A stretch of 64,000 bases of DNA from positions 2,170,001-2,234,000 of the forward strand of contig NZ_CP036501.1 in assembly GCF_026230195.1 (NCBI RefSeq), in the 5' to 3' direction. The number at the start of each line of letters is the position of its first letter. The first letter of the stretch is position 1. The position numbers were made by a program, and so were the translations under genes. Source of the DNA: Candidatus Paraluminiphilus aquimaris. GTDB taxonomy: Bacteria; Pseudomonadota; Gammaproteobacteria; Pseudomonadales; Halieaceae. This document shows positions 1 through 64,000 of this stretch, piece by piece. Below the pieces are notes generated by a model. The model did no database searches. It was not told where the DNA came from and saw only the letters and a list, made by a program, of their open reading frames with translations.

Positions 1-990
1 CTCGTCTCTCCTAATGAGATCATCGCTCGTTACCCGGTCCCCACTGAGACAGCCGCGTTGATCGAGACAACTCGCAGCCGCATTGCCAAAATCATGCGTG
101 GAGAAGACCCTCGCCTACTGGTCGTGATTGGTCCCTGCTCCATTCATGATGCTGATGCAGCGCTTGACTACGCGCAAAAGCTCATGCGTATTCGGGAGCA
201 ATATGCCGATAAACTCGAAATAGTGATGCGCACCTACTTTGAAAAGCCGCGAACGAGTCTGGGTTGGAAAGGCTATATCAACGACCCGTTCCTGAACGAC
301 AGCTTCAAAATAAACGACGGCTTAGCGCTCGCAAGAGAGCTCTTACTCTCGATCAATAATATGGGATTACCTACTGCGGGTGAGTTCTTAGATGCAATTA
401 CACCTCAGTATGTCGCGGACCTGATGTCTTGGGGTGCGATTGGTGCACGAACAACAGAAAGTCAGAATCATCGTCAGCTCGCTTCTGGCTTGTCATGCCC
501 TGTTGGCTTTAAAAACGGAACCGAGGGCAACGTTCAAATTGCAGTCGACGCAATCAGAGCGGCTGGCGCGAGCCACCATTTCTTGTCCGTCACAAAGACG
601 GGCTCTGCTGCGATCGTTAAAACAGCGGGCAACCATGACTGCCACTTAATTCTACGCGGCGGACTCAAACCTAACTATGATTCGACGAGCGTCCGAGAGG
701 CCGAACTTCTGTTGGAAAATGCGGGACTTACCACAGGACTGATGGTGGACTGCAGTCACGCAAACAGTCAGAAAGATCACGCGAAACAAATCGGTGTTTG
801 CCAAAGCATCGTTGATCAAAGGCGCCAAGCAGGCTGCCCTATAAAAGGCGTCATGATCGAAAGCCATCTGGTTGGTGGAAATCAGCCCATTGCGCGACCT
901 GATGCGCTCACCTACGGACAAAGCATCACCGACGCCTGCCTCAGTTGGGCAGACAGTGAGATGCTGTTAGACGCCCTCGCTCAGGGATGA
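1..990 (+). CDS. 3-deoxy-7-phosphoheptulonate synthase (class I), 5' end missing
   Basis: This enzyme condenses phosphoenolpyruvate with erythrose 4-phosphate, the first step of the shikimate pathway to aromatic amino acids. The reading frame is open from base 1, and the residues before the first possible start (LVSPNEIIARYPVP) match the usual N-terminal arm of the AroF/G/H family. The gene therefore begins outside the window. Family motifs visible are LLVVIGPCSIHD with the metal-binding Cys, the GARTTESQNHRQLASGL stretch, PVGFKNGTEGN, and MVDCSHANS with KDH. The C-terminus ends normally at TGA 988-990. The feedback type (Tyr, Phe or Trp) cannot be told because the N-terminal effector region is cut. 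It is on the plus strand, and the next gene lies convergent. Confidence 0.95.
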   Translation, partial: LVSPNEIIARYPVPTETAALIETTRSRIAKIMRGEDPRLLVVIGPCSIHDADAALDYAQKLMRIREQYADKLEIVMRTYFEKPRTSLGWKGYINDPFLNDSFKINDGLALARELLLSINNMGLPTAGEFLDAITPQYVADLMSWGAIGARTTESQNHRQLASGLSCPVGFKNGTEGNVQIAVDAIRAAGASHHFLSVTKTGSAAIVKTAGNHDCHLILRGGLKPNYDSTSVREAELLLENAGLTTGLMVDCSHANSQKDHAKQIGVCQSIVDQRRQAGCPIKGVMIESHLVGGNQPIARPDALTYGQSITDACLSWADSEMLLDALAQG

Positions 991-1197
991 CTCAGGGGCA
1001 AGACCGCCCGGCATATTCTTCGCGAGTGGTCCCATTTTCCTTGAGATCGACTCTGACAAGGTAAAGTAGTGTGTCTCGAGCACCCCAAATGCGCCGCAAC
1101 AAGGCATCGATCGCTAAAGATCTCTTCGCCTTCAGCAAGGGCGCTTTGGCGTGGCTTGCTTAGGGGCCTCACCCAGCGCGCTTTCTCACCGTAGACG

Positions 1198-1863
1198 CTA
1201 GGAGAATGCGGGGGCCGAAATAGGCCCATCAGGCTCATCTGACTCAATTAACTCAATGATAGGCTGGTTAAAACCACGTTTCAGTCCTGCAAGCGATCGC
1301 CGGTTTTTACCCATCATAGGGGCTGCCAACTCGAGTCCCATCGCTTCTAAGTCGTCCATGGATCCCGTAGCATCGACGACCTCGAGGTCCAAGGCCCGAC
1401 TCGCTGTTAGGCGCTCCCCCGTTAACAGCGCAGCCCTGATTGCCAATGGGCTCAGCTTGCTGCACACAAGCTCGTTCATTCGCACGGTCAGCGTCATGTT
1501 CAGATCGACCTCAGGTAGGCAGAAAAACCCTCGGTCTTCTCTCATCACACTGTAGTCAGACGCCAAAACAATCATCGCCCCCAAACCAAACGCATGCCCT
1601 GTCACCACTGAAACCACTGGAAACGGCGCGTCGAGTACGCGAGCAAGGACGCGCATACACAACTCAGTGAACTCCTTGTCGCCACTTGCCATCAAGTAAT
1701 CTAAGTCCAGTCCCTGACTGAAGTTTTTTCCCTCGCCCGCGAGCAGCAGAACTTGGCATTCCTCATCCGCTATGGCGTTGGTAATTGCCTCATCAAACTG
1801 ACCCAAGGTTTCAGGGTTGAAGCGGCCTTCTCCGATAAATTGATGGCGATGGATAGCTGGCAT
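1198..1863 (-). CDS. crotonase-fold protein (enoyl-CoA hydratase/isomerase family)
   Basis: The protein is 221 aa from ATG at 1863. A GTG three codons upstream (1872) is possible, but a purine-rich GAGAG lies at a better distance from the ATG. The crotonase pattern is clear: an oxyanion-hole segment FSQGLDLDYL and a second glycine-rich segment GHAFGLGAMIVLASDY, followed by FFCLPEVDLN. The Glu at the position of rat hydratase Glu164 is kept (LPEVD). The Glu144 position reads Met in GLGAMI, so a simple hydratase is less likely than an enoyl-CoA isomerase or another crotonase reaction. It is shorter than the usual 255-260 aa because the C-terminal helices are reduced. It stands alone, convergent with the DAHP synthase and divergent from transaldolase. 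Confidence 0.8.
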   Translation of the reverse strand: MPAIHRHQFIGEGRFNPETLGQFDEAITNAIADEECQVLLLAGEGKNFSQGLDLDYLMASGDKEFTELCMRVLARVLDAPFPVVSVVTGHAFGLGAMIVLASDYSVMREDRGFFCLPEVDLNMTLTVRMNELVCSKLSPLAIRAALLTGERLTASRALDLEVVDATGSMDDLEAMGLELAAPMMGKNRRSLAGLKRGFNQPIIELIESDEPDGPISAPAFS

Positions 1864-1968
1864 GGCAGACACTCTCGAACAAATTGTTAGCGGCGAATAC
1901 TACATGAGCCGGGCCGCTATGAGTTAGACTTGTCACTCTTGTTTTAATTCAAAACCATAGGGGGGTGC

Positions 1969-2874
1969 ATGACCAAGCTTGAGCAGCTAGCTGCCATGAG
2001 TACAGTAGTCGCAGATACAGGTGACATAGACGCAATAGCCAAGCTAAAGCCGGTTGACGCGACCACCAACCCCTCATTGTTGCTCAAGGCAGCTGGGCTT
2101 GCGCGCTTTGAGGCAGATGTAGCTTCGCTAAAAGGCACGCCAAACGCGGCTGACGAATTTGCTGTAAGAGTTGGCTCACAAATCGTGGCCCTGGTTCCCG
2201 GAGTCATCAGTACTGAAGTCGACGCTCGGCTTTCTTTTGATACCTCACGCACCATCGAGAAAGCAGAAAAGCTCATTGAGCTTTATGACAGAGAAGGCGT
2301 GGCAGCTGACCGTGTACTGATCAAGATCGCCTCGACTTGGGAAGGCATTCAAGCCGCTGCTGAGCTGGAAAAGCGCGGTATTCACTGCAATCTGACGCTA
2401 TTGTTTGGCTTTGAGCAAGCGCGGGCCTGTGCGGATGCAGGCGTTTTCTTAATTTCGCCTTTCGTTGGCAGAATTACTGACTGGTATAAAGCCAACACGG
2501 ATAGGGTGATTGACACACCTGCTCAAGATCCCGGCGTGCAGTCGGTGTCCAAGATCTTCAATCACTATAAAACCCACGGCTACGACACGGTGGTTATGGG
2601 CGCGAGTTTTAGAAATACAGGGCAGATTGAGGCGCTTGCGGGTTGCGATAGGCTTACCATTGCACCCGATCTTCTCGACGCGTTAGGTGCGAGCGAAGGT
2701 CACTTGCCTGAGGCGCTGAGTAAAGCGCAGGCGGCATCAGCTGTAGGTCAACCCATATCAGAGGCCGAATTTCGTTTTGAACACAACGAAAGCGCCATGG
2801 CCAGCGAGAAGCTCGCTGACGGAATTAGGCGCTTTGTCGCTGACCAGGTGAAGTTGGAAGCGGCGCTCGCCTGA
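1969..2874 (+). CDS. tal: transaldolase
   Basis: Transaldolase moves a dihydroxyacetone unit between sugar phosphates in the non-oxidative pentose phosphate pathway in the cytosol. The protein is 301 aa, slightly short for the TalA/B class (about 316). Signature DATTNPSLL is at residues 30-38. The Schiff-base lysine is in [11 protein letters not shown] (Lys119), and [12 protein letters not shown] and [14 protein letters not shown] follow. ATG at 1969 has a strong GGGGGTG ribosome site four bases away. A rho-independent terminator follows at once. It is divergent from the crotonase upstream, with about 100 bp between them for both promoters. Confidence 0.96.
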
Positions 2875-2918
2875 TCAAAGATCGTTGCTTGTTCCCGAAA
2901 GGATAACCGTGTCGATAT

Positions 2919-2947
2919 AAAAAAAGCGCCCGTAGGCGCTTTTTTTA
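2919..2947. terminator. bidirectional rho-independent terminator
   Basis: An A-run, the stem gcgcc/ggcgc with a cgta loop, and a T-run of seven lie between two convergent genes (transaldolase ending at 2874 and the crotonase ending at 2982). The A and T tracts on both sides let it work in either direction. Confidence 0.9.
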
Positions 2948-2981
2948 GGAACGTTTGTGGCCCGCCCGCCCCTTGATTGTC

Positions 2982-3764
2982 CTAGCCAAACTTCGCCTCG
3001 CGCTTCTCGAAAAACGCCGCCACAGCCTCAAGTTGATTGGGCTTATAGATAATCTCAGTCTGCTCAACTGACTCCGCCAAAAGCAGTTCGGCATCGGAAG
3101 CCTCACCCATCATATTCGAGATCTTTTTTGCGGCGCGAATGGCATCTGGATTTTTACCCGCAATGATTCGAGCCAACTCCAGCGCCCTAGCAAGGGGCTC
3201 CTCGTTAACCTCGGTCGCAAAACCATAGCTCTGCGCATCCTCACCCGAAAAAATCTCATTGGTGTAGACAAGGCGGCGCAGAATATCGTCACGTACGTTA
3301 CCCCGCCACAGTGGATAGCCGGACATATCAGGAACGAGCCCCCATCGCATTTCCATAACGGCACAACGGGTATCAGGGTGAATGATCTTTATGTCGGAGC
3401 CCGCCATCAATTGAAGTCCACCGCCAAAACACACGCCGTGCACAGCAGAGATAACTGGCACAGGCAGTTGTCGCCATCCCCAACCGAGATTCTGCACCCA
3501 ATTAGCTTTTCCATGGGTACGAGGAACAAGGTCTGAGGGCGCGTCGTCCTTTAGGCCAAAGCTTCCTAAGTCGAGTCCGGCGCAAAATGCGTCGCCCTCA
3601 CCACTCAACACAATGGCACGGACACTACCATTAACCGCAAGTGTCTCCAGCGCCGCAGTGATGCCCTCAAACATCGCGGGATCAAGCGCGTTCATCTTAT
3701 CGCCCCGGTTTAGCCGGACGTGACAGACACCGTCTGTCGTGGTCATTAATACCCGTTCTGCCAT
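2982..3764 (-). CDS. enoyl-CoA hydratase/isomerase family protein
   Basis: This is a 260 aa crotonase of normal length. Motifs are LNRGDKMNALDP near residue 18, DAFCAGLDL (59-67), HGVCFGGGLQLMAGSDI (109-125), and MEMRWGLVPDM (137-147). The Glu164-type residue is present as Glu138. The Glu144-type position reads Gln118 in GGGLQL, so only one of the two hydratase glutamates remains. This suggests isomerase or another crotonase chemistry. An AGAGGAAGAG ribosome site precedes the ATG. The following terminator closes the transcript. The 435 bp upstream are non-coding and divergent to the aldehyde dehydrogenase. The substrate cannot be told from sequence. Confidence 0.88.
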   Translation of the reverse strand: MAERVLMTTTDGVCHVRLNRGDKMNALDPAMFEGITAALETLAVNGSVRAIVLSGEGDAFCAGLDLGSFGLKDDAPSDLVPRTHGKANWVQNLGWGWRQLPVPVISAVHGVCFGGGLQLMAGSDIKIIHPDTRCAVMEMRWGLVPDMSGYPLWRGNVRDDILRRLVYTNEIFSGEDAQSYGFATEVNEEPLARALELARIIAGKNPDAIRAAKKISNMMGEASDAELLLAESVEQTEIIYKPNQLEAVAAFFEKREAKFG

Positions 3765-4199
3765 CTCTCTTCCTCTCTTTTTTCTGTTACGCGCGGCGAT
3801 AAATACTGCGAAATGCCATCATAAAGAGATGCCAATCGACCGGCAATTCATTCTCTCAATCGCGGTAATTCGACGTTGCATTTCCTAACAGCGATTTCTG
3901 CAAAATGCGATACGCCAAGCGTTTGTAAGGTGGCGCGAGACCCTGCTCGATTGACCTCCAAAAACGCCGCTAGCGCTGTCCCCTTGGGGGCGACCTATTC
4001 CACCGGATGTGTTTTGCTCACCCGTTAATACGTTGCCCACGGGCCAATCGGCGCGGCCTCGACCCGACATGATGGTAGGGGTGAACCGACTATCGACACG
4101 AGTCGCCATCGTGTAGGCGATTCATGAACTCGCTGATGATTTGCAAACCATTGAGCACAGCGGTATTTTCCTGACTCCACCAACAATAACGAGAACGTC
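3765..4199. other. non-coding divergent region with a duplicated start-like sequence
   Basis: These 435 bp lie between the divergent crotonase and aldehyde dehydrogenase genes and should hold both promoters. I see no clear -35/-10 pair. An 11-base sequence, tcatgaactcg, occurs at 4122-4132 and again over the aldehyde dehydrogenase start at 4198-4208. The first copy opens a 16-codon ORF (4124-4174, MNSLMICKPLSTAVFS) that ends 25 bases before the gene. It may be a leader peptide or a relic of a local duplication. Confidence 0.4.
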
Positions 4200-5669
4200 A
4201 TGAACTCGATCGCTGATATCAACCCAACGATTGCCGGGTCAATCGAACAGGCCGAAGCCATCCGCGGCTCAATGCAGATGAAACTGGACGAGATGCGCCG
4301 GGCGTACCACCAAGATCCTAACCCCAGCGAGGCAGACCGTAAGCACCACTTAAAGCAGCTCAAGAAGCTCATTGGGGAGAACAGCGAGGCTATTTCGAAG
4401 GCGATCTCTGAAGATTACGGACACCGCTCAGAGCACGAGACCATGTTTGCCGAATTTATTGGTACCGGCGGCGGTATTGATGACATTCTCAAAAATCTTA
4501 GAAAGTGGATGAAGCCCGAGAAGCGACACATCGATTCCACCATGTTTCCCTTCGCCAGCAACACGGTCATTCCACAACCTCTAGGCGTCGTTGGTCTCAT
4601 TATCCCATGGAATTTCCCTGTGTTTCTCTCGGTATCCCAGATTGCGATAGCGTTTGCGGCGGGTAATCGCGTGATGGTTAAAATGTCGGAAAACAGCCGC
4701 TCGCTGACCCGCCTCCTGAGGGAGCTCTCCCCCAAGTACTTGCCAGAAGACAAGCTCGTGTTTATCGAAGAGACAGGTGGCGTCGGCATCGAGTTTTCCA
4801 AGCTTGCCTTTGATCTCATTATCTTTACTGGCTCTGGCGCCACGGGCAAAAAAGTCATGGCCTCCGCCGCAGAAAATCTGACACCCGTTATTCTGGAGTT
4901 AGGAGGTAAGTCACCTGCCATTATTGATCCTGACTATGACCTTGCCAAAGCGGCCGAGCGCATCATGTTTGCAAAGCAGTTCAACGCAGGGCAGATATGC
5001 GTGAACGTCGATTACGTCATGGTCCACAAATCACAGCTGGATGAATTCCTTGAACACTGCAGTACTTGGCTAAAGACTAACGTACCGACGATTAATTCTG
5101 ACGACTACACGTCCATGATTGATCAACGAGCCTATGACCGGATGATGGCAACACTCGACGACGCACGTGCTCAAGGTGCAAGAATCATCAACCCTACGGG
5201 CGAGGAGCCCAACCCTGACACACGCAAAGTGCCGGTTCAGTTTGTCGTTGATACATCTCCCGAGATGATCATCCGAAACAGGGAGACCTTTGGCCCGCTT
5301 CTCATGATCATGACCTATGAATCGGAAGATGACGTGATTGCGCACGTGAATTCAGGGGACCGACCGCTCGCGATGTACCCCTTCACAAAGAGCAAGAAAC
5401 TCGCCGAACACTACATCAAATACATCATGTCCGGTGGCGTGAGCATCAACGATGCCCTGCTACATGTGTCCCAGCACGATCTGCCCTTTGGAGGCGTGGG
5501 TGGCAGTGGAATGGGTCATTACCACGGAAAGGAAGGCTTTACGTCGTGCTCTAAGATGCGTCCTGTGTTCCACCAGGCCAATTTCACGATCAATAAGTTC
5601 ATGGGGCCTCCCTATGTAGGGTTTAAAGATAAGATGTACCGGTTTCTAACAAAGAAGAGTATGAAATAA
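4200..5669 (+). CDS. aldehyde dehydrogenase, coniferyl-aldehyde dehydrogenase type
   Basis: The protein is 489 aa and would oxidise an aldehyde to its acid with NAD(P)+. The ALDH fold is plain: IPWNFP at 135-140, the nucleotide-site GSGATG near 211-216, the general base Glu233 in LELGGKSPA, and the nucleophile Cys267 in FNAGQICVNVDY. The C-terminal block LPFGGVGGSGMGHYHGKEGF and the basic, hydrophobic tail (FKDKMYRFLTKKSMK) are typical of the class-3/CalB group, which acts on coniferyl aldehyde or medium- and long-chain aldehydes. The substrate is inferred. The gene is alone between a divergent region and a strong terminator. An upstream mini-ORF (4124-4174) repeats its start sequence. Confidence 0.88.
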   Translation: MNSIADINPTIAGSIEQAEAIRGSMQMKLDEMRRAYHQDPNPSEADRKHHLKQLKKLIGENSEAISKAISEDYGHRSEHETMFAEFIGTGGGIDDILKNLRKWMKPEKRHIDSTMFPFASNTVIPQPLGVVGLIIPWNFPVFLSVSQIAIAFAAGNRVMVKMSENSRSLTRLLRELSPKYLPEDKLVFIEETGGVGIEFSKLAFDLIIFTGSGATGKKVMASAAENLTPVILELGGKSPAIIDPDYDLAKAAERIMFAKQFNAGQICVNVDYVMVHKSQLDEFLEHCSTWLKTNVPTINSDDYTSMIDQRAYDRMMATLDDARAQGARIINPTGEEPNPDTRKVPVQFVVDTSPEMIIRNRETFGPLLMIMTYESEDDVIAHVNSGDRPLAMYPFTKSKKLAEHYIKYIMSGGVSINDALLHVSQHDLPFGGVGGSGMGHYHGKEGFTSCSKMRPVFHQANFTINKFMGPPYVGFKDKMYRFLTKKSMK

Positions 5670-5688
5670 GATTCCGCGCCGAAAGCTC

Positions 5689-5722
5689 CACAAAAAAGGC
5701 CCCATCTGGGGCCTTTTTTGTG
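5689..5722. terminator. bidirectional rho-independent terminator
   Basis: The stem cacaaaaaaggcccc/ggggccttttttgtg with an atct loop sits between the convergent aldehyde dehydrogenase (+) and sodium symporter (-) genes. Perfect pairing and poly-A/poly-T flanks support use in both directions. Confidence 0.93.
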
Positions 5723-5743
5723 TCGCAACTTAGGGCTAATTAT

Positions 5744-7324
5744 TTACCAAAATGCGACGTAAATAAGCACAAGGATCAAGCATATCGCGATGGAGGCAAC
5801 GTTGAATCCTTGTGTAGTGCCAAATCGAATATCTCCCAACACAACAGGCTGCGCCTCCTCGGGCGCGCGTGTCAGGCGTGACACGACAACACCGAATGCC
5901 ACGTTTAGCAGAAACACCAGCCAGATACGCAAGACAAAGGGCAAATCAGGCATGCTCATTTTCAGGACTAGACTTGCTACCACAGAGCCAACAAGCACGG
6001 CGTAAGCGCTTGCCTCATTAGCACGACGATCGAAAAAGCCGAGTAAGAAAATGATTACCACGCCGGGGGCGATAAAGCCTGTGTATTCCTGAATGGTTTG
6101 AAAGGCGCTCTCCATGCCACCGAGAAATGGCCGAGCAAGCACCAAAGCGAGTAACATCGCGACAAAAGCAACCACGCGACCAACTGTGACAAAGTGCGCC
6201 TCGTCTTTGTTTCCCGCCGTGTATTGCCGATAAATATCCATCGTGAAGATAGTGGCAATCGAGTTCATCATGGACGCGAGTGATGACACTATCGCCGCAA
6301 TTAATGCCGCAAAAACGAGCCCACGGAGCCCCTCAGGCGCGAGCTTCATCAGCTCCCCATAGGTTCGATCTGACTTCTCATTCAGCACGTCGTAGGCGAG
6401 AGCACCGTCTTGCGCAAGAACGAGCGCCGCGATACCGGGTATCACCACGATAAGTGGAATCAGCAGCTTTAGAAATGCGGCGAAAGCCAGCCCTTTTTGC
6501 GCCTCAGCTAAGCTCTCTGCACCGAGTGCTCGTTGAATGATGTATTGGTTGAATCCCCAGTAAGAAAAATGAAGCACCCATAGGCCGCCCAGTAGGGTCC
6601 ATATTCCTGGTAGGTCGCTATAATTTGGGTGCGATTCGTCGAGAATCATTTCAAAGTGACCCGGCACCTCTTCACCCAGTCTCGAGAGTCCTGCGCCTGC
6701 ACCATTACCCGCGCCTACGGCATCCAAGGCTATCCAGGTAATGGCTAAACCACCAAAGATGAGTATGACGACCTGAATAATATCGGTCAGTGCCACAGCC
6801 TTGAGACCGCCATAAATGGAGTAAATGACCGCGAAGGCCGCAAGCGCCATCATCGCTAGAGTGACATCAAGACCCGTAAGGCTCTCTATCGCCAAACCGC
6901 CTAACCATAAAACGGCTGTCAGGTTCACCGCGGTGTAAAGTACTATCCAATAAAACGACATTAGCGTCTTCACGCCGGTGCCATACCGCGTTTGTAAAAA
7001 CTGCGGCATGGTATAAATCTCGCGCTTCAAGAAAATGGGTAGGAAGTACTTGGCGACCAGCAGCAGTACAATGGCAGCCTGCCATTCATAAGCTGCAATC
7101 GCCAAACCGACAACAAAGCCTTGACCCGACTGTCCAATGATTTGTTCAGCCGAAATATTTGCAGCAATAAGAGACGCGCCGATCGCCCACCAAGGCAGCG
7201 TTCTGCCTGCAAGAAAATAGTCCTCGGTGGTTTTCGCTTGTCCTGAATCGCGTGAAACCCACTGAGCGATAGCAAATAAACCAATGGCATAAACTGCCAC
7301 AATTGCCAGATCAATAGAGCCCAT
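5744..7324 (-). CDS. sodium/solute symporter (SSS family, SGLT-like)
   Basis: A 526 aa polytopic inner-membrane protein with about 14 hydrophobic segments. It would import a sugar with Na+. The N-terminal TTEDYFLAGRTLPWWAIGAS is the SSS family signature, and IGQSGQGFVVG, YGGLKAVALTDIIQV and SLASMMNSIATIFTMDIY follow as in Vibrio SGLT. The ATG at 7324 has an AAGGGGG ribosome site. It lies 44 bp downstream of the GH3 gene on the same strand, so the pair is probably one operon. Glucose or a beta-glucoside is the likely substrate given that neighbour, but this is inference. Confidence 0.92.
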   Translation of the reverse strand: MGSIDLAIVAVYAIGLFAIAQWVSRDSGQAKTTEDYFLAGRTLPWWAIGASLIAANISAEQIIGQSGQGFVVGLAIAAYEWQAAIVLLLVAKYFLPIFLKREIYTMPQFLQTRYGTGVKTLMSFYWIVLYTAVNLTAVLWLGGLAIESLTGLDVTLAMMALAAFAVIYSIYGGLKAVALTDIIQVVILIFGGLAITWIALDAVGAGNGAGAGLSRLGEEVPGHFEMILDESHPNYSDLPGIWTLLGGLWVLHFSYWGFNQYIIQRALGAESLAEAQKGLAFAAFLKLLIPLIVVIPGIAALVLAQDGALAYDVLNEKSDRTYGELMKLAPEGLRGLVFAALIAAIVSSLASMMNSIATIFTMDIYRQYTAGNKDEAHFVTVGRVVAFVAMLLALVLARPFLGGMESAFQTIQEYTGFIAPGVVIIFLLGFFDRRANEASAYAVLVGSVVASLVLKMSMPDLPFVLRIWLVFLLNVAFGVVVSRLTRAPEEAQPVVLGDIRFGTTQGFNVASIAICLILVLIYVAFW

Positions 7325-7368
7325 ATTTCCCCCTTTTATTCTTCGTATACGACAAGCAAACCGTCATG

Positions 7369-9867
7369 CTAGTCGAGCAGCAGTGTGTCGTTAACGAGGT
7401 CAGCACACGACGCGATCGAGCGAATCTCTGGCATCGTTGTCAACTTAATCTCCGATATGTCGAGCGTTATATCACCCTCAGTCGCCAGAACGAAGGCTGT
7501 ATTTACTTGCGCTAAGTTCAAGCCTGCCTCTTGGAAACACGCCACCGGAACGGCCCGCTTAGTCCACTCACCGAGAGGTGAATCCAGCAGGACTTTCGTG
7601 AAGCGCACAGCGCCCGAACATGGGTATTTACAGTCCATGCGCAGTTCCACCACCGACGTCGGCATACGCTGAACTCTAAACTCGATAGACAAGGCTCCGC
7701 CCGCGTCATTGAGCGCCGTTAAATCCGTCGGGTACTCTGACTGCATGTAGACTTGGGATACACCGGCCCCATTCCCTACGAAAGTAACTCGACGCGCGTC
7801 CTCTTGAACCAACCGGTCAATAGCCTCAATCGTGACGCTACCCGTTGATGACTGTGAACTGCTCGAAGTGGCCTCCACTTCCCAGTCACTCGCATCGCCG
7901 GAAAAGAGTCGCCAGGATCCGCGTGGGCCGCCATTAAATACTTCTTGGTCCAAGCTGTTATCGGCTCCGATCATTACCTCAGAGAGCGCGACCCAGGGAC
8001 GGGACTCATCTACTGTAAGTCCATAGCCAAGAGGGAAAATGAACTCGTCCACCGGGAGATCCCGATCACGTGCATTAACGTCCAAACCGGGCCACGCCAT
8101 GGGTAGCTTTCCCGCAAAGTCGTATTGCACACGACCCGCGGCATCTCGCAGAAGAACGTCAGCAACGCCCTGCCCCTCGCTTCCGGGAAGCCAGGAGACC
8201 ACGAAGGCATCGCTGAGATTGAGAATATCGTTTACCCACATTGGGCGACCTGTCAAAAAGACCGCTACTACAGGAATACCGCGTTGCTTCAACGCTTTCA
8301 TACGAGACCGCTCTGCGCGCTGGTCATACCAAGCGACCGAATAGACGTCCCCCTGCATCTCAGCATAAGGCGTCTCTCCGAAAACAAAGATCGCCGCATC
8401 AACCTCCGCCGACTCGTCAGTGGTGACGCTACCTCCTGCCGACTCGATTTGCTGGGTCAAACCCTCCAATATTGACATCGCGCCCGGAAAGTCTGTGTTG
8501 GCGTTGCCAGTACCCTGCCAGCTTATGGTCCATCCACCGCTTTGCTGTCCAATATTGTCAGCGCCAGGTCCCGCTACCAAATAGCGGCGATCTGCATGCA
8601 AAGGCAGCAGGTTGTCGCTGTTTTTGAGTAGAACTTGCGATTTGCGCACGGCCTCGCGCGCCAGAGCGCGGTGCTCAGGATGTCCAATCTGATCGCGATA
8701 CTCCGCGGCAAAGGTCGATGGCTGCCCACGAGTAAATAACCCCGCTTTTATTTTCATTACGAGAATGCGCGATACTGCTTCATCGATCCTCGCCTCAGCA
8801 ATCTCGCCAGAGGCTACTTGCGCGAGCGTATTGTGATAGAGCGACTTCCACTCGGCAGGCACCATGAGCATGTCCACGCCGGCGTTAATCGCTTGCGCGC
8901 AGTCATCGTTGGTGCAGCCCGCAACCTCACCAATACCGTTCCAGTCGCTAACGACCATACCTTCAAAGCCCATCTCACCTCGAAGCAAATCGGTAAGAAT
9001 TGCTTTGCTGCCGTGAATTTTGTCGCCATACCAGCTATTAAAGGATGACATGACACTCATAACATCCTTATCAATCGCTTCCACATACCCCTGTCCATGG
9101 ACTGCAATTAACTCATCCAAAGGTAGAGTCGTTTCGCCTCGGTCATCTCCACGCAACGTACCGCCGTCCCCAATGAAGTGCTTAGCCGTCGATGCGATCC
9201 CTTCGGCCTGCATCGCTTCGACGATTGGAGCAACGAAACTGCCGGCGATGGCTGGGTCCGAGCTGAACGATTCGTACGTTCGTCCCCATCTGGCATCCTT
9301 CGCAACCGCAACGGTTGGCGCGAAAATCCAGTCGATGCCCGTTGCTTTGACCTCTCGGGCCGTGGCTCCGATGATCTGTTTCACAAGCTCGGGGTCACGC
9401 GTCGCACCCAGACCAATGTTGTGCGGAAACAACGTCGCGCCCATCACATTGTTGTGACCGTGAACGGCATCTGTCCCCCAGACGATAGGTATACCTGCGC
9501 TGCCTTCTGTGGTGTCTACCGACGCTTCATAGTAGGCATTAGCAAGATCGACCCAATCCTCCACCGTCGCGTATTTGTTTTCCTGAGGAAATGACCCACC
9601 GCCGTTTAAGACGCTGCCTAAACCAAACTCGCGCACATCCTGCGCAGAAACATCGCGAATTTCGCCCTGAATCATCTGGCCGACTTTATGCCGCAAGGTG
9701 AGTTGACTGGTTATGGCGTCGGCACAGGCTTTTATGTCCACTGAAGTGGTCGCAGCTTGAGCACAGCTCAAATCAACATGGGCGCCCTGTGTCGCTGGCT
9801 TCGTGCCGCAAGCTGCCAAGGTCATAACTACTAATGTGGAATAGGTGAGGTGTCGTGCAAGGCGCAT
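7369..9867 (-). CDS. GH3 exo-beta-glucosidase/glucanase lipoprotein (ExoP-like)
   Basis: The 832 aa protein has a lipoprotein signal: a basic start, then hydrophobic residues and the lipobox LAAC with Cys20. The GH3 N-domain (about 55-400) has GIPIVWGTDAVHGHNN, GIDWIFAPTVAVAKD and TAKHFIGDGGT, with the nucleophile Asp308 in VVSDWNGIG. The second GH3 domain includes SQVLLKNSDNLLPL and QSGGWTISWQGTG. The C-terminal 180 residues form a beta-sandwich resembling the ExoP C-terminal domain (LRMDCKYPCSG). It would trim glucose from beta-1,3/1,4-gluco-oligosaccharides in the periplasm or at the outer membrane. It is transcribed with the symporter and divergent from the TonB receptor. A paralogue is at 29250-31940. 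Confidence 0.93.
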   Translation of the reverse strand: MRLARHLTYSTLVVMTLAACGTKPATQGAHVDLSCAQAATTSVDIKACADAITSQLTLRHKVGQMIQGEIRDVSAQDVREFGLGSVLNGGGSFPQENKYATVEDWVDLANAYYEASVDTTEGSAGIPIVWGTDAVHGHNNVMGATLFPHNIGLGATRDPELVKQIIGATAREVKATGIDWIFAPTVAVAKDARWGRTYESFSSDPAIAGSFVAPIVEAMQAEGIASTAKHFIGDGGTLRGDDRGETTLPLDELIAVHGQGYVEAIDKDVMSVMSSFNSWYGDKIHGSKAILTDLLRGEMGFEGMVVSDWNGIGEVAGCTNDDCAQAINAGVDMLMVPAEWKSLYHNTLAQVASGEIAEARIDEAVSRILVMKIKAGLFTRGQPSTFAAEYRDQIGHPEHRALAREAVRKSQVLLKNSDNLLPLHADRRYLVAGPGADNIGQQSGGWTISWQGTGNANTDFPGAMSILEGLTQQIESAGGSVTTDESAEVDAAIFVFGETPYAEMQGDVYSVAWYDQRAERSRMKALKQRGIPVVAVFLTGRPMWVNDILNLSDAFVVSWLPGSEGQGVADVLLRDAAGRVQYDFAGKLPMAWPGLDVNARDRDLPVDEFIFPLGYGLTVDESRPWVALSEVMIGADNSLDQEVFNGGPRGSWRLFSGDASDWEVEATSSSSQSSTGSVTIEAIDRLVQEDARRVTFVGNGAGVSQVYMQSEYPTDLTALNDAGGALSIEFRVQRMPTSVVELRMDCKYPCSGAVRFTKVLLDSPLGEWTKRAVPVACFQEAGLNLAQVNTAFVLATEGDITLDISEIKLTTMPEIRSIASCADLVNDTLLLD

Positions 9868-10274
9868 AGATTACCGCTCGCTCATTGTCAGGAACGCATT
9901 TACCACCCCGGCGGCACTGTCTCACTACGTAAGAAGTCTCGCCGGATGTGACTGAGCCCCGAATTTACTGCCGGAGGATGGGCTGTCGCGAGTAATTTGC
10001 GACGGCTGGGGCACCAGAAAAGTCTAACCGGACTCAGTCTCGTCCAACAATGCACCGACTAGTCCGTCGCGCTTATCCTCTGGATTTTTGAGTAGACCGG
10101 GACGCCTCAAAAGCTCGCCACGAGAACGCCTTGCAGCGACTGCATTCAGAGCTTCCCATTTACCGCACCGATATCCCGACTTGTCTCAAGCTCCCTGTCC
10201 TACCGCCAGCGCTCATGGGATGTTAGCGTCTGGAAAAAATTCAAACCAATAAACTAGTCGGGGTTACTCCAAAC
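9868..10274. promoter_or_regulatory. divergent promoter region, GH3/symporter operon versus TonB receptor
   Basis: There are 407 non-coding bases between two divergently read transport/hydrolysis genes, so both promoters should lie here. An 8-base palindrome GACTAGTC is at 10057-10064 and ACTAGTC recurs at 10253-10259. A half-site TGTTAGCG near 10220 resembles the left half of LacI-family operators, but I see no matching right half. I find no convincing ORF. Confidence 0.5.
10260..10269 (+). promoter_or_regulatory. ribosome-site motif shared with the GH16 gene
   Basis: GGGGTTACTC lies just before the receptor ATG. The identical ten bases sit directly before the GH16 ATG on the other strand (25514-25523). 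It includes the Shine-Dalgarno G-run, so a shared leader or post-transcriptional control is possible but unproven. Confidence 0.4.
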
Positions 10275-13226
10275 ATGGATCGTCACTTGTTTGCAAAAAA
10301 ACGCGTTTCGCTTGCCGTCTCTCTTGCTCTCGGAGCAGTGGCCGCATCTCCTGTCATGGCACAGGACGGCGAGAACGCCAATGGCCAGATGATGGAAGAA
10401 GTCGTCGTCACGGGTATTCGTTCAAGTCTCAAGCGCGCAATGGACACGAAGCGAGATGCGACTGGTGTCGTAGATGCTATTACGGCTGAAGACATCGGTG
10501 ACTTCCCCGACACAAACTTGGCCGAAGCGCTCCAACGTATCACTGGTGTCGCAATTGACCGGGACCGCGGTGAAGGTGCTCGAGTCACGGTTCGAGGTTT
10601 TGGCGCCGACTTCAACTTGGTCACGCTAAACGGCCGCCAGATGCCAACGCACAGTGGCCTTGGACGCTCATTCGACTTCGGTGATATTGCCTCGGAGAGT
10701 GTTTCGGGCGTCGAGGTATACAAGACGGCGCAAGCCAGTGTCCCCACGGGTGGCATTGGTGCAACCATCAACGTGCTGACAGCGAAGCCGCTGGATAATC
10801 CCGGCCTGTCTGCATCGCTCGCCGCTCGAGGCGTGAAGGATCAAAGTTCCTTCACCGGTGATGAGTGGACTCCCGAAGTGGCGTTCCTGCTCTCTAACAC
10901 ATTCATGGACGACACTGTTGGTATCGCAATAACCGGTAGCTTCCAGGAGCGACAATCGGGACAGGCGTCTGGATCAAACGGCAACTGGCTCGAGCGCGAT
11001 GGCGTTGGCGTGCCCGATAACGGTCAACAGATCAATGGCCCCGTACCGGGCGACATAGTGGGCTTGCCACAGCAGCAGACCTACACACTCGACGAATGGG
11101 ACCGTGAGCGAACAAATGCGCAGGTCACGTTGCAGTGGAGCCCTATCGAGACACTAACGGCAACCCTCGACTACACCTACGCGGAACTTGATCTCCGACA
11201 CACGGCCAACAGCATGTCGGTTTGGTTCAGCCCAACAGGTCAATCGGGTAACTGGGTTCGCGAGGGCAACGTCGTTAGCCCATTGGTTTACACCGAGACA
11301 AACAACCAGCCCGACTTCTCTATGGGTGCGTTCTCTGATGCATCGATTAATGAGCGCAAGTCGACTGGCTTAAACCTCAAGTGGGATCCTACGGACCGCT
11401 TGAGTCTGGAACTCGACTACCACGACTCCGAAGCAACACGAAACCCCAACAGTGCATTCGGGAGCTCTGGCCAAGTTTCAATGTCAATCTTTGGACGCGA
11501 ATTGACCTCGGTCAACTACACCAACGAGCTGCCTGTGTTAACCCTTGGGATGGCCGAGCCTATTTCGCCTGACGACCTACAAATCTCTGGGTCAGTTTTC
11601 AATAACAACTGGGCAGACATGGGCATCGAGCAGGTCCAGTTCGACGGTAGCTTTGAGCTGACAGACACGCTGGTACTGGACTTTGGCGTGGCTCAAACAG
11701 AAGTGGATAACTACACGGCTGGCTCAAACGTACAGCGGAATACATGGGGACAAAACCAGACGTCTGCGTTTGGCAGTGTTGCCGACCTCGTTGTACCGGC
11801 CTCTTTGGCGGGCGTTTTCAGCGAGTTATCAGGTGGCGATCAAGTCAACAACAACTTCTTTATGGCCAATATGGAGGATCTCGCAGCACGTGCTGAGTTC
11901 CTGCAAAGCTTGCCCGAAAGTAACCCAATGCATCTGGCGACCGCCTCCAATTTGGGTGACTGCGGTACCGGCTTCTGTGCGAGTTCAACGCCTGACAGCG
12001 AAGATTTCTTTGAAGAAGATACATTCGCTGCTTATTTGCAACTTAACTTTGCGGGCGAAATTTTTAACCGCCCCTTCAACGTTCGCGCTGGTGTGCGACA
12101 CGAAGAGACCGAGGTGGTTTCAAGTACAGCGGCACAAGCGTACGACCGCGTTGAATGGCGCTCAACGAACGAATTCGAAATTATCCGAGCAGAAGGAAGC
12201 GTACCGTCTGCGCTCGCGGGCGAGTATGACTTCACACTCCCTTCTATCGACTTCGATATGGAGTTAACCGACAACTTGGTATTACGCGCATCGGCAAGCC
12301 AAACGATTGCTCGCGCAGGATACGGGTCGCTCGTCGGCACCTTGAACCTTCCCACCATCACGCGGGTTGACCAAGGTATTCCAGGCGAAGCGATTGCATC
12401 GGTCGGTAACCCAGGTCTCTTACCTTACGAGTCGGATAACCTCGATTTCTCGCTAGAGTATTACTACGGAGAGGCGAGCTATATCTCTGCAGGATACTTT
12501 GACAAGAAAGTCCGCAACTGGATCGCCGGAGGTATTCTCGAAAACGTCATCCTGAATGATCAGCTGGCAAGTCCAGGTCTTGGCCCACTCTATAACGATG
12601 CGGCTGCGGCACTGCAAGCTCAGAACGGTGTCTACCCTGGAAACGCAGAGATTCGTGATTACATCTTCGCCAACTTTGCTGATCAACCAGGTGTGGACGC
12701 TGCGAACCAGGTTATTACGGGTGTTGTCGGTCGAGATGATGCTGTGCCCTTCAACGTCAATACGCTCACCAACAGTGATCGTGAAGAAGGGATCGACGGC
12801 TGGGAATTGGCATGGCAACACAACTTCTGGGACACGGGCGTTGGCTTCATTGCGAACATGACCATTGCGGATGGCTCTGCTGTCTACGATAACCAGCTGA
12901 ACGAGAGCCAGTTCGCGCTTGCGGGCTTGTCCGACACACGTAACTTCATCCTGTTCTACGATAAGTATGGACTTCAGGCTCGTGTTGCCTACAACTGGCG
13001 TGACGGTTACTACACAGGTGGTGATCTCAAGCCTGGCTACCAGACCGAGTATGAGCAGTGGGATGCCAACATCACGTACGAACTTACCGATGGTTTGGTT
13101 GTGTTCGTAGAGGGCATCAACATTACCAACGAGACATTCCGCTCTCATGGTCGTAGCCAGTACCAGACCTACGGCGTTGGTCAGATCGGTGCGCGCTACA
13201 ACGTAGGCTTCCGCTACAACTACTAA
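10275..13226 (+). CDS. TonB-dependent receptor (Caulobacter-type, glycan uptake)
   Basis: The 983 aa outer-membrane protein has a signal peptide ending near AVAASPVMAQ (residues 20-30) and a TonB-box-like EEVVVTG at about 41-47. The plug domain follows with DTNLAEALQRITGVAIDRDRG, VTVRGFGADFNLVTLNGRQM and a 22-strand-type barrel. The end VGFRYNY carries the terminal aromatic typical of barrel proteins. This receptor class (TIGR01782-like) usually imports plant or algal oligosaccharides, and neighbouring GH16 and GH3 enzymes point to beta-glucan fragments. No SusD partner is present, as expected outside Bacteroidetes. A terminator follows at 13250, before the halogenase operon on the same strand. 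Confidence 0.94.
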   Translation: MDRHLFAKKRVSLAVSLALGAVAASPVMAQDGENANGQMMEEVVVTGIRSSLKRAMDTKRDATGVVDAITAEDIGDFPDTNLAEALQRITGVAIDRDRGEGARVTVRGFGADFNLVTLNGRQMPTHSGLGRSFDFGDIASESVSGVEVYKTAQASVPTGGIGATINVLTAKPLDNPGLSASLAARGVKDQSSFTGDEWTPEVAFLLSNTFMDDTVGIAITGSFQERQSGQASGSNGNWLERDGVGVPDNGQQINGPVPGDIVGLPQQQTYTLDEWDRERTNAQVTLQWSPIETLTATLDYTYAELDLRHTANSMSVWFSPTGQSGNWVREGNVVSPLVYTETNNQPDFSMGAFSDASINERKSTGLNLKWDPTDRLSLELDYHDSEATRNPNSAFGSSGQVSMSIFGRELTSVNYTNELPVLTLGMAEPISPDDLQISGSVFNNNWADMGIEQVQFDGSFELTDTLVLDFGVAQTEVDNYTAGSNVQRNTWGQNQTSAFGSVADLVVPASLAGVFSELSGGDQVNNNFFMANMEDLAARAEFLQSLPESNPMHLATASNLGDCGTGFCASSTPDSEDFFEEDTFAAYLQLNFAGEIFNRPFNVRAGVRHEETEVVSSTAAQAYDRVEWRSTNEFEIIRAEGSVPSALAGEYDFTLPSIDFDMELTDNLVLRASASQTIARAGYGSLVGTLNLPTITRVDQGIPGEAIASVGNPGLLPYESDNLDFSLEYYYGEASYISAGYFDKKVRNWIAGGILENVILNDQLASPGLGPLYNDAAAALQAQNGVYPGNAEIRDYIFANFADQPGVDAANQVITGVVGRDDAVPFNVNTLTNSDREEGIDGWELAWQHNFWDTGVGFIANMTIADGSAVYDNQLNESQFALAGLSDTRNFILFYDKYGLQARVAYNWRDGYYTGGDLKPGYQTEYEQWDANITYELTDGLVVFVEGINITNETFRSHGRSQYQTYGVGQIGARYNVGFRYNY

Positions 13227-13249
13227 ATCGGTACCGCAAAATCCTATTG

Positions 13250-13276
13250 AAAACCGCCCTTTTGGGCGGTTTTTTG
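13250..13276 (+). terminator. rho-independent terminator after the TonB receptor
   Basis: The stem aaaaccgccc/gggcggtttt with a tttt loop ends in a T-run. It separates the receptor from the halogenase operon 57 bp further on. It could be partial, with read-through setting a lower level of the downstream genes. Confidence 0.88.
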
Positions 13277-13332
13277 TTTGTGTAGATGACGCAAACTCTT
13301 ACACTCACCGGACATCCATTGCGCAATTCACC

Positions 13333-14901
13333 ATGGCTCAACACGATATCAAAGACATTGTAATTGTTGGCGGAGGCACCGCTGGCTGGTTGACCGCGAA
13401 TATTATTGCGGCTCGATTTTGCCCTGAGAAAGGTCGCGGTCTCCAGGTAACACTTGTCGAGTCGCCCAACGTGCCCACCGTTGGCGTAGGCGAAGGCACA
13501 TGGCCGTCGATGCGAACAACCCTTAAAGATATTGGGATTGCCGAGGCAGACTTCATTCGCTCATGTGATGCCTCGCTTAAGCAGGGCACATGGTTTAAAG
13601 ATTGGATCACAACGGGCGATACACCCTACTACCACCCGTTCTCACTGCCAGAAGGGTTTGACACCGTAAATCTTGCTGAGCACTGGCTCGCGGGAGCGGC
13701 GGGCAATGTGCCCTTTGCAGAGGCTGTGACCCCACAGTATGCCGTCTGTGAGCTTGGGAGGGCGCCGAAACAAATTGGCATTCCTAATTATGCGTATACC
13801 GTTAATTACGGATACCACCTCGACGCGGGTAAATTTGCAGCGCTGCTCACAAAAAATGCCACCGAAAAACTTGGAGTCAAGCACCTTCATGCGGACGTGG
13901 TCAGCGTTAATACCGATGAAAACGGGTACATAACAGGCGTAGTGACTGAGCAAGCAGGTGAAATCTGTGGAGACCTATTTATCGACTGCTCCGGCTTTCA
14001 AAGTCTACTCCTTGGTCAGCATTATGGTACTGAGCAAGTGTCTGTTGAGTCGATACTCTTCAATAACGCGGCCGTGGCCGTACAAGTGCCCTACCCCGAC
14101 GAAACAACGCCTATTGCGACAACGACACACTCTACTGCCCAAAAGAACGGTTGGGTCTGGGATATAGGACTTCAGCACCGTCGTGGTGTTGGACACGTCT
14201 TCTCTAAAGACTTCCAGTCTCATGAAGAAACCCTTCAGGTCCTTGATCAGTATCTCAAAGACACAGGTCGATCGAAGGGACTGGAAGATCTGAATCCCCG
14301 ACTGCTGAGTTTCGATCCAGGTTACCGCGAAAAGTTCTGGGTAAAGAATTGCCTTGGCATTGGTTTGTCGGCGGGCTTCATTGAACCGCTGGAAGCATCC
14401 GCGTTGGTACTTGTAGAGCTAAGCGCAGCCGCCCTGGCTAATCAGATGCCACGTGATCGGAGCGATATGACGGTGATTGCGGATCGCTTCAATCGAGAAT
14501 TTGAGGGGCGCTGGTCGCAAATTATTGACTTCCTCAAGCTCCACTACGTGCTATCAAAGCGAGATGATTCAGCCTATTGGACCCGTAACCGCGCCCCTGC
14601 CTCCATACCCGATACACTGCAAGAAAATCTCATTGTTTGGGCTAATCGCGCGCCTTGGTATCATGATGACCTGCGGCGTGATGAGATGTTCCCTGCAGCC
14701 AGCTACCAGTACGTATTGTATGGTATGGGGTTCGAATCGCGACTGACCTTTGATGCCCTTCGCTCTAGCGAAGATAAACGGTCAATGGCAAAGCAGCTAT
14801 TTGCGGAGACGCAGAAAAAGGCGCAAAAATATGGGCAGTTTCTGCCGCCTACACGCTTTTTAATGAATCAAATACGCGAGCAGGACTTCGCGAGAATTTA
14901 G
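13333..14901 (+). CDS. flavin-dependent tryptophan-halogenase family protein (copy 1)
   Basis: The 522 aa FAD protein belongs to the PrnA/RebH family. The FAD site GGGTAGW is at 13-19 and VGVGEGTWPSM at about 50-60. The family catalytic lysine is matched by Lys83 (SLKQG), and the Glu near the halide pocket by Glu354 (EPLEASA). The family WxWxIP motif is altered to WVWDIG at 274-279, so true halogenase activity is doubtful. No dedicated flavin reductase is nearby. It is the first gene of a four-gene operon (spacings 10, 4 and 7 bp) with SapC, a cupin protein and a second copy. The role in glycan use is unknown. Related clusters next to TonB receptors are common in Caulobacter and Alteromonadales-like bacteria (family knowledge). 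Confidence 0.87.
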   Translation: MAQHDIKDIVIVGGGTAGWLTANIIAARFCPEKGRGLQVTLVESPNVPTVGVGEGTWPSMRTTLKDIGIAEADFIRSCDASLKQGTWFKDWITTGDTPYYHPFSLPEGFDTVNLAEHWLAGAAGNVPFAEAVTPQYAVCELGRAPKQIGIPNYAYTVNYGYHLDAGKFAALLTKNATEKLGVKHLHADVVSVNTDENGYITGVVTEQAGEICGDLFIDCSGFQSLLLGQHYGTEQVSVESILFNNAAVAVQVPYPDETTPIATTTHSTAQKNGWVWDIGLQHRRGVGHVFSKDFQSHEETLQVLDQYLKDTGRSKGLEDLNPRLLSFDPGYREKFWVKNCLGIGLSAGFIEPLEASALVLVELSAAALANQMPRDRSDMTVIADRFNREFEGRWSQIIDFLKLHYVLSKRDDSAYWTRNRAPASIPDTLQENLIVWANRAPWYHDDLRRDEMFPAASYQYVLYGMGFESRLTFDALRSSEDKRSMAKQLFAETQKKAQKYGQFLPPTRFLMNQIREQDFARI

Positions 14902-14911
14902 GTGGATAACG

Positions 14912-15628
14912 TTGGGAAACATACAAAAGTTAAACAATGTTGAGCATGCTCAACTAAAAATAAAGCAGTCAGCCTGCGACGCCGATCACGTCATGTTCTC
15001 GCCAATTTACACCACGGAAATGCGGGCACTACAAAGCAATTTTCCGCTCATGTTTTATAAGTCACCCAACGATGGAAGTTTTTCACCCGTCGCACTTTTT
15101 GGGTTTGAGCAGGGTGAGAACCTGTTTATCCATGAGAATCGTTGGACAAGCCAATATATCCCTATGCTGATTCAACGTGGCCCCTTGATGATTGCGACAG
15201 AGGGGCAGACCGCGACAGGCGAGACATCGCGTGTGATCGCGATCGACATGGAGCACCCCAATGTATCCGATATCGAGGGCGAGCCACTTTTCTTGGAGTT
15301 TGGGGGCAATACGGCTTACCTGGACCGGCTCGCCGCAATGCTTGAAGGTATACATCAAGGGCACACCCTAACACCGTCCTTTGTAGACGCCCTTAATCAG
15401 CACAACCTCATTACAGCCATAACGCTTAAAATCACGCTCAACAACGGGCAGGAGCATGCACTAGAAGGGTTCTACGCCATCGACGATGAGACGCTGCAAA
15501 CGCTCAACGAAGAGGCGACCACTGACCTCCACCGCCGAGGATATCTGCTTCCCGCCTACATGATGGTGGCGTCCCAATCTCAACTAAAGCGTTTGATAGA
15601 ATTAAAAAACGCCAAGGTTACAACTTAG
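14912..15628 (+). CDS. SapC family protein
   Basis: The 238 aa protein starts with TTG at 14912, preceded by AGGTGG that overlaps the stop of the halogenase gene. Conserved SapC features are HVMFSPIYTTEMRALQSNFPLMF near residue 25, FGFEQGENLFI, RWTSQYIPMLIQRGPLMI, and a C-terminal FYAIDDETLQTL and GYLLPAYMMVASQSQLKRL. SapC was named from an S-layer/secretion locus in Campylobacter, but its biochemical role is not known. It has no signal peptide or membrane segment, so it is probably cytosolic. Its fixed place between halogenase and cupin genes suggests the four products act together. Confidence 0.85.
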   Translation: MGNIQKLNNVEHAQLKIKQSACDADHVMFSPIYTTEMRALQSNFPLMFYKSPNDGSFSPVALFGFEQGENLFIHENRWTSQYIPMLIQRGPLMIATEGQTATGETSRVIAIDMEHPNVSDIEGEPLFLEFGGNTAYLDRLAAMLEGIHQGHTLTPSFVDALNQHNLITAITLKITLNNGQEHALEGFYAIDDETLQTLNEEATTDLHRRGYLLPAYMMVASQSQLKRLIELKNAKVTT

Positions 15629-15632
15629 GTTA

Positions 15633-16655
15633 ATGCCTGTGCTTAAGCACGCAACTGCTATAACGGAAGTCCAGCTATCACCAGGCACCCCGCCGTCTGA
15701 AGCACTCTTGCTTTCGGATACGCCATGGGTGGCCCGTGGCTATGTCGCTGACTGGCCGCTGGTCAAAGCCGCAGCACGTGGAGCGGACGATGCGCTTGCC
15801 TACATTGCCGGCTTTTACCAAGGTCGGCCGGTTAATGCTTTTTTAGCAGAGCCTGAATTCGAAGGCCGTTTCTTTTACAACGACGACCTCACCGGCTTTA
15901 ACTTTATACAGGTTAATACGCAATTAACGCAGGTCTTTGAAAAGCTGTTGGCGTTTTCGACGAGCAATGAGAAAAACCCCGCCCTCTATGTTGGAAGCAC
16001 TCAAACGAGTGCTTGGCTACCGGGCTTTAACGAGGCTCATCCACTGCCCTGCAATTTACCGGAACCGATGACCAGCCTATGGATTGGGAACGAATCACGG
16101 GTTGCAGCGCACTTCGATTTTCCACGTAATATTGCGTGCTGTGTACTGGGTGAGCGACGATTTACAGTGTTCCCTCCGGAGCAAGTAGAGAATCTTTATG
16201 TTGGACCATGGGACCTAACGCCCGCGGGACAGCCCATCAGCATGGTAGATTTTCACAGCATTGATTACGCACAGTTTCCTAAATTTAAGGAAGCCGAAGA
16301 ACACGCTCAAACGACAACTCTAGAACCTGGCGATGTCATTTATCTGCCAAATATGTGGTGGCACCAAGTAGAGTCTCTTAGTCCTATCAATGGACTGGTC
16401 AACTTCTGGTGGCAAGAGACACCGGGTGTTTATGGGTCACCAACTGAAGCCCTCAAGCATGCATTTCTGAGCATACGCTCACTACCCTTACATCAGCGTA
16501 AGGCCCTTAAGACGATGTTTGATCACTACGTCTTCGCAGAGACCACAGAACATCTCGAACACCTGCCAGAAGCAAGCTGGGGCCGGTTGGGCGGTATCTC
16601 TGACACACTCGCCCGACAGCTACGTGCTGAACTCACTAATTCGTTAAAACGGTAG
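15633..16655 (+). CDS. cupin-like/JmjC-type domain protein
   Basis: The 340 aa protein has the cupin_8/JmjC-like layout of Fe(II)/2-oxoglutarate hydroxylases. The metal ligands are readable as HFD in RVAAHFDFPRN (about residue 160) and a late His in PNMWWHQVESL (about 247). ERRFTVFPPEQVENLYVGP between them matches the family. It starts at ATG 15633, four bases after the SapC stop, and is followed seven bases later by the second halogenase gene. It may hydroxylate a protein or peptide side chain, as related JmjC proteins do. The substrate is unknown and this role is inference. Alternative roles are a non-catalytic cupin or sugar isomerase-like protein. Confidence 0.83.
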   Translation: MPVLKHATAITEVQLSPGTPPSEALLLSDTPWVARGYVADWPLVKAAARGADDALAYIAGFYQGRPVNAFLAEPEFEGRFFYNDDLTGFNFIQVNTQLTQVFEKLLAFSTSNEKNPALYVGSTQTSAWLPGFNEAHPLPCNLPEPMTSLWIGNESRVAAHFDFPRNIACCVLGERRFTVFPPEQVENLYVGPWDLTPAGQPISMVDFHSIDYAQFPKFKEAEEHAQTTTLEPGDVIYLPNMWWHQVESLSPINGLVNFWWQETPGVYGSPTEALKHAFLSIRSLPLHQRKALKTMFDHYVFAETTEHLEHLPEASWGRLGGISDTLARQLRAELTNSLKR

Positions 16656-16662
16656 CCAAACC

Positions 16663-18153
16663 ATGAAGCAGCGCACAGTAAACAATGTTGTTATCGCAGG
16701 CGGTGGAACCGCGGGCTGGATGGCGGCCGCCGCGCTATCACGTTTAGTGGGCCGGAAGATTAACGTCACGCTCGTCGAATCGGAAGAAATTGGCACCGTG
16801 GGGGTTGGCGAAGCGACGATCCCCACCATACTTACAATTAACCGTCTCCTTCAAATACCCGAGCCCGACTTCATTAAATTAACCAGTGGCACATTCAAGC
16901 TAGGAATTCGCTTTGAGAACTGGCGCAAGCAAGGCGAGGATTACATACACTCCTTTGGTGACACCGGTAAGGGCAGCTGGGCTGCTGGCTTCCATCATTT
17001 TTGGCTACGTGCAAAAGAAATGGGCCTTGCGGAAGAGTATGGCGAGTACTGCACCGAGCTTAAGGCGGCAGAGGCGGAGCGATTTGCAATCACCAGCCAG
17101 AATAAGTTGAACTACGCCTATCACCTTGATGCGACGAAATACGGTATGTATCTCAGGAGGCTCGCCGAGTCGTCAGGTGCCACACGTATAGAGGGCAAGA
17201 TTAAGCGTGTTGAGACGTCGTCTGAAGATGGTTTCATCGAAGCACTTCACCTCGAAGATGGTCAGCGCATTGAGGGCGATCTATTTATCGACTGCACAGG
17301 TTTCAGAGCGCTCTTAAGCGAAGGTGCCCTCGCTACTGGTTTTGATGACTGGAGTCACTGGCTCCCCGCAAATCGCGCTTGGGCGGTGCAAAGCGAGTTA
17401 AAGGAACACCCCAAGCCTTACACACGGGCTATCGCTCATAAAGTCGGCTGGCAGTGGCGGATCCCGCTGCAACATCGAGCAGGCAATGGGCTTGTCTACA
17501 GCAATGAATTCATGGACGACGACACCGCGAGAGAACTTCTACTCTCGAATGTGCCTGATAAGCCTCTCACCGAGCCGCGTCCTATCAAGTTTGTAACGGG
17601 ACAGCGCAAGCAGTATTGGAACAAGAACTGTATCGCCATTGGTCTGTCGAGTGGCTTTATTGAGCCTTTAGAGTCGACGAGCATTCACTTCATTCAAAAC
17701 GGCATCATGTGGCTACTACTGATGTTCCCAGATGCCTGCATCGAGCCAAGCACAGTGAACGAGTACAATCGAACGATGCGCTCGGAGGCAGAGCATATTC
17801 GGGACTTTATTGTCCTTCATTACACTCTGAATCAGCGCCATGGTGATCCCTTCTGGGATTATTGCAGAAATATGGATCTGCCCGATTCACTCAAGCATCG
17901 TATGGAACTCTTCGAGCGCTCCGCGCGGGTATTCAAACCCCAGGACGATGTCTTTGCAGAGAATTCGTGGGTTCAGGTAATGATGGGCCAAGGTATGGAG
18001 CCGCAGGGCTATCACAACATCGCTCAAGCAATGTCTGAATCCCAAATGACGGCGTTTTTAAAAGGCATACAGCACGAGGTCGCCCAAACCGTTGCCAAAC
18101 TTCCTGAACACGGCGCGTTTGTTAAGACCCTTGTCCAGCACGCCCGTGTTTAG
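16663..18153 (+). CDS. flavin-dependent tryptophan-halogenase family protein (copy 2)
   Basis: The 496 aa protein is clearly related to copy 1 but keeps the complete halogenase signature. It has GGGTAGW (13-19), VGVGEATIP (46-54), the catalytic lysine at Lys79 (GTFKLGIRFENW), WQWRIP (263-268) and the EPLESTS pocket with Glu337. This intact set supports real flavin-dependent chemistry, either halogenation or a related oxidation. It needs FADH2 from a reductase that is not in the window. It is the last gene of the operon. Its stop overlaps by four bases the stop of the convergent thrombospondin-repeat gene, leaving no room for a terminator. Confidence 0.9.
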   Translation: MKQRTVNNVVIAGGGTAGWMAAAALSRLVGRKINVTLVESEEIGTVGVGEATIPTILTINRLLQIPEPDFIKLTSGTFKLGIRFENWRKQGEDYIHSFGDTGKGSWAAGFHHFWLRAKEMGLAEEYGEYCTELKAAEAERFAITSQNKLNYAYHLDATKYGMYLRRLAESSGATRIEGKIKRVETSSEDGFIEALHLEDGQRIEGDLFIDCTGFRALLSEGALATGFDDWSHWLPANRAWAVQSELKEHPKPYTRAIAHKVGWQWRIPLQHRAGNGLVYSNEFMDDDTARELLLSNVPDKPLTEPRPIKFVTGQRKQYWNKNCIAIGLSSGFIEPLESTSIHFIQNGIMWLLLMFPDACIEPSTVNEYNRTMRSEAEHIRDFIVLHYTLNQRHGDPFWDYCRNMDLPDSLKHRMELFERSARVFKPQDDVFAENSWVQVMMGQGMEPQGYHNIAQAMSESQMTAFLKGIQHEVAQTVAKLPEHGAFVKTLVQHARV

Positions 18154-21100
18154 GGTCGAGGCTGAATCTCTTTCTGAAAGGGAATAAGGTCGTCTGGTGG
18201 CTCAGGCTGATAAGGCTTAATCGACTCTAAAGCCGCCCAGATCAACACTTGACTGAGGGGGCGAATAGGCTCATCCCTTGGATCAAGAGGATTGGATCCT
18301 GCCTCCACCTCATCGAGGTCAGCGAATCCGTCATTGTCATCGTCCAAATCTTGGTTATTTCCCAGTCCATCTCCATCAGAGTCGATCGACTCACTGTCAT
18401 CCAGAGGAAATTGATCAGCTTGATCACCGACGCCGTCACCATCACTATCGGCGGTTTCTGTAGGGTCATCCGGAAATTGGTCCGAATTATCACCCACACC
18501 ATCCTGATCCGTATCTAGGCTCTCTGTTTCATCGGTTGGAAAAGCATCTGTGTTGTCACCAACACCATCACCGTCGGTATCGACGTCTTCCGTTGGATCA
18601 AGCGGAAACGCATCTGCATTGTCCCCTGTTCCATCACCGTCACTGTCTGCTGATTCAGCGGGGTTCAGAGGAAAGGCATCATCGTTATCACCGACACCGT
18701 CTCCATCGCTGTCGCTGGTTTCCGAGGGATCGTCAGGAAATTCGTCCGTATTGTCACCGATACCGTCGCCGTCAGAATCAACGGTCTCAGTGGGGTCGTC
18801 GGGAAAGGCATCAGCATTGTCGCCCACGCCGTCGTTATCGGTGTCTGCGGACTCGTTTGCGTCGTCTGGAAATTCATCCGAGTTATCGCCAACGCCATCA
18901 CTATCGGAGTCTATCGTTTCGTCTGGATCCTGAGGAAACGCATCAGCGTTGTCTCCCACACCGTCACCATCAGAATCTGCCGATTCGTTTGGATCAAGTG
19001 GGTACAAGTCACTGTTGTCCCCTACCCCATCACCATCAGTATCTGTGGTCTCCTCTGAGTCTTGAGGAAATTCATCAGCATTGTCACCAACGCCGTCACC
19101 GTCAGAGTCTGCAGACTCATTGGGATCTAGCGGGTATAGATCGCTATTATCACCAACGCCGTCACCATCAGTGTCTGTCGTTTCAGAACCGTCATTTGGA
19201 AAGGCATCCGCATTGTCTCCTACCCCATCGCCGTCAGAGTCAGCCGACTCATTAGGGTTGCTCGGGTACAAATCTGCATTATCGCCAACCCCATCGCCGT
19301 CTGAGTCAGCTGACTCACTAGGATCAAGAGGAAACAGATCTGTGTTATCGCCAACGCCATCACCATCCGAATCAAACGCCTCAGTTGAATCCAATGGGAA
19401 GACATCCGCATTGTCTCCAACACCATCGTTGTCGCTATCGACAGACTCAGATGCGTCAAGCGGGAAGGCATCATCAATGTCGAGCACACCGTCAGCATCA
19501 TCATCGCTATCTTGAGAAAAACCCGCATCCAGACAAGCCAGCGAGCATTCATTGGGCAAGCCGTCGAGATCAAAATCGGCAAGCACTGTGAGGTCAAATT
19601 GCGCGACGACAGAGAGTCCATGCCCATCGTCTACCCATAAGCTCACATCCTCATGAACCCCCACATTTTCAGCTCCGGGCGTACCGAAAAGTAGCCGCTC
19701 AGAGGGGTCAAAATCAGACCATTGGGGTAAATTCGTGGCTGAATAGCTAAGCGCATAATAGTCGGATTCAAGTTCAAAGGTGTAGCTGTAGGGCGTAGCC
19801 ACAACCGCCACCGTGTTAGGCGCGATATTGGGCACGTATACATCCTTAATAACATTAAAGCCCGTTATCTCACCTGAGTTTAGACCCGTGATATCGCTGT
19901 TAGGTGACCCCGACACAAGTACCCGTGCGTCCTCAGACAGCGCAACTGACCAGCCCAAGTAGTCGCCCGCGTCACCCAAAATGGGTTCGCTGGTTGCTAT
20001 CCACTGCCCGTTGTCAAAGTGAAAAACTGACGTCTCTCCGGAACGGTCGCCATTGCCGTCACTAAGCTGCGAGCCAACGGCAATCCGATACCCATCGCCT
20101 GACAGGGAAAGGGAAGAACCAAAGTTATCGCCTGCGGACCTCCCATCTAAATCATTTCCCAGCTGACGCCATACAAATCCATCATATTCGTATACACGCA
20201 CGTGACCGGCACTCTCTCCACTACCGCTATTGGACCGCGCGCCAATTGCGACCACATTACCGTTCGAAGATAACGCTATGGATCGGCCCGACCGGTCGAG
20301 TAATGACTCACCATTTAGGTCGGATCCTTTCTGTATCCATTGATCGTCTGAGAGTTGAAATACTTTAACTTGACCAGCGAGTGTATTTGTTCCGTCATCG
20401 CCAATGGCGCCAAATGCTAGCGTCGAACCATCTGACGAGAGCGCTACACTCCAGCCGGCATAGTCTCCCGGCTCATCACCATAGAGGACAGGAAAGGGCA
20501 CAAGCGTCCCATTATCAATCCGGTAGGAATGAACTGCGCCCGCACTGGTCCCAGCGTCATCGTTGTACGGTGCGCCAATAGCAATGGTCTGACCATCCCG
20601 CGATATGGTTGTGCTGGCACCGAATTCGTCCCCAACGTTGGACCCACTAATCGACTCAATAATTGGCTCCCACCCCGCGTCGCTTAATGTATACACTGAC
20701 GCAGACCCAACCCTGCCACTAGCGTTGGACGCCTTTGGGGAGCCTACAATGACCGTTGAACCCGTGGCATCCATATCCAAGGAGGAACCAAGGCGCTCAA
20801 ACAATCCGGTCCCAAACAGTGGCTCACCATAAGCCCGCCACTCTCTATTGATCCATTTGTAGGCTTTGATAGATCCTCGGTCTGATCCCTCAGTGCTGTC
20901 TCTTGGTGCACCTACAACAAGTGTCTTTCCATCCGCAGACAGGGCCACTGAGCTACCGAATTGGGCGTTCGCTGAAGCTCCAGGGACGGTTGCATCTAAA
21001 ACTGTAGCTGGATCTCGGTATTCCCCGAACACATAAATATTAACGTTCTCACTAATCCCTCCGACCTCGAGACTCAAAAGATCGTCACCTAGAAATAAAA

Positions 21101-21398
21101 CGTCAGGGATGTAGGTAATATTTTGGTCAGGGACCACACTTCCCAAAGACAGCGCAACTCCCGAGCTATCGAGCAACTGCCCATTGTCGGGTAATTGCGT
21201 CACGGTAACCGAACCAAGGCTTATTTCTTGCTGCCACGGCAGGTAGATGGGTATCTGGGAGGTCAAAATGGGGGACTCGCTGGTCCGTCCGCTAACGAAG
21301 AGATCATCAGCGGCTAAAGCGCCACTTACACTGAGTATCGAGACTGTAAGTATCGAAAGTAAGCGTTTATTAAAAGCGCTTGGTAGTCCCTTAACCAT
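18150..21398 (-). CDS. secreted seven-blade FG-GAP/thrombospondin-3 repeat protein
   Basis: The protein is 1082 aa from ATG at 21398, chosen because a signal peptide (NKRLLSILTVSILSVSGALA) follows directly. An upstream ATG at 21518 would add 40 residues. Seven FG-GAP-like repeats of about 56 residues (roughly 140-515, pattern SVALSxDGxxxxxGAP) predict a seven-bladed propeller. A putative-Ig (He_PIG-like) domain spans about 530-606. Then 16 exact-length 22-residue thrombospondin type 3 units (DSDGDGVGDNADxFPxDPxE) run from 654 to 1005, with degenerate units on both sides. The Asp-rich units should bind much Ca2+ and form a rigid stalk. The C-terminal LSQVLIWAALESIKPYQ shows no clear sorting motif. 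Probably a surface or released adhesin, or a glycan-binding protein. Confidence 0.82.
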   Translation of the reverse strand: MVKGLPSAFNKRLLSILTVSILSVSGALAADDLFVSGRTSESPILTSQIPIYLPWQQEISLGSVTVTQLPDNGQLLDSSGVALSLGSVVPDQNITYIPDVLFLGDDLLSLEVGGISENVNIYVFGEYRDPATVLDATVPGASANAQFGSSVALSADGKTLVVGAPRDSTEGSDRGSIKAYKWINREWRAYGEPLFGTGLFERLGSSLDMDATGSTVIVGSPKASNASGRVGSASVYTLSDAGWEPIIESISGSNVGDEFGASTTISRDGQTIAIGAPYNDDAGTSAGAVHSYRIDNGTLVPFPVLYGDEPGDYAGWSVALSSDGSTLAFGAIGDDGTNTLAGQVKVFQLSDDQWIQKGSDLNGESLLDRSGRSIALSSNGNVVAIGARSNSGSGESAGHVRVYEYDGFVWRQLGNDLDGRSAGDNFGSSLSLSGDGYRIAVGSQLSDGNGDRSGETSVFHFDNGQWIATSEPILGDAGDYLGWSVALSEDARVLVSGSPNSDITGLNSGEITGFNVIKDVYVPNIAPNTVAVVATPYSYTFELESDYYALSYSATNLPQWSDFDPSERLLFGTPGAENVGVHEDVSLWVDDGHGLSVVAQFDLTVLADFDLDGLPNECSLACLDAGFSQDSDDDADGVLDIDDAFPLDASESVDSDNDGVGDNADVFPLDSTEAFDSDGDGVGDNTDLFPLDPSESADSDGDGVGDNADLYPSNPNESADSDGDGVGDNADAFPNDGSETTDTDGDGVGDNSDLYPLDPNESADSDGDGVGDNADEFPQDSEETTDTDGDGVGDNSDLYPLDPNESADSDGDGVGDNADAFPQDPDETIDSDSDGVGDNSDEFPDDANESADTDNDGVGDNADAFPDDPTETVDSDGDGIGDNTDEFPDDPSETSDSDGDGVGDNDDAFPLNPAESADSDGDGTGDNADAFPLDPTEDVDTDGDGVGDNTDAFPTDETESLDTDQDGVGDNSDQFPDDPTETADSDGDGVGDQADQFPLDDSESIDSDGDGLGNNQDLDDDNDGFADLDEVEAGSNPLDPRDEPIRPLSQVLIWAALESIKPYQPEPPDDLIPFQKEIQPRP
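18384..19439 (-). repeat. 16 tandem 66-bp units encoding thrombospondin-3 repeats
   Basis: Sixteen units of exactly 22 codons, without insertion or deletion, carry the core DSDGDGVGDN. Codon choice differs between units, so the DNA is more diverged than the protein. This suggests an old array kept by protein selection. The array opens long false frames on the opposite strand. Confidence 0.9.
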
Positions 21399-21880
21399 CT
21401 GGACACATCTATGTAACGACACCACAAAACGATTCCCGAGAAATTCAGAAGGAATGTGGACCCACAGATCAGTCTTACTGCGCCGCGAATGCTTGTCACT
21501 TACGTACACTCCTGCCATACGTAAGTTTGCGGCAATTTCGCTAGTTATCTTAGTAAAAACGCCTTTCTAAGCGTTAATTAGACATCAATGTGACATCCCC
21601 CGAACCCAAACGTCGTTGAGGATTGCTTTTTCGATACCTATCTTCGCTCACTGACCAATGGTTTTAGCTCGGATTACCTCAACCCGAGCCCACGTCTGTT
21701 CATCCCGAAGTTTCTAGTCTCACGTTCGCTGATATTGGGTAAGAGACGTGTGGTTGAAATCCCTTATTCCTGAGCCCTCTTTACGTCTGCGCTTAAGCCC
21801 AGCCCCCATATTGAGATCGTCCAACCCACGAGCAAAAAAAAAGCCGGGCATAGCCCGGCTTTAATTTGCTCGTAGTGACC
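21399..21880. other. non-coding region between the thrombospondin-repeat and GH16 genes
   Basis: About 480 bp upstream of the thrombospondin-repeat gene and downstream of the GH16 gene, both on the minus strand. It holds the GH16 terminator at its right end. The remainder should contain the promoter of the repeat protein. If translation starts at 21518 instead, the region shrinks to 362 bp. No other gene is seen. Confidence 0.5.
21834..21864 (-). terminator. rho-independent terminator of the GH16 gene
   Basis: On the minus strand an aaagccgggc/gcccggcttt stem with a three-base loop is followed by a run of about ten T. It lies 20 bp after the GH16 stop. Confidence 0.92.
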
Positions 21881-24800
21881 TTAACGCGTCAGCAGGTAAT
21901 TCCACCAAACGCCATCACCTGCTTCAACAGTGACCGACATCGTGCCGTCTTCGTTTAAGTAAGCGTTGTAGTCAATGCCCGCTGGTACCGCGGCGGCCGA
22001 ATCGATTTCCGCACCGTTAATCGCTTTAGGAATGCCGATGTAGGCCCCTGCACCAGAGAGAGATAGCGTATTCATTTCAGCATCGAATACAAACGATGCC
22101 GGAGCCGAGCCATCATGCGGAGCGACAGGAGCACCACACTCTTCCGCACCACCTGACTGCCAGGGCTCAAGCCATGTATCGCCATCTTGAACGTTACTGA
22201 ATGAACCATCTGCGCCAAAGACGTAGGCATCATCGAAGTAGCAGGCGCGAAGGGCTGTGACACCCGCGTCGTTACTCCACCACGTTACGTCAAACTCAGC
22301 CGGACCCACACCCAACGATCCATCGGATTGCGCCATGTACCAAGTACCGGCAATCGGTGATGGCTCAGCAGGACCTGCCGTCTTAACGATTTTGTAGTTC
22401 CACCACACACCGTCTCCAGCCTCAACCGTGACAGCATAGGAGCCATCCTCTTGCTCGTAGACGTTGTAAGTGATGCTTCCTGGTACGTCAGCTGCTGAGC
22501 TGATCTCCGCACCATTGATCGCCTTTGGTAACCCAATGTAAGACCCTTGACCACCAATAGTCAGCGTACCCGCTTCTTGATCATGGCTCCATGTACCGGG
22601 AATCGAGCCGTCGTGTGGAGCTACAGGTGCCCCACATTCCTCAGCACCACCAGACTGCCATGGCTCTAGCCACGTCTCATCCTGATACTCGACTTGGAAA
22701 CTACCGTCTGAATTAAAGACGTATTCATCATCGAAGTAGCAAGCACGCGCAGCAAGAACGCCCTCATCAGCCATCCACCAAGTGACATCAAACTCGGCAG
22801 GTCCCACACCCAAGGAGCCGGCTTCTGGAGCCATCATCCAAGTGCCCTCAAAGGCAGATGGCGCGGGTGGTTCAGCCGTCTTGATGAACTTGTAGTTCCA
22901 CCAGACACCTGCACCGGCTTCAACCGTGACGAGAAGCGAACCGTCGTCTTCTTCGTAAGCGTTGTAGACAATGCTTCCGGGCGTATCACCAATTGACGCG
23001 AGCTCTGCACCATTCACAGCCTTAGCGAGACCCATGTAGGAACCCTGACCGTTAATAGTGAGTGTTTGAGCCGCTTCATCGTACTCAAAGGTGGCGTCGA
23101 TAGACCCGTCATGCGGTGCAATAGGCGCGCCGCAAGTGTCAGCCTCGACACCCTGCCATGCCTCTAGCCACGTCTCATCGCCGAGGACGTTTCGGAATGA
23201 TCCGTCGCGGCCAAAGACGTATTCGTCATCGTAGTAGCAAGCACGGAGCGCAATAACGCCGTCGTCACCGTTCCACCATGTCACGTCAAATTCCGCAGGA
23301 CCCACACCAAGTGAACCCGCCTCAGGCGCTAACATCCACGTCCCAAGAATGCCGGTGTCCTCTACTTCCTCACCTGCAAGACGCTCTAAGCGAACATTCG
23401 CCACTTTCAGAGACTTCCCACCCTGCTCACCGTTGGGTGAGAGGACGAGGAATGCCTTGACCGCTGCGAGGTTAAGCCGCCCACCTGGAGGGTTGTTTAA
23501 CTCCGCATTCGTAGAAAGCAGTAAATCTGCAATCGGTATCTCGAAGCTCTTCCAAGTACCTGCAACATAGCCGGCAAGGTCGAGTTCAATAGGACCCGTG
23601 CCCTGCGGATACTCGTTCTCAACCTTGTAGATGACTCCATCCGCCGCAGTCGCAGCCGTAAGGTTAATGTCGAACTTGAGTGTGCCGCCGTTAGAGTCGC
23701 TCAAATCGAGACCCTGGTCATCCTTCACAAACCAAGCACCACCGACGCCTGCACCGAAGTCAACCTGCACAGCATTAACGCCAATCGAATCATCACCCGT
23801 CGGAACAACTGACCAAGTGACCTGATTCGAAGTATTACCATCGCAGTAATCATCAGCGAACGCATTTTCAGCAGAGACTGCGCAAATACCGGGTGACCAA
23901 GCTGAACCCGCCTGACCGTTCTCATCAATGACCGTAATCACTAGATCATCAGTGGCACGTGCCGGTGCGGAAACACCACAATCGCCACCTGGAGTACCAC
24001 AGACAAGACGAATGTTGTCCAGTTGAACGTGCGCTGCAGCGCTCGGCTCAATCACAACAAGGTTTTGTACCGCGCCTAGCGCCAAAGTGCGGTCTCCGCG
24101 GTTCGCGAGTAATTGATTAATCGAGACACTGTAGGAGAACCACTCGTTTGTCGGCATGTCGGCAACATTGAGCGACACGAAGCCCAGCGCCGGGTAGCCG
24201 CTGTCCATTTTGATAGCAATAGAGCTGCCGGGAGCCGTCATTGAGCTGTCAATGTACATGTCGAACTTGAGCTCACCACCACCGCGGTGGCCATAGACAT
24301 CAATGATTTTGCCATCAGCGGCATTAATGACGACGTTACCGCCACCGTCACTCATAACATCCAGAACGTTGCCTCGACCTTCTACGGCAACCTCTGACAC
24401 AGTTATGCCGATGGCGCCGTCGTTGTCATACCCGACCATAGCCTGGAGATCGCGCGTCACGTCACCTGTAAGGAATTCCCAAGTAAGGGGCCCAACTGAA
24501 TCAGTGTAGATATCAGTGGTAACAACCTCGGGGCTTTGCGCATCAGGGGACTCTAAAGAACGATCAGCGTATGTGTTACAGCCCGTACCGTTACCCGTCG
24601 CGTAGTTACACTCATAAACGCGAATGTAGTCGACCACCATCTCACCGGGGACGGCCGCAGGGTCTAGTTCAACGCCGGGTCCAACACCACCTACTGCGAG
24701 GTTCACGAGGAGGTGAAAATCTCGGTCAAAGGGTGCGGCAGGATCAGTTGCGAGTTGATAACCGTCCGTGCTGTCTTTGAAGTAGTAGCTGTAGTACACG

Positions 24801-25513
24801 TCCTTGCTAACCGTGCGCAAATGCTCTCCATCAACAAACCAACGCAGGTAGTCGCCGGACCACTCAAGCGCGTAGGTGTGCCAATCACTCGCGTCGTCCA
24901 CGTCGGCTCCAGCGGTTGTGATTTGGTTCAATGGCCATTCAAAACCGTAGTGCGCCGCGAGGAATACACCTTGGTTCTCGGTGCCTGCGTTGACCACTTC
25001 CATGATATCGACTTCGCCACTGGCAGCCCATACACCGTAGGGTGAGCTGGTTGGCAACATCCATATGGCAGACCACATACCATCACCCGGTGCGGCCTTA
25101 GACCTAATTTCTACGCGACCGTATTGGAAGTCGAACTTGTTAATCGAACGCATGCGAGACGACGTGTAGGCGCTGTTGCCGACACTTTCCTGTCGCGCTT
25201 CAATGACCAGAGAGGACTCCCCGTCCACCTCTTGGATAGACGCGTTGTCGGCTTGGTAATACTGAAGCTCGTAGTTACCCCAGCCTGGCAGACCATTGTC
25301 ACTTCCGTCCCCAGTCTGAAATGTCCAATTGCTCGAATCAACGCTGCTTCCGTTGAATTCGTCGGCCCACACAAGACTCCACTCTTCCTGCTCTTCTATA
25401 TAGAACGGCTCGGTCTCAGGCGACGAAGCACCTCCCCCACCACAAGCGTTCAGTAGTGCTGCCGCTAAGCCAATCCCTATCAGACGGCCATGACGATGCA
25501 AACGATCAAACAT
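21881..25513 (-). CDS. GH16 beta-glucanase (laminarinase-type) lipoprotein with triplicated C-terminal module
   Basis: The protein is 1210 aa from ATG at 25513, preceded by GGGGTTACTC. An in-frame TTG at 25525 is less likely. Lipobox LLNAC places the lipid on Cys24. The GH16 domain spans about 45-305 with the catalytic motif GEVDIMEVV (Glu167 nucleophile, Asp169, Glu172 acid/base). ANRAW-type loops are absent and the layout fits endo-beta-1,3-glucanases. Two beta-sandwich regions (about 335-505 and 525-715) resemble the ExoP C-terminal domain. Three tandem copies of a 156-residue module follow (724-879, 890-1045, 1055-1210). The enzyme should sit on the outer membrane and cut laminarin-like glucan for the TonB receptor. 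Confidence 0.92.
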   Translation of the reverse strand: MFDRLHRHGRLIGIGLAAALLNACGGGGASSPETEPFYIEEQEEWSLVWADEFNGSSVDSSNWTFQTGDGSDNGLPGWGNYELQYYQADNASIQEVDGESSLVIEARQESVGNSAYTSSRMRSINKFDFQYGRVEIRSKAAPGDGMWSAIWMLPTSSPYGVWAASGEVDIMEVVNAGTENQGVFLAAHYGFEWPLNQITTAGADVDDASDWHTYALEWSGDYLRWFVDGEHLRTVSKDVYYSYYFKDSTDGYQLATDPAAPFDRDFHLLVNLAVGGVGPGVELDPAAVPGEMVVDYIRVYECNYATGNGTGCNTYADRSLESPDAQSPEVVTTDIYTDSVGPLTWEFLTGDVTRDLQAMVGYDNDGAIGITVSEVAVEGRGNVLDVMSDGGGNVVINAADGKIIDVYGHRGGGELKFDMYIDSSMTAPGSSIAIKMDSGYPALGFVSLNVADMPTNEWFSYSVSINQLLANRGDRTLALGAVQNLVVIEPSAAAHVQLDNIRLVCGTPGGDCGVSAPARATDDLVITVIDENGQAGSAWSPGICAVSAENAFADDYCDGNTSNQVTWSVVPTGDDSIGVNAVQVDFGAGVGGAWFVKDDQGLDLSDSNGGTLKFDINLTAATAADGVIYKVENEYPQGTGPIELDLAGYVAGTWKSFEIPIADLLLSTNAELNNPPGGRLNLAAVKAFLVLSPNGEQGGKSLKVANVRLERLAGEEVEDTGILGTWMLAPEAGSLGVGPAEFDVTWWNGDDGVIALRACYYDDEYVFGRDGSFRNVLGDETWLEAWQGVEADTCGAPIAPHDGSIDATFEYDEAAQTLTINGQGSYMGLAKAVNGAELASIGDTPGSIVYNAYEEDDGSLLVTVEAGAGVWWNYKFIKTAEPPAPSAFEGTWMMAPEAGSLGVGPAEFDVTWWMADEGVLAARACYFDDEYVFNSDGSFQVEYQDETWLEPWQSGGAEECGAPVAPHDGSIPGTWSHDQEAGTLTIGGQGSYIGLPKAINGAEISSAADVPGSITYNVYEQEDGSYAVTVEAGDGVWWNYKIVKTAGPAEPSPIAGTWYMAQSDGSLGVGPAEFDVTWWSNDAGVTALRACYFDDAYVFGADGSFSNVQDGDTWLEPWQSGGAEECGAPVAPHDGSAPASFVFDAEMNTLSLSGAGAYIGIPKAINGAEIDSAAAVPAGIDYNAYLNEDGTMSVTVEAGDGVWWNYLLTR
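21884..23344 (-). repeat. three tandem copies of a 156-residue protein module
   Basis: The copies lie at 22877-23344, 22379-22846 and 21884-22351, separated by short Pro/Ala linkers. Each has GSLGVGPAEFDVTWW, RACYxDDxYVF, DGSF, TWLExW, CGAPxAPHDGS and a WWNY end. Two Cys per copy (RAC and CGAP) could form a disulfide. I recall similar modules at the end of Bacteroidetes glycan enzymes, but know no function for them. Confidence 0.9.
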
Positions 25514-25523
25514 GAGTAACCCC
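25514..25523 (-). promoter_or_regulatory. ribosome-site motif shared with the TonB receptor gene
   Basis: GGGGTTACTC lies directly before the GH16 ATG and is identical to the sequence at 10260-10269 before the receptor. The G-run is the likely ribosome site and supports the ATG over the upstream TTG. Confidence 0.4.
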
Positions 25524-25645
25524 AATTCATTGAATATTTAGTTAGTTTTAGCAGTGTGCTTTATCCCATATAGATGCGGGTCGCTTAATACAAACGCGAC
25601 GATAGGGACTTGGGGCGAGACAAGTGGGAAAGGCGTTGTTTTGCC

Positions 25646-26431
25646 TTATCCCATGAGGTCTTGAACGGCGGAGCGGTAGTTACGACTGACCTTTAAACTG
25701 ACCTCATCATCGAGGTGCAGCAGGCACTCACCCTTCGGAATGGCATCCACAGATCGCACCTTATGTAGGTTTACAATCGTTGAGCGATGAATCCTGACAA
25801 ACTGCGAGGACAGCTTTTTCTCCAACTCTTTCATAGTCGAGCGCAGGATGTAGGTTTGATTGCCCGCGTGCACACACATGTAGTCACCCGCAGCGTCAAT
25901 CCAGTCAATAGTCTCCAATTCGACGAGATGGGTATGCGGCCCATCCTTAATAGGAAGTCTCGCAGGACGCTCCTGAACATCGCCAGCAAGCAGCTCCGAA
26001 CCTCCTTCAAGCCCTGCAATTGCAGCGACCGCCGCCTCTTTTCCACTCTGTAATGCGACGGATAAGAGACGATCCTTTGCGCGAGCCACCGCTTCTATAA
26101 CGCGCTCCGACTCGAAAGGTTTTAGCAAGTAATCGACCGCGTTCGCCTCGAATGCGCGGACTGCGTATTCGTCGTACGCAGTGGCAAAAACCACTGCCGG
26201 CATAACATCACTCTGGCAACGCTTCACCACATCCAGTCCATTGAGACCCGGCATTTGGATGTCGAGAAACATAAGATCAACACTTTGTCTTTGTAGTTCG
26301 GCTAAGGCCTCTCTGCCGCTGCGGCATCGGGCGATAATCACAATATCGTCCACCGCACCCAACAGCCGCTCCATGTAGTCCAGTGCCAGGGGTTCATCGT
26401 CAACGATGAGCACTCTCAATTTTTCTGTCAT
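25646..26431 (-). CDS. LytTR-type response regulator
   Basis: The 261 aa regulator has an N-terminal receiver with the acidic pair DDEP (11-14) and phospho-acceptor Asp57 in LMFLDIQMPG. The conserved AVDYLLKPF ends the receiver. The C-terminal LytTR DNA-binding domain contains IDWIDAAGDYMCVH, ILRSTMKELEKKL and FVRIHRSTIVNLHKV. It belongs to the AlgR/LytR/YehT family, which binds direct repeats upstream of target genes. Its ATG overlaps the stop of the kinase gene (ATGA), so the two are translated together. It lies about 130 bp downstream of the GH16 start on the same strand and is a natural candidate regulator of the glucan genes. That link is inference. Confidence 0.93.
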   Translation of the reverse strand: MTEKLRVLIVDDEPLALDYMERLLGAVDDIVIIARCRSGREALAELQRQSVDLMFLDIQMPGLNGLDVVKRCQSDVMPAVVFATAYDEYAVRAFEANAVDYLLKPFESERVIEAVARAKDRLLSVALQSGKEAAVAAIAGLEGGSELLAGDVQERPARLPIKDGPHTHLVELETIDWIDAAGDYMCVHAGNQTYILRSTMKELEKKLSSQFVRIHRSTIVNLHKVRSVDAIPKGECLLHLDDEVSLKVSRNYRSAVQDLMG

Positions 26432-27582
26432 CTTCGTCGCCCTCTGGTAGGCAAGTGTAACGCAAGTTTCAGACCTCCGAGGCGCGATGTGCCTGCGTTA
26501 AAACTGAAGGAATCCCCGTATAGGTTTTCCAGGCGCTCGGCAGTACTCCTCAATCCAAAACCAGGTGCGTCAAAGAGCTGATCAAGTTGTGGCTGCTTCT
26601 CCTCACCACCGGAACCGCTATCCTCAACAGTGACAACAAGTTCCTGGTCGCTCAGTTTCACTGTAATCAAGATTCGACCGCCATCCTCAGCTCTACCTAT
26701 CGCATGCTTAATTGCATTTTCAACCAGTGGCTGCAGGAGCAAACTGGGGACCTGCTCCCGCAGTGCGCGTGGGTCTATCTCCTGTTCCACGACTAACCGA
26801 TCAGAAAACCTCACCTGCTCGATGCGCAAGTAAAGGTCAAGCGCCTCAATTTCGTCTCGCAAAGGCACCGTAATGTTGCGATCTGTCTCCAGCGAGAACC
26901 TCAAAAATGTTGAAAGTTCAGCAATCATACTCTGGGCATCATCACTTCTATGGGCACTGACAAGCGATGCAATGGAATTGAGCGTATTGAACAGAAAATG
27001 GGGGTTCAATTGATACCGAAGAAGCTTCAGCTGAGCCTCGCGCGCTGCCGACTCAGCTGATACCAGCTTGAAGGCTTCCTTACGTCTGCCGGCTTCTAGT
27101 ACCAGTAATGACTCTCTTTCGCTCTGCAAGAGCTGCGCATATTTCACGAGGTGATAAAGCGCAACCCAGGCCAGAAACACGAACAGAGAAGGGAATAAAA
27201 ACCCTCCGAAATCATCCCAAAGATCGGTCTCACCGGCGATCACAATGAGAAGCTCAAGGCGCAACGCCGCCCAAACCGTCGCAAGAACAAGAATTAACAA
27301 AATGGCGATGATAACGCGAGTCGTAGCACTCCAATTCCACGTAGCTTTAAAGGCTTGTCTCAGTGGAATGCTCAACAAAAACCCAAGGACAGACTGAAGG
27401 ATATTATGCGCAATGTATGCGAACTGAAGCTGATCATAGGGGAGAGACAGACTCACATAGGTGACGACCGACAAACTGATCCAGCCGCCACTATTCAACA
27501 GCCAAAATAGCCGGTCAGAGTCGGTGACCGTCTGCGAAAATAACCGAGGTACAAGCCCTGTACTAGCCGACGTCTGATTCAA
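26428..27582 (-). CDS. LytS/YehU-family sensor histidine kinase
   Basis: The 384 aa membrane kinase has about four N-terminal hydrophobic segments (residues 28-155) without a separate periplasmic domain. The HisKA_7TM-free phospho-acceptor motif RYQLNPHFLFNTLNS and the ATPase region LLLQPLVENAIKHAIG and GFGLRSTAERLENLYG follow. This is the usual partner of LytTR regulators. The start is TTG at 27582, with GGTAGG about eleven bases upstream. No ATG lies near, so the start is uncertain. The signal may be membrane-related or a small ligand. It overlaps the regulator gene by four bases. Confidence 0.9.
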   Translation of the reverse strand: MNQTSASTGLVPRLFSQTVTDSDRLFWLLNSGGWISLSVVTYVSLSLPYDQLQFAYIAHNILQSVLGFLLSIPLRQAFKATWNWSATTRVIIAILLILVLATVWAALRLELLIVIAGETDLWDDFGGFLFPSLFVFLAWVALYHLVKYAQLLQSERESLLVLEAGRRKEAFKLVSAESAAREAQLKLLRYQLNPHFLFNTLNSIASLVSAHRSDDAQSMIAELSTFLRFSLETDRNITVPLRDEIEALDLYLRIEQVRFSDRLVVEQEIDPRALREQVPSLLLQPLVENAIKHAIGRAEDGGRILITVKLSDQELVVTVEDSGSGGEEKQPQLDQLFDAPGFGLRSTAERLENLYGDSFSFNAGTSRLGGLKLALHLPTRGRRR

Positions 27583-27612
27583 ACCGTATCAACCTACCAA
27601 ATCACTGCCCGG

Positions 27613-28908
27613 TTAGACCTTCAAGCCGCCGGTGTCGATATCGACAAACTTACCGCCGCTTGCAACCAACTGAGTCAGAATCGGAGAGACTCTGATGCTA
27701 TCGTCACCGGCAGCCAATGCAGTCATAACTTCTAGGACTTTTTCAGCACCCAACGTATCGGCGTAGTACATCAGACCACCTTTACCCAGTGGCCACCCAT
27801 AGCCATTTAGCCACACAACGTCGATATCAGAGGGCCGCTGCGCTTTATTTTCCTCGAGAATCGCCAGCGCCTCGTTGATCATAGGCACGACGCACTGATC
27901 AATTATCGCAGCGTTTGACATCGAAGCATCCGCAGCGCCCGTAATGTCACGAATGATGCCAGCCGTCACATCGGATGGGATGTTTTTCCTGCTCTCGTCA
28001 TAGTCGTAGTAGCCAGCACCGGTTTTTTGGCCTCGTCGATCGAGTTCACACAGCGCATCACGGATTGGGTTCGCTGTTTTCGCGCCTTTTTTCCAGCCAA
28101 TATCGAGCCCCGCGAGGTCAGACATTTGGAAGGGGCCCATTTTGAAACCAAACTCATTGAAAGCAGCATCGATGTCCCAGGGCATGATGCCTTTATAGAC
28201 AAGTGCGTTCGCCTGATACTGACGTGCAAATAGGATTCGATTTCCAACAAAACCCGGGCATACGCCCACAAGCGCAGCCACCTTTCCTATCGTTCGGGCA
28301 AGATCGACCGAGGTAGCGACGACATCGTCAGCGGTTTTCTCTGCGCGAACGATTTCGAGCAGACGCATCACATTGGCAGGCGAGAAAAAGTGCAATCCAA
28401 TAACGTCCTCGGGCCGAGAGGTCACTGAGGCAATCTCATCAATATTCAAAGCAGAAGTGTTGGTCGCCAAGATAGCGCCTGGCTTCGCAATCTTATCAAG
28501 CTGGCTAAAGACGGACTTTTTAATGTCCATGTCCTCGAATACCGCTTCGATAATAAGGTCACAGCTTGCAAGCGCAGACAAGTCCAACGACGGCGTGTAA
28601 CGACTCATACAAATTCCCACTTCCTCTTGAGGGAAGCGTCCTCGATCGGCGCTGCGCTGGTAATTTTTTTGTATGACGCCCAGTCCACGCTCGAGTGCTT
28701 CCTGTTTTGTCTCAACAATCGTCACAGGAATACCCGCAGAAGCGAAATTCATAGAGATGCCTCCACCCATGGTCCCTGCTCCAATGATCCCCACTCTTTC
28801 TATAGAGCGGCGGGGAAGATCGTCAGAGATCCCATCCACATTCCATGCCGCCTTTGCAGCTTGTTGGATATAGGCGGCGACTTGAGCATCGGAGCTTGGG
28901 TTCGTCAT
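27613..28908 (-). CDS. 3-hydroxyacyl-CoA dehydrogenase
   Basis: The 431 aa protein would oxidise 3-hydroxyacyl-CoA with NAD+ in beta-oxidation. The Rossmann motif [12 protein letters not shown] is at 40-51. [15 protein letters not shown] and [11 protein letters not shown] are conserved. The two C-terminal all-helical domains follow, including [20 protein letters not shown] as in FadB. It corresponds to the C-terminal half of FadB without the hydratase half. The first 35 residues are an extension. It lies 30 bp upstream of the sensor kinase on the same strand, so these three genes may share a transcript, although its metabolic role does not match the glucan genes. Confidence 0.93.
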
Positions 28909-29249
28909 GTATCGTATCTCTCGTTGTTGTTTTTGGATGTTGGTGTCGTTTTAGAAGACAACCGCTAGTGTATCGCCTTATCAGCACAAGCACAGCGTTA
29001 CAGGTTTTAGGGCGTAGCTTATTCTGGGAAGCGCGAGGGATCCACCGAGAATTGCGGCACCGGTGTCTCAACAACCGCCTGTCGACCTGTGTTTGTGCTG
29101 TCTTTCCATCTGCGCTCAATCTGGTCACCGGCATGGCCATCGCTAAGCCACGTCGCTTTGCAACGCATAGTTGGTCCGTCTAGTCTCTTTGGTGTTGCGG
29201 CGACAAACGGGTTTCATCAGGCTCACGCTTCATCACTTAAAGGTGCACC
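28909..29249. other. divergent non-coding region
   Basis: 341 bp lie between the 3-hydroxyacyl-CoA dehydrogenase gene (-) and the second GH3 gene (+), and should hold both promoters. I see no hairpin, repeat or credible small gene. An in-frame TAA at 29238 fixes the GH3 start after it. Confidence 0.5.
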
Positions 29250-31940
29250 ATGAGCTTATCGATTCCTCTCCTCTGTGCTGCGGTTTTGTCTGTTTGTTCA
29301 AACGCTGGTGACCCAAATGCAGATACCACGCCTCCCGCCATCACGCTGAATACAACCGGGACAGTAACCCTGTTCGCTGGGGACGAGTATATCGAAGCGG
29401 GGGCTGTTGCACTGGATGACCGCGATGGCGAATTATCCGTGGTCGTAACAGGCTCTGTTGGCTCTGAACCTGGTACCTACACCATCACATACACGGCGAC
29501 AGATTCAGCGGGCAATACCACGCAGGTAACGCTGGAGGTTGTGGTCATTGATGGAGACTTTGATCTATTTTCGGCCTCAACCGCCCGGATCGTGTCTGAG
29601 ATGACGCTTGAGCAAAAGGTTGGGCAAATGATTCAACCCGAAATTGCCTATGTTAGTGCACAAGACATCCGCCAATATGGCATCGGCAGTGTGCTAAACG
29701 GAGGGGGCAGTCATCCCTATGGCGACCGTGCCGCCACACCCGAAGATTGGCTGCAGTTTGCACGCGAACTCCGTGAAGCATCGCTAGCCACTTCGAACAG
29801 CAGCCTGGGAATTCCTTTGATTTGGGGAACCGACGCCGTCCATGGCCATAATAATCTGCGAGGCGCCACCATTTTCCCACATAACATCGGATTGGGAGCG
29901 GTCAATGACCCCAATTTAATTGGGGAAATAGCCACCGCAACCGCACGGGAGGTCGCCGCAACAGGCATCGACTGGACATTCGCCCCCACACTCGCGCAAG
30001 CCAAAGATTATCGATGGGGGCGCACTTACGAGAGCTATTCCGACGACCCTGCCATTGTAGAAGCCTATGGGCGCATCATGGTCGAGCGGATCGAGGCAGA
30101 GGGAATCGCAGCCACCGCAAAGCACTTTATCGGAGACGGTGGTACCCAAGCGGGTCGAGACCAAGGCAATACACTCGTGTCATCTAGCGACCAATTAATG
30201 TCGGAGCATGGCTCGGGCTACACCGGAGCGTTTGAAGCGGATGTCGACACGGTTATGGCAACGTTTAACAGCATCAACGGTCAGAAAGTCCACGGCTCCA
30301 AATCACTTTTGACGTCTTTGCTGCGAGATGAACTGAACTTCAATGGAATGGTTATTTCAGACTGGAATGGGATTGGTCAGGTTACTGGCTGCTCCAACGC
30401 CAGCTGTGCACAGGCGATCAACGCCGGTATTGACATGATTATGGTACCGACTGAGTGGCTTGCTTTTCGCAATAATTTGCTCGCCCAAGTCAGACAAGGC
30501 GAAGTAAGCGAAGCGCGAATCGACGAGGCTGTTACCCGTATTATCGATCTAAAGCAGAAATTGGGGTTGATCAACCGGGACTTCGATCCGGCACGTCAAC
30601 CCGTAAGCGTAGTGGGCAGTCCTGAACATCGGGCCATTGCGCGTGAAGCGGTGCGACGCTCTCAAGTTTTGTTGAAAAATAACGATGCAACGCTACCCAT
30701 CAAACCGAATCAGCGGGTCTTACTGGTAGGTTCCGCAGCAGACAGCATTCCGCTCCAGGCGGGGGGTTGGTCGGTAACCTGGCAAGGTACAGGCACGACA
30801 AATGCTGACTTCCCCGGCGCGACAACGATTCGAAAGGCGTTTACAGATGTCGTTGAAGCAGCGGGAGGCACATTAGATTACTCACCCACGGGTAGTTACG
30901 CTTCCGTACCTGATGCCGTCGTCGTGGTGCTCTCAGAGCAGCCCTATGCCGAGGGCAATGGTGATCTACAAAATCTAGACTGGACGGCAAACGCTCCACT
31001 ACTTCAAGTCCAATCGCTGCGTGATTTAGGCGTACCCATAACGACCTTGCTCATGAGCGGACGCCCCATGTTCGTCAATCCAGAGCTGAACCTATCGGAC
31101 GCATTTGTAGCAAGTTGGCTGCCTGGTTCTGAAGCCACGGGCATCGCAGACGTGCTATTTAGTGACACCCAAGGCAATGTCGTCTTCGACATGACAGGCA
31201 AGCTGAGTTTCAGCTGGCCGGGCGGTGCCATCAATCCCAATAATGCCGATGCACCCGTCGCCGCTAACTTGTTCGACCGTGGGTACGGGTTGAGTTACGC
31301 CGACACAACCCAGCTACCCTCTCTTACGCAATCACCGAACAACAGCCAGTCCGGTATTATCGCGGGATCAGGTTCAAACGAGGGGAATGAGGGCGACGGC
31401 AGTGGCTCAGGCGACCCCAATGCGGACCCATTCTGGGTGCTCGAAAATGGCAATTTTACTTCTTCATTTGATCTAGGCACGCGAGCTTTTGACGCTGCAA
31501 TCAACTTTGACTTGTGCGCTAACGACAACGGCGCTGCCTGCCCTAGCATCAGTTGGTCATATCCTAGTGATAATGAGCGCGGTACCGTGCTTGAGATTAA
31601 ACATGAACCCTCCGCGTCTTTTGCCGCGCTGTTCACGGAATCTTCCGCAGGCATAGATCTCAGTGATTATCAGTCTGGCCACCTGGTACTGGATCTGAGA
31701 CACATAGAAGGCCCTAACGACTATCGAGTAAAACTCGACTGCTTTTACCCGTGTGAGTCGGCGCACATCGATTTAGCGGTGTTACCGGGAACTCAGTGGC
31801 AAACCATAAAAGTGCCCATTAGCGCCTTTACATCGACGGGTTTGGAGCTGTCGAACGTCAATACGGGCATCGTAATTTGGGCGAGAGACCACAATGGCAC
31901 AAGATTTCGCATCGATCAGGTGCGGTTTGAGGCCAACTAA
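29250..31940 (+). CDS. GH3 beta-glucosidase lipoprotein with N-terminal Ig-like domain
   Basis: The 896 aa protein begins SIPLLCAAVLSVC, with Cys16 as the probable lipid site. The n-region has no Lys or Arg, which is unusual, and an in-frame TAA just upstream excludes a longer start. An Ig-like domain of the DUF5011/HYR type (about 25-100) contains GDEYIEAGAVALDDRDG and YTATDSAGN. The GH3 domains follow, with GTDAVHGHNN, TAKHFIGDGGT and nucleophile Asp371 in VISDWNGIG. A Ser/Gly/Asn linker (about 705-730) precedes an ExoP-like C-terminal beta-sandwich with VKLDCFYPCESAH. It is paralogous to the GH3 gene at 7369-9867 and should act on beta-gluco-oligosaccharides. It is preceded by AAAGGTG at the ribosome site. 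Confidence 0.92.
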   Translation: MSLSIPLLCAAVLSVCSNAGDPNADTTPPAITLNTTGTVTLFAGDEYIEAGAVALDDRDGELSVVVTGSVGSEPGTYTITYTATDSAGNTTQVTLEVVVIDGDFDLFSASTARIVSEMTLEQKVGQMIQPEIAYVSAQDIRQYGIGSVLNGGGSHPYGDRAATPEDWLQFARELREASLATSNSSLGIPLIWGTDAVHGHNNLRGATIFPHNIGLGAVNDPNLIGEIATATAREVAATGIDWTFAPTLAQAKDYRWGRTYESYSDDPAIVEAYGRIMVERIEAEGIAATAKHFIGDGGTQAGRDQGNTLVSSSDQLMSEHGSGYTGAFEADVDTVMATFNSINGQKVHGSKSLLTSLLRDELNFNGMVISDWNGIGQVTGCSNASCAQAINAGIDMIMVPTEWLAFRNNLLAQVRQGEVSEARIDEAVTRIIDLKQKLGLINRDFDPARQPVSVVGSPEHRAIAREAVRRSQVLLKNNDATLPIKPNQRVLLVGSAADSIPLQAGGWSVTWQGTGTTNADFPGATTIRKAFTDVVEAAGGTLDYSPTGSYASVPDAVVVVLSEQPYAEGNGDLQNLDWTANAPLLQVQSLRDLGVPITTLLMSGRPMFVNPELNLSDAFVASWLPGSEATGIADVLFSDTQGNVVFDMTGKLSFSWPGGAINPNNADAPVAANLFDRGYGLSYADTTQLPSLTQSPNNSQSGIIAGSGSNEGNEGDGSGSGDPNADPFWVLENGNFTSSFDLGTRAFDAAINFDLCANDNGAACPSISWSYPSDNERGTVLEIKHEPSASFAALFTESSAGIDLSDYQSGHLVLDLRHIEGPNDYRVKLDCFYPCESAHIDLAVLPGTQWQTIKVPISAFTSTGLELSNVNTGIVIWARDHNGTRFRIDQVRFEAN

Positions 31941-31983
31941 GGACGCGACTACGCCCTCTCGCCCCCTTAACCTGTTGCGCCTA

Positions 31984-32015
31984 AAAACGCGTCCTCAGAC
32001 TGGGAATGAGGACGC
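31984..32015 (-). terminator. rho-independent terminator of gabD
   Basis: On the minus strand the stem gcgtcctca/tgaggacgc is followed by gttttta (five T). It lies just after the gabD stop and also separates it from the convergent GH3 gene. Confidence 0.75.
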
Positions 32016-32025
32016 CGGTGCACAC

Positions 32026-33492
32026 CTAAGCTAAACCACCCATGAGTACGTATTTAATCTCGAGGTAGTCCTCAATGCCGTATTTGGACCCTTCGCGACC
32101 CGACCCCGATTCTTTTACGCCACCAAACGGCGCCATTTCATTAGAGATAATGCCCTCGTTAACACCCACGATCCCGTAATCAAGGGCCTCGCTAACGCGC
32201 CAAACCCGACCGATATCGCGGGTGTAGAAATAACTGGCCAGCCCAAATTCGGTGTCATTAGCGAGCTGGATGACTTCTTCCTCCGTTTCGAACGTCGTAA
32301 TGGGTGCCACAGGGCCAAAAATCTCATTGCGAAAAACAGCCATATCTGGCGTAACGCCCGTTAAGACGGTAGCTGAATAAAAATTGCCACCAAGTTCGCT
32401 TGGAGCCCCGCCACACGCAACTGTGGCCCCTGCCTCAACCGTTGCCCTGACCAAGGTATCGACGTCTTGAACGGCGCGCGCATTAACCAAAGGACCAAGG
32501 TCAACACCGTCGGCAAGACCATTCCCTAGGTTGAGCTTTTTCGTCGCGGTGACTAATTTATCCGTGAAGGCGTCCGCAACCGAGGACTGAACCAAAATGC
32601 GGTTTGAGCACACGCAGGTCTGACCACTGTTTCGATACTTAGAAATCAGTGCACCTTGCACCGCCGAGTCTAAATCAGCATCCTCAAATACAATGAACGG
32701 TGCGTTCCCGCCCAATTCCATAGACGTTTTTTTGAGCGTCGGCACACACTGCGCTTCAAGTAATTTCCCAACTTCTGTGGAGCCTGTGAAAGATAATTTG
32801 CGCACGATCGGATTACTGGTTAGCTCGTTACCGATATTCGAGGAACTACCCACCACAACATTCAGTACGCCATCGGGTATGCCCGCCCGCCTAGCAAGCT
32901 CTGCCAAGGCAAGGGCCGAGAGCGGCGTTTCACTGGCGGGTTTAATCACGATAGAGCACCCTGCTGCAAGCGCGGGGGCGGCTTTACGCGTAATCATGGC
33001 GTTGGGGAAATTCCACGGCGTTATGGCCGCACAAACCCCTACCGGCTGCTTGATGCAAACAATACGCTTATCCGCTGAGGGAGCCGGAATCACGTCACCG
33101 TCAATCCGCTTCGCTTGCTCGGCGAACCATTCAATATACGACGCACCGTAGGCAACCTCACCACGGCTCTCAGCAATTACTTTGCCTTGCTCGAGCGTCA
33201 TGATGAGCGCAAGGTCTTCCTGATTCGCCATGATAATGTTGAACCAGTCTCGCAGAATATTTGCGCGCGCTTTTACTGGCAAATCACGCCAGTGCTTCAT
33301 AGCCTCGGACGCCGCTTCAATGGCCGTAGCGGTCTCAGCCGAGCCGACTTTTGCAACGCTGGCAATGACCTCTCCTGTTGCGGGATTGATTACATCGAGC
33401 GTCGCGCCGTCATTCGCATCGACCCAGCGCCCATTGATGAACGCCTGAGTTTGCAAAAGACCCGGATCTGACAGTTGTTCTATCACTTGCAA
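32026..33492 (-). CDS. gabD: succinate-semialdehyde dehydrogenase
   Basis: The 488 aa ALDH protein oxidises succinate semialdehyde to succinate in the GABA and related pathways. ITPWNFPNAMITRK (about 158-171), FTGSTEVGK, the general base Glu259 in SMELGGNAP and nucleophile Cys293 in GQTCVCSN are typical of GabD. The second Cys two residues later is also usual in this group. The C-terminal EMAPFGGVKESGSGREGSKYG matches too. The start may be TTG 33492 or GTG 33486. AGGGGG is better spaced for the GTG. It is separated by about 40 bp from the CoA transferase gene upstream, so co-transcription is likely. Confidence 0.92.
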   Translation of the reverse strand: MQVIEQLSDPGLLQTQAFINGRWVDANDGATLDVINPATGEVIASVAKVGSAETATAIEAASEAMKHWRDLPVKARANILRDWFNIIMANQEDLALIMTLEQGKVIAESRGEVAYGASYIEWFAEQAKRIDGDVIPAPSADKRIVCIKQPVGVCAAITPWNFPNAMITRKAAPALAAGCSIVIKPASETPLSALALAELARRAGIPDGVLNVVVGSSSNIGNELTSNPIVRKLSFTGSTEVGKLLEAQCVPTLKKTSMELGGNAPFIVFEDADLDSAVQGALISKYRNSGQTCVCSNRILVQSSVADAFTDKLVTATKKLNLGNGLADGVDLGPLVNARAVQDVDTLVRATVEAGATVACGGAPSELGGNFYSATVLTGVTPDMAVFRNEIFGPVAPITTFETEEEVIQLANDTEFGLASYFYTRDIGRVWRVSEALDYGIVGVNEGIISNEMAPFGGVKESGSGREGSKYGIEDYLEIKYVLMGGLA

Positions 33493-33531
33493 GTTCCCCC
33501 TGACGCGAAATGCACTCGCGTCATCTATTAA

Positions 33532-34665
33532 TTAGCTAACCAATTTCTCCAGTGTCGCAGAATCGAGACTCAACGCACCCAACACCTCAGCGGTATGTGC
33601 ACCGGGCACAGGTACCACCCCTGCCGAGCCAGGCGTCCCACTCAACTTTGGTGCGGGGCTTGGCTGTGCAATCCCATCACGGGTGAAGAAGGTTTCACGC
33701 GCCACGTTATGAGGGTGAGCCAGCGCCTCGGAAAAATTCAGAACTGGGGCGAAACAGACATCAGTTCCTTCGAACTGTTCACACCACGCTTTGCGGGTCT
33801 TAGCGGCGAAAATGGCTCTGAATTTCTCCTTGCCAGCCTGCCATTGATCTTTGTCCCATTGATTGGCAAACGTTGGGTCTTCGGTCAGATCCAAGCTCTG
33901 GATTAACAGCGCATAAAACTGTGGCTCTAGCGCGCAAACAGTGATGTAACCTCCGTCTGAGCATTCGTAAGTATCGTGCCATGGCGAGCCGAAATCCGCC
34001 CAACCCGAGCCGGGCTCATCCGTCATTTGCCCCGAGTTATGCATGCCCCATAACAACGTTGAGATATAAGCAGCCCCGTCAGTGATCGCCGCGTCCACGA
34101 CCTGCCCCTTCCCTGTGCTTTTAGCATGGATAATCGCGCTCAAAATGCCAAAGACCAACATCATGGTGCCACCGCCCAAATCGCCAATGAGCGTTAAGGG
34201 GGCCGTTGGACGATGCTCGTGACTCCCACCCGCCCATAGCGCGCCCGTGAGCGCAATGTAATTAGGGTCGTGGCCCGCTGCGTGTGATAACGGACCCGTT
34301 TGTCCCCAGCCAGTCATGCGTCCGTAAACCAGTCTTGGGTTTCTAGCGCAGCAAATCTCGGGCCCTAAGCCAAGCCTCTCCATGACGCCCGGACGAAACC
34401 CCTCGATAAGGACATCGGCGTCATCAATGATTTTGAGTAACGCATCCACCGCGTCGGGATCTTTAAGGTTCAAGGCCACCGAGCGCTTGCCCCGATTAAA
34501 CAACGCGTACTTAGCAAAAGCGGCAGCAGCCTCGGGATCTGGAACAGGCCGATCGATGACGGTGACTTCGGCACCCATATCGGCAAGCATCATGCCTGCA
34601 CAAGGTCCTGGACCGATCCCTGCGATTTCTACGACTTTGATTCCGTTAAGTGCACCTGCTGTCAT
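33532..34665 (-). CDS. family III CoA transferase (alpha-methylacyl-CoA racemase-like)
   Basis: The protein is 377 aa from ATG 34665, supported by a GAGGGG ribosome site. A longer frame to 34722 lacks support. The N-terminal KVVEIAGIGPGPCAGMMLADMGAEVTVIDRP type sequence is that of the CaiB/BaiF family. GHDPNYIALTGAL holds the His-Asp pair used by alpha-methylacyl-CoA racemases, and GDLGGGTMMLVFGILSA also matches racemases. The likely reaction is epimerisation of 2-methylacyl-CoA during breakdown of branched chains or sterols. It precedes gabD on the same strand and is divergent from the cyclase-family gene. Confidence 0.87.
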   Translation of the reverse strand: MTAGALNGIKVVEIAGIGPGPCAGMMLADMGAEVTVIDRPVPDPEAAAAFAKYALFNRGKRSVALNLKDPDAVDALLKIIDDADVLIEGFRPGVMERLGLGPEICCARNPRLVYGRMTGWGQTGPLSHAAGHDPNYIALTGALWAGGSHEHRPTAPLTLIGDLGGGTMMLVFGILSAIIHAKSTGKGQVVDAAITDGAAYISTLLWGMHNSGQMTDEPGSGWADFGSPWHDTYECSDGGYITVCALEPQFYALLIQSLDLTEDPTFANQWDKDQWQAGKEKFRAIFAAKTRKAWCEQFEGTDVCFAPVLNFSEALAHPHNVARETFFTRDGIAQPSPAPKLSGTPGSAGVVPVPGAHTAEVLGALSLDSATLEKLVS

Positions 34666-34937
34666 GTTATTACCCCTCATTTTGAAGGCACTGATGCTCG
34701 CACCTAGCGTGAAGCGATGCAATCTACAAACGATGCTGAGAAGCCCCTTCCCCTATCCAAGGCTAAACCGGGCTTACGCTCTCGATTTACCCACAAGACT
34801 CGGGTTGCGCCTAAGACTTCAATTCGGGCTCTTGGCCCGCGCAACCACTCACGCTATCTTAGTCGGGAGATGGTAAGCCAAATCTTTTGGGGGCCGTCGC
34901 CAAGCCAGACCCACTTACAATAACAAAGGGAATCGCT

Positions 34938-35891
34938 ATGAACTTTTTCATCACACACAGTAAAAACGTCCTTGCCCTAATAATGGTCTTTGCAGCATCC
35001 ACGGTGTCAGCGACCGAGTGTGTACCCTCACACTGGGGGGCAGATGATCAGATCGGTGCCGCCAATCGAGTGAACCCGGATAGAACAGTGGCCGCTGCAA
35101 AACTCATTAAAAAGGGTATAAGCCATCCGCTAGGTATTGAAATCGATCCGAGCATGCCGGCTTACCCACCGCGCTACACGCAGCTGCAAGTTGTCCAGCC
35201 TACCCAGCAGTTTGGCGCTGATATGGGTGTGGGTTGGAACGGAAGCTACAACGACGACATACTTCAAATGTGGCTTGGCACGGGGCCTCAACTCGATGGA
35301 CTTGGGCATATGGGTGAGGCGGGACAGTTTTATAACTGCAACGAAGGAAAAGACTTTTCGTTTATCACCGGCCTAACAAAGCTTGGTATCAGTGACATTC
35401 CACCCATTGTTGGCAGAGGGGTTCTGATCGATATCGCCAAACAGATGGGCGTTGATTCACTGAGTGCGGGACAGCCCATTACCTCTGATGATATCAAGGC
35501 CGCAATGAAAGCCCAGAAAGTCACCGTCGGCGAGGGTGATATTGTGCTGTTACACACGGGATACACGGACGCCAATCTCAAAAACAACCCTGCGCTTTGG
35601 GCCGGTAGCATTCCGGGGATCACCAATGAAGCCTCGGTATTTTTAGCGAGTCTGAAACCAACGGCAGTTGGCGCTGACACCTGGGGGTTGGGTGCGGTTC
35701 CTCCCAGAGAGGGTGACAAGGTGTTTTATGATCATGTCGTACTGCTAAAGGAGAACGGCATTTACATCCTTGAGACCATGAACACTGGGCGCCTGGCAGC
35801 GGAATCAGTTCATGAGTTTATGTTTGTACTCGGGCAAGCTCGGCTCAAGGGTGCGGTCCAAATGATCATTAACCCTGTCGCCATGTGGTAG
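34938..35891 (+). CDS. cyclase family protein (metal-dependent hydrolase), exported
   Basis: The protein is 317 aa from ATG 34938, with AAAGGGA upstream. A frame open from 34887 is rejected because the signal peptide (SKNVLALIMVFAASTVSA) starts right after this ATG. The cyclase/kynurenine-formamidase-like family (PF04199) is shown by HWGADDQIGAANRV, LGTGPQLDGLGHMGE, RGVLIDIAKQMG, DIVLLHTGYT and GADTWGLGAVPP. The usual metal motif HxGTHxDxPxH is changed to LGTGPQLDGLGH, a variant seen in this subgroup, so the metal site may differ. It would act in the periplasm on a cyclic amide, ester or similar compound, with substrate unknown. A terminator follows. Confidence 0.85.
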   Translation: MNFFITHSKNVLALIMVFAASTVSATECVPSHWGADDQIGAANRVNPDRTVAAAKLIKKGISHPLGIEIDPSMPAYPPRYTQLQVVQPTQQFGADMGVGWNGSYNDDILQMWLGTGPQLDGLGHMGEAGQFYNCNEGKDFSFITGLTKLGISDIPPIVGRGVLIDIAKQMGVDSLSAGQPITSDDIKAAMKAQKVTVGEGDIVLLHTGYTDANLKNNPALWAGSIPGITNEASVFLASLKPTAVGADTWGLGAVPPREGDKVFYDHVVLLKENGIYILETMNTGRLAAESVHEFMFVLGQARLKGAVQMIINPVAMW

Positions 35892-35914
35892 CAGGACGTA
35901 AAGCATCGCAAGTA

Positions 35915-35944
35915 CAAAAAAGGCAGCCTTGGCTGCCTTTTTTA
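35915..35944. terminator. bidirectional rho-independent terminator
   Basis: Stem aaaaaaggcagcc/ggctgcctttttt with a short loop lies between the convergent cyclase (+) and acyl-CoA dehydrogenase (-) genes. Confidence 0.9.
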
Positions 35945-35963
35945 CGCGCTTATAGACAGTCAC

Positions 35964-37112
35964 TCATGACAGGAGGTCACGCCCAATGATCAACTTCATA
36001 ACCTCGCTGGTACCGCCGTAGATACGCTGGATCCGAGCATCGGCGTAAGCGCGTGTGACTGGATACTCCCACATGTACCCGTAACCACCATGCAACTGCA
36101 GGCATTGATCCGTCACGCGACCTTGTAGCTCTGTTGCGAGCAGTTTTGCCTTTGACGCATCAACGGTCGTCAGCTCGCTTGTCAATAAAAGCTCCGCACA
36201 TCGATCAATAAAGATGCGCATGGCCGTGACCTCAGCTTCGAGCTGAGCCAATGTGAACTGCGTGTTTTGGAAATCAGCAATGCTCTTTCCAAATGCTTTT
36301 CGCTCTTTCACATAATTTACCGTTTGCGCCATAACCGATTCACATCCAGCCACCGCAGACACGGCAATACTTAGCCGCTCCTGAGGCAATTCACGCATCA
36401 GATAAATAAAGCCCATGCCCTCCTCGCCTAAAAGGTTTTCCTTGGGGACCTTCACATCGTTGAAGAAGAGCTCTGACGTGTCCTGCGCTTTCTGACCCAA
36501 CTTGTCGAGGTTTCGGCCCCGCTCAAACCCCGGCATATCACGCTCTACAATTAAAATACTGAAGGCCTTTGCGCCGGCTTTTGGGTCAGGATCAGTTCGG
36601 CAAACGACCAAGACGATATCTGCCTGTTGGCCACAGGTGATGAAGGTTTTGGACCCGTTGAGGAGGTAGTGATCCCCCATGTCGACTGCGGAGGTCTTGA
36701 TTCCCTGGAGGTCGGAACCGGTACCCGGTTCCGTCATTGCGATGGCGACAATGCAGTCACCCGAGATGCACCGCTGCAGGTACTTCTGCTTTTGCGCCTC
36801 GTTTGCCACATTGGTGAGATAGGGCGTCGTTACATCGTTATGTAACGAGAATCCGATTCCCGTAAGCCCCAACCGAGACACCTCTTCCGAGACAACCATG
36901 TTGTAACGGAAATCCGCGCCGACACCACCGTACTCTTCCGGAGCACCGGGACATAGCATCCCCTGCTCACCCGCTTTGTACCAAAAATTACGGTCGATCT
37001 GACCGTCCTTTTCCCACTGAACATGCTGCTCGTAAGCTTCTTCCATAAGAAACTTTCGAACCGTATCTCTGAAAACATCGTGTTCTGACTCGAAGATGTG
37101 ACGCGGTATCAT
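35964..37112 (-). CDS. acyl-CoA dehydrogenase
   Basis: The 382 aa FAD enzyme introduces the first double bond into an acyl-CoA. It shows AMTEPGTGSDLQGIKTSA (about 125-142), the TFITCGQQADIVLVV strand, and the C-terminal QLHGGYGYMWEYPVTRAYADARIQ and IYGGTSEVMKLIIGRDLL blocks. The Glu in GTSE is the expected catalytic base of the short/medium-chain and isovaleryl/long-chain-like group. Length is typical. Chain-length specificity cannot be told. It lies about 160 bp downstream of the MDR oxidoreductase gene on the same strand. Confidence 0.94.
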   Translation of the reverse strand: MIPRHIFESEHDVFRDTVRKFLMEEAYEQHVQWEKDGQIDRNFWYKAGEQGMLCPGAPEEYGGVGADFRYNMVVSEEVSRLGLTGIGFSLHNDVTTPYLTNVANEAQKQKYLQRCISGDCIVAIAMTEPGTGSDLQGIKTSAVDMGDHYLLNGSKTFITCGQQADIVLVVCRTDPDPKAGAKAFSILIVERDMPGFERGRNLDKLGQKAQDTSELFFNDVKVPKENLLGEEGMGFIYLMRELPQERLSIAVSAVAGCESVMAQTVNYVKERKAFGKSIADFQNTQFTLAQLEAEVTAMRIFIDRCAELLLTSELTTVDASKAKLLATELQGRVTDQCLQLHGGYGYMWEYPVTRAYADARIQRIYGGTSEVMKLIIGRDLLS

Positions 37113-37273
37113 GGCTGCCCCCTTTTTATTGAATTAGTTTAGCGCACTCACTCGTGCTCTGCGGCTGTTTTAGCGCACCGGTACAGCACCAATGTCCGAT
37201 GACGCACTATCCCACGACCACCCGATCAGATTGAGAGAGACCCAAAACACGACCGAGTGAAGATGATAAATTT

Positions 37274-38323
37274 CTAGGGAATCCTGAGGATGAGTTTACC
37301 TACATGGGCTTTGGATATGAATGCTTCCTGTGCCTTGGTAATGTCAGCCAGCGGATATATTGCCGCTACCACAGGCTTTACACCGCCCTCCTCAATAAGA
37401 CGGATCACCCTCGCAAAGACGCCCTCATCGACAATTGTGCAGCCGAAAAACGACTGGTCTTTTAGATAAAGTGTACGCAGATCCATCGTAACAAGAGGGC
37501 CTGCAATAGCCCCAGCAACGGCGTATCGGCCAAAGGGCTTGAGCACATCCGGCAATTTAGACCACTGATCTCCCCCAACCAAATCAACCACCACGTCCAC
37601 CGCATTGGCACCCAGCGCATCCAATAAACACTCATTACGATCAAGGGTCACGTCAGCGCCAAGCGCTCTGATTGGGACTGCCTTACCGGCCGAGACCACG
37701 GCAATTACATGAGCGCCTCTGGCTTTCGCTAGCTGAATAGCCGCCGAACCCACACCGCCTGATGCACCCGTAATCAATACTGTCTCGCCGCGGGAGAGCC
37801 CCGCGCGAGTCAGTATGTTCTCTGCTGTCGAATAAGAGCAGGGAAACGAGGCTAGCTCCTCATCACTTAACTTAGAGTTAATGTGGTGCGCATGAAGACT
37901 CGCCACCTTGGTGAATTGCGCAAAGCCGCCATCACACTCGGAGCCGAAATAATGCGCATGCTCTAAGGTTTCACCAGCAACTTCGCGTAAGACAGGTTCA
38001 ATAATGACACGTTGTCCAATCCGTTCAGTGGACACATCTTGACCGACAGCAACAATTTCCCCGCAGACATCGGCACCCTGTATACGAGGCAGTGTGAGCG
38101 GTACACCATTCCAAGCGCCATCATCAGTGTCGCTTGATCCCTTTGAGTACCAACCGGTTCGGGTGTTGATATCAATATTGTTGATACCGGCGGCTCTCAC
38201 GCGAATCAATACCTCGCGATCCCCGACTTCGGGGACGGGAATTTCACTCGAGGCCAACAACGCATCAAATCCTCCGTGCCCTGTCAGCAGTACTGCAGTC
38301 ATATGGCTCGGAACTGAACTCAT
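37274..38323 (-). CDS. zinc-independent MDR oxidoreductase (quinone oxidoreductase-like)
   Basis: The 349 aa protein has the medium-chain dehydrogenase fold: GroES-like N-domain (VRAAGINNIDINTRTGWY) and the NAD(P) site GASGGVGSAAIQLAKARG (about 190-207), then VDVVVDLVGGDQW. The structural zinc cysteines of alcohol dehydrogenases are not evident, which favours the NADPH:quinone reductase or zinc-binding-dehydrogenase-like subgroup. The ATG at 38323 is within a run of possible starts. It may reduce a quinone or an enoyl compound. The gene is between pssA and the acyl-CoA dehydrogenase, all on the minus strand, without clear operon spacing. Confidence 0.85.
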   Translation of the reverse strand: MSSVPSHMTAVLLTGHGGFDALLASSEIPVPEVGDREVLIRVRAAGINNIDINTRTGWYSKGSSDTDDGAWNGVPLTLPRIQGADVCGEIVAVGQDVSTERIGQRVIIEPVLREVAGETLEHAHYFGSECDGGFAQFTKVASLHAHHINSKLSDEELASFPCSYSTAENILTRAGLSRGETVLITGASGGVGSAAIQLAKARGAHVIAVVSAGKAVPIRALGADVTLDRNECLLDALGANAVDVVVDLVGGDQWSKLPDVLKPFGRYAVAGAIAGPLVTMDLRTLYLKDQSFFGCTIVDEGVFARVIRLIEEGGVKPVVAAIYPLADITKAQEAFISKAHVGKLILRIP

Positions 38324-38402
38324 GGCAGCGCGCTCCCAGACGATGGTTTCTCAGTAGTGCTCGGCTCAGGAAACCCCAGTCGAGCGATGATGGCGATAGA
38401 GT

Positions 38403-39161
38403 TTACTGACCACTCTCAGGGGATTCACGATGCCGATGAGCGTAGAGAGGGAGCGCAATCAAATAGGTCAGGCTCAAGATCGTTAGCGTTTCCCAAGGAT
38501 AGATCAACAAACTGGCGATCAATAAAGTGAAAAGCGGTACTACGAGAAAACCATAGGCTCTCGGGAAGACCAGTGACTTCAACGACAACGTCGGCAACTG
38601 TGAAACAGCTAGAAACCCGCAGCCAATCACATACAGCGACACCACCGCCGGCCACTGAGTAATACACTCAAATTCCAGTAGGTGCAGGTACACCGGTAAC
38701 AAGGTAAGAAGAGCGAGTACCGGCGCGGGCACACCTTCAAACGTCTGGGCGGTTTGCGCGTCCTGACTCGCATTAAAGCGCGCGAGGCGAAACGCACAAC
38801 AGGCGGCTACCAGCATGATCGCGACCCATGTGAAATCTACGCGTGTCGACTGATTGAAAAGTGCCAAATGAAGAATGAGGCCTGGGGCAATACCAAAGTT
38901 GAAGAAGTCGGCGAGGGAGTCGAGCTCCTTTCCTATGAGCGATGTCGAATTCAAGGCACGCGCCAAGCGCCCATCTAGGCCATCCATAAACATCGCAACG
39001 ACCAGTGCGATGACCGCGAGATCAATTCGCTCATCTAATGCAAAGCGGACCGCCGTAAGGCCGACACAAACAGCCCCCAGTGTCACCATGTTGGGAATTA
39101 GGTGTGCAAGCCGATCTCGACCGCGCAGTGCCCCAGTGTCAGGCTGAAGCTCATTGCTCAT
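38403..39161 (-). CDS. pssA: CDP-diacylglycerol-serine O-phosphatidyltransferase
   Basis: The 252 aa inner-membrane enzyme makes phosphatidylserine from CDP-diacylglycerol and serine. The CDP-alcohol phosphotransferase motif is present as DGLDGRLAR followed by [10 protein letters not shown] (about 60-90). It has several transmembrane segments. This is the integral-membrane (type II) PssA, unlike the peripheral E. coli enzyme. Its ATG overlaps the stop of psd by four bases (ATGA), so the two steps to phosphatidylethanolamine are translated together. The ~28 N-terminal residues before the first membrane helix are polar. Confidence 0.92.
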
Positions 39162-39847
39162 TTAGAGACGCCGACCCGTGCGATCGAAGCGTCGAGAGCG
39201 GCCAGTATGGTTTCTCCCGCTACCGTCGTCTGGCCCAAGCACACCGCAGGCGCAACGCCCTCAGGCAAGTAAATATCAAGGCGGCTACCAAATCTGATGA
39301 GCCCGAACCGCTCTCCCGCCGACAGCGAATCACCCTCTTTGACAAAACAGACAATTCGCCGCGCAACGAGGCCGGCTATCTGCGTAATACCAATGGCGGT
39401 TCCGTCATCGCGCGTGATGGTGATCGAGTTGCGCTCGTTGTGTTCTGATGCTTTATCTAACGATGCGTTCAAAAACTTTCCGTGGTGGTAGGTCACGTTC
39501 GTTACCGTACCCTCAATACAAGCCCGATTAACGTGGCAGTTAAAAACATTCATGAAAACAGAGACGCGAGTCAACGGTTGATCACCCAAGCCCATCTCAA
39601 CGGGTGGCGTGACGTCTTGAATCAAGGAAACGACGCCATCCGCTGGGCAGATAACCAAGTTTTCACCTTGAGGCACAACACGCGCGGGGTTACGGAAGAA
39701 GTAGTAGCACCAAACGGTCAGTCCAACGCCGATCCAAAACAAAGCCTCGGAAATCAATCCAAGCACTAGCGCTACCGCTCCGAAAATAGCCACGAACTTG
39801 CGCCCTTCTGGGTGCATCGGAACGATCACCGCATCCATCATATTCAT
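39158..39847 (-). CDS. psd: phosphatidylserine decarboxylase (short type)
   Basis: The protein is 229 aa from ATG 39847 ([15 protein letters not shown]), preceded by GTGGGG. A frame open from 40042 would overlap the amidase gene and adds an unlikely N-terminus. Two hydrophobic segments are followed by [33 protein letters not shown] and the self-cleavage site [11 protein letters not shown], where the Gly-Ser bond yields the pyruvoyl alpha chain. It is the compact psd-A class that pairs with integral-membrane PssA. It converts phosphatidylserine to phosphatidylethanolamine in the inner membrane. Confidence 0.92.
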
Positions 39848-40004
39848 AGTTTGCCCCACACCGCCTGCACGGTCTTGATTTGCCGAGTCTGTCCTCGGGG
39901 TCGCAAGTATAAAAGGTCTGAAGAGACTGTCGAGTTTACTTTTTTCATAAAGCGCGCATTGCGGGGTGTATCTGAGCCTTGTCAATAGGAAGCAAGCGCC
40001 GCGC

Positions 40005-40946
40005 TTATTGCTTTGACGTATGAAGTGCGGGCGGGAAATCATCTAGCGACGCAAGGACCCTAGGCCGGTATCGTTCGAGCAACGATATTAGTCGCGCCGT
40101 GGATTCGTTATCGAAGAAGCCCGAGTAGTTGGCTGGACGAAAGTGCATCTGAAATGCTCTGACGGCAAGCTGTGAGCGCTCATCTTCAAGCCCTGTTATC
40201 GACAGATCGTAGCCATAAGCGGCAAGCAACGCCTGTTGTTGACTTATCGTTAAGGGGTGCTGCTCCAACAGCAGGGCAAGCTCAGATGCGCGCGACTCAT
40301 CAAACCAAGCACCAATACCCGCATCGTGTAATGTCTCCCATGGAAACAAAGGTCCCGGATCGACTTTTCGACCGGGTGCAATATCCGCATGACCTACCAC
40401 GGACTCGGGCTTGATATCTGGGTACTGCTTAAGAAGCTCTTTTAGCAGACGGGTCAACAACACAATCTGCTCATCTCGAAACGGCAGGAACTGACAGGCG
40501 GCACCGAACTGTGCGCTGTTCCCAAGCTCGGCAATGTCCCGGTTACACCCTGACAAGTTTACGATTTCAATGCCAATCGACTGATCATTCAAGCCCGTCT
40601 TTCCTGCCCAATAGGACTGACCCGCATGCCATGCCCGGTCTGAGGTATTGACCAAGGCATACACGTTCAACTTCGTCGATAAATAACTCTTGTCCGCCGG
40701 GTCAGGTAGTAAGAAGTGTGCACTCACGCTCCGGTCTGTTTGACCTGTCAAAATAGCGAGGGAGCGCTCGAAATCCTCTGATGTGAAGTGAATAACCAGA
40801 TGATTAACACGCGAATTAAAATTGTCAGACTGGGAATGGACCAGGGGGAAACCGCTGCAGGCAGTCAAAACGAGGCCGGCCGTAGTAACCAAAAGTCTCC
40901 TCAGAAGTTGAACAATACTGAACGAGCGGTCATCCGCACACACCAT
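40005..40946 (-). CDS. N-acetylmuramoyl-L-alanine amidase, AmiD-like lipoprotein
   Basis: The 313 aa protein has a lipoprotein signal with lipobox LTAC (Cys30). The Amidase_2 domain spans about 45-215, with LVIHFTSED giving the first zinc His and [17 protein letters not shown] giving the second His and the Asp ligand. The C-terminal part (about 235-305) looks like a peptidoglycan-binding domain ([19 protein letters not shown]). It would cleave the lactyl-Ala bond of muropeptides on the outer-membrane inner face, as AmiD does. GGAGGTGG precedes the ATG. It lies upstream of psd on the same strand with a 157 bp gap. Confidence 0.9.
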
Positions 40947-41244
40947 AAGCCACCTCCGTCACCAAGTGATACCTTCTCCAACCCAACGGCACGGTAACGT
41001 TATCATGGCGTCCACTGGCTGATTAGCCCGTGACTTCCACCGTATAAAAAATGCATATCGAAAAGCGCTGACAGTAAAAAACCTACTTGCTCGCACATCG
41101 AGGACCAGCTTACTCAGACATCAAAGCATAAAGGCAGCCAACAAATTGGCTTAAGCGTATTCTGGGAACAGAGCTCGCCCAATATTGACAGTATTTATGC
41201 CATAACATACCGTCTCATGAGCCCATTCTCACGAGCGTATAGCA

Positions 41245-42348
41245 ATGACTCAACCCCCCTACACACTGTCACTGGATCTCGAGGACTTTCGACAACACAA
41301 AGTGGGGAATGCCATGCGTGAAACGGAACCACTGAACGAAGGAGAGGTACTATTTCGCGTCGATAAACTCGCGCTCACTGCGAACTCCATCAGCTACGGC
41401 TTTGCAGGTAAGTCAGGGTTAATTCGTTACCTGGACATCTTCCCTGCGGATGAGGGTTACGCCAACCTCCCCTGTTGGGGCTATGCTGACGTGGTGAGTT
41501 CTAAACACCCATCGCTCAGTGTTGGGGACCGTGTCTATGGCTTTCTGCCGATTGCATCTCATGTCGTTATGAAGCCCGGTAAAGTCAGCCCAGGCGGCTT
41601 TACCGATATGCGAACATGTCGCTCGGTCGTACCGCCTTTTTACAACGAGTATGCGATGACAGCTAGCGAACCGGGTTACGCCCCAGAGTTTGAAGAAGCA
41701 ATCATGCTCTTTAGGCCCCTGTTTGGGACATCCTTCCTCATGCAGAGTTACTCAGAAGATCACGCCTTTCATGGCGCCAAACGCATTATTGTTACCTCAG
41801 CGTCCGCTAAAACCGCTATGGGTTTCGGGTACTTAATGGGCAAGAACTATGCCGGAACGATAGAGACTATTGGCCTCACCTCGCTCAAAAATCGATCTTT
41901 TGTAGAAAGCTTGAATTGCTACTCCCAAGTACTGACATACGACGAAATCGACACCATTTTGCCGGGTGAGCAAACGATTATTTTTGATGTCGCCGGAAAC
42001 CAAGAGGTAGTGGAAAAGCTTCATCGACGCTTTGGTGAGTCGATTTCCTACTCTGGATCAGTGGGTAAAACACATTGGGATGCAGGTGCCTTTGGTGCGG
42101 TGACAAACCTACCGGGTGCAAAACCGCAATTCTGGTCTGCCCCTGACCAAATTGCGGTGTTACGTGAACGCATCGGTTCGGGTGAGATGATGCGGCAAAT
42201 GAGTTCGGCCATGGCGGATTTTTTGCAAGCGGCGCAGGGCTGGATCCAAATTTCTGAGTCACGGGGTCCGAACGAAATAGCCGATAAAATAGTTGCGATG
42301 CTGGACGGTAGCGTGAACGCACAGGATGGCATCATCCTTCGGCCTTAG
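41245..42348 (+). CDS. DUF2855 family protein (MDR-like)
   Basis: The 367 aa protein starts DKLALTANSISYGFAGKSG, the DUF2855 hallmark, followed by LPCWGYADVVSSKHPSLSVGDRVYGFLPI. These proteins share the GroES-like and Rossmann-like layout of medium-chain dehydrogenases, but their reaction is unknown. IIVTSASAKTAMGFGYLM is the place of the nucleotide-binding loop, without the usual GxGxxG. It is the first of two genes 20 bp apart, the second being an unknown membrane-anchored protein. About 300 non-coding bases upstream are shared with the amidase gene. Confidence 0.85.
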   Translation: MTQPPYTLSLDLEDFRQHKVGNAMRETEPLNEGEVLFRVDKLALTANSISYGFAGKSGLIRYLDIFPADEGYANLPCWGYADVVSSKHPSLSVGDRVYGFLPIASHVVMKPGKVSPGGFTDMRTCRSVVPPFYNEYAMTASEPGYAPEFEEAIMLFRPLFGTSFLMQSYSEDHAFHGAKRIIVTSASAKTAMGFGYLMGKNYAGTIETIGLTSLKNRSFVESLNCYSQVLTYDEIDTILPGEQTIIFDVAGNQEVVEKLHRRFGESISYSGSVGKTHWDAGAFGAVTNLPGAKPQFWSAPDQIAVLRERIGSGEMMRQMSSAMADFLQAAQGWIQISESRGPNEIADKIVAMLDGSVNAQDGIILRP

Positions 42349-42368
42349 GTGATAGGAACCAGACCTCT

Positions 42369-43055
42369 ATGCTAAAAGTTCTTAAATACGGCGTCATAGC
42401 AAGCACAGGTCTGGTGATTGTCATATTTTGGCTGGCCTATTTGTCACCCAGACCGCCTCTAACAACCGATCCTGCAACCCTATTGGGCGATGGTTCAGAA
42501 TTAAACTATTGCCAATTACCCAAGCTCGATAGCACAGGGTTAGTGGCAAGTGAAATCCCCAAGGGCAACACACCCGGCTGCGGCTATGATCACTTTCCGC
42601 TGCCCATTTTGAGGGAGTGTACCGAACCGCTCACTGAGGGTGCAGATGATATTAGAGGGCTGTGGCGGGCCGTGAGTGGCGCGCGAACAGGGCATGTTGA
42701 ACGCGTTGAGCAATGCGGTGAGCGTGTTGTGATTACGACCGCGGGCGTCATTCATGACTACGGCCCCAACAGTTCGGGTGGACTCAATACTAACGACACA
42801 GAGGGAAGCGTCTTCTTTACCGCTGGCAATCGAGAATTCTGCATGCGGTCATCAGCCTCGATGATTTGGGAAGACGAGGTACTCAACTTTCATGTCTTCG
42901 GTTGGGGTCCCAAAGTCGTGAGGCGGTACAGAGAAGGTGACGTTCTCATATGGGAATACGCTGACGGAAGCATCAATAAAATGGAGCGGCTTTGCCATTT
43001 ACCTGAGGGCCATCAGACCCCCAAGCCAAGAGGTCCCCGCTACAAGCTCTTCTGA
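42369..43055 (+). CDS. unknown membrane-anchored protein
   Basis: I do not recognise this 228 aa protein. Residues 7-27 form one hydrophobic segment, a signal anchor or uncleaved signal, with the rest probably periplasmic. It holds six cysteines spread over the exported part (YCQLPK, GCGYDH, LRECTEP, EQCGER, EFCMRSS, RLCHLP), so disulfides are likely. A repeated beta-type pattern is visible, such as GERVVITTAGVIHDYG and VLIWEYADGSINKMERL. It sits 20 bp after the DUF2855 gene and ends ten bases before the convergent isomerase gene. Confidence 0.75.
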   Translation: MLKVLKYGVIASTGLVIVIFWLAYLSPRPPLTTDPATLLGDGSELNYCQLPKLDSTGLVASEIPKGNTPGCGYDHFPLPILRECTEPLTEGADDIRGLWRAVSGARTGHVERVEQCGERVVITTAGVIHDYGPNSSGGLNTNDTEGSVFFTAGNREFCMRSSASMIWEDEVLNFHVFGWGPKVVRRYREGDVLIWEYADGSINKMERLCHLPEGHQTPKPRGPRYKLF

Positions 43056-43065
43056 GGTACCTCAC

Positions 43066-43674
43066 TCAACCGGCAATGAGTGCCTGACGGACAAGGGGAA
43101 GCTGATCATTTCCAAAATAAAGCTGCCCATCGTTGACGATCATTGTGGGCGATCCGTAGGCACCCTTGACGATGGCCTCCTCTGTATTAGCTCGCAGCCG
43201 ATCTTTGACGTCCTGCTCGCTCGTCCTTTGAATCAACGCTTCGCCCTCTACCCCAACGCTCTCAGCAATATCCGCCACCACCTGAGGGTCATCGATGTTT
43301 TGTCCATGAGCAAAGTAAGCATCAAATGCTGCTTTGCTAAAGGCATGTAGCGCCTGTTGATCATCTTCAAGCGCACAGCAAGCGCGCATGGGTAGCACAG
43401 ACTTAACCGGATGGTGTTTTGTTGGAAAATCCAGTTTGAGATTTGCCAGAGAAGCCCACTCGTGAAGCCAGGTGAAGTTATGTTGAACTTTCGGATCGCT
43501 GGGATTCGAACGGGCGGCGTAAACGCTCTGATTAACCGCATTAAAAACACCCCCCACCAGAAAGGGGCGCCAGGTCACCTTCGCACCGGTCTCCGCCAAA
43601 ATAGCCTGAATATTATTAAACGCCAGATAAGTCCACGGCGAAGATAAGTCATAAAAGAAGGTCAACTTGGCCAC
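43066..43674 (-). CDS. 2-hydroxychromene-2-carboxylate isomerase family protein
   Basis: The 202 aa protein has the DsbA/GST-kappa fold. It starts with GTG at 43674, preceded by GGGGAG. FFYDLSSPWTYLAFNNI holds the catalytic-type Ser, and the C-terminal GAYGSPTMIVNDGQLYFGNDQLPLV is the thioredoxin-like part with a cis-Pro. No CxxC is present. These enzymes isomerise aromatic ring-cleavage intermediates with glutathione (as in naphthalene breakdown), or act as GSH transferases. A GST lies divergent at 43839. The natural substrate is unknown. Confidence 0.88.
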   Translation of the reverse strand: MAKLTFFYDLSSPWTYLAFNNIQAILAETGAKVTWRPFLVGGVFNAVNQSVYAARSNPSDPKVQHNFTWLHEWASLANLKLDFPTKHHPVKSVLPMRACCALEDDQQALHAFSKAAFDAYFAHGQNIDDPQVVADIAESVGVEGEALIQRTSEQDVKDRLRANTEEAIVKGAYGSPTMIVNDGQLYFGNDQLPLVRQALIAG

Positions 43675-43838
43675 GAGCAGCTCCCCAAGAAAAATAGCAG
43701 TGAAATAGTCTGACGGTTAATAGTCAGGGCTTGAACGACAGCTTGCAAGCGTGCGCGCCACGAAGCGCTAAGTGGTGCTAGAGTGTGGCCTCCTACACAA
43801 ATCGTTATCGAAACGACAGCGCTTGCTAAGAGGTCTAC

Positions 43839-44480
43839 ATGCTAAAAGTCCACGGTGTTCACGGCTCTCCCTTCGTCCGGAAAGTGCTCATTGCACTAGA
43901 GATCAAAGGGCTCGAATACGAACTAGCAGTTCAAATGCCTTTCACGGGTTCCGAGGAATATAAAAAGTTAAATCCATTAGGGAAGATCCCAACGCTGGTC
44001 GATGGAGACCTCACATTAGGGGACTCTAAAGTCATCTGTCGTTACCTCGAGGCAGCATACCCTGAGGTGCCCATCTACCCGTTGGACCTCAAAGACAAAG
44101 CGATGACAGATTGGTATGACGACTTTGCCTCCGGCGCAGTTGCCCAACACGCTGCCGGCATTTTTTTCCAGCGCTTCATGCGCCCGAGAGCCTTTAAACA
44201 GGAGCCCGACGAGGCACTAATTAGCGACATTATCGAGAAGAAACTGCCACCATTGCTCAGATACATCGAGGGCGAACTTCCCGAGCAAGGTTTCGTATTC
44301 GGAGCGTTTTCGCTTGCTGACTTGACGTTGGTTACCCCCTTCATCAACGCAAGCTATGCGGGCTATGACATACCCCGGGAGACTTATCCGAAATTTACGA
44401 CGCTATTTGACGCAGTCAAAACACAAACGGCCGTTGCAAAAATTCTTAGCCAAGAAGCTAAAGCGCTCGGTTTCAGCTAG
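43839..44480 (+). CDS. glutathione S-transferase
   Basis: The 213 aa protein has an N-terminal thioredoxin-like domain (HGSPFVRKVLIALEIKG, NPLGKIPTLVDGDLTLGDSKVICRYLE) and an all-helical C-domain (about 90-210) with GFVFGAFSLADLTLVTPFI. It should conjugate or transfer glutathione in the cytosol. The exact class is unclear. The Ser at position 8 to 10 (GSPF) could activate glutathione. TAAGAGG precedes the ATG. It lies between two DsbA-fold genes, one divergent and one convergent, which suggests a shared glutathione-dependent process. Confidence 0.9.
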   Translation: MLKVHGVHGSPFVRKVLIALEIKGLEYELAVQMPFTGSEEYKKLNPLGKIPTLVDGDLTLGDSKVICRYLEAAYPEVPIYPLDLKDKAMTDWYDDFASGAVAQHAAGIFFQRFMRPRAFKQEPDEALISDIIEKKLPPLLRYIEGELPEQGFVFGAFSLADLTLVTPFINASYAGYDIPRETYPKFTTLFDAVKTQTAVAKILSQEAKALGFS

Positions 44481-44560
44481 TTTGACACCGCCGCGGGGCG
44501 GGCACGCAACATGGCTTCACCGCAAAGTCATGCTCTGCGCTCCAGCCAAAAATGAGCGCC

Positions 44561-45928
44561 TCAGCCTGCCTTGTGTAACCGACGAATCTCGCGCGCCACA
44601 AGCCACAGACGATCCTGCCCCCATATCTCTAGGTGAACATTGCCCTCAGCGTCGATTAGACGATAGCTCGGAACGCCCCATAAACCGCCCTCGTACATCG
44701 AGAGCCGGTTACCCTCAAGTATGTCTTGCCACTCTGATTCGTCGAGGTGGGTTTTCGCCGCATGCCAGTCTAAGCCGGCAGCCTCGACAACACGTTTAAG
44801 ACCTCGATCGGTATCCGTGTTCACGCCCATCGCAAAGGCATGCTTAAGGAAACTCGAAAGGAGGTGTGCCCCCCGCCCCTGACGCTCAGCCCACGGATAA
44901 ATCGCATAACATCTGCGAACAGGATTCCCTATCGGGTCATGAAAACGCCCATAAGGCACGCCACGCCGCCTCGCCTCACGCGCCGTGTCTGAGAAGATGT
45001 AAAACCCTTTTTCGAAGGTTGCTGGGACACCTCTCATGACCATGGGGAGCACCGGGCGCATGACGAAATTAACGCCCGTACTTTCCGCCAGCGCAACGGT
45101 CTCATCAAAGACGATAGACGTGTAAGGACTCCGAAGCGAGGGAAAGAACTCGAGTGTCAATGAGGACGCATTTGAGACGTCCAGAACAGAAACGGCAGGA
45201 CAAGGTGCTATGAGAGCACCAGATGAGCGCGACGCACCAAGCGCTTTGAGCCGCTCCTCAAGGTAATGAAGCCGATCAATCCCCCAGTACCACTCGCCCT
45301 CGTAGTGAAACATCGCGCCTGAGTAGTGACGTAGCTTAGCTCTCAACTCGGTACCCGCGTTAAGCGCCGAGTCAATGGTATCGGCTGAAGCCTTTCCCGT
45401 AACCGCTGCAAGCGATTTAAGCTCTGACCTGTCATTGCGCCACAACGCATGCCCCACCTTTGGCAATAATTCTGGCAAGTGTGACTGAGGAACAGAGGCT
45501 GCAATCGCCTGAGCCAGTCCGATACTCTCATTATCGGGGCTCGGACCCGCCGCCGGAAAATCTAACCCATACTCTGAGGCAATCAAGGATGAGTCGTAGC
45601 GTGACAGCCTGAGTAGCATAGCCGCATCTGGCGCGTTATTTCCCTCTGGTCCTCGTACAAGATGGCACCTTAGTTCCACATCGTAACGCTCAGCCAGTCG
45701 GCAGAGCAGCTGGGCCGCTAAATAGCTGTACCCATCCTCCATTTGATGGAAGTAGTCAACAACATGACGCCGACCCGCTTTTTGCCGCGCATTTTCTGCC
45801 TTCTTCCGTCGTTTCTCTAAGCGCCGGTCGCTGTTCAAATGCATAATAACTTTTGAGCTAAGCCAGCGCTTTAGGGGCGATGGATCCATTCCAGCAGCGC
45901 CACCTTGTTCTTTGAATTGATGCGACAT
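44561..45928 (-). CDS. tandem DsbA/HCCA-isomerase-fold fusion protein
   Basis: The 455 aa protein contains two DsbA-like thioredoxin domains. The first begins near HVVDYFHQMEDGYSYLAAQL (about 55). The second begins near LTLEFFPSLRSPYTSIVFDE (about 258) and ends with GLWGVPSYRLIDAEGN. SPYTS matches the SPYSYL signature of HCCA isomerases, while the first domain has DGYSYL. No CxxC is visible in either, so redox activity is unlikely. A basic N-terminal stretch (about 20-54) has RRLEKRRKKAENARQKAGRR. This tandem family is annotated as DsbA family or HCCA isomerase. Function unknown. The TetR gene lies upstream on the same strand. Confidence 0.82.
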   Translation of the reverse strand: MSHQFKEQGGAAGMDPSPLKRWLSSKVIMHLNSDRRLEKRRKKAENARQKAGRRHVVDYFHQMEDGYSYLAAQLLCRLAERYDVELRCHLVRGPEGNNAPDAAMLLRLSRYDSSLIASEYGLDFPAAGPSPDNESIGLAQAIAASVPQSHLPELLPKVGHALWRNDRSELKSLAAVTGKASADTIDSALNAGTELRAKLRHYSGAMFHYEGEWYWGIDRLHYLEERLKALGASRSSGALIAPCPAVSVLDVSNASSLTLEFFPSLRSPYTSIVFDETVALAESTGVNFVMRPVLPMVMRGVPATFEKGFYIFSDTAREARRRGVPYGRFHDPIGNPVRRCYAIYPWAERQGRGAHLLSSFLKHAFAMGVNTDTDRGLKRVVEAAGLDWHAAKTHLDESEWQDILEGNRLSMYEGGLWGVPSYRLIDAEGNVHLEIWGQDRLWLVAREIRRLHKAG

Positions 45929-46011
45929 TAGCCTCCCCTTATCGGACGATGATCAGCGACAACGCGTGTTGGATTTTTTGACCCGTTTTATTCATATTGT
46001 TGCCGCATCAA

Positions 46012-46040
46012 AAATATGGCACACAGACTGCCATATTACT
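46012..46040 (-). terminator. inverted repeat, weak terminator or TetR operator
   Basis: AATATGGCA and TGCCATATT (9 bp arms, 7 bp spacer) are followed on the minus strand by five T. It lies after the TetR gene and about 90 bp before the tandem DsbA-fold gene. It can end the TetR transcript. It could instead be an operator controlling the downstream gene. Confidence 0.5.
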
Positions 46041-46091
46041 ACCGCAGTTAATCTCATACACCACACGCCATGGGAATGCGCTGTTACTTGG

Positions 46092-46670
46092 TCAGATCAG
46101 TTTTAGAAAGACCCTCAAGATCACTGACCGGGCCTCGGTAATCGGCAGACCTTGGATTTCGCGCAGGCGGTGCCACATTTCAAAAGAGAGGCAGGCATCA
46201 AGTAGCTGACGATCTTCCTCAGGAAGTGATTTGAGTTCAGGAATCCATGCCTCTTTATTGTCTCGTGACAAAACCTGGTAATGGGCATAGTTGTCTTTTA
46301 ATACCTGAGAGCTCCAGCGCAATGACTTTGTGGCTAATAGGAGTGCGCGATGCGTCTCAAAAGCCTCGGTATAGGTAAGTACCAAGGATCCCAGCCGTGT
46401 CTCTAAGTCCCCCTCCCTGTCACCCCGGTGTAAAAAGCTGCTTACGACGGATTCTGATATTTCTTCATCAACCGCCAAGAACAAGCTATCCATGTCCTCG
46501 AACTGCCGAAAGAAGGAACGGATACCGACGCCGGCTCGTTCTGATATCTCACGCGCGGTGGGTGCGAAGTTGCCTTCTTGGATCAATGCAAGTGCCGCAT
46601 CAATCATTGCTTTACGGCTTCGCTCACTGCGTTGTCGGCGCCCATCAGCTATTTGCGTAATTGTGGTCAT
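46092..46670 (-). CDS. TetR family transcriptional regulator
   Basis: The protein is 192 aa from ATG 46670. A TTG at 46715 would add 15 residues. The N-terminal helix-turn-helix runs RSRKAMIDAALALIQEGNFAPTAREIS then AGVGIRSFFRQFEDMDSL, as in TetR proteins. The C-terminal domain is divergent and would bind an unknown ligand. It lies upstream of the tandem DsbA-fold gene on the same strand. The 9-bp inverted repeat between them is a possible site. Closest functional link is unproven. Confidence 0.9.
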   Translation of the reverse strand: MTTITQIADGRRQRSERSRKAMIDAALALIQEGNFAPTAREISERAGVGIRSFFRQFEDMDSLFLAVDEEISESVVSSFLHRGDREGDLETRLGSLVLTYTEAFETHRALLLATKSLRWSSQVLKDNYAHYQVLSRDNKEAWIPELKSLPEEDRQLLDACLSFEMWHRLREIQGLPITEARSVILRVFLKLI

Positions 46671-46933
46671 GGTTGGTCTAGATTTCACTGTCCTGTCTTG
46701 ACGGTTGTACCACAAAGTCGAGATTGGCGTGAGCTTCTAAGAAACGAAACGTTATTGCCTACACCTAGGGCTTGTTGTGACCCGGCACGGTTTCAGAAAG
46801 GGCATCTCGTCTATGAACACAATCGGCACGGGCACAAAGCGCTTCCGCTAATAACTTAGACGCAAGTTCACTATGGGATGCAGCGTTAGACCCTAATGGC
46901 ATTATCCGTTGTGTATCCCATGACCTATCTCGA

Positions 46934-47716
46934 TCAGGAATAGCGCCCGGACCGGCCTTCGGACGCAAATGCGATCAATGTCATTCCAACTTGCTTCGCC
47001 ATATCAACCGCGGCCGATGTGGGTGCAGAGACAGCAACCAAGACACCCACTCCAGCTGTTGCAGCCTTGCTCACCATCTCAAAACTAGCTCGGCTACTTA
47101 CAAGTAAGAAGCCCTCACTTGAGGTCATAGCCTGCCAACCAAGGAGCTTATCAAGCGCGTTGTGGCGACCCACGTCCTCTCGCAAGGCGAGAATAGTTCC
47201 ATCAAGCGCACACCAAGCAGCCGCATGAGCCCCTCCCGTTTCACGCGACACCGTTTGTAATGGACGAAGGCCGGCAAGTGCTTTGTTTAATGCGCGCCCC
47301 GTCGGTGCTTCGCCACGACATACCGGTTGTACATCGCGCCTTATCTGCTCAATGGATTCAACACCGCATAAGCCACAGCCACTGGGACCCGCCATCGATC
47401 GTCGACGATCCTTTAAACGAAAGGCTGTCTCATTGGATACGGTCGCATTCACGTCTACGCCATGCGCTGAGCGGCTGACCTCAATATCGTAAATTCCGCT
47501 AGGAGACGTAACAATGGCCTCGCCGATTGCGAAACCTCGGATAAAGTCCTCGAGATCTGAGGGCGTCGCCATCATCACAGCATAGGAAATGCCATTAAAC
47601 GACAGTGCCACCGGCATCTCACAGACGACAAGATCCTGAGTCTCGCTCGACCCCGTTTCATCACACAGCGTTCGTATGACAGGGACGGACGAGGCCGAAG
47701 GCTTACTCTCAACCAA
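46934..47716 (-). CDS. fdhD: formate dehydrogenase accessory sulfurtransferase
   Basis: FdhD passes sulfur from IscS to the molybdenum cofactor of formate dehydrogenase and is needed for its activity. The protein is about 260 aa. The start is taken as TTG 47716, which has AAGGAAG six bases upstream and overlaps the end of fdsA by eight bases. A longer start at TTG 47755 would overlap by 47. The conserved Cys pair is in GPSGCGLCGVES, and AAAWCALDG, REDVGRHNALDKLLG and SSRASFEMVSKAATAGV match FdhD. It is the last gene of the formate dehydrogenase operon. Confidence 0.92.
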   Translation of the reverse strand: MVESKPSASSVPVIRTLCDETGSSETQDLVVCEMPVALSFNGISYAVMMATPSDLEDFIRGFAIGEAIVTSPSGIYDIEVSRSAHGVDVNATVSNETAFRLKDRRRSMAGPSGCGLCGVESIEQIRRDVQPVCRGEAPTGRALNKALAGLRPLQTVSRETGGAHAAAWCALDGTILALREDVGRHNALDKLLGWQAMTSSEGFLLVSSRASFEMVSKAATAGVGVLVAVSAPTSAAVDMAKQVGMTLIAFASEGRSGRYS

Positions 47717-50567
47717 GAACGGCTTCCTTGGCGAAGCGCTTTTGCTTTCGGTCAAAGGATTTCTGACGTTCCTGCCACTGGGAGGGCTGTGACACCCTTG
47801 TTACCTGAACGGCTGTCACTTTATATTCAGGACAGTTAGTCGCCCAGTCAGAGTTGTCGGTAGTAATGACATTGGCTCCCGAAACAGGGTGGTGGAAGGT
47901 GGTGTAGACCACACCGGGACGCACGCGCTGCGACAATTTGGCTCGCAGTACGGTATCGCCGATTCGACTAGAGATACCCACCCAGTCGCCCTCGCAAATA
48001 CCCCGCTCCTGCGCATCTTCGGGGTGTATTTCTAGGACGTCCTCGTCATGCCAGGCCGAATTCTCTGTGCGACGTGTTTGCGCCCCGACGTTATACTGAC
48101 TCAAGATGCGACCCGTCGTCATGATGAGCGGGAACCGCCGTGTGCACCGTTCATCGGTCGGCACATACTCCGTCACAATAAACTGACCGAGTCCGCGTGT
48201 GAACGTCTCCTCGTGCATGGTCGGTGTGCCTGTCGAGGCCTCATCAGTGCACGGCCATTGCACGCTACCCAACCGTTCGATTTTCTCGTACGTCACGCCG
48301 CTGAAGGTAGGCGTCAATCTCGCAATTTCCTGCATGATTTGCTCGGGGCTGTCGTAATCCCAATCGCATCCCAGGGCTTGCGCCAGACCCAGCGTCGCTT
48401 GCCAATCGGCCTTACCGCCGAGGGGTTCCATCGCTTTACGGACGCGCGAAATTCTGCGCTCCGCATTAGTGAATGTTCCGTCCTTTTCCAGAAACGAAGA
48501 GCCCGGTAAGAACACATGTGCAAACTTGGCCGTTTCATTCAAGAAAATATCCTGCACGATCAAGCATTCCATTGCCGAGAGCGCTGCCTCAACATGCTGG
48601 GTGTTGGGGTCTGACTGCGCGATGTCCTCGCCTTGGCAGTACAAACCTTTGAAGCTGCCTGAGAGCGCTTCCTCGAACATATTAGGAATACGGTGGCCGG
48701 GCTCTGGATCGAGCTTCACACCCCAAGCCGACTCGAAGCTTCCGCGAACCTCGTCGTTACCCACAGGTCGATAACCGGGTAACTCATGCGGAAAGGAGCC
48801 CATATCGCAGGAACCCTGAACGTTGTTCTGTCCCCTAAGCGGGTTTACACCGACACCCCGACGTCCGATATTTCCTGTCAACATGGCGAGATTCGCAATC
48901 GCCATAACCGTAGTCGACCCCTGACTGTGCTCCGTTACGCCCAGCCCGTAGTAAATTGCCGCGTTCCCACCTGTTGCATAGAGTCTCGCAGCTGCTCGCA
49001 CATCCTCGGCGTGCACACCCGTGTGCGCCTCCATCGCCTCGGGAGAATTCTCTCGCTGTTGGATAAACGTCATCCAATTAGCAAAAGCCACCTTCTCGCA
49101 GCGCTCGTCGACGAAACCCTGATCGACCAATCCTTCTTCAACGATCGTGTGAGCTATCGCGTTGAGCAACGCCACGTTGGCTCCAGGCCTTACAGGTAAG
49201 TGGTAATCCGATTTTATATGCGGTGCACCAACCAGTTCGATCCGGCGTGGATCGATAACGATAAGCCGCGCACCTTCTCTCAAACGACGCTTGAGCCTCG
49301 ACCCGAAAACCGGATGCGCCTCGGTAGGATTCGCCCCCATCACGACAATGACATCCGCGTCGGCAACCGAGGCAAAATCTTGTGTTCCCGCGGACTCTCC
49401 CAGTGTTTGCTTCAAGCCATATCCGGTTGGCGAATGGCAGACACGAGCACAGGTATCGACATTATTGTTACCAAACCCCGTGCGCACCATCTTTTGCACC
49501 AGCCAAACTTCTTCGTTCGTGCATCGTGATGACGAGATTGCTCCGATACTTTTCTGACCGTATTTATCCTGAATACCGCGTAAGCGCGCTGAAGCGAAGG
49601 ACAGTGCCTCTTCCCAACTCACTTTTTTCCAGGGCTCGTCAATGGAGTCTCTAATCATCGGCTCGGTCATACGGTCTTTATGGGTGGCATAACCAAAAGC
49701 GAAGCGACCTTTCACACAGGCATGTCCCTCGTTCGCTTTACCGTCCTTCCAAGGGGTCATCCGAATGACCTCCTGACCACGCATTTCGGCTTTGAATCCA
49801 CATCCAACGCCACAGTAGGCACAGGTAGTTGTCACTGAATGCTCGGGGATTCCGTGATCAATGATGCTGTTCTCAGTCAATGTGGCTGTTGGACAAGCGG
49901 CGACGCACGCACCGCATGACACGCAGTCTGAAGACAGGAAATCCGACTCAGCGCCGACACTCACACGAGAATCAAAGCCACGCCCCGAAATCGTCAGTGC
50001 AAACGTGCCTTGAGTCTCCTCACAAGCACGCACACAGCGAGAACAGACAATGCACTTGGAAGAGTCGAAAGTGAAATAGGGACTACTCTCGTCTTTCTCG
50101 AGCTGAGTGTGATTTTCGCCCGCAAACCCATATCGGACATCGCGCAAGCCCACTTCTCCCGCTGTGGATTGTAGTTCGCAATCGCCGTTTGTCGGACAAG
50201 TAAGACAATCCAGTGGGTGGTCGCTGATATACAGCTCCATGACACCTCGACGGATCTTTGCTAGCTGATCACTTTGGGTGGTGACCGACATGCCTGTCTC
50301 CACCGGCGTCGTACAAGAGGAGGGATAGCCGCGTCGACCTTCAATTTCAACAAGACAAACCCGACAAGAGCCAAAGGACTCTAGACTGTCAGTCGCACAG
50401 AGCTTTGGCACTTTAATACCCGCTTCAAATGCGGCTCGCATCACCGACGTTCCCTCGGCAACCGTTACATCGCGACCATCAATGGTCAGCGTCACGGTCT
50501 TATCAGACTGGGATTTGGGCGTACCAAAGTCGGCCTGCGGCTGATAAAACTCCACCATGCTATTCAT
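47709..50567 (-). CDS. fdsA: NAD-dependent formate dehydrogenase, alpha subunit
   Basis: The 952 aa catalytic subunit oxidises formate to CO2. It has an N-terminal [2Fe-2S] domain with Cys57, 68, 71 and 85. Next is a His117/Cys121/Cys124/Cys130 cluster, then two [4Fe-4S] motifs (Cys172-175-178-182 and Cys215-218-221-225). The molybdopterin domain begins with Cys249-252-256-284. The metal ligand is Cys377 followed by His378 in ARVCHSPTG, so this is a cysteine rather than selenocysteine enzyme. The bis-MGD domains fill the rest. It forms the soluble FdsABG-type complex with the next two genes. Its ATG overlaps the fdsB stop (ATGA). Confidence 0.95.
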   Translation of the reverse strand: MNSMVEFYQPQADFGTPKSQSDKTVTLTIDGRDVTVAEGTSVMRAAFEAGIKVPKLCATDSLESFGSCRVCLVEIEGRRGYPSSCTTPVETGMSVTTQSDQLAKIRRGVMELYISDHPLDCLTCPTNGDCELQSTAGEVGLRDVRYGFAGENHTQLEKDESSPYFTFDSSKCIVCSRCVRACEETQGTFALTISGRGFDSRVSVGAESDFLSSDCVSCGACVAACPTATLTENSIIDHGIPEHSVTTTCAYCGVGCGFKAEMRGQEVIRMTPWKDGKANEGHACVKGRFAFGYATHKDRMTEPMIRDSIDEPWKKVSWEEALSFASARLRGIQDKYGQKSIGAISSSRCTNEEVWLVQKMVRTGFGNNNVDTCARVCHSPTGYGLKQTLGESAGTQDFASVADADVIVVMGANPTEAHPVFGSRLKRRLREGARLIVIDPRRIELVGAPHIKSDYHLPVRPGANVALLNAIAHTIVEEGLVDQGFVDERCEKVAFANWMTFIQQRENSPEAMEAHTGVHAEDVRAAARLYATGGNAAIYYGLGVTEHSQGSTTVMAIANLAMLTGNIGRRGVGVNPLRGQNNVQGSCDMGSFPHELPGYRPVGNDEVRGSFESAWGVKLDPEPGHRIPNMFEEALSGSFKGLYCQGEDIAQSDPNTQHVEAALSAMECLIVQDIFLNETAKFAHVFLPGSSFLEKDGTFTNAERRISRVRKAMEPLGGKADWQATLGLAQALGCDWDYDSPEQIMQEIARLTPTFSGVTYEKIERLGSVQWPCTDEASTGTPTMHEETFTRGLGQFIVTEYVPTDERCTRRFPLIMTTGRILSQYNVGAQTRRTENSAWHDEDVLEIHPEDAQERGICEGDWVGISSRIGDTVLRAKLSQRVRPGVVYTTFHHPVSGANVITTDNSDWATNCPEYKVTAVQVTRVSQPSQWQERQKSFDRKQKRFAKEAVLG

Positions 50568-52123
50568 ACTGCCACCTCATAGTGATTGTCTGTGACACGA
50601 AAATCTTCCGGGAACTTGTTCATTGCACTTTTAACGGGTAACGGCGTAAGCCCACCCATGGCGCAGAGTGATGCTTGCTCCATGGTCTCGCAGAGATCGC
50701 GAAGTAAAATCAGATCATCGCTTGATGCAGTATCGGCACAAACGCGATCAAGTACTTCGCGACCACGCACAGCACCAATCCGACAAGGTGTGCATTTGCC
50801 ACAGGATTCCTTGGCACAAAAGTCCATCGCAAAATGTGCCTGCTTAGCCATATCAACCGTGTCGTCAAAGACCACAATGCCCCCGTGCCCAAGCATGCCG
50901 CCGATGGCCGACAGCGCCTCGTAAGTCAGGGGCACATCCAGCTGTTCAGCCGAAAGGTAGGCACCCAGCGGCCCTCCCACCTGGACAGCTCGAACAGGCC
51001 GCTGCGAGCGCGTGCCCTCACCCCAAACCTCAATAATTTCACGCAAAGAGATACCAAACGGCACTTCAATCAGTCCGCCGTATTTCACATTACCCGCCAA
51101 CTGAATGGGTAGCGTTCCAGTGGATCGGTCTACACCGTGACGCGCGTACTCGCTACCGCCGTCGGCCAGAATCGACGTGATTGACGCCAGAGTCAGCACA
51201 TTGTTAACCACTGTTGGTTGACCAAAGAGACCCTCGATCGCAGGCAGTGGCGGTTTTGCCCGCACGACACCGCGCTTTCCCTCAAGCGAGTTCAACAAAG
51301 ACGTTTCTTCACCGCAGATGTATGAGCCCGCGCCTAAGCGAACTTCAAGTCTGAAAGAAGCCTTCGAGCCACAGATATCATCACCAAGCAAACCTGACTG
51401 CTCGGCGATCTTGATAGCACTCTCTAAGGCTAGCCGGGCTTTGGGGTATTCTGAGCGCAAATAGATGAAGCCTCGAGTCGCACCAACGCCAAGCCCCGCA
51501 ATTGTCATGCCTTCAACAAGCTGAAACGGATCTGCTTCCATCAACAATCGATCAGCGAAGGTACCGGAGTCCCCCTCGTCTGCATTGCACACAATGTATT
51601 TCTGTTCAGAGTGTGTATCGAGAACGGTTTGCCACTTGATACCCGTTGGAAAGGCCGCTCCGCCACGCCCACGCAGCCCCGACGTTTTGACCTCATCGAC
51701 AATGGCTTGAGGCGACAGTCTAAGCGCGCGCTGCAAACCTCCGTAACCACCCAGCGCACGATAGTCGTCGAGGCTCGTTGGCACCCCGATGCCACAGCGC
51801 TTAAAGGTAATTCGCGTCTGAGCTGAAAACCAGGGGATATCTGCAGACGACCCAAGACATGTTTCGTGCTCATATGAGCCGCTCGTGAGGCAGTCAACTA
51901 TGCCCGGCACGTCCGAGACCTTGACCGCGCCAAATGCAATACGGTCCTCTCCCCTCTCAACTTCGACCAGGGGCTCGAGCCCAAAGGCCCCTCGCGAGCC
52001 GTTGCGAATGATTTGAAGATCAACATTTAAGGCCTTAGCGCGCTCTAAAAAAGCGGCAGCGACACGATTCGCACCAACGGCAACCGCGGTGGTGTCTTGC
52101 GGAATAAAGATCGTAAGCGTCAC
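50564..52123 (-). CDS. fdsB: NAD-dependent formate dehydrogenase, beta subunit (NuoF-like)
   Basis: The 519 aa flavoprotein passes electrons from the alpha subunit to NAD+. It begins with GTG at 52123, overlapping the fdsG stop (GTGA). An N-terminal thioredoxin-like part is followed by the NuoF core. LRGRGGAAFPTGIKW and CNADEGDSGTFADRLLME form the FMN/NAD site, with GAGSYICGEETSLLNSLEG after it. The C-terminal SCGKCTPCRIG and a later Cys (LCAMG) bind a [4Fe-4S] cluster. The length and fusion match FdsB of Cupriavidus and Rhodobacter. Confidence 0.95.
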   Translation of the reverse strand: MTLTIFIPQDTTAVAVGANRVAAAFLERAKALNVDLQIIRNGSRGAFGLEPLVEVERGEDRIAFGAVKVSDVPGIVDCLTSGSYEHETCLGSSADIPWFSAQTRITFKRCGIGVPTSLDDYRALGGYGGLQRALRLSPQAIVDEVKTSGLRGRGGAAFPTGIKWQTVLDTHSEQKYIVCNADEGDSGTFADRLLMEADPFQLVEGMTIAGLGVGATRGFIYLRSEYPKARLALESAIKIAEQSGLLGDDICGSKASFRLEVRLGAGSYICGEETSLLNSLEGKRGVVRAKPPLPAIEGLFGQPTVVNNVLTLASITSILADGGSEYARHGVDRSTGTLPIQLAGNVKYGGLIEVPFGISLREIIEVWGEGTRSQRPVRAVQVGGPLGAYLSAEQLDVPLTYEALSAIGGMLGHGGIVVFDDTVDMAKQAHFAMDFCAKESCGKCTPCRIGAVRGREVLDRVCADTASSDDLILLRDLCETMEQASLCAMGGLTPLPVKSAMNKFPEDFRVTDNHYEVAV

Positions 52124-52611
52124 GCGTCAGCTCCTTGTGCAACAAGGCCCGATAATTCAGCCAGGTTCACACGCCCATGAACGACATCACCTACGCGAAC
52201 CGAGGGTCCACAGGCGCAATTACCGAGGCAATAGACCCGTTCCAGTCGATAGGCGCCCGACGCGTGCGTCTCGCCAAAATCCACCCCTAGTGTTTGGGGC
52301 GCGTGTGACTCCAGCTCACGAGATCCCACGGCCTGACAGGCTTCAGCACAACAGATCTGCACGGCAAGCTTTGATGCTGGGGCATCTCGGAAATCGTGAT
52401 AAAAGCTGATAACGCCGTGTACTTCCGCCGCAGAGAGTGAAAAGGCCTCAGCTAATTGACCGTGGGCCTGAGCGGGAATGTATCCAAGGCGCTCTTGAAC
52501 CTCGTGCAAACACGGTAAAAGCCCACCCATCTCGCCAGCATGTTTTAGTGCAATATCGAGAACAACATCATTCATATTTCCCGGACAATAAACGCCTTTG
52601 CTGGCGCCCAT
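52120..52611 (-). CDS. fdsG: NAD-dependent formate dehydrogenase, gamma subunit (NuoE-like)
   Basis: The 163 aa protein binds one [2Fe-2S] cluster through Cys in ICCAEACQAVG and YCLGNCACGPSV. It has the helical N-terminal LLPCLHEVQERLGYIPAQA typical of NuoE. ATG 52611 has a GGGAGGG ribosome site. An internal ATG at residue 13 is less likely. It is the first gene of the operon fdsG-fdsB-fdsA-fdhD, so its promoter should lie in the 300 bp before it. No OxyS/FdsR-type LysR regulator is adjacent. Confidence 0.94.
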   Translation of the reverse strand: MGASKGVYCPGNMNDVVLDIALKHAGEMGGLLPCLHEVQERLGYIPAQAHGQLAEAFSLSAAEVHGVISFYHDFRDAPASKLAVQICCAEACQAVGSRELESHAPQTLGVDFGETHASGAYRLERVYCLGNCACGPSVRVGDVVHGRVNLAELSGLVAQGADA

Positions 52612-52907
52612 TACCCTCCCCCTGTTGCTTCAAGCGACGATCGCAATGTCAGTCGTTTGTTATTGATTATTTGGCGGATAGTATCAACGTCGAACCAACG
52701 GCACTACAACGTTTTAGTGGTAGTTCTGCCGCTATTTTTGACGTACGTGAGCCGGCGGAGTCGGCGAGCCAGAAACGGCAGCGAGTGCCGCACTAAGGGT
52801 TGGGCAATACAGAGTCAATACACACGGAAGTGGACCTATTGGTTCCACCTAAACACGACGTCTGCACTGAACCCATACTTAGTTAAAAAGCGCCTCCGGA
52901 ACGTCCT
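52612..52907. other. non-coding region upstream of the formate dehydrogenase operon
   Basis: About 300 bp should carry the operon promoter and the end of the YedK-type gene, which is transcribed toward it. I see no clear promoter, operator or terminator hairpin. Confidence 0.45.
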
Positions 52908-53519
52908 TCAAAAAAGCGACCCTTGAACATCGTCTGAGGTCTCTATTTTTATCGGTAACGTTAAATCTGACGAGTCGAGCCTTGCATCGTTGACGCTACT
53001 CGATACTTTATGGACAGCAACAGGGTAATGGCTCATACAGTCACTCGCGGGTGCACCGTCAAGCCAGCCCGCAGCCGCTTGGGCCGTCAGCAACACGGGT
53101 TGCCTGTGATGAATATGTGCGATCTCAGGCTGTGCCGCCGTCGTGACAATCGCACAGCCACTCAGGGGGTGATAGACGCCCCCAAAGCGGATCAATTCAC
53201 CTTCTCTGTGGTGATACCAGGGGTGTTTCGAGTGCGCAAAGCGCTGCCATTCATACCAGCCATCCGCCATAAACACACAACGCAAACTGCCTTTGAAGGA
53301 TGGTTTTTCATCGAGCGTCTCAAGCCGGGCATTAAATAAATGCATTGGCGCCGCAGCCCATGGCGGTGAGAGTGACCATGGTTTCACAGTCAGCCCATCG
53401 AGCTGAGTTTCCACCACGACGTCTGACTGCGGGGCGATATTAAAACGATCAGGAACTTCGTGTGTTAAGGCCGATAAATCGAGCTTATTTGATGCCGCTA
53501 ATGTATAGCGCCCACACAC
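52908..53519 (-). CDS. SOS response-associated peptidase family protein (YedK/HMCES)
   Basis: The 203 aa protein starts at GTG 53519, which gives MCGRYTLAA. After Met removal the N-terminal Cys2 is the residue that crosslinks to abasic sites in single-stranded DNA, so this start is well supported. NIAPQSDVVV, FNARLETLDEKPSFKG, CVFMADGWYEWQR and HHRQPVLL are the family motifs. The Glu in YEW and the His in HHR are catalytic in known members. It shields abasic sites during replication. It lies alone upstream of the fds operon. Confidence 0.93.
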   Translation of the reverse strand: MCGRYTLAASNKLDLSALTHEVPDRFNIAPQSDVVVETQLDGLTVKPWSLSPPWAAAPMHLFNARLETLDEKPSFKGSLRCVFMADGWYEWQRFAHSKHPWYHHREGELIRFGGVYHPLSGCAIVTTAAQPEIAHIHHRQPVLLTAQAAAGWLDGAPASDCMSHYPVAVHKVSSSVNDARLDSSDLTLPIKIETSDDVQGSLF

Positions 53520-53563
53520 GCGTCACTGCCCCTGATGAGGCTGGCAGGTACTCAGAGTCATAT

Positions 53564-54427
53564 TCACAACGCGGCGCTAAAGAGGTCGAGGGTTTTCTCC
53601 CACGCCAATTCCGCGGACGCCTCGTTATACACTCGGGAGTCAAGCACACACCAGCCGTGCAGTGCACCCTCGAATACACAAACCTCTGCGCTAAGCCCCT
53701 GAGCGGCAAAGGCCTTATTTAGAACGGTCTTATCCTCAGGGTTGCGCTCATCGTCGTTCTCAGCCAGTGCAATGAAAAATTGTCCTCTCATCTCAGGAAT
53801 GAGCCTATGCGGACTGTCGTTATCCTCCGTAGCCAGTGAGACGGGGTGATACGTACAACCAGCGCCGATGCGATCGGCGCGCTCCGCCGCAGCCCTCATC
53901 ACCATGGGGCCGCCCATGCAGTACCCCATCGTTCCCATTGGTCGCGTCGTATCCACAGAGCGTTGCTCATCGAGCCAATCGACAAATGCGCGCGCATCCC
54001 TACGGTGGGTGTCAGGGCTTAAGTTACGATACATCGGCAGGACCTTTTGCTGGGTCGATGCATCGCTAAAGCTCTCCCCTGTCTCTACCACGGGCGCAAC
54101 GGCGTCTCGATAGTAGGGATTGATGCACAACACTGTGTAACCGCTCTCTGCGAGCCTTGTTGCCATGGCTTTGAATGAGGCTCTTAGGGCTAAGATGTCG
54201 GGCCAAATCAATACAGCGGGATGTCTGCCTTCTGACGGGTGTACGAAAAAAGCATCGCAATGCCCATCCGAGGTTTGAATCCTAACGTCGCACCCCGACA
54301 CAGCTTTTGCATTGGCAAGAGGTGGCAAAGCGAAGGTAACGGCCGCACCCGTCGCCAGGGTATTAAACTCCCTACGCGTAATCGGTTCTGATTTATTCTC
54401 GTCGTGCACCGTTTTGTCGTCACACAT
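53564..54427 (-). CDS. dienelactone hydrolase family protein, possibly Tat-exported
   Basis: The 287 aa alpha/beta hydrolase has a Tat-like leader (RREFNTLATGAAVTFALPPLANA, residues 18-40) with a twin Arg followed by a hydrophobic stretch. The nucleophile is a Cys in MGYCMGGPM (about 170). The acid is in AENDDERNPED and the His in EGALHGWCVLD, giving a Cys-Asp-His triad as in dienelactone hydrolase. It would open a lactone or cut an ester, possibly outside the cytosol. It stands alone between the YedK gene and a long non-coding region. Confidence 0.88.
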   Translation of the reverse strand: MCDDKTVHDENKSEPITRREFNTLATGAAVTFALPPLANAKAVSGCDVRIQTSDGHCDAFFVHPSEGRHPAVLIWPDILALRASFKAMATRLAESGYTVLCINPYYRDAVAPVVETGESFSDASTQQKVLPMYRNLSPDTHRRDARAFVDWLDEQRSVDTTRPMGTMGYCMGGPMVMRAAAERADRIGAGCTYHPVSLATEDNDSPHRLIPEMRGQFFIALAENDDERNPEDKTVLNKAFAAQGLSAEVCVFEGALHGWCVLDSRVYNEASAELAWEKTLDLFSAAL

Positions 54428-54824
54428 ACCGTCGCTCTCTTGATAACAATGATGTGTCTACAGTACATAACATTCCTCATAACACATTCAACCAAAACAC
54501 TTCTGCGGCCACCCCCGCTGCCCCTGGTTTTGAGAAAGTGACTTAAGCGTCATCAGATACATCTGAGGCGCTTTGCTGTCGCAAGGCTCAAGGAGCATTA
54601 GTGCAGACAAACAGAAGCAGATAGACAAAAGAGGCCTATCGGTAAAACGCGGGACAAGCAAAAACCAATGAATACGGCCTACTAGAGGCGTGACGGCACG
54701 CCTTAAATACAGCAGAACTTTGTCGTGATTATCTGATTTGAAGCAAGAGTTCGCCTGGCTCGATAAAACACGCCGTCTTCTCCCGTACACTCAAGCTCAC
54801 GCATTAAAAACGAGGGGTGAACTG
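54428..54824. other. non-coding divergent region
   Basis: About 400 bp between the dienelactone hydrolase (-) and an unknown membrane protein (+) should hold both promoters. A hairpin AGGCGTG/CACGCCT with a 4-base loop (54686-54703) has no T-run. A frame of 100 codons on the minus strand has no ribosome site and is not accepted as a gene. Confidence 0.4.
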
Positions 54825-55928
54825 ATGTGTTTTCACAAGAAGAGGCCACAATCAGCAACACGCCGGTCGCTTCGAGTGCTTGCAGCGAGTACTTTTTATG
54901 CCGTCTTCACCGTCCATGCATTAGCGAGTGCTGACCGAATCTGTCCCGCTACAACCGACGAAATATTATTGGCCCAAGACCTCGCCATCGCTGCGGGTGA
55001 CCTCAGAACCTCTCGGTTTCTCTCCAATTGCAGGCCGCAGTCCGTACACGAAGCGTGGGTACTGGTTGAAGGTGAAGGACTTGAACTGCCCGAGCAGGCA
55101 GCAGAAACACACACCATCCCAAGCGAGCCGTCACGAAGCCTCCTAAACTTCCTACGCGATAAATGGCAGGCAGCTATTTCTGGCTGGCACGAAGGTATGC
55201 CGAAGTGGTGGCATGCCCGCCTCAGCTGGATTTTCGCCATCCTTCTCTTTATTTTACCGCTCATAATTCAACCCTTCTGGCTTCGATCACACATAAAACG
55301 CGACAAAGCGCAGCGTATTCGAATTCAAGCCCAACAAATGGGGCTTCGTTTTCAACCTCAAGGCACTGCACCCGCGTTTTGTGATAACAAAAGATTCGTT
55401 CTTTTTTCCAATCCAACCCGCCTCTTTGAGGCAAAGCACTCTTGTAACGACTTCTTTTTCTCAGGTCAGTTTCCCACGATCTTCAATTACCACTTTTATC
55501 GCTATTCATTCCTATCAGACTTCTCTAGTCGCTTTGGGCAAACCGTTTACTGTTTTAAAAATCGTCGGACACGTTTCAATTATAAGATCATGCAAACGTT
55601 CGCAGCGCGGGACCTTGCGAAAGCGCAAGGCGAGTGGACTTCCTTAAAATTTCGTCTTGGCTTTGAGGCAGGTCGCGAGGATTTATCGGTAGGCGATGCA
55701 GCCTTTGATGATCTCTTTCACATAGAGGGTGATTCTGAAGTCGAACTTCGCCACCTACTAGACGGCCATGTAAGAAGGCGTCTGACGAATGAAATTGGCC
55801 CGCTATTAATCATTGAAGCCACGCCTGAAGTCACTATTTTCTATCGTTTCAGAAAGGTCGATCGTGGTGATGAATTATTGAGTAATTATCGCAAGTATCG
55901 AGATCTGCACGCGGCAATTGACCGGTGA
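54825..55928 (+). CDS. unknown membrane protein with signal-like N-terminus
   Basis: The protein is 367 aa from ATG 54825, with GAGGGGTGA upstream. A TTG-started longer frame is rejected. A basic N-terminus and hydrophobic segment (about 20-38) look like a signal or anchor, and a second segment (ARLSWIFAILLFILPLIIQP, about 130-150) is clearly transmembrane. Two Cys occur in the exported part. The C-terminal 200 residues resemble DUF3137-like proteins by pattern (FNYHFYRYS, FGQTVYCF, FDDLFHIEGDSEVELRHLL), which are of unknown function. I do not recognise the gene further. Confidence 0.75.
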   Translation: MCFHKKRPQSATRRSLRVLAASTFYAVFTVHALASADRICPATTDEILLAQDLAIAAGDLRTSRFLSNCRPQSVHEAWVLVEGEGLELPEQAAETHTIPSEPSRSLLNFLRDKWQAAISGWHEGMPKWWHARLSWIFAILLFILPLIIQPFWLRSHIKRDKAQRIRIQAQQMGLRFQPQGTAPAFCDNKRFVLFSNPTRLFEAKHSCNDFFFSGQFPTIFNYHFYRYSFLSDFSSRFGQTVYCFKNRRTRFNYKIMQTFAARDLAKAQGEWTSLKFRLGFEAGREDLSVGDAAFDDLFHIEGDSEVELRHLLDGHVRRRLTNEIGPLLIIEATPEVTIFYRFRKVDRGDELLSNYRKYRDLHAAIDR

Positions 55929-56036
55929 AATAGACCCGCTTTTGCTCCGAATGATGACCGCCTCATGCAGCCGCTCGCGCCTATGGCAAGCCTACCACTC
56001 GCGAAACGCCTCCGGTCGTAAACTTACCACCCGTGG

Positions 56037-56516
56037 TTATCGAAGTTGTAAGTAAATCAGTAGGCTAATGAACATCAAGGGAATGTAAGTTAGCACCAGT
56101 ATCACGAGAGGAAGCCAAACCGCCTTCCAAAATATCGCCCATTTTGAAGGCGCTTTATGTAACCAATGCTCCACGGGTGAGCCCCGAAAATAAAAGACTC
56201 GCACCTCGTAGCCTTTGGGGTATTCCTCCCGCATTCTGTCTTCTACCTCGTACATACTTGTCTTCCACGAGACACCATCGACACCCCATATCGAAGGGTT
56301 AAAGGCTCCGTAGAAACGAGTACCTTTGACTGAGTAAGCATACGAAACAGAGATGTAACCCCCCCCTTCTGATGCCACATAACCAACACTAGTAACTTTG
56401 CCAGTTACAACATCATCACCAAGGGTGGCAGTCCACCGTTTGGCGAGGCGGTCGTAAATCCACAGACTAATTAGGACTGCGATCGCGACTTGTATGGCAT
56501 ATATGACGTCGGTCAT
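56037..56516 (-). CDS. DUF3592-like membrane protein
   Basis: The 159 aa protein has an N-terminal hydrophobic segment (about 4-20) and a C-terminal pair (about 127-158), with a soluble loop between. The loop KVTSVGYVASEGGGYISVSYAYSVKGTRFYG and VRVFYFRGSPVEHW follow the DUF3592 pattern. Function unknown. It lies with a small membrane protein gene upstream on the same strand. Confidence 0.7.
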   Translation of the reverse strand: MTDVIYAIQVAIAVLISLWIYDRLAKRWTATLGDDVVTGKVTSVGYVASEGGGYISVSYAYSVKGTRFYGAFNPSIWGVDGVSWKTSMYEVEDRMREEYPKGYEVRVFYFRGSPVEHWLHKAPSKWAIFWKAVWLPLVILVLTYIPLMFISLLIYLQLR

Positions 56517-56607
56517 TCAATTTCGCAACGATTTAGATGACCGGCACCAGTGATTACGCAACCAGTCAAAGCAAACAGAAATATGAAAATAATGTGTCTC
56601 ATAGACG

Positions 56608-56841
56608 CTACCAATATCGCAGATTCGCTTGGCATCGGTTGTCTTTTTCCAATTCATACTGGCTGTGGCACTCAGCGACCGCCTGACCAGACGCAATACA
56701 TTCAAGTTTTCTTCGCTCTGCAGACGCTTCGCAGTTCTCCCTACTCGTTGGAAGTACAATTAACCCGGAGCCAGCAATGGCGATGATGGCAATCAAGGTC
56801 ATTAGAATAAGCACTTCTTTAAGGGTGGTTTCAGAGGTCAT
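56608..56841 (-). CDS. small membrane protein, unknown
   Basis: The 77 aa protein has a hydrophobic segment (LILMTLIAIIAIAGSGLIVLP) near residues 11-31 and three Cys in the C-terminal half (NCEAS, LECIAS, ECHSQ). It is near DUF3592 and on the same strand with a 91 bp gap. A frame on the same strand (56517-56759) overlaps it and is less protein-like. I am not sure it is expressed. Confidence 0.45.
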   Translation of the reverse strand: MTSETTLKEVLILMTLIAIIAIAGSGLIVLPTSRENCEASAERRKLECIASGQAVAECHSQYELEKDNRCQANLRYW

Positions 56842-56989
56842 ACTGGTCTCAATCCCGACTCAACCTTTACCTATCGCCACTGTCTTTGAAGTGTTTTGGA
56901 AACTTCGCGCACTCGAAAACTCATGCCCTGCTCCACCGAGTTTGGGCTTTCTGGGCGTACGGTCCGCGTACTCTTTTACAGTGATGTGG

Positions 56990-57050
56990 GGCATTTTTAC
57001 CCCCATTTTGCCCCCACTTTTTAAGGACCATATGGGGACTATAGGAAGCA
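56990..57050. other. iterated G/C-rich tracts next to the tRNA
   Basis: The plus strand has acccccatttt then gcccccacttttt. Such short tracts near tRNA 3' ends can be integrase arm sites, but no integrase is here. A short open frame (56860-57051) on the minus strand is not accepted as a gene. Confidence 0.3.
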
Positions 57051-57093
57051 TTGGGACGGTAAATCAACAGCTTAGGGGCCATCCCTAGAGAAA

Positions 57094-57170
57094 TGGCCCG
57101 CCCGGAGAGATTCGAACTCCCGACACCCAGGTTCGAAGCCTGGTGCTCTATCCAGCTGAGCTACGGGCGG
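57094..57170 (-). tRNA. tRNA-Arg (anticodon UCG)
   Basis: The 77-base sequence folds into a full cloverleaf. The acceptor arm is CCGCCCG/CGGGCGG, discriminator G, with an encoded CCA. The D arm is GCTC/GAGC, and the anticodon stem CCAGG/CCTGG has loop CTTCGAA, so the anticodon is UCG (reads CGA). The T arm is GGGAG/CTCTC around TTCGAAT. It is on the minus strand. Confidence 0.95.
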
Positions 57171-57284
57171 AGCGGCTGTCACATTCGACAGGCGGCGAAG
57201 TCTACCATGCCTTGAGCGAACTGCCAGTAGCGCATCGAACTTTAGTTAGTGGTACACTCGCGCCCGCCTTGGGGGAGGAACTAT

Positions 57285-57638
57285 ATGACTACACAACAAC
57301 GCTATGTTTCAGCCACGCTCACGGCCGACCAAAACAAAGCAGCCATAGAAGCTCATTTACATGAGGTTTTAGAGTGCTCCCTTACCCCTATGGAACCCGG
57401 TCAAGCAAAAGTTTACATGGAACACACGGCTGTTCGCATGGCGGAAGAAGCTGGCGCCGGCGTGACGACATTCCAGATGGTAGAGGTCAAGCACGCGAGT
57501 ACAGCCTATATGATTAGGCTCGCGGTACTCAGTAACGGACACGCGATAGGTCTCGATCTTATGGATCTGGAGAACGGGCAGTTCTTCATCCCCGAGGTGT
57601 GTCCCGTTATCCCGCTTGAGACACCCACCGTAAATTGA
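57285..57638 (+). CDS. hypothetical protein translated with the efflux gene
   Basis: The protein is 117 aa from ATG 57285, which has a strong GGGGGAGGA site. A longer frame is rejected. No signal or transmembrane part is seen. Residues 40-95 have mixed helix/strand character (TAVRMAEEAGAGVTTFQMVEVKHAS). I do not recognise it. Its TGA overlaps the TTG start of the next gene (TTGA), so it is probably translated with the Bcr/CflA efflux protein and could affect its use. Confidence 0.7.
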   Translation: MTTQQRYVSATLTADQNKAAIEAHLHEVLECSLTPMEPGQAKVYMEHTAVRMAEEAGAGVTTFQMVEVKHASTAYMIRLAVLSNGHAIGLDLMDLENGQFFIPEVCPVIPLETPTVN

Positions 57639-58852
57639 GTAAGCCTAAACGCGGACTCGATCAACGCGAACTGCTAATCCTCGCAACTATTACAGGGCTT
57701 CTTGCCCTCATTCCTGTCTCCACCGACTTGTACCTTCCCGCTATAACGGCCATGTCTAGCGCGCTCGTAGCCACGGTGTCCGAAGGGCAATTGACCTTGT
57801 CGCTCTTCATGATCGGCGTTGCCCTCGGTCAACTCTTCTTTGGTCCCTTGTCCGACAGTTTTGGCCGCGTACCCGTCGTGCGTGCGGGATGTTTTGTCTT
57901 TATTGCTTTTTCGCTTTTGAACTCGCTCGCCTGGAGCATCGAATCAATGTGGGTGGGTCGGATCTTTCAAGGTGCGGCAGCAGCAAGCGGTGCTGTCATT
58001 GCACGCGCGATGATTCGGGATCTTTATGAAGGAGACCGAGCCGCCCAGATCATGGCCTTAACAAGTGCCTCGATGGCTTGTATACCGCTATTTGCACCCA
58101 CGATTGGCGCCCTGATAGCGGTAGAATTGGGTTGGCGATTTACGTTTGTCGCTCAGGCCATTTTCGCCACAGCCGTTTTGCTTGGTCTCGCGACTTTCCA
58201 AGAAACAGCGAAAATATCGAATAGCGATACACGGCAAAAACTGAAGTTGAAGGATGTGTTCAACTCATTCAAAGATTGCTTATCAAATCCGTCATTCATT
58301 GGATATCAGCTGAGCGGCACGTTTTCGTTTTGCGGCGTCTTTGTGTACATCTCGACCGTTGCGTTTTTTCTACGCGATGTATTTGCCGTATCTACCGAGT
58401 ACTTTGGGGTCGTCTTTGCCATGACCGCAGCGGGATTTATTATTGGCAGCCTCTCGAGTTCGCGCTTGGTCCTTAAGTGGGGACAAGATCGCACACTGCG
58501 CCGAGGTGCTTTTACTTGCGCAACATCGACGACGTTGGCGCTCACCTCTCTGACCCTGTCAGGTTCAGAGCCCCTCCTCCTGGCAGTTATATCCACGCTC
58601 TTTTTCTTTGGAGTCGGACTCATCGCACCCAATGCCTCGATGGGTGCCGTCTCGCTTTACCCCCACAAGGCCGGTGCCGCGTCAGCGGTCTATGGAAGTA
58701 TTCATTCTGTAGCCTCGGCCGCCGTAGGCGCACTCGCTGGCGCCACCTACAGTGGCCGAATGCTCGAGCCTATTGCAATTATGTTCTGTTGCTCACTCGG
58801 CGCGCTAATAGGCATCTTTGTACTTGGGCGTTATGAACAAAAACCCGTCTAA
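57635..58852 (+). CDS. Bcr/CflA family drug efflux transporter (MFS)
   Basis: The 405 aa protein has 12 hydrophobic segments. STDLYLPAITAMSSAL at the start of the first helix, and GQLFFGPLSDSFGRVPVVRAG (MFS motif A) near residue 75, mark the Bcr/CflA group of H+-driven drug exporters. The start is TTG 57635, overlapping the stop of the small upstream gene. It should export a hydrophobic or antibiotic-like compound. No regulator is adjacent. Confidence 0.9.
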   Translation: MSKPKRGLDQRELLILATITGLLALIPVSTDLYLPAITAMSSALVATVSEGQLTLSLFMIGVALGQLFFGPLSDSFGRVPVVRAGCFVFIAFSLLNSLAWSIESMWVGRIFQGAAAASGAVIARAMIRDLYEGDRAAQIMALTSASMACIPLFAPTIGALIAVELGWRFTFVAQAIFATAVLLGLATFQETAKISNSDTRQKLKLKDVFNSFKDCLSNPSFIGYQLSGTFSFCGVFVYISTVAFFLRDVFAVSTEYFGVVFAMTAAGFIIGSLSSSRLVLKWGQDRTLRRGAFTCATSTTLALTSLTLSGSEPLLLAVISTLFFFGVGLIAPNASMGAVSLYPHKAGAASAVYGSIHSVASAAVGALAGATYSGRMLEPIAIMFCCSLGALIGIFVLGRYEQKPV

Positions 58853-58936
58853 AACATCAAAGTAAACCCACTGGGGTAGTTAGCAGCTCAGGAAACTACT
58901 GATACGATTCTTTTTGAATTCGTTGGGGGCATTGCG

Positions 58937-60283
58937 ATGCACGAACTCACCAAAGACATGGAAGTACTTCAGCAGGCGATTGTTCGATACAGCGTCGAGC
59001 GCGTGCGGATGGATCCGCCTGAATTAGACTCGCCGAGAGACGCTGCAGAGTTGTCGGCCATGGCAGGCCAAACCATTACTGAAAAAGGATTGGGTGGATT
59101 AGAAGCGTTGCGCCTGTTCACCGATGTTTTAGCGCCGGCATGTATCTCAACGGACCACCCAAAATTTCTCGCTTTTGTACCGGCAGCCCCGACAGAAGCG
59201 GCGACCTTGTTTGATTTAATTGTAGGAGCCTCCAGCATTTGTGGTACGACCTGGCTAGAAAGTGCCGGTGCCACCTACGCTGAGAATCAGGCGCTAAAGT
59301 GGATTGCAGATCTTGCTGGATTTGGTCCCGAGTCCGGCGGCACATTTGTAAGCGGTGGTACGGCGGGCAACCTATCGGCGTTAGTAACCGCTCGACATAA
59401 ATGGCGACGAGGAAATGAGGGCCGAAATGCATTGCGTGGCCTCGTCATCTCCTCGAAAGGCGCGCATGCCTCGATCAAGCAAGCTACCTATGTCATGGAT
59501 GCTGACCTGCTCGAAGTGGGCGGAGACCAACTGACTGGAGATCACGTAACAGAGACCATCGAGAGTCTGAGTCCACTCGACAGAGAGCGCCTCGTTGCCG
59601 TCGCGTGCACAGCGGGCACGACCAATCTTGGGATCATTGACGATTTATCAGGTATTGGCCAAGCCGCTAAACACTATGACATTTGGATGCACGTCGATGG
59701 CGCCTACGGCGCTGCGGGTCTCGCAGCACCCAGTGTCCGGGATCAATTTAACGGTATGGAGTTGGCTGACAGCTTCATCGTTGATCCTCATAAATGGTTG
59801 TTCGCGCCCTTTGATTGCTGTGCGCTCATTTACCAATCGCCCGCCCTCGCGCGCGAGGCGCACCAACAACAGGGCGCCTACCTTGAAGTGGTCTACGACG
59901 GCGTCTGGAACTCCTCCGACTACGCCCATCACTTGTCTCGACGGGCGCGCGGGCTGCCGCTGTGGTTTAGTCTTGCGACACACGGGACACACGCCTACAC
60001 CGATGCGGTAGAGCAGACGCTGCTCGTCGCAAGAGAGGCCGCCACACGCATTAGTAATCATCCACATTTAGAGCTGGTAGTAGACCAAAGCTTATCAATT
60101 TGCGTGTTTCGCCGTATCGGTTGGGAACCCACTGATTACAAGCAATGGAGTGATGACCAGCTTGAGCGAGGCGAATCGTTTGTCACGCCAACAAAGCACA
60201 AAGGTGAAACCGTTTTACGATTTTGCATTGTGAACCCAAGAACAACTGTCGCCCATATTGAGGAAATTTTAGCGACCCTGTAG
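58937..60283 (+). CDS. pyridoxal-dependent decarboxylase (group II)
   Basis: The 448 aa PLP enzyme belongs to the family of glutamate, aromatic amino acid and diaminobutyrate decarboxylases. SGGTAGNLSALVTAR is near 139-153, His177 stacks on PLP (KGAHAS), and Asp254 sits in HVDGAYGAA. The PLP lysine is Lys286 in VDPHKWLFAP. The C-terminal RFCIVNPRTTVAHIEEIL matches the family. The substrate amino acid is not clear. It might be tyrosine, DOPA or an aspartate analogue. It has a GGGGG ribosome site, and the WYL regulator gene starts nine bases after its stop. Confidence 0.9.
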   Translation: MHELTKDMEVLQQAIVRYSVERVRMDPPELDSPRDAAELSAMAGQTITEKGLGGLEALRLFTDVLAPACISTDHPKFLAFVPAAPTEAATLFDLIVGASSICGTTWLESAGATYAENQALKWIADLAGFGPESGGTFVSGGTAGNLSALVTARHKWRRGNEGRNALRGLVISSKGAHASIKQATYVMDADLLEVGGDQLTGDHVTETIESLSPLDRERLVAVACTAGTTNLGIIDDLSGIGQAAKHYDIWMHVDGAYGAAGLAAPSVRDQFNGMELADSFIVDPHKWLFAPFDCCALIYQSPALAREAHQQQGAYLEVVYDGVWNSSDYAHHLSRRARGLPLWFSLATHGTHAYTDAVEQTLLVAREAATRISNHPHLELVVDQSLSICVFRRIGWEPTDYKQWSDDQLERGESFVTPTKHKGETVLRFCIVNPRTTVAHIEEILATL

Positions 60284-60292
60284 CGTTGTGCT

Positions 60293-61168
60293 ATGACTGA
60301 CATACCGCGCCCGCAACTCACCAATCCGCGTTGGGAACAACTCCTCCGATATCGATACATCGAGCTCATTGCTCTATGGGAGGGCCGACTCACAACGCGT
60401 CAACTTTGCTACACCTTTGGCATTGGTCGCCAGCAGGCGAACAAAGACCTCACAAGTTACCGCCGAGGCCTCAGTAGTGGCGATTTACTCTACGACGCGG
60501 TGGCTAAACACTATTATCCGTCGGACCAATTTGCGCCCACGCTTACTCAAGGGCTGGCGTCTGAGTATTTGCAAATGGCCGCGCAACAGAGCGACGTCCA
60601 GCAGATACTCGGCGATCTTCCCGTCGCCAGTGCAAAGGTGGAGGTCATCGCCGCGCCGCTTCGCGAGGTGCCCGCCAGCCTTCTTCGGCCGATTATCCGG
60701 GCCATGTCAGAGTCCCGACGCATCGATGTTGACTACGTTTCGCTGAATAACCCCGATAGAGAAGGCCGAATCATCGTACCCCACACCCTAGTTTGGACGG
60801 GATATCGGTGGCATGTACGTGCTTGGTGCGAGAAAAATCAAGATTTTAGGGATTTCGTTCTCAGTCGATTTAGAGGTGATGCCGACCTCATGGACCAAAG
60901 CGATTATGGGGAATCTGACGATCAGGATTGGCAAACCCGAATTACGCTTGAGATCAGACCGGACAATCGGCTTAGTTCGGACCAACAAGAAGTCATAGCA
61001 CATGACTACGGCATGCGCTCTGGGCAACTCAGCCTGCGGGTGCGTGCAAAACTCGCCCCGTATTTACTGCAACTACTCAACCTCAATGTTGGCAAGCAAC
61101 TCGACGATCCGCGCGCGCAGCAAATCGTACTGGCAAACCATGAAGACATTAGTCGATGGCTGATCTGA
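60293..61168 (+). CDS. WYL-domain transcriptional regulator
   Basis: The 291 aa protein has an N-terminal winged helix (about 15-60, TRQLCYTFGIGRQQANKDLTSY), then a WYL-type domain (about 130-205) with RIIVPHTLVWTGYRWHVRAW and FRDFVLSRFRG. The usual W-Y-L triad is altered (YRWHV), as in some members. A C-terminal WCX-like domain (about 215-291) follows. This layout matches the BrxR/CapW group of phage-defence regulators, but no BREX, CBASS or nuclease genes lie nearby. It lies nine bases after the decarboxylase gene, so it may be a local regulator. Confidence 0.85.
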   Translation: MTDIPRPQLTNPRWEQLLRYRYIELIALWEGRLTTRQLCYTFGIGRQQANKDLTSYRRGLSSGDLLYDAVAKHYYPSDQFAPTLTQGLASEYLQMAAQQSDVQQILGDLPVASAKVEVIAAPLREVPASLLRPIIRAMSESRRIDVDYVSLNNPDREGRIIVPHTLVWTGYRWHVRAWCEKNQDFRDFVLSRFRGDADLMDQSDYGESDDQDWQTRITLEIRPDNRLSSDQQEVIAHDYGMRSGQLSLRVRAKLAPYLLQLLNLNVGKQLDDPRAQQIVLANHEDISRWLI

Positions 61169-61263
61169 ACCAACCGCCTGAGCATACTGTACTGTGAACT
61201 AGCTCACGCCTCGCAACACCTATCGTTTGCTCAATACGCTAACTTGCTAAGATTGCGGCGGTT

Positions 61264-61572
61264 ATGAAGGAAAGTAGTCAAGAAATGAATGCAGTCGAAG
61301 ACATGCAACCAAAGAATGTGGGCGGCGTTGTTGAACGACGCATGCGCATGCCCCCTATTCCCGACGACTTCTCCAGCCTGATTACCCACGAGCAGCGCAT
61401 TGCGCTGAACCAAAAGCAGCAGTTTGGCTGGTTTGTGAAATTCGTTCGCCGACCACTGTTTCAACCCATGGAGGTTGTACTGTCTAACCCGGACGGCAGT
61501 GAGTTCCTGCTTCTTGAGACAGATGGCATTACACGCCCATTCTTCAACGTGCGCACCGACGACTTAAGGTAA
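61264..61572 (+). CDS. conserved hypothetical protein, basic
   Basis: The protein is 102 aa. N-terminal residues are acidic, and a middle stretch (MRMPPIPDDFSSLITHEQRIALNQKQQFGWFVKFVRRPLF) is rich in aromatic and basic residues. No signal or membrane segment is seen. The ATG lies in TTATGAAGG, with a weak ribosome site. I do not recognise it. It ends eight bases before the convergent ppk1. Confidence 0.65.
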   Translation: MKESSQEMNAVEDMQPKNVGGVVERRMRMPPIPDDFSSLITHEQRIALNQKQQFGWFVKFVRRPLFQPMEVVLSNPDGSEFLLLETDGITRPFFNVRTDDLR

Positions 61573-61580
61573 CGAAACGG

Positions 61581-63725
61581 CTACTTTTTGTGCCCTTTTT
61601 TGCGTCGAACTGAGGGCTTACGAATATCCGACTGCGGCATTCTTGGAAGCTTACCGGTCTCGATGTATCGATGTATCGTTTCTTGCGATCTGACAGACGT
61701 AGCCTTCCCCGCTGACGACACCATCTTATTCGCTTGACCTGAATCAATGACCCGCGCTTTGACGTTGTCATTCCATTGTTGGTCAAGGATGTCTTGAAGC
61801 ATACGCTGTGCGGCGGGGTCATGGATGGGACACAGCACCTCGACGCGATAATCAATGTTACGCGTCATAAGATCTGCCGACCCCATAAGGTATTTGGGAT
61901 TACCGCGATTGTAGGCAACGTACACTCTCGGGTGTTCAAGGTAACGATCGATGATGCTAATAGCGCGGATGTTCTCTGAAATCCCAGCAAGCCCTGGTAG
62001 CAGTGAACACATACCCCTGATAATGAGCTTAATTTCAACGCCTGCTTGGCTGGCCTCATATAATTTGAGTGTCAGCTGACGATCCACGAGATTATTACAC
62101 TTGAGAAAAAGCTGGGCCCGGAAGCCATTGCGTGCATTCTCTATTTCCGCCTCTATGAGCGCTATCAGGCCCTCGCGCGTGGTGTGTGGAGACACCAACA
62201 ATTCTTGATAGTCAGGCCGCCGGTAATTGTATTTCAAGAAATCAAACACCTGACTGATATCTTCTCCAATGACCGGGTCTGCAGTCAGAAGCGTGAAGTC
62301 TGTATAAAGCCGAGCGGTTTTTTCATTAAAATTACCCGTACCAATATGGCTATAGCGGACGACGTGCCCTAGCTCCATCCGTTCTATTAGAAACAGTTTG
62401 CTGTGGACTTTTAAGCCCGGGATACCAAAGATCACTTCGATCCCCGCTTCAGTCAGCCGCTCAGACCAGGCAATATTTGCTTGCTCGTCAAAACGCGCCG
62501 CTAGTTCCACCACGACTCGAACCCGTTTTCCGTTGTACTGCGCGTTGATCAAGGCATCAACAATCTGTGAATTGCTCGCGACCCGATAAAGGCAGATCCG
62601 GATAGAGCTGACGGAGGGATCAATGGCAGCCGTTTTCAGCACATCCACCACGTAGTCAAACGGGTGATAGGGGTAGTAGAGAAGGTAATCTCTCTCCCTC
62701 AATTCATTGAATATATTACTGCTTGTGTCGAGCTCAGGAATGCGCGCCGGCACAAAGGGTTTAAACTCAAGATACTTCGGGCCCGCGTTGGGAAACCCAA
62801 TGTAATCCTTGGAATTGTGATATCGACCGCCAGGAATCAGACTGTCGTAGCGCCCAAAGCCGAGGCGTTTTCGTAGGTGCTCAAGGAGGGGTTCTGGCAT
62901 CGCGCTGTCGTAGACAAAACGGACTGCATCGGCCTTTCGGCGCTGCTTCAAGCTGGTCGCCATTTTCTCAATAAGGCTCTCGTTGATCGAGGCCTCAATT
63001 TCAATTTCAGCATCACGCGAGAATTTAAAACAATAGGCGTCCGCTGACTGAATATCGAATACGCCACGAAATACACGCACAAGACAAGCGCGGATAATAT
63101 CTTCCAGCAAGATATAGACTTTACCCTTACGGTCCTTCCCACGCGGAATGGCTACAAAACGTCCCAACACATCGGACGGGACTTCCATAACCGCATACTG
63201 CACACCTTGGTCAGTCAGCATATCGACAGCGAGATACAATGATTCGTCCGCAAGCGCTGGAATCGCAAGCTCGTCACTTAACAATATGGGCTCAAGCGTT
63301 GGGAGCACTTTGTCAGCGAAGTAGCCCTCTACAAACTGGAGCTGCGACCGAGTTAGAGCCTTCTCATCAGTGATGTAAATATGGCGTCGTCGAAGTTCTG
63401 CCATTACGCCCACCTGAATCCGATCGAATTCGCGTTGCAATTCGCCAATGCGCTGTTGGATGGTCGCTAAAAGCTCTTTCGCTCGCTGACGCTTCCCACC
63501 TGTGGAGACCACAATAAGTCGACGAATTTCCGCGACTCGCACCCGAAAAAACTCATCCAAATTACTGGAGAAAATGCCCAGATAACGTAGTCGCTGGATC
63601 ACCGGCACCTCCACGTTTTCTGCTTCTTGAAGCACTCTGGCATTAAACGAGAGCCAACTGAGTTCTCGAGGCATGAATAATCTCTCGTCGAGATCAGCTA
63701 ACCGCCCGTCTATTGGATCAATCAT
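61581..63725 (-). CDS. ppk1: polyphosphate kinase
   Basis: The 714 aa PPK1 enzyme makes long polyphosphate from ATP reversibly. The N-terminal FMPRELSWLSFNARVLQEAEN, the head domain and the C1/C2 domains are all present. YSHIGTGNFNEKTARLYTDF carries the phospho-accepting His, and GSADLMTRNIDYRVEV the second conserved site. The C-terminal tail (about 670-714) is rich in Lys and Arg. Length is near the usual 690. No adjacent ppx gene and no Pho box are seen. It lies convergent with an unknown gene and about 75 bp from the alpha/beta hydrolase fragment. Confidence 0.96.
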   Translation of the reverse strand: MIDPIDGRLADLDERLFMPRELSWLSFNARVLQEAENVEVPVIQRLRYLGIFSSNLDEFFRVRVAEIRRLIVVSTGGKRQRAKELLATIQQRIGELQREFDRIQVGVMAELRRRHIYITDEKALTRSQLQFVEGYFADKVLPTLEPILLSDELAIPALADESLYLAVDMLTDQGVQYAVMEVPSDVLGRFVAIPRGKDRKGKVYILLEDIIRACLVRVFRGVFDIQSADAYCFKFSRDAEIEIEASINESLIEKMATSLKQRRKADAVRFVYDSAMPEPLLEHLRKRLGFGRYDSLIPGGRYHNSKDYIGFPNAGPKYLEFKPFVPARIPELDTSSNIFNELRERDYLLYYPYHPFDYVVDVLKTAAIDPSVSSIRICLYRVASNSQIVDALINAQYNGKRVRVVVELAARFDEQANIAWSERLTEAGIEVIFGIPGLKVHSKLFLIERMELGHVVRYSHIGTGNFNEKTARLYTDFTLLTADPVIGEDISQVFDFLKYNYRRPDYQELLVSPHTTREGLIALIEAEIENARNGFRAQLFLKCNNLVDRQLTLKLYEASQAGVEIKLIIRGMCSLLPGLAGISENIRAISIIDRYLEHPRVYVAYNRGNPKYLMGSADLMTRNIDYRVEVLCPIHDPAAQRMLQDILDQQWNDNVKARVIDSGQANKMVSSAGKATSVRSQETIHRYIETGKLPRMPQSDIRKPSVRRKKGHKK

Positions 63726-63800
63726 GGCAATGCTCGCTCATGAGATTTCTCGTACTCCGTCTCAAACTGCACGAATTTAGCGGATCAATATGACACATCG

Positions 63801-64000
63801 TTACCCTTGTCGTGACATTTTGATGACGCGACTAACAAAAGCGGCGGTTTCGATTGGCTTTTCCATTGGAAGCAGATGGCCCGCGTCCATCATCTCAACA
63901 CAAAGGTTGTCGTACCCCCTCAGTCGAGCTGCCACGGTTGGCGTCACCACGTAGGATGAGTTACCCCCAAGAATATGAATAGGCATCGTTAATTTTGATA
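63801..64000 (-). CDS. alpha/beta hydrolase, C-terminal part (cut by the window edge)
   Basis: Only the last 66 codons are in the window and the frame runs to the right edge. HILGGNSSYVVTP and EMMDAGHLLPMEKPIETAAFV are the usual acid-loop and catalytic His (AGHLLPMEKP) of alpha/beta hydrolases. The start and nucleophile lie outside. It ends at TGA 63801-63803 on the minus strand. The substrate is unknown. Confidence 0.85.
   Translation of the reverse strand, partial: SKLTMPIHILGGNSSYVVTPTVAARLRGYDNLCVEMMDAGHLLPMEKPIETAAFVSRVIKMSRQG

Follow-up and report, generated by a model that had tools for sequence, protein, structure and literature searches.

Background

The closest described relatives of the halogenases considered here are Xcc4156 and BrvH, brominases with open active sites which do not accept free tryptophan and for which the authors of both studies proposed a peptide substrate (PMC7336383, PMC5945002). 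BrvH converts free indole to 3-bromoindole, with an activity that is low by its authors' own account, and its gene is likewise adjoined by a second halogenase gene (PMC5945002). In vitro, indole compounds serve the Xanthomonas enzymes as substrates for bromination; the native substrates of these enzymes and of BrvH are stated to be unknown (PMC7336383). A precedent for halogenating tryptophan within a peptide, cited in both papers, is MibH. In the passages searched, the two papers do not mention a TonB receptor, nor does the BrvH paper mention a cupin (PMC7336383, PMC5945002). According to one survey, 83 of 103 halogenases of bacterial genomes lie outside biosynthetic clusters (PMC8269204).

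Xanthomonas/Caulobacter-type TonB polysaccharide utilisation loci combine a receptor, glycoside hydrolases, an inner-membrane sugar transporter and a regulator, and the same set is present in the locus described here. To our knowledge, a modification cassette is no part of the usual description of such loci, and we know of no bacterial membrane receptor that is halogenated by an enzyme.

Results

The locus lies in a window of 64,000 nucleotides from the genome of Candidatus Paraluminiphilus aquimaris (NZ_CP036501.1, positions 2,170,001 to 2,234,000). The unit opens on the plus strand with a TonB-dependent receptor of the TonB-Xanth-Caul subfamily (10275..13226; TIGR01782, 602.4 bits against a cut-off of 310), the candidate substrate, for which AlphaFold2 returned a barrel with a pLDDT of 85.3. 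Behind it, ORFs and sequence confirm four plus-strand genes spaced by 10, 4 and 7 bases, as the original prediction had it: hal1 (13333..14901), a SapC family gene with a TTG start (14912..15628), a cupin_8/FIH-like 2-oxoglutarate oxygenase gene (15633..16655) and hal2 (16663..18153). The families proposed for them were recovered by Pfam, with PF04820 spanning the whole of hal1 (398.7 bits) and the whole of hal2 (627.6 bits; cut-off 21), PF07277 matching SapC over positions 1-220 of a 220-position profile (212.8 bits) and PF13621 matching the cupin (219.4 bits). The receptor had been placed directly ahead of hal1; its identity stands, but a gap of 106 bp separates the two genes and holds a strong terminator-like hairpin with an 11-bp stem and a T-rich tail (13249..13274, plus strand).

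The proposed beta-glucan setting is borne out by four genes on the minus strand, namely a sodium:solute symporter (5744..7324; PF00474), a GH3 glucosidase with an Exop_C domain (7369..9867; PF00933, PF01915, PF18559), a GH16 beta-glucanase-like protein (21881..25525; PF00722) and a LytTR response regulator (25646..26431; PF00072, PF04397), which together suggest the specificity for this glycan. The claim that no flavin reductase is at hand proved wrong: a PF01613 gene is located at genome positions 2167868-2168296, ending 1.7 kb before the window starts and ~15 kb away from hal1. Another lies far off in the genome, so that the supply of FADH2 is no puzzle. The single SapC gene and both strong PF04820 genes of the genome are all found within the block, with one weak PF04820 match elsewhere. 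The absence of an NRPS extends to the whole genome, in which no PF00668 condensation domain occurs. A natural-product cluster was rejected on this ground and because the flanking families listed are glycan and housekeeping genes. No precursor peptide gene is present within the cassette, and a RiPP precursor hidden there was rejected because the gaps leave no room for one.

Other genomes carry the block as well. Its relatives were collected with hal2 as a query, because SapC is too variable for a pattern search, and the 80 loci used are the best 80 of 541, a set in which close relatives are favoured. The order receptor-hal1-SapC-cupin-hal2 recurs in many proteobacterial genera, in line with the earlier expectation of similar gene sets near TonB receptors in other Proteobacteria, and was assigned to 54 of the 121 classified receptors; dozens of loci in different genera with the same gene order speak for more than chance. 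Across 199 Pseudomonadota genomes, sampled evenly and without regard to any tie to receptors, PF04820 is present in at least 26, a lower bound because at most seven candidates were scored per genome. From 25 of these 26 genomes (all but the one under study) we took 66 loci with 98 halogenase genes, and counted ORFs of at least 350 aa and intergenic gaps of up to 600 bp. For 82 of the 98, a TonB receptor belongs to the same tight cluster, upstream on the same strand for 56 of them and otherwise oriented for 26; the remaining 16 have no receptor in their cluster. A receptor was found within 1.5 kb of 47/98 halogenases and of 0/30 control loci, these being the best 30 matches of another FAD enzyme family in the same 26 genomes, and no control locus had a receptor anywhere in its flanks. 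In the bacterium's own genus, a strong halogenase is present in 30/30 genomes having the receptor, and a cassette gene comes next downstream in 26/26 of the receptor loci (of 30) with visible downstream DNA. Judged by gene families and their order, a conserved enzyme set lies directly behind the gene of a predicted outer-membrane sugar receptor in many marine and soil bacteria. We found no paper describing the block in a search judged by the starts of abstracts, with subscription literature mostly outside its reach.

The cassettes often have glycan enzymes and sugar transporters nearby, and the kind of glycan gene varies (GH16/GH3, alpha-amylase, GH10, GH97, agarase) while the receptor is constant. 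Among the matches listed, alpha-amylase-family genes are the commonest neighbours, with 13 of 117 proteins in the phylum sample (125 listed, less four ORFs of receptors or halogenases that had entered the count before and four that overlapped or looked doubtful). A separate set comprised 143 downstream and 101 upstream neighbours, of which 135 and 95 were scanned, with near-duplicates of L045, L046, L049, L050 and L060 and one L044 fragment omitted. The expectation that the block sits beside TonB receptors and glycan enzymes across genomes was therefore upheld as regards receptors for most of the halogenase genes and in part for the glycan enzymes, which make up only a share of the neighbour proteins. 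The conditions that would have refuted the prediction, a place mainly beside indole or pyrrole genes or without glycan loci, did not arise, and there was no biosynthetic family among the neighbour families listed (25 per batch).

hal2 belongs to the Xcc4156/BrvH type, matching Xcc4156 (PDB 6y1w) with 612.7 bits, BrvH (PDB 6frl) with 445.8 bits and MibH (PDB 5uao) with merely 180.1 bits; MibH works in a peptide antibiotic pathway, whereas this cassette has no room for a precursor gene. Compared with what is described for Xcc4156 and BrvH, the cassette adds hal1, SapC and the cupin. Xanthomonas maliensis has, at locus L116, a homologue close to Xcc4156 (956.9 bits) that itself lies inside a receptor-SapC-cupin-hal2 cassette. 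hal1 aligns over its whole length with the halogenase-like protein of PDB 2pyx (526.1 bits) from Shewanella frigidimarina, for which we know of no function. The FAD motif and the residues that we take to be the catalytic lysine and glutamate are invariant in 69/69 aligned hal1 sequences and in 80/80 of hal2 (K79 and E337). The motif WxWxIP is held to mark halogenation. It is kept nearly throughout in hal2 (W263 80/80, W265 79/80, I267 80/80, P268 79/80), and in hal1 the proline is replaced by G (56/69, including the copy in the window), A (11/69) or S (2/69). Neither enzyme has room for a signal peptide, and any action on a surface protein would consequently precede export.

The best PDB relatives of the cupin are the protein hydroxylases FIH, JMJD5 and JMJD7, and its HxD...H iron triad (H160, D162, H244) is conserved in 78/78 sequences. 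An invariant arginine, R175, seemingly stands in for the lysine by which FIH binds 2-oxoglutarate. For SapC we know of no biochemical role. Its model is confident (pLDDT 93.9), and a Foldseek comparison with PDB and viral libraries gave no hit at E≤0.001, on which basis a hidden flavin reductase was rejected.

A hairpin like that of the window was detected in 54/73 receptor-to-cassette gaps, compared with 0.7 expected from shuffles which preserve base composition only; gaps within the cassette are shorter than the receptor gaps. In the receptor itself, W317 and W491 are invariant in 70/70 close cassette receptors and occur in 6/30 receptors without a cassette, a set that omits L189_7076 (a tandem receptor) and L094_6129 (cassette elsewhere in its locus), with L111 (gap of 743 bp) moved into the cassette set. 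The more distant cassette receptors, 19 in number, retain W317 in 13 cases and W491 in 10, which leaves no one residue as a universal target. L224, a near relative without a cassette in its examined stretch, retains W317, H383 and Y736, and the apparently cassette-free L347 retains Y736 and W908. As the close cassette receptors cluster in the tree, the conserved tryptophans may merely bind sugar. It also speaks against a receptor-bound role that SapC is encountered alone, between unrelated genes. The extracellular placement of these residues was read by eye from the strand order of the AlphaFold2 model, and the residue comparison offers them as candidates only.

Discussion

We suggest, with a confidence somewhat short of even, that the block forms a modification module coupled to the receptor, with cytoplasmic enzymes that modify the receptor prior to its export. 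This reading draws on gene content, conserved order, the receptor tie, intact catalytic residues, the predicted hairpin and the invariant receptor residues, all of them features of sequences. The enzymes look able to add bromine, chlorine or hydroxyl to a large target, possibly the receptor. The original prediction, that a protein, a peptide or a glycan is modified and no free product made, survives as this lean towards a large target.

In such a module the receptor would be made in bulk and the hairpin would let only part of transcription pass, resulting in catalytic amounts of the enzymes. SapC may act as a cytoplasmic adaptor holding the unfolded receptor, while hal1 and hal2, supplied with FADH2, oxygen and either bromide or chloride, would place halogen on aromatic side chains; the first candidates are W317 and W491, predicted to lie on the extracellular face. 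The FIH-like oxygenase could hydroxylate another side chain. The modified receptor would then be exported, and the altered residues might tune or protect glycan binding. More doubtful is the full proposal, in which the outer-membrane glycan receptors of Proteobacteria are halogenated and hydroxylated by the cell's own low-dose, hairpin-gated module, with a SapC adaptor of possibly new fold, and receive brominated or chlorinated tryptophan on their ligand-facing side before export.

It may be that the target is a protein other than the receptor, such as a secreted glycosidase or another surface protein of the locus, or that the halogenase-like enzymes are oxygenases acting on tryptophan or tyrosine. 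The departure of hal1 from WxWxIP is in keeping with this, as is SapC without a halogenase beside large exported proteins in three plasmid loci. Nevertheless, we consider it unlikely, as the receptor is the partner in most clusters while adjoining glycosidases vary or are absent, and hal2 retains the motif and has relatives which brominate (PMC7336383).

A small aromatic molecule, imported or made by the cell, could instead be modified into a halogenated signal, a siderophore-like ligand or a detoxified compound, with the receptor as a mere transporter. TonB receptors do transport small molecules, and the in vitro bromination of free indole by BrvH and of indole compounds by the Xanthomonas enzymes is compatible with such a target (PMC5945002, PMC7336383). 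At the same time, the indole activity of BrvH is low (PMC5945002), the genome lacks an NRPS condensation domain, and the neighbours are varied glycan genes with no biosynthetic family among those listed, which makes this explanation about as unlikely.

The earlier suggestion that the imported glycan is modified at a phenolic group is highly improbable. The glycan enzymes and sugar transporters nearby and the phenolic esters on some plant glycans might speak for it, but the halogenases are also found next to GH16/GH3, GH97, agarase and alpha-amylase-family genes, the usual glycans of which carry no phenols.

Returning to modification of the receptor, the new elements are the hairpin between receptor and enzymes, the SapC model without a PDB match and the two invariant tryptophans of the close cassette receptors. 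The data point to the adjacent receptor as the place to seek the target, beginning with these two residues. If the reading is true, Xcc4156-type enzymes and SapC gain a function; should the receptor be halogenated, the reach of enzymatic halogenation would widen beyond natural products to include membrane proteins, and marine polysaccharide uptake would gain a layer of control; should it not be, the conserved tie to receptors would still want explaining.

Organization of the receptor-cassette locus

The TonB-dependent receptor gene (TIGR01782 profile match, 10275-13226) is followed at its 3' side and on the same strand by hal1, SapC, cupin and hal2, with intergenic gaps of 10, 4 and 7 bp; ORFs, profile matches and spacing all bear out the original observation of a four-gene block behind a TonB receptor. 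The genome is a single 2.72 Mb contig, and genes for GH3, a sodium:solute symporter, GH16 and a LytTR regulator flank the receptor and cassette. A flavin reductase gene (PF01613; L205:7862-8344 in the fetched locus, C1:2167868-2168296 in the genome) lies 1.7 kb to the left of the window and is a possible supplier of FADH2. The minus-strand gene at 18150-21518 runs convergently to hal2, with a 4-bp overlap, and encodes a large protein containing FG-GAP and thrombospondin type 3 repeats.

A hairpin with an 11-bp stem and a T-rich tail (13249-13274) separates the receptor from hal1. Similar hairpins occur in 54 of 73 receptor-to-cassette gaps, where shuffles predict 0.7, and in 0/54 within-cassette gaps at least about 20 bp long, these gaps being shorter than the receptor gaps. 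On a plain reading, the hairpin would govern enzyme dose, keeping the receptor abundant and the enzymes scarce, a ratio which fits enzymes acting on the receptor. The plus strand of the receptor-hal1 gap showed no promoter-like site, but the cassette genes may still have a separate promoter.

Distribution of the module

The hal2 scan matched at least 594 stretches, at least 541 of them relatives, the nearest being a Halieaceae MAG (99% identity) followed by Halieaceae/Luminiphilus MAGs; Alteromonas, Colwellia, Shewanella, Xanthomonas, Sphingobium, Qipengyuania, Parvularculaceae and Pelomonas were also among the records. From the best 80 of the 541 hal2 loci, together with order-level loci, 121 receptors were classified by their downstream genes: 54 precede exactly hal1-SapC-cupin-hal2, 33 precede none of the four genes, and the remainder precede partial or longer sets, including SapC-cupin-hal2 (6), hal1-hal2 (6) and hal2 alone (9). 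Eight loci (L067, L072, L075, L076, L080, L082, L083 and L100) have an extra cupin gene 3' of hal2 on the opposite strand, and DUF6445 proteins were seen among the downstream neighbours of loci L044-L123 (2/63 and 4/72 proteins scanned).

Within the genus, a receptor at E<=1e-100 was found in 30/57 genomes, all 30 of which also carry a strong halogenase; in one of them (G064) the detected halogenase is the partner of a different receptor (L237), its own having been severed by a contig end. Five of the 27 remaining genomes, all drafts, have a strong halogenase and no such receptor match. Downstream DNA is visible at 26/30 genus receptor loci, and a cassette gene comes next in 26/26. At class level, a receptor homologue at E<=1e-80 was present in 8/276 genomes, the window's own included, and a cassette gene follows eight of the nine receptors outside it that have downstream DNA (exception, L347). 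In the genus the module behaves as an accessory unit. A second genus receptor clade has a lone hal2-type halogenase (L234, L235, L237), and two loci (L236, L238) carry a hal2-type gene and no receptor recognised within the fetched stretch. Halogenase copies in two genus drafts (G002:C13, G075:C207) contain in-frame stops, possibly assembly errors; individual cassette genes may therefore decay.

SapC matched 35 plasmid records. Of ten regions inspected, nine carried annotation, five with receptor, halogenase and SapC together, beside agarase (Catenovulum), GH16 and GH3 (Sphingobium), galactosidases (Pseudoalteromonas), GH2 (Niveispirillum) or GH95 (Sphingomonas), and four with SapC in the absence of receptor or halogenase. 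The cassette with its receptor is a widespread unit.

To avoid a set picked by hal2, 199 near-complete, evenly drawn Pseudomonadota genomes were searched for PF04820, which was present at E<=1e-50 in 26, the window's own included; the remaining 25 supplied the 66 loci examined. Within clusters (gaps up to 600 bp; halogenase ORFs of 350 aa or more), 56/98 halogenase genes have a same-strand upstream receptor, 26 a differently oriented one and 16 none; two of these 16 (L248, L254) do have a receptor elsewhere in the locus, past the gap limit. A receptor stands within 1.5 kb of 47/98 halogenases; in the control, the best 30 FAD_binding_3 loci of the same 26 genomes, flanks of up to 1.5 kb show a receptor in 0/30. 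Nearest neighbours beyond the clusters were scanned in two sets of 59 and 58 proteins; among the 25 families listed for each set were alpha-amylase (6 and 7) and GH3 (3 and 4), with GH10 (3), GH97 (3), and one each of GH95, GH43, GH1 and others. From cluster counts, control and neighbour families, we conclude that PF04820 halogenases in the sampled Proteobacteria are mostly receptor companions, frequently in glycan loci, with the glycan varying. As to whether the block always adjoins TonB receptors and glycan enzymes, 82/98 halogenase genes share a cluster with a receptor and 16 do not; glycan genes are often present, and variable. Receptor-adjacent arrays of four halogenase genes and one cupin gene, in two opposed pairs, occur at L250, L252 and L261.

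Possible substrates and the role of SapC

The receptor-linked module is genuine, conserved and made of known enzyme families; no description of it was found in the literature searched, which was mostly open-access. The earlier idea that a phenolic group on the imported glycan is modified is disfavoured, the neighbouring glycan genes differing among loci. As the best mechanism we tentatively propose that the receptor is modified prior to export. The FAD motif begins at residue 13 in both hal1 and hal2, leaving no space for a signal peptide, and none was seen by eye in SapC or cupin.

W317 and W491 are the only Trp, out of 16 in the window receptor, that are invariant in 70 close cassette receptors; H383 and Y736 are likewise invariant (70/70). 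Among 19 more distant cassette receptors W317, W491, H383 and Y736 are retained in 13, 10, 6 and 13, respectively, and among 30 receptors with no cassette in 6, 6, 1 and 1. Judged by strand order in the receptor model (pLDDT 85.3), W317 and W491 would lie at extracellular ends, with H383 halfway through the barrel and Y736 close to the periplasm. Close cassette receptors cluster together in the receptor tree, and W317, H383 and Y736 are retained even in L224, whose fetched stretch holds no cassette, so that conservation cannot tell modification from plain sugar binding; these residues are candidates to inspect.

The cassette enzymes look intact by alignment: the presumed catalytic Lys and Glu are invariant in 69 hal1 and 80 hal2 sequences, as is the cupin iron triad in 78. 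In hal1 the sequence deviates from the WxWxIP motif. The solved structures nearest to cupin are FIH, JMJD5 and JMJD7. For hal2 the closest is the brominase Xcc4156 (6y1w), which a Xanthomonas maliensis hal2, encoded in a receptor-SapC-cupin-hal2 cassette (L116), matches at 956.9 bits. According to the BrvH and Xcc4156 papers, indole compounds are brominated and free tryptophan is left alone, the active site is open and the authors guess at a peptide substrate; native substrates of BrvH and the Xanthomonas brominases are stated to be unidentified (PMC7336383).

SapC may be an adaptor. Its AlphaFold2 model, built from 56 sequences, is confident (mean pLDDT 93.9, pTM 0.87), yet it gave zero Foldseek matches at E<=0.001 against the PDB and a viral library, and its invariant residues include H12, E36, N70, W78, P84, P91, G123 and F127. 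In Sulfitobacter, Gemmobacter and Methylobacterium it adjoins large exported proteins and halogenase is absent; in plasmid loci L037 and L039, both lacking receptor and halogenase, it is paired with DUF6447, and at four further loci (L233, L239, L240, L243) it is solitary amid unrelated genes.
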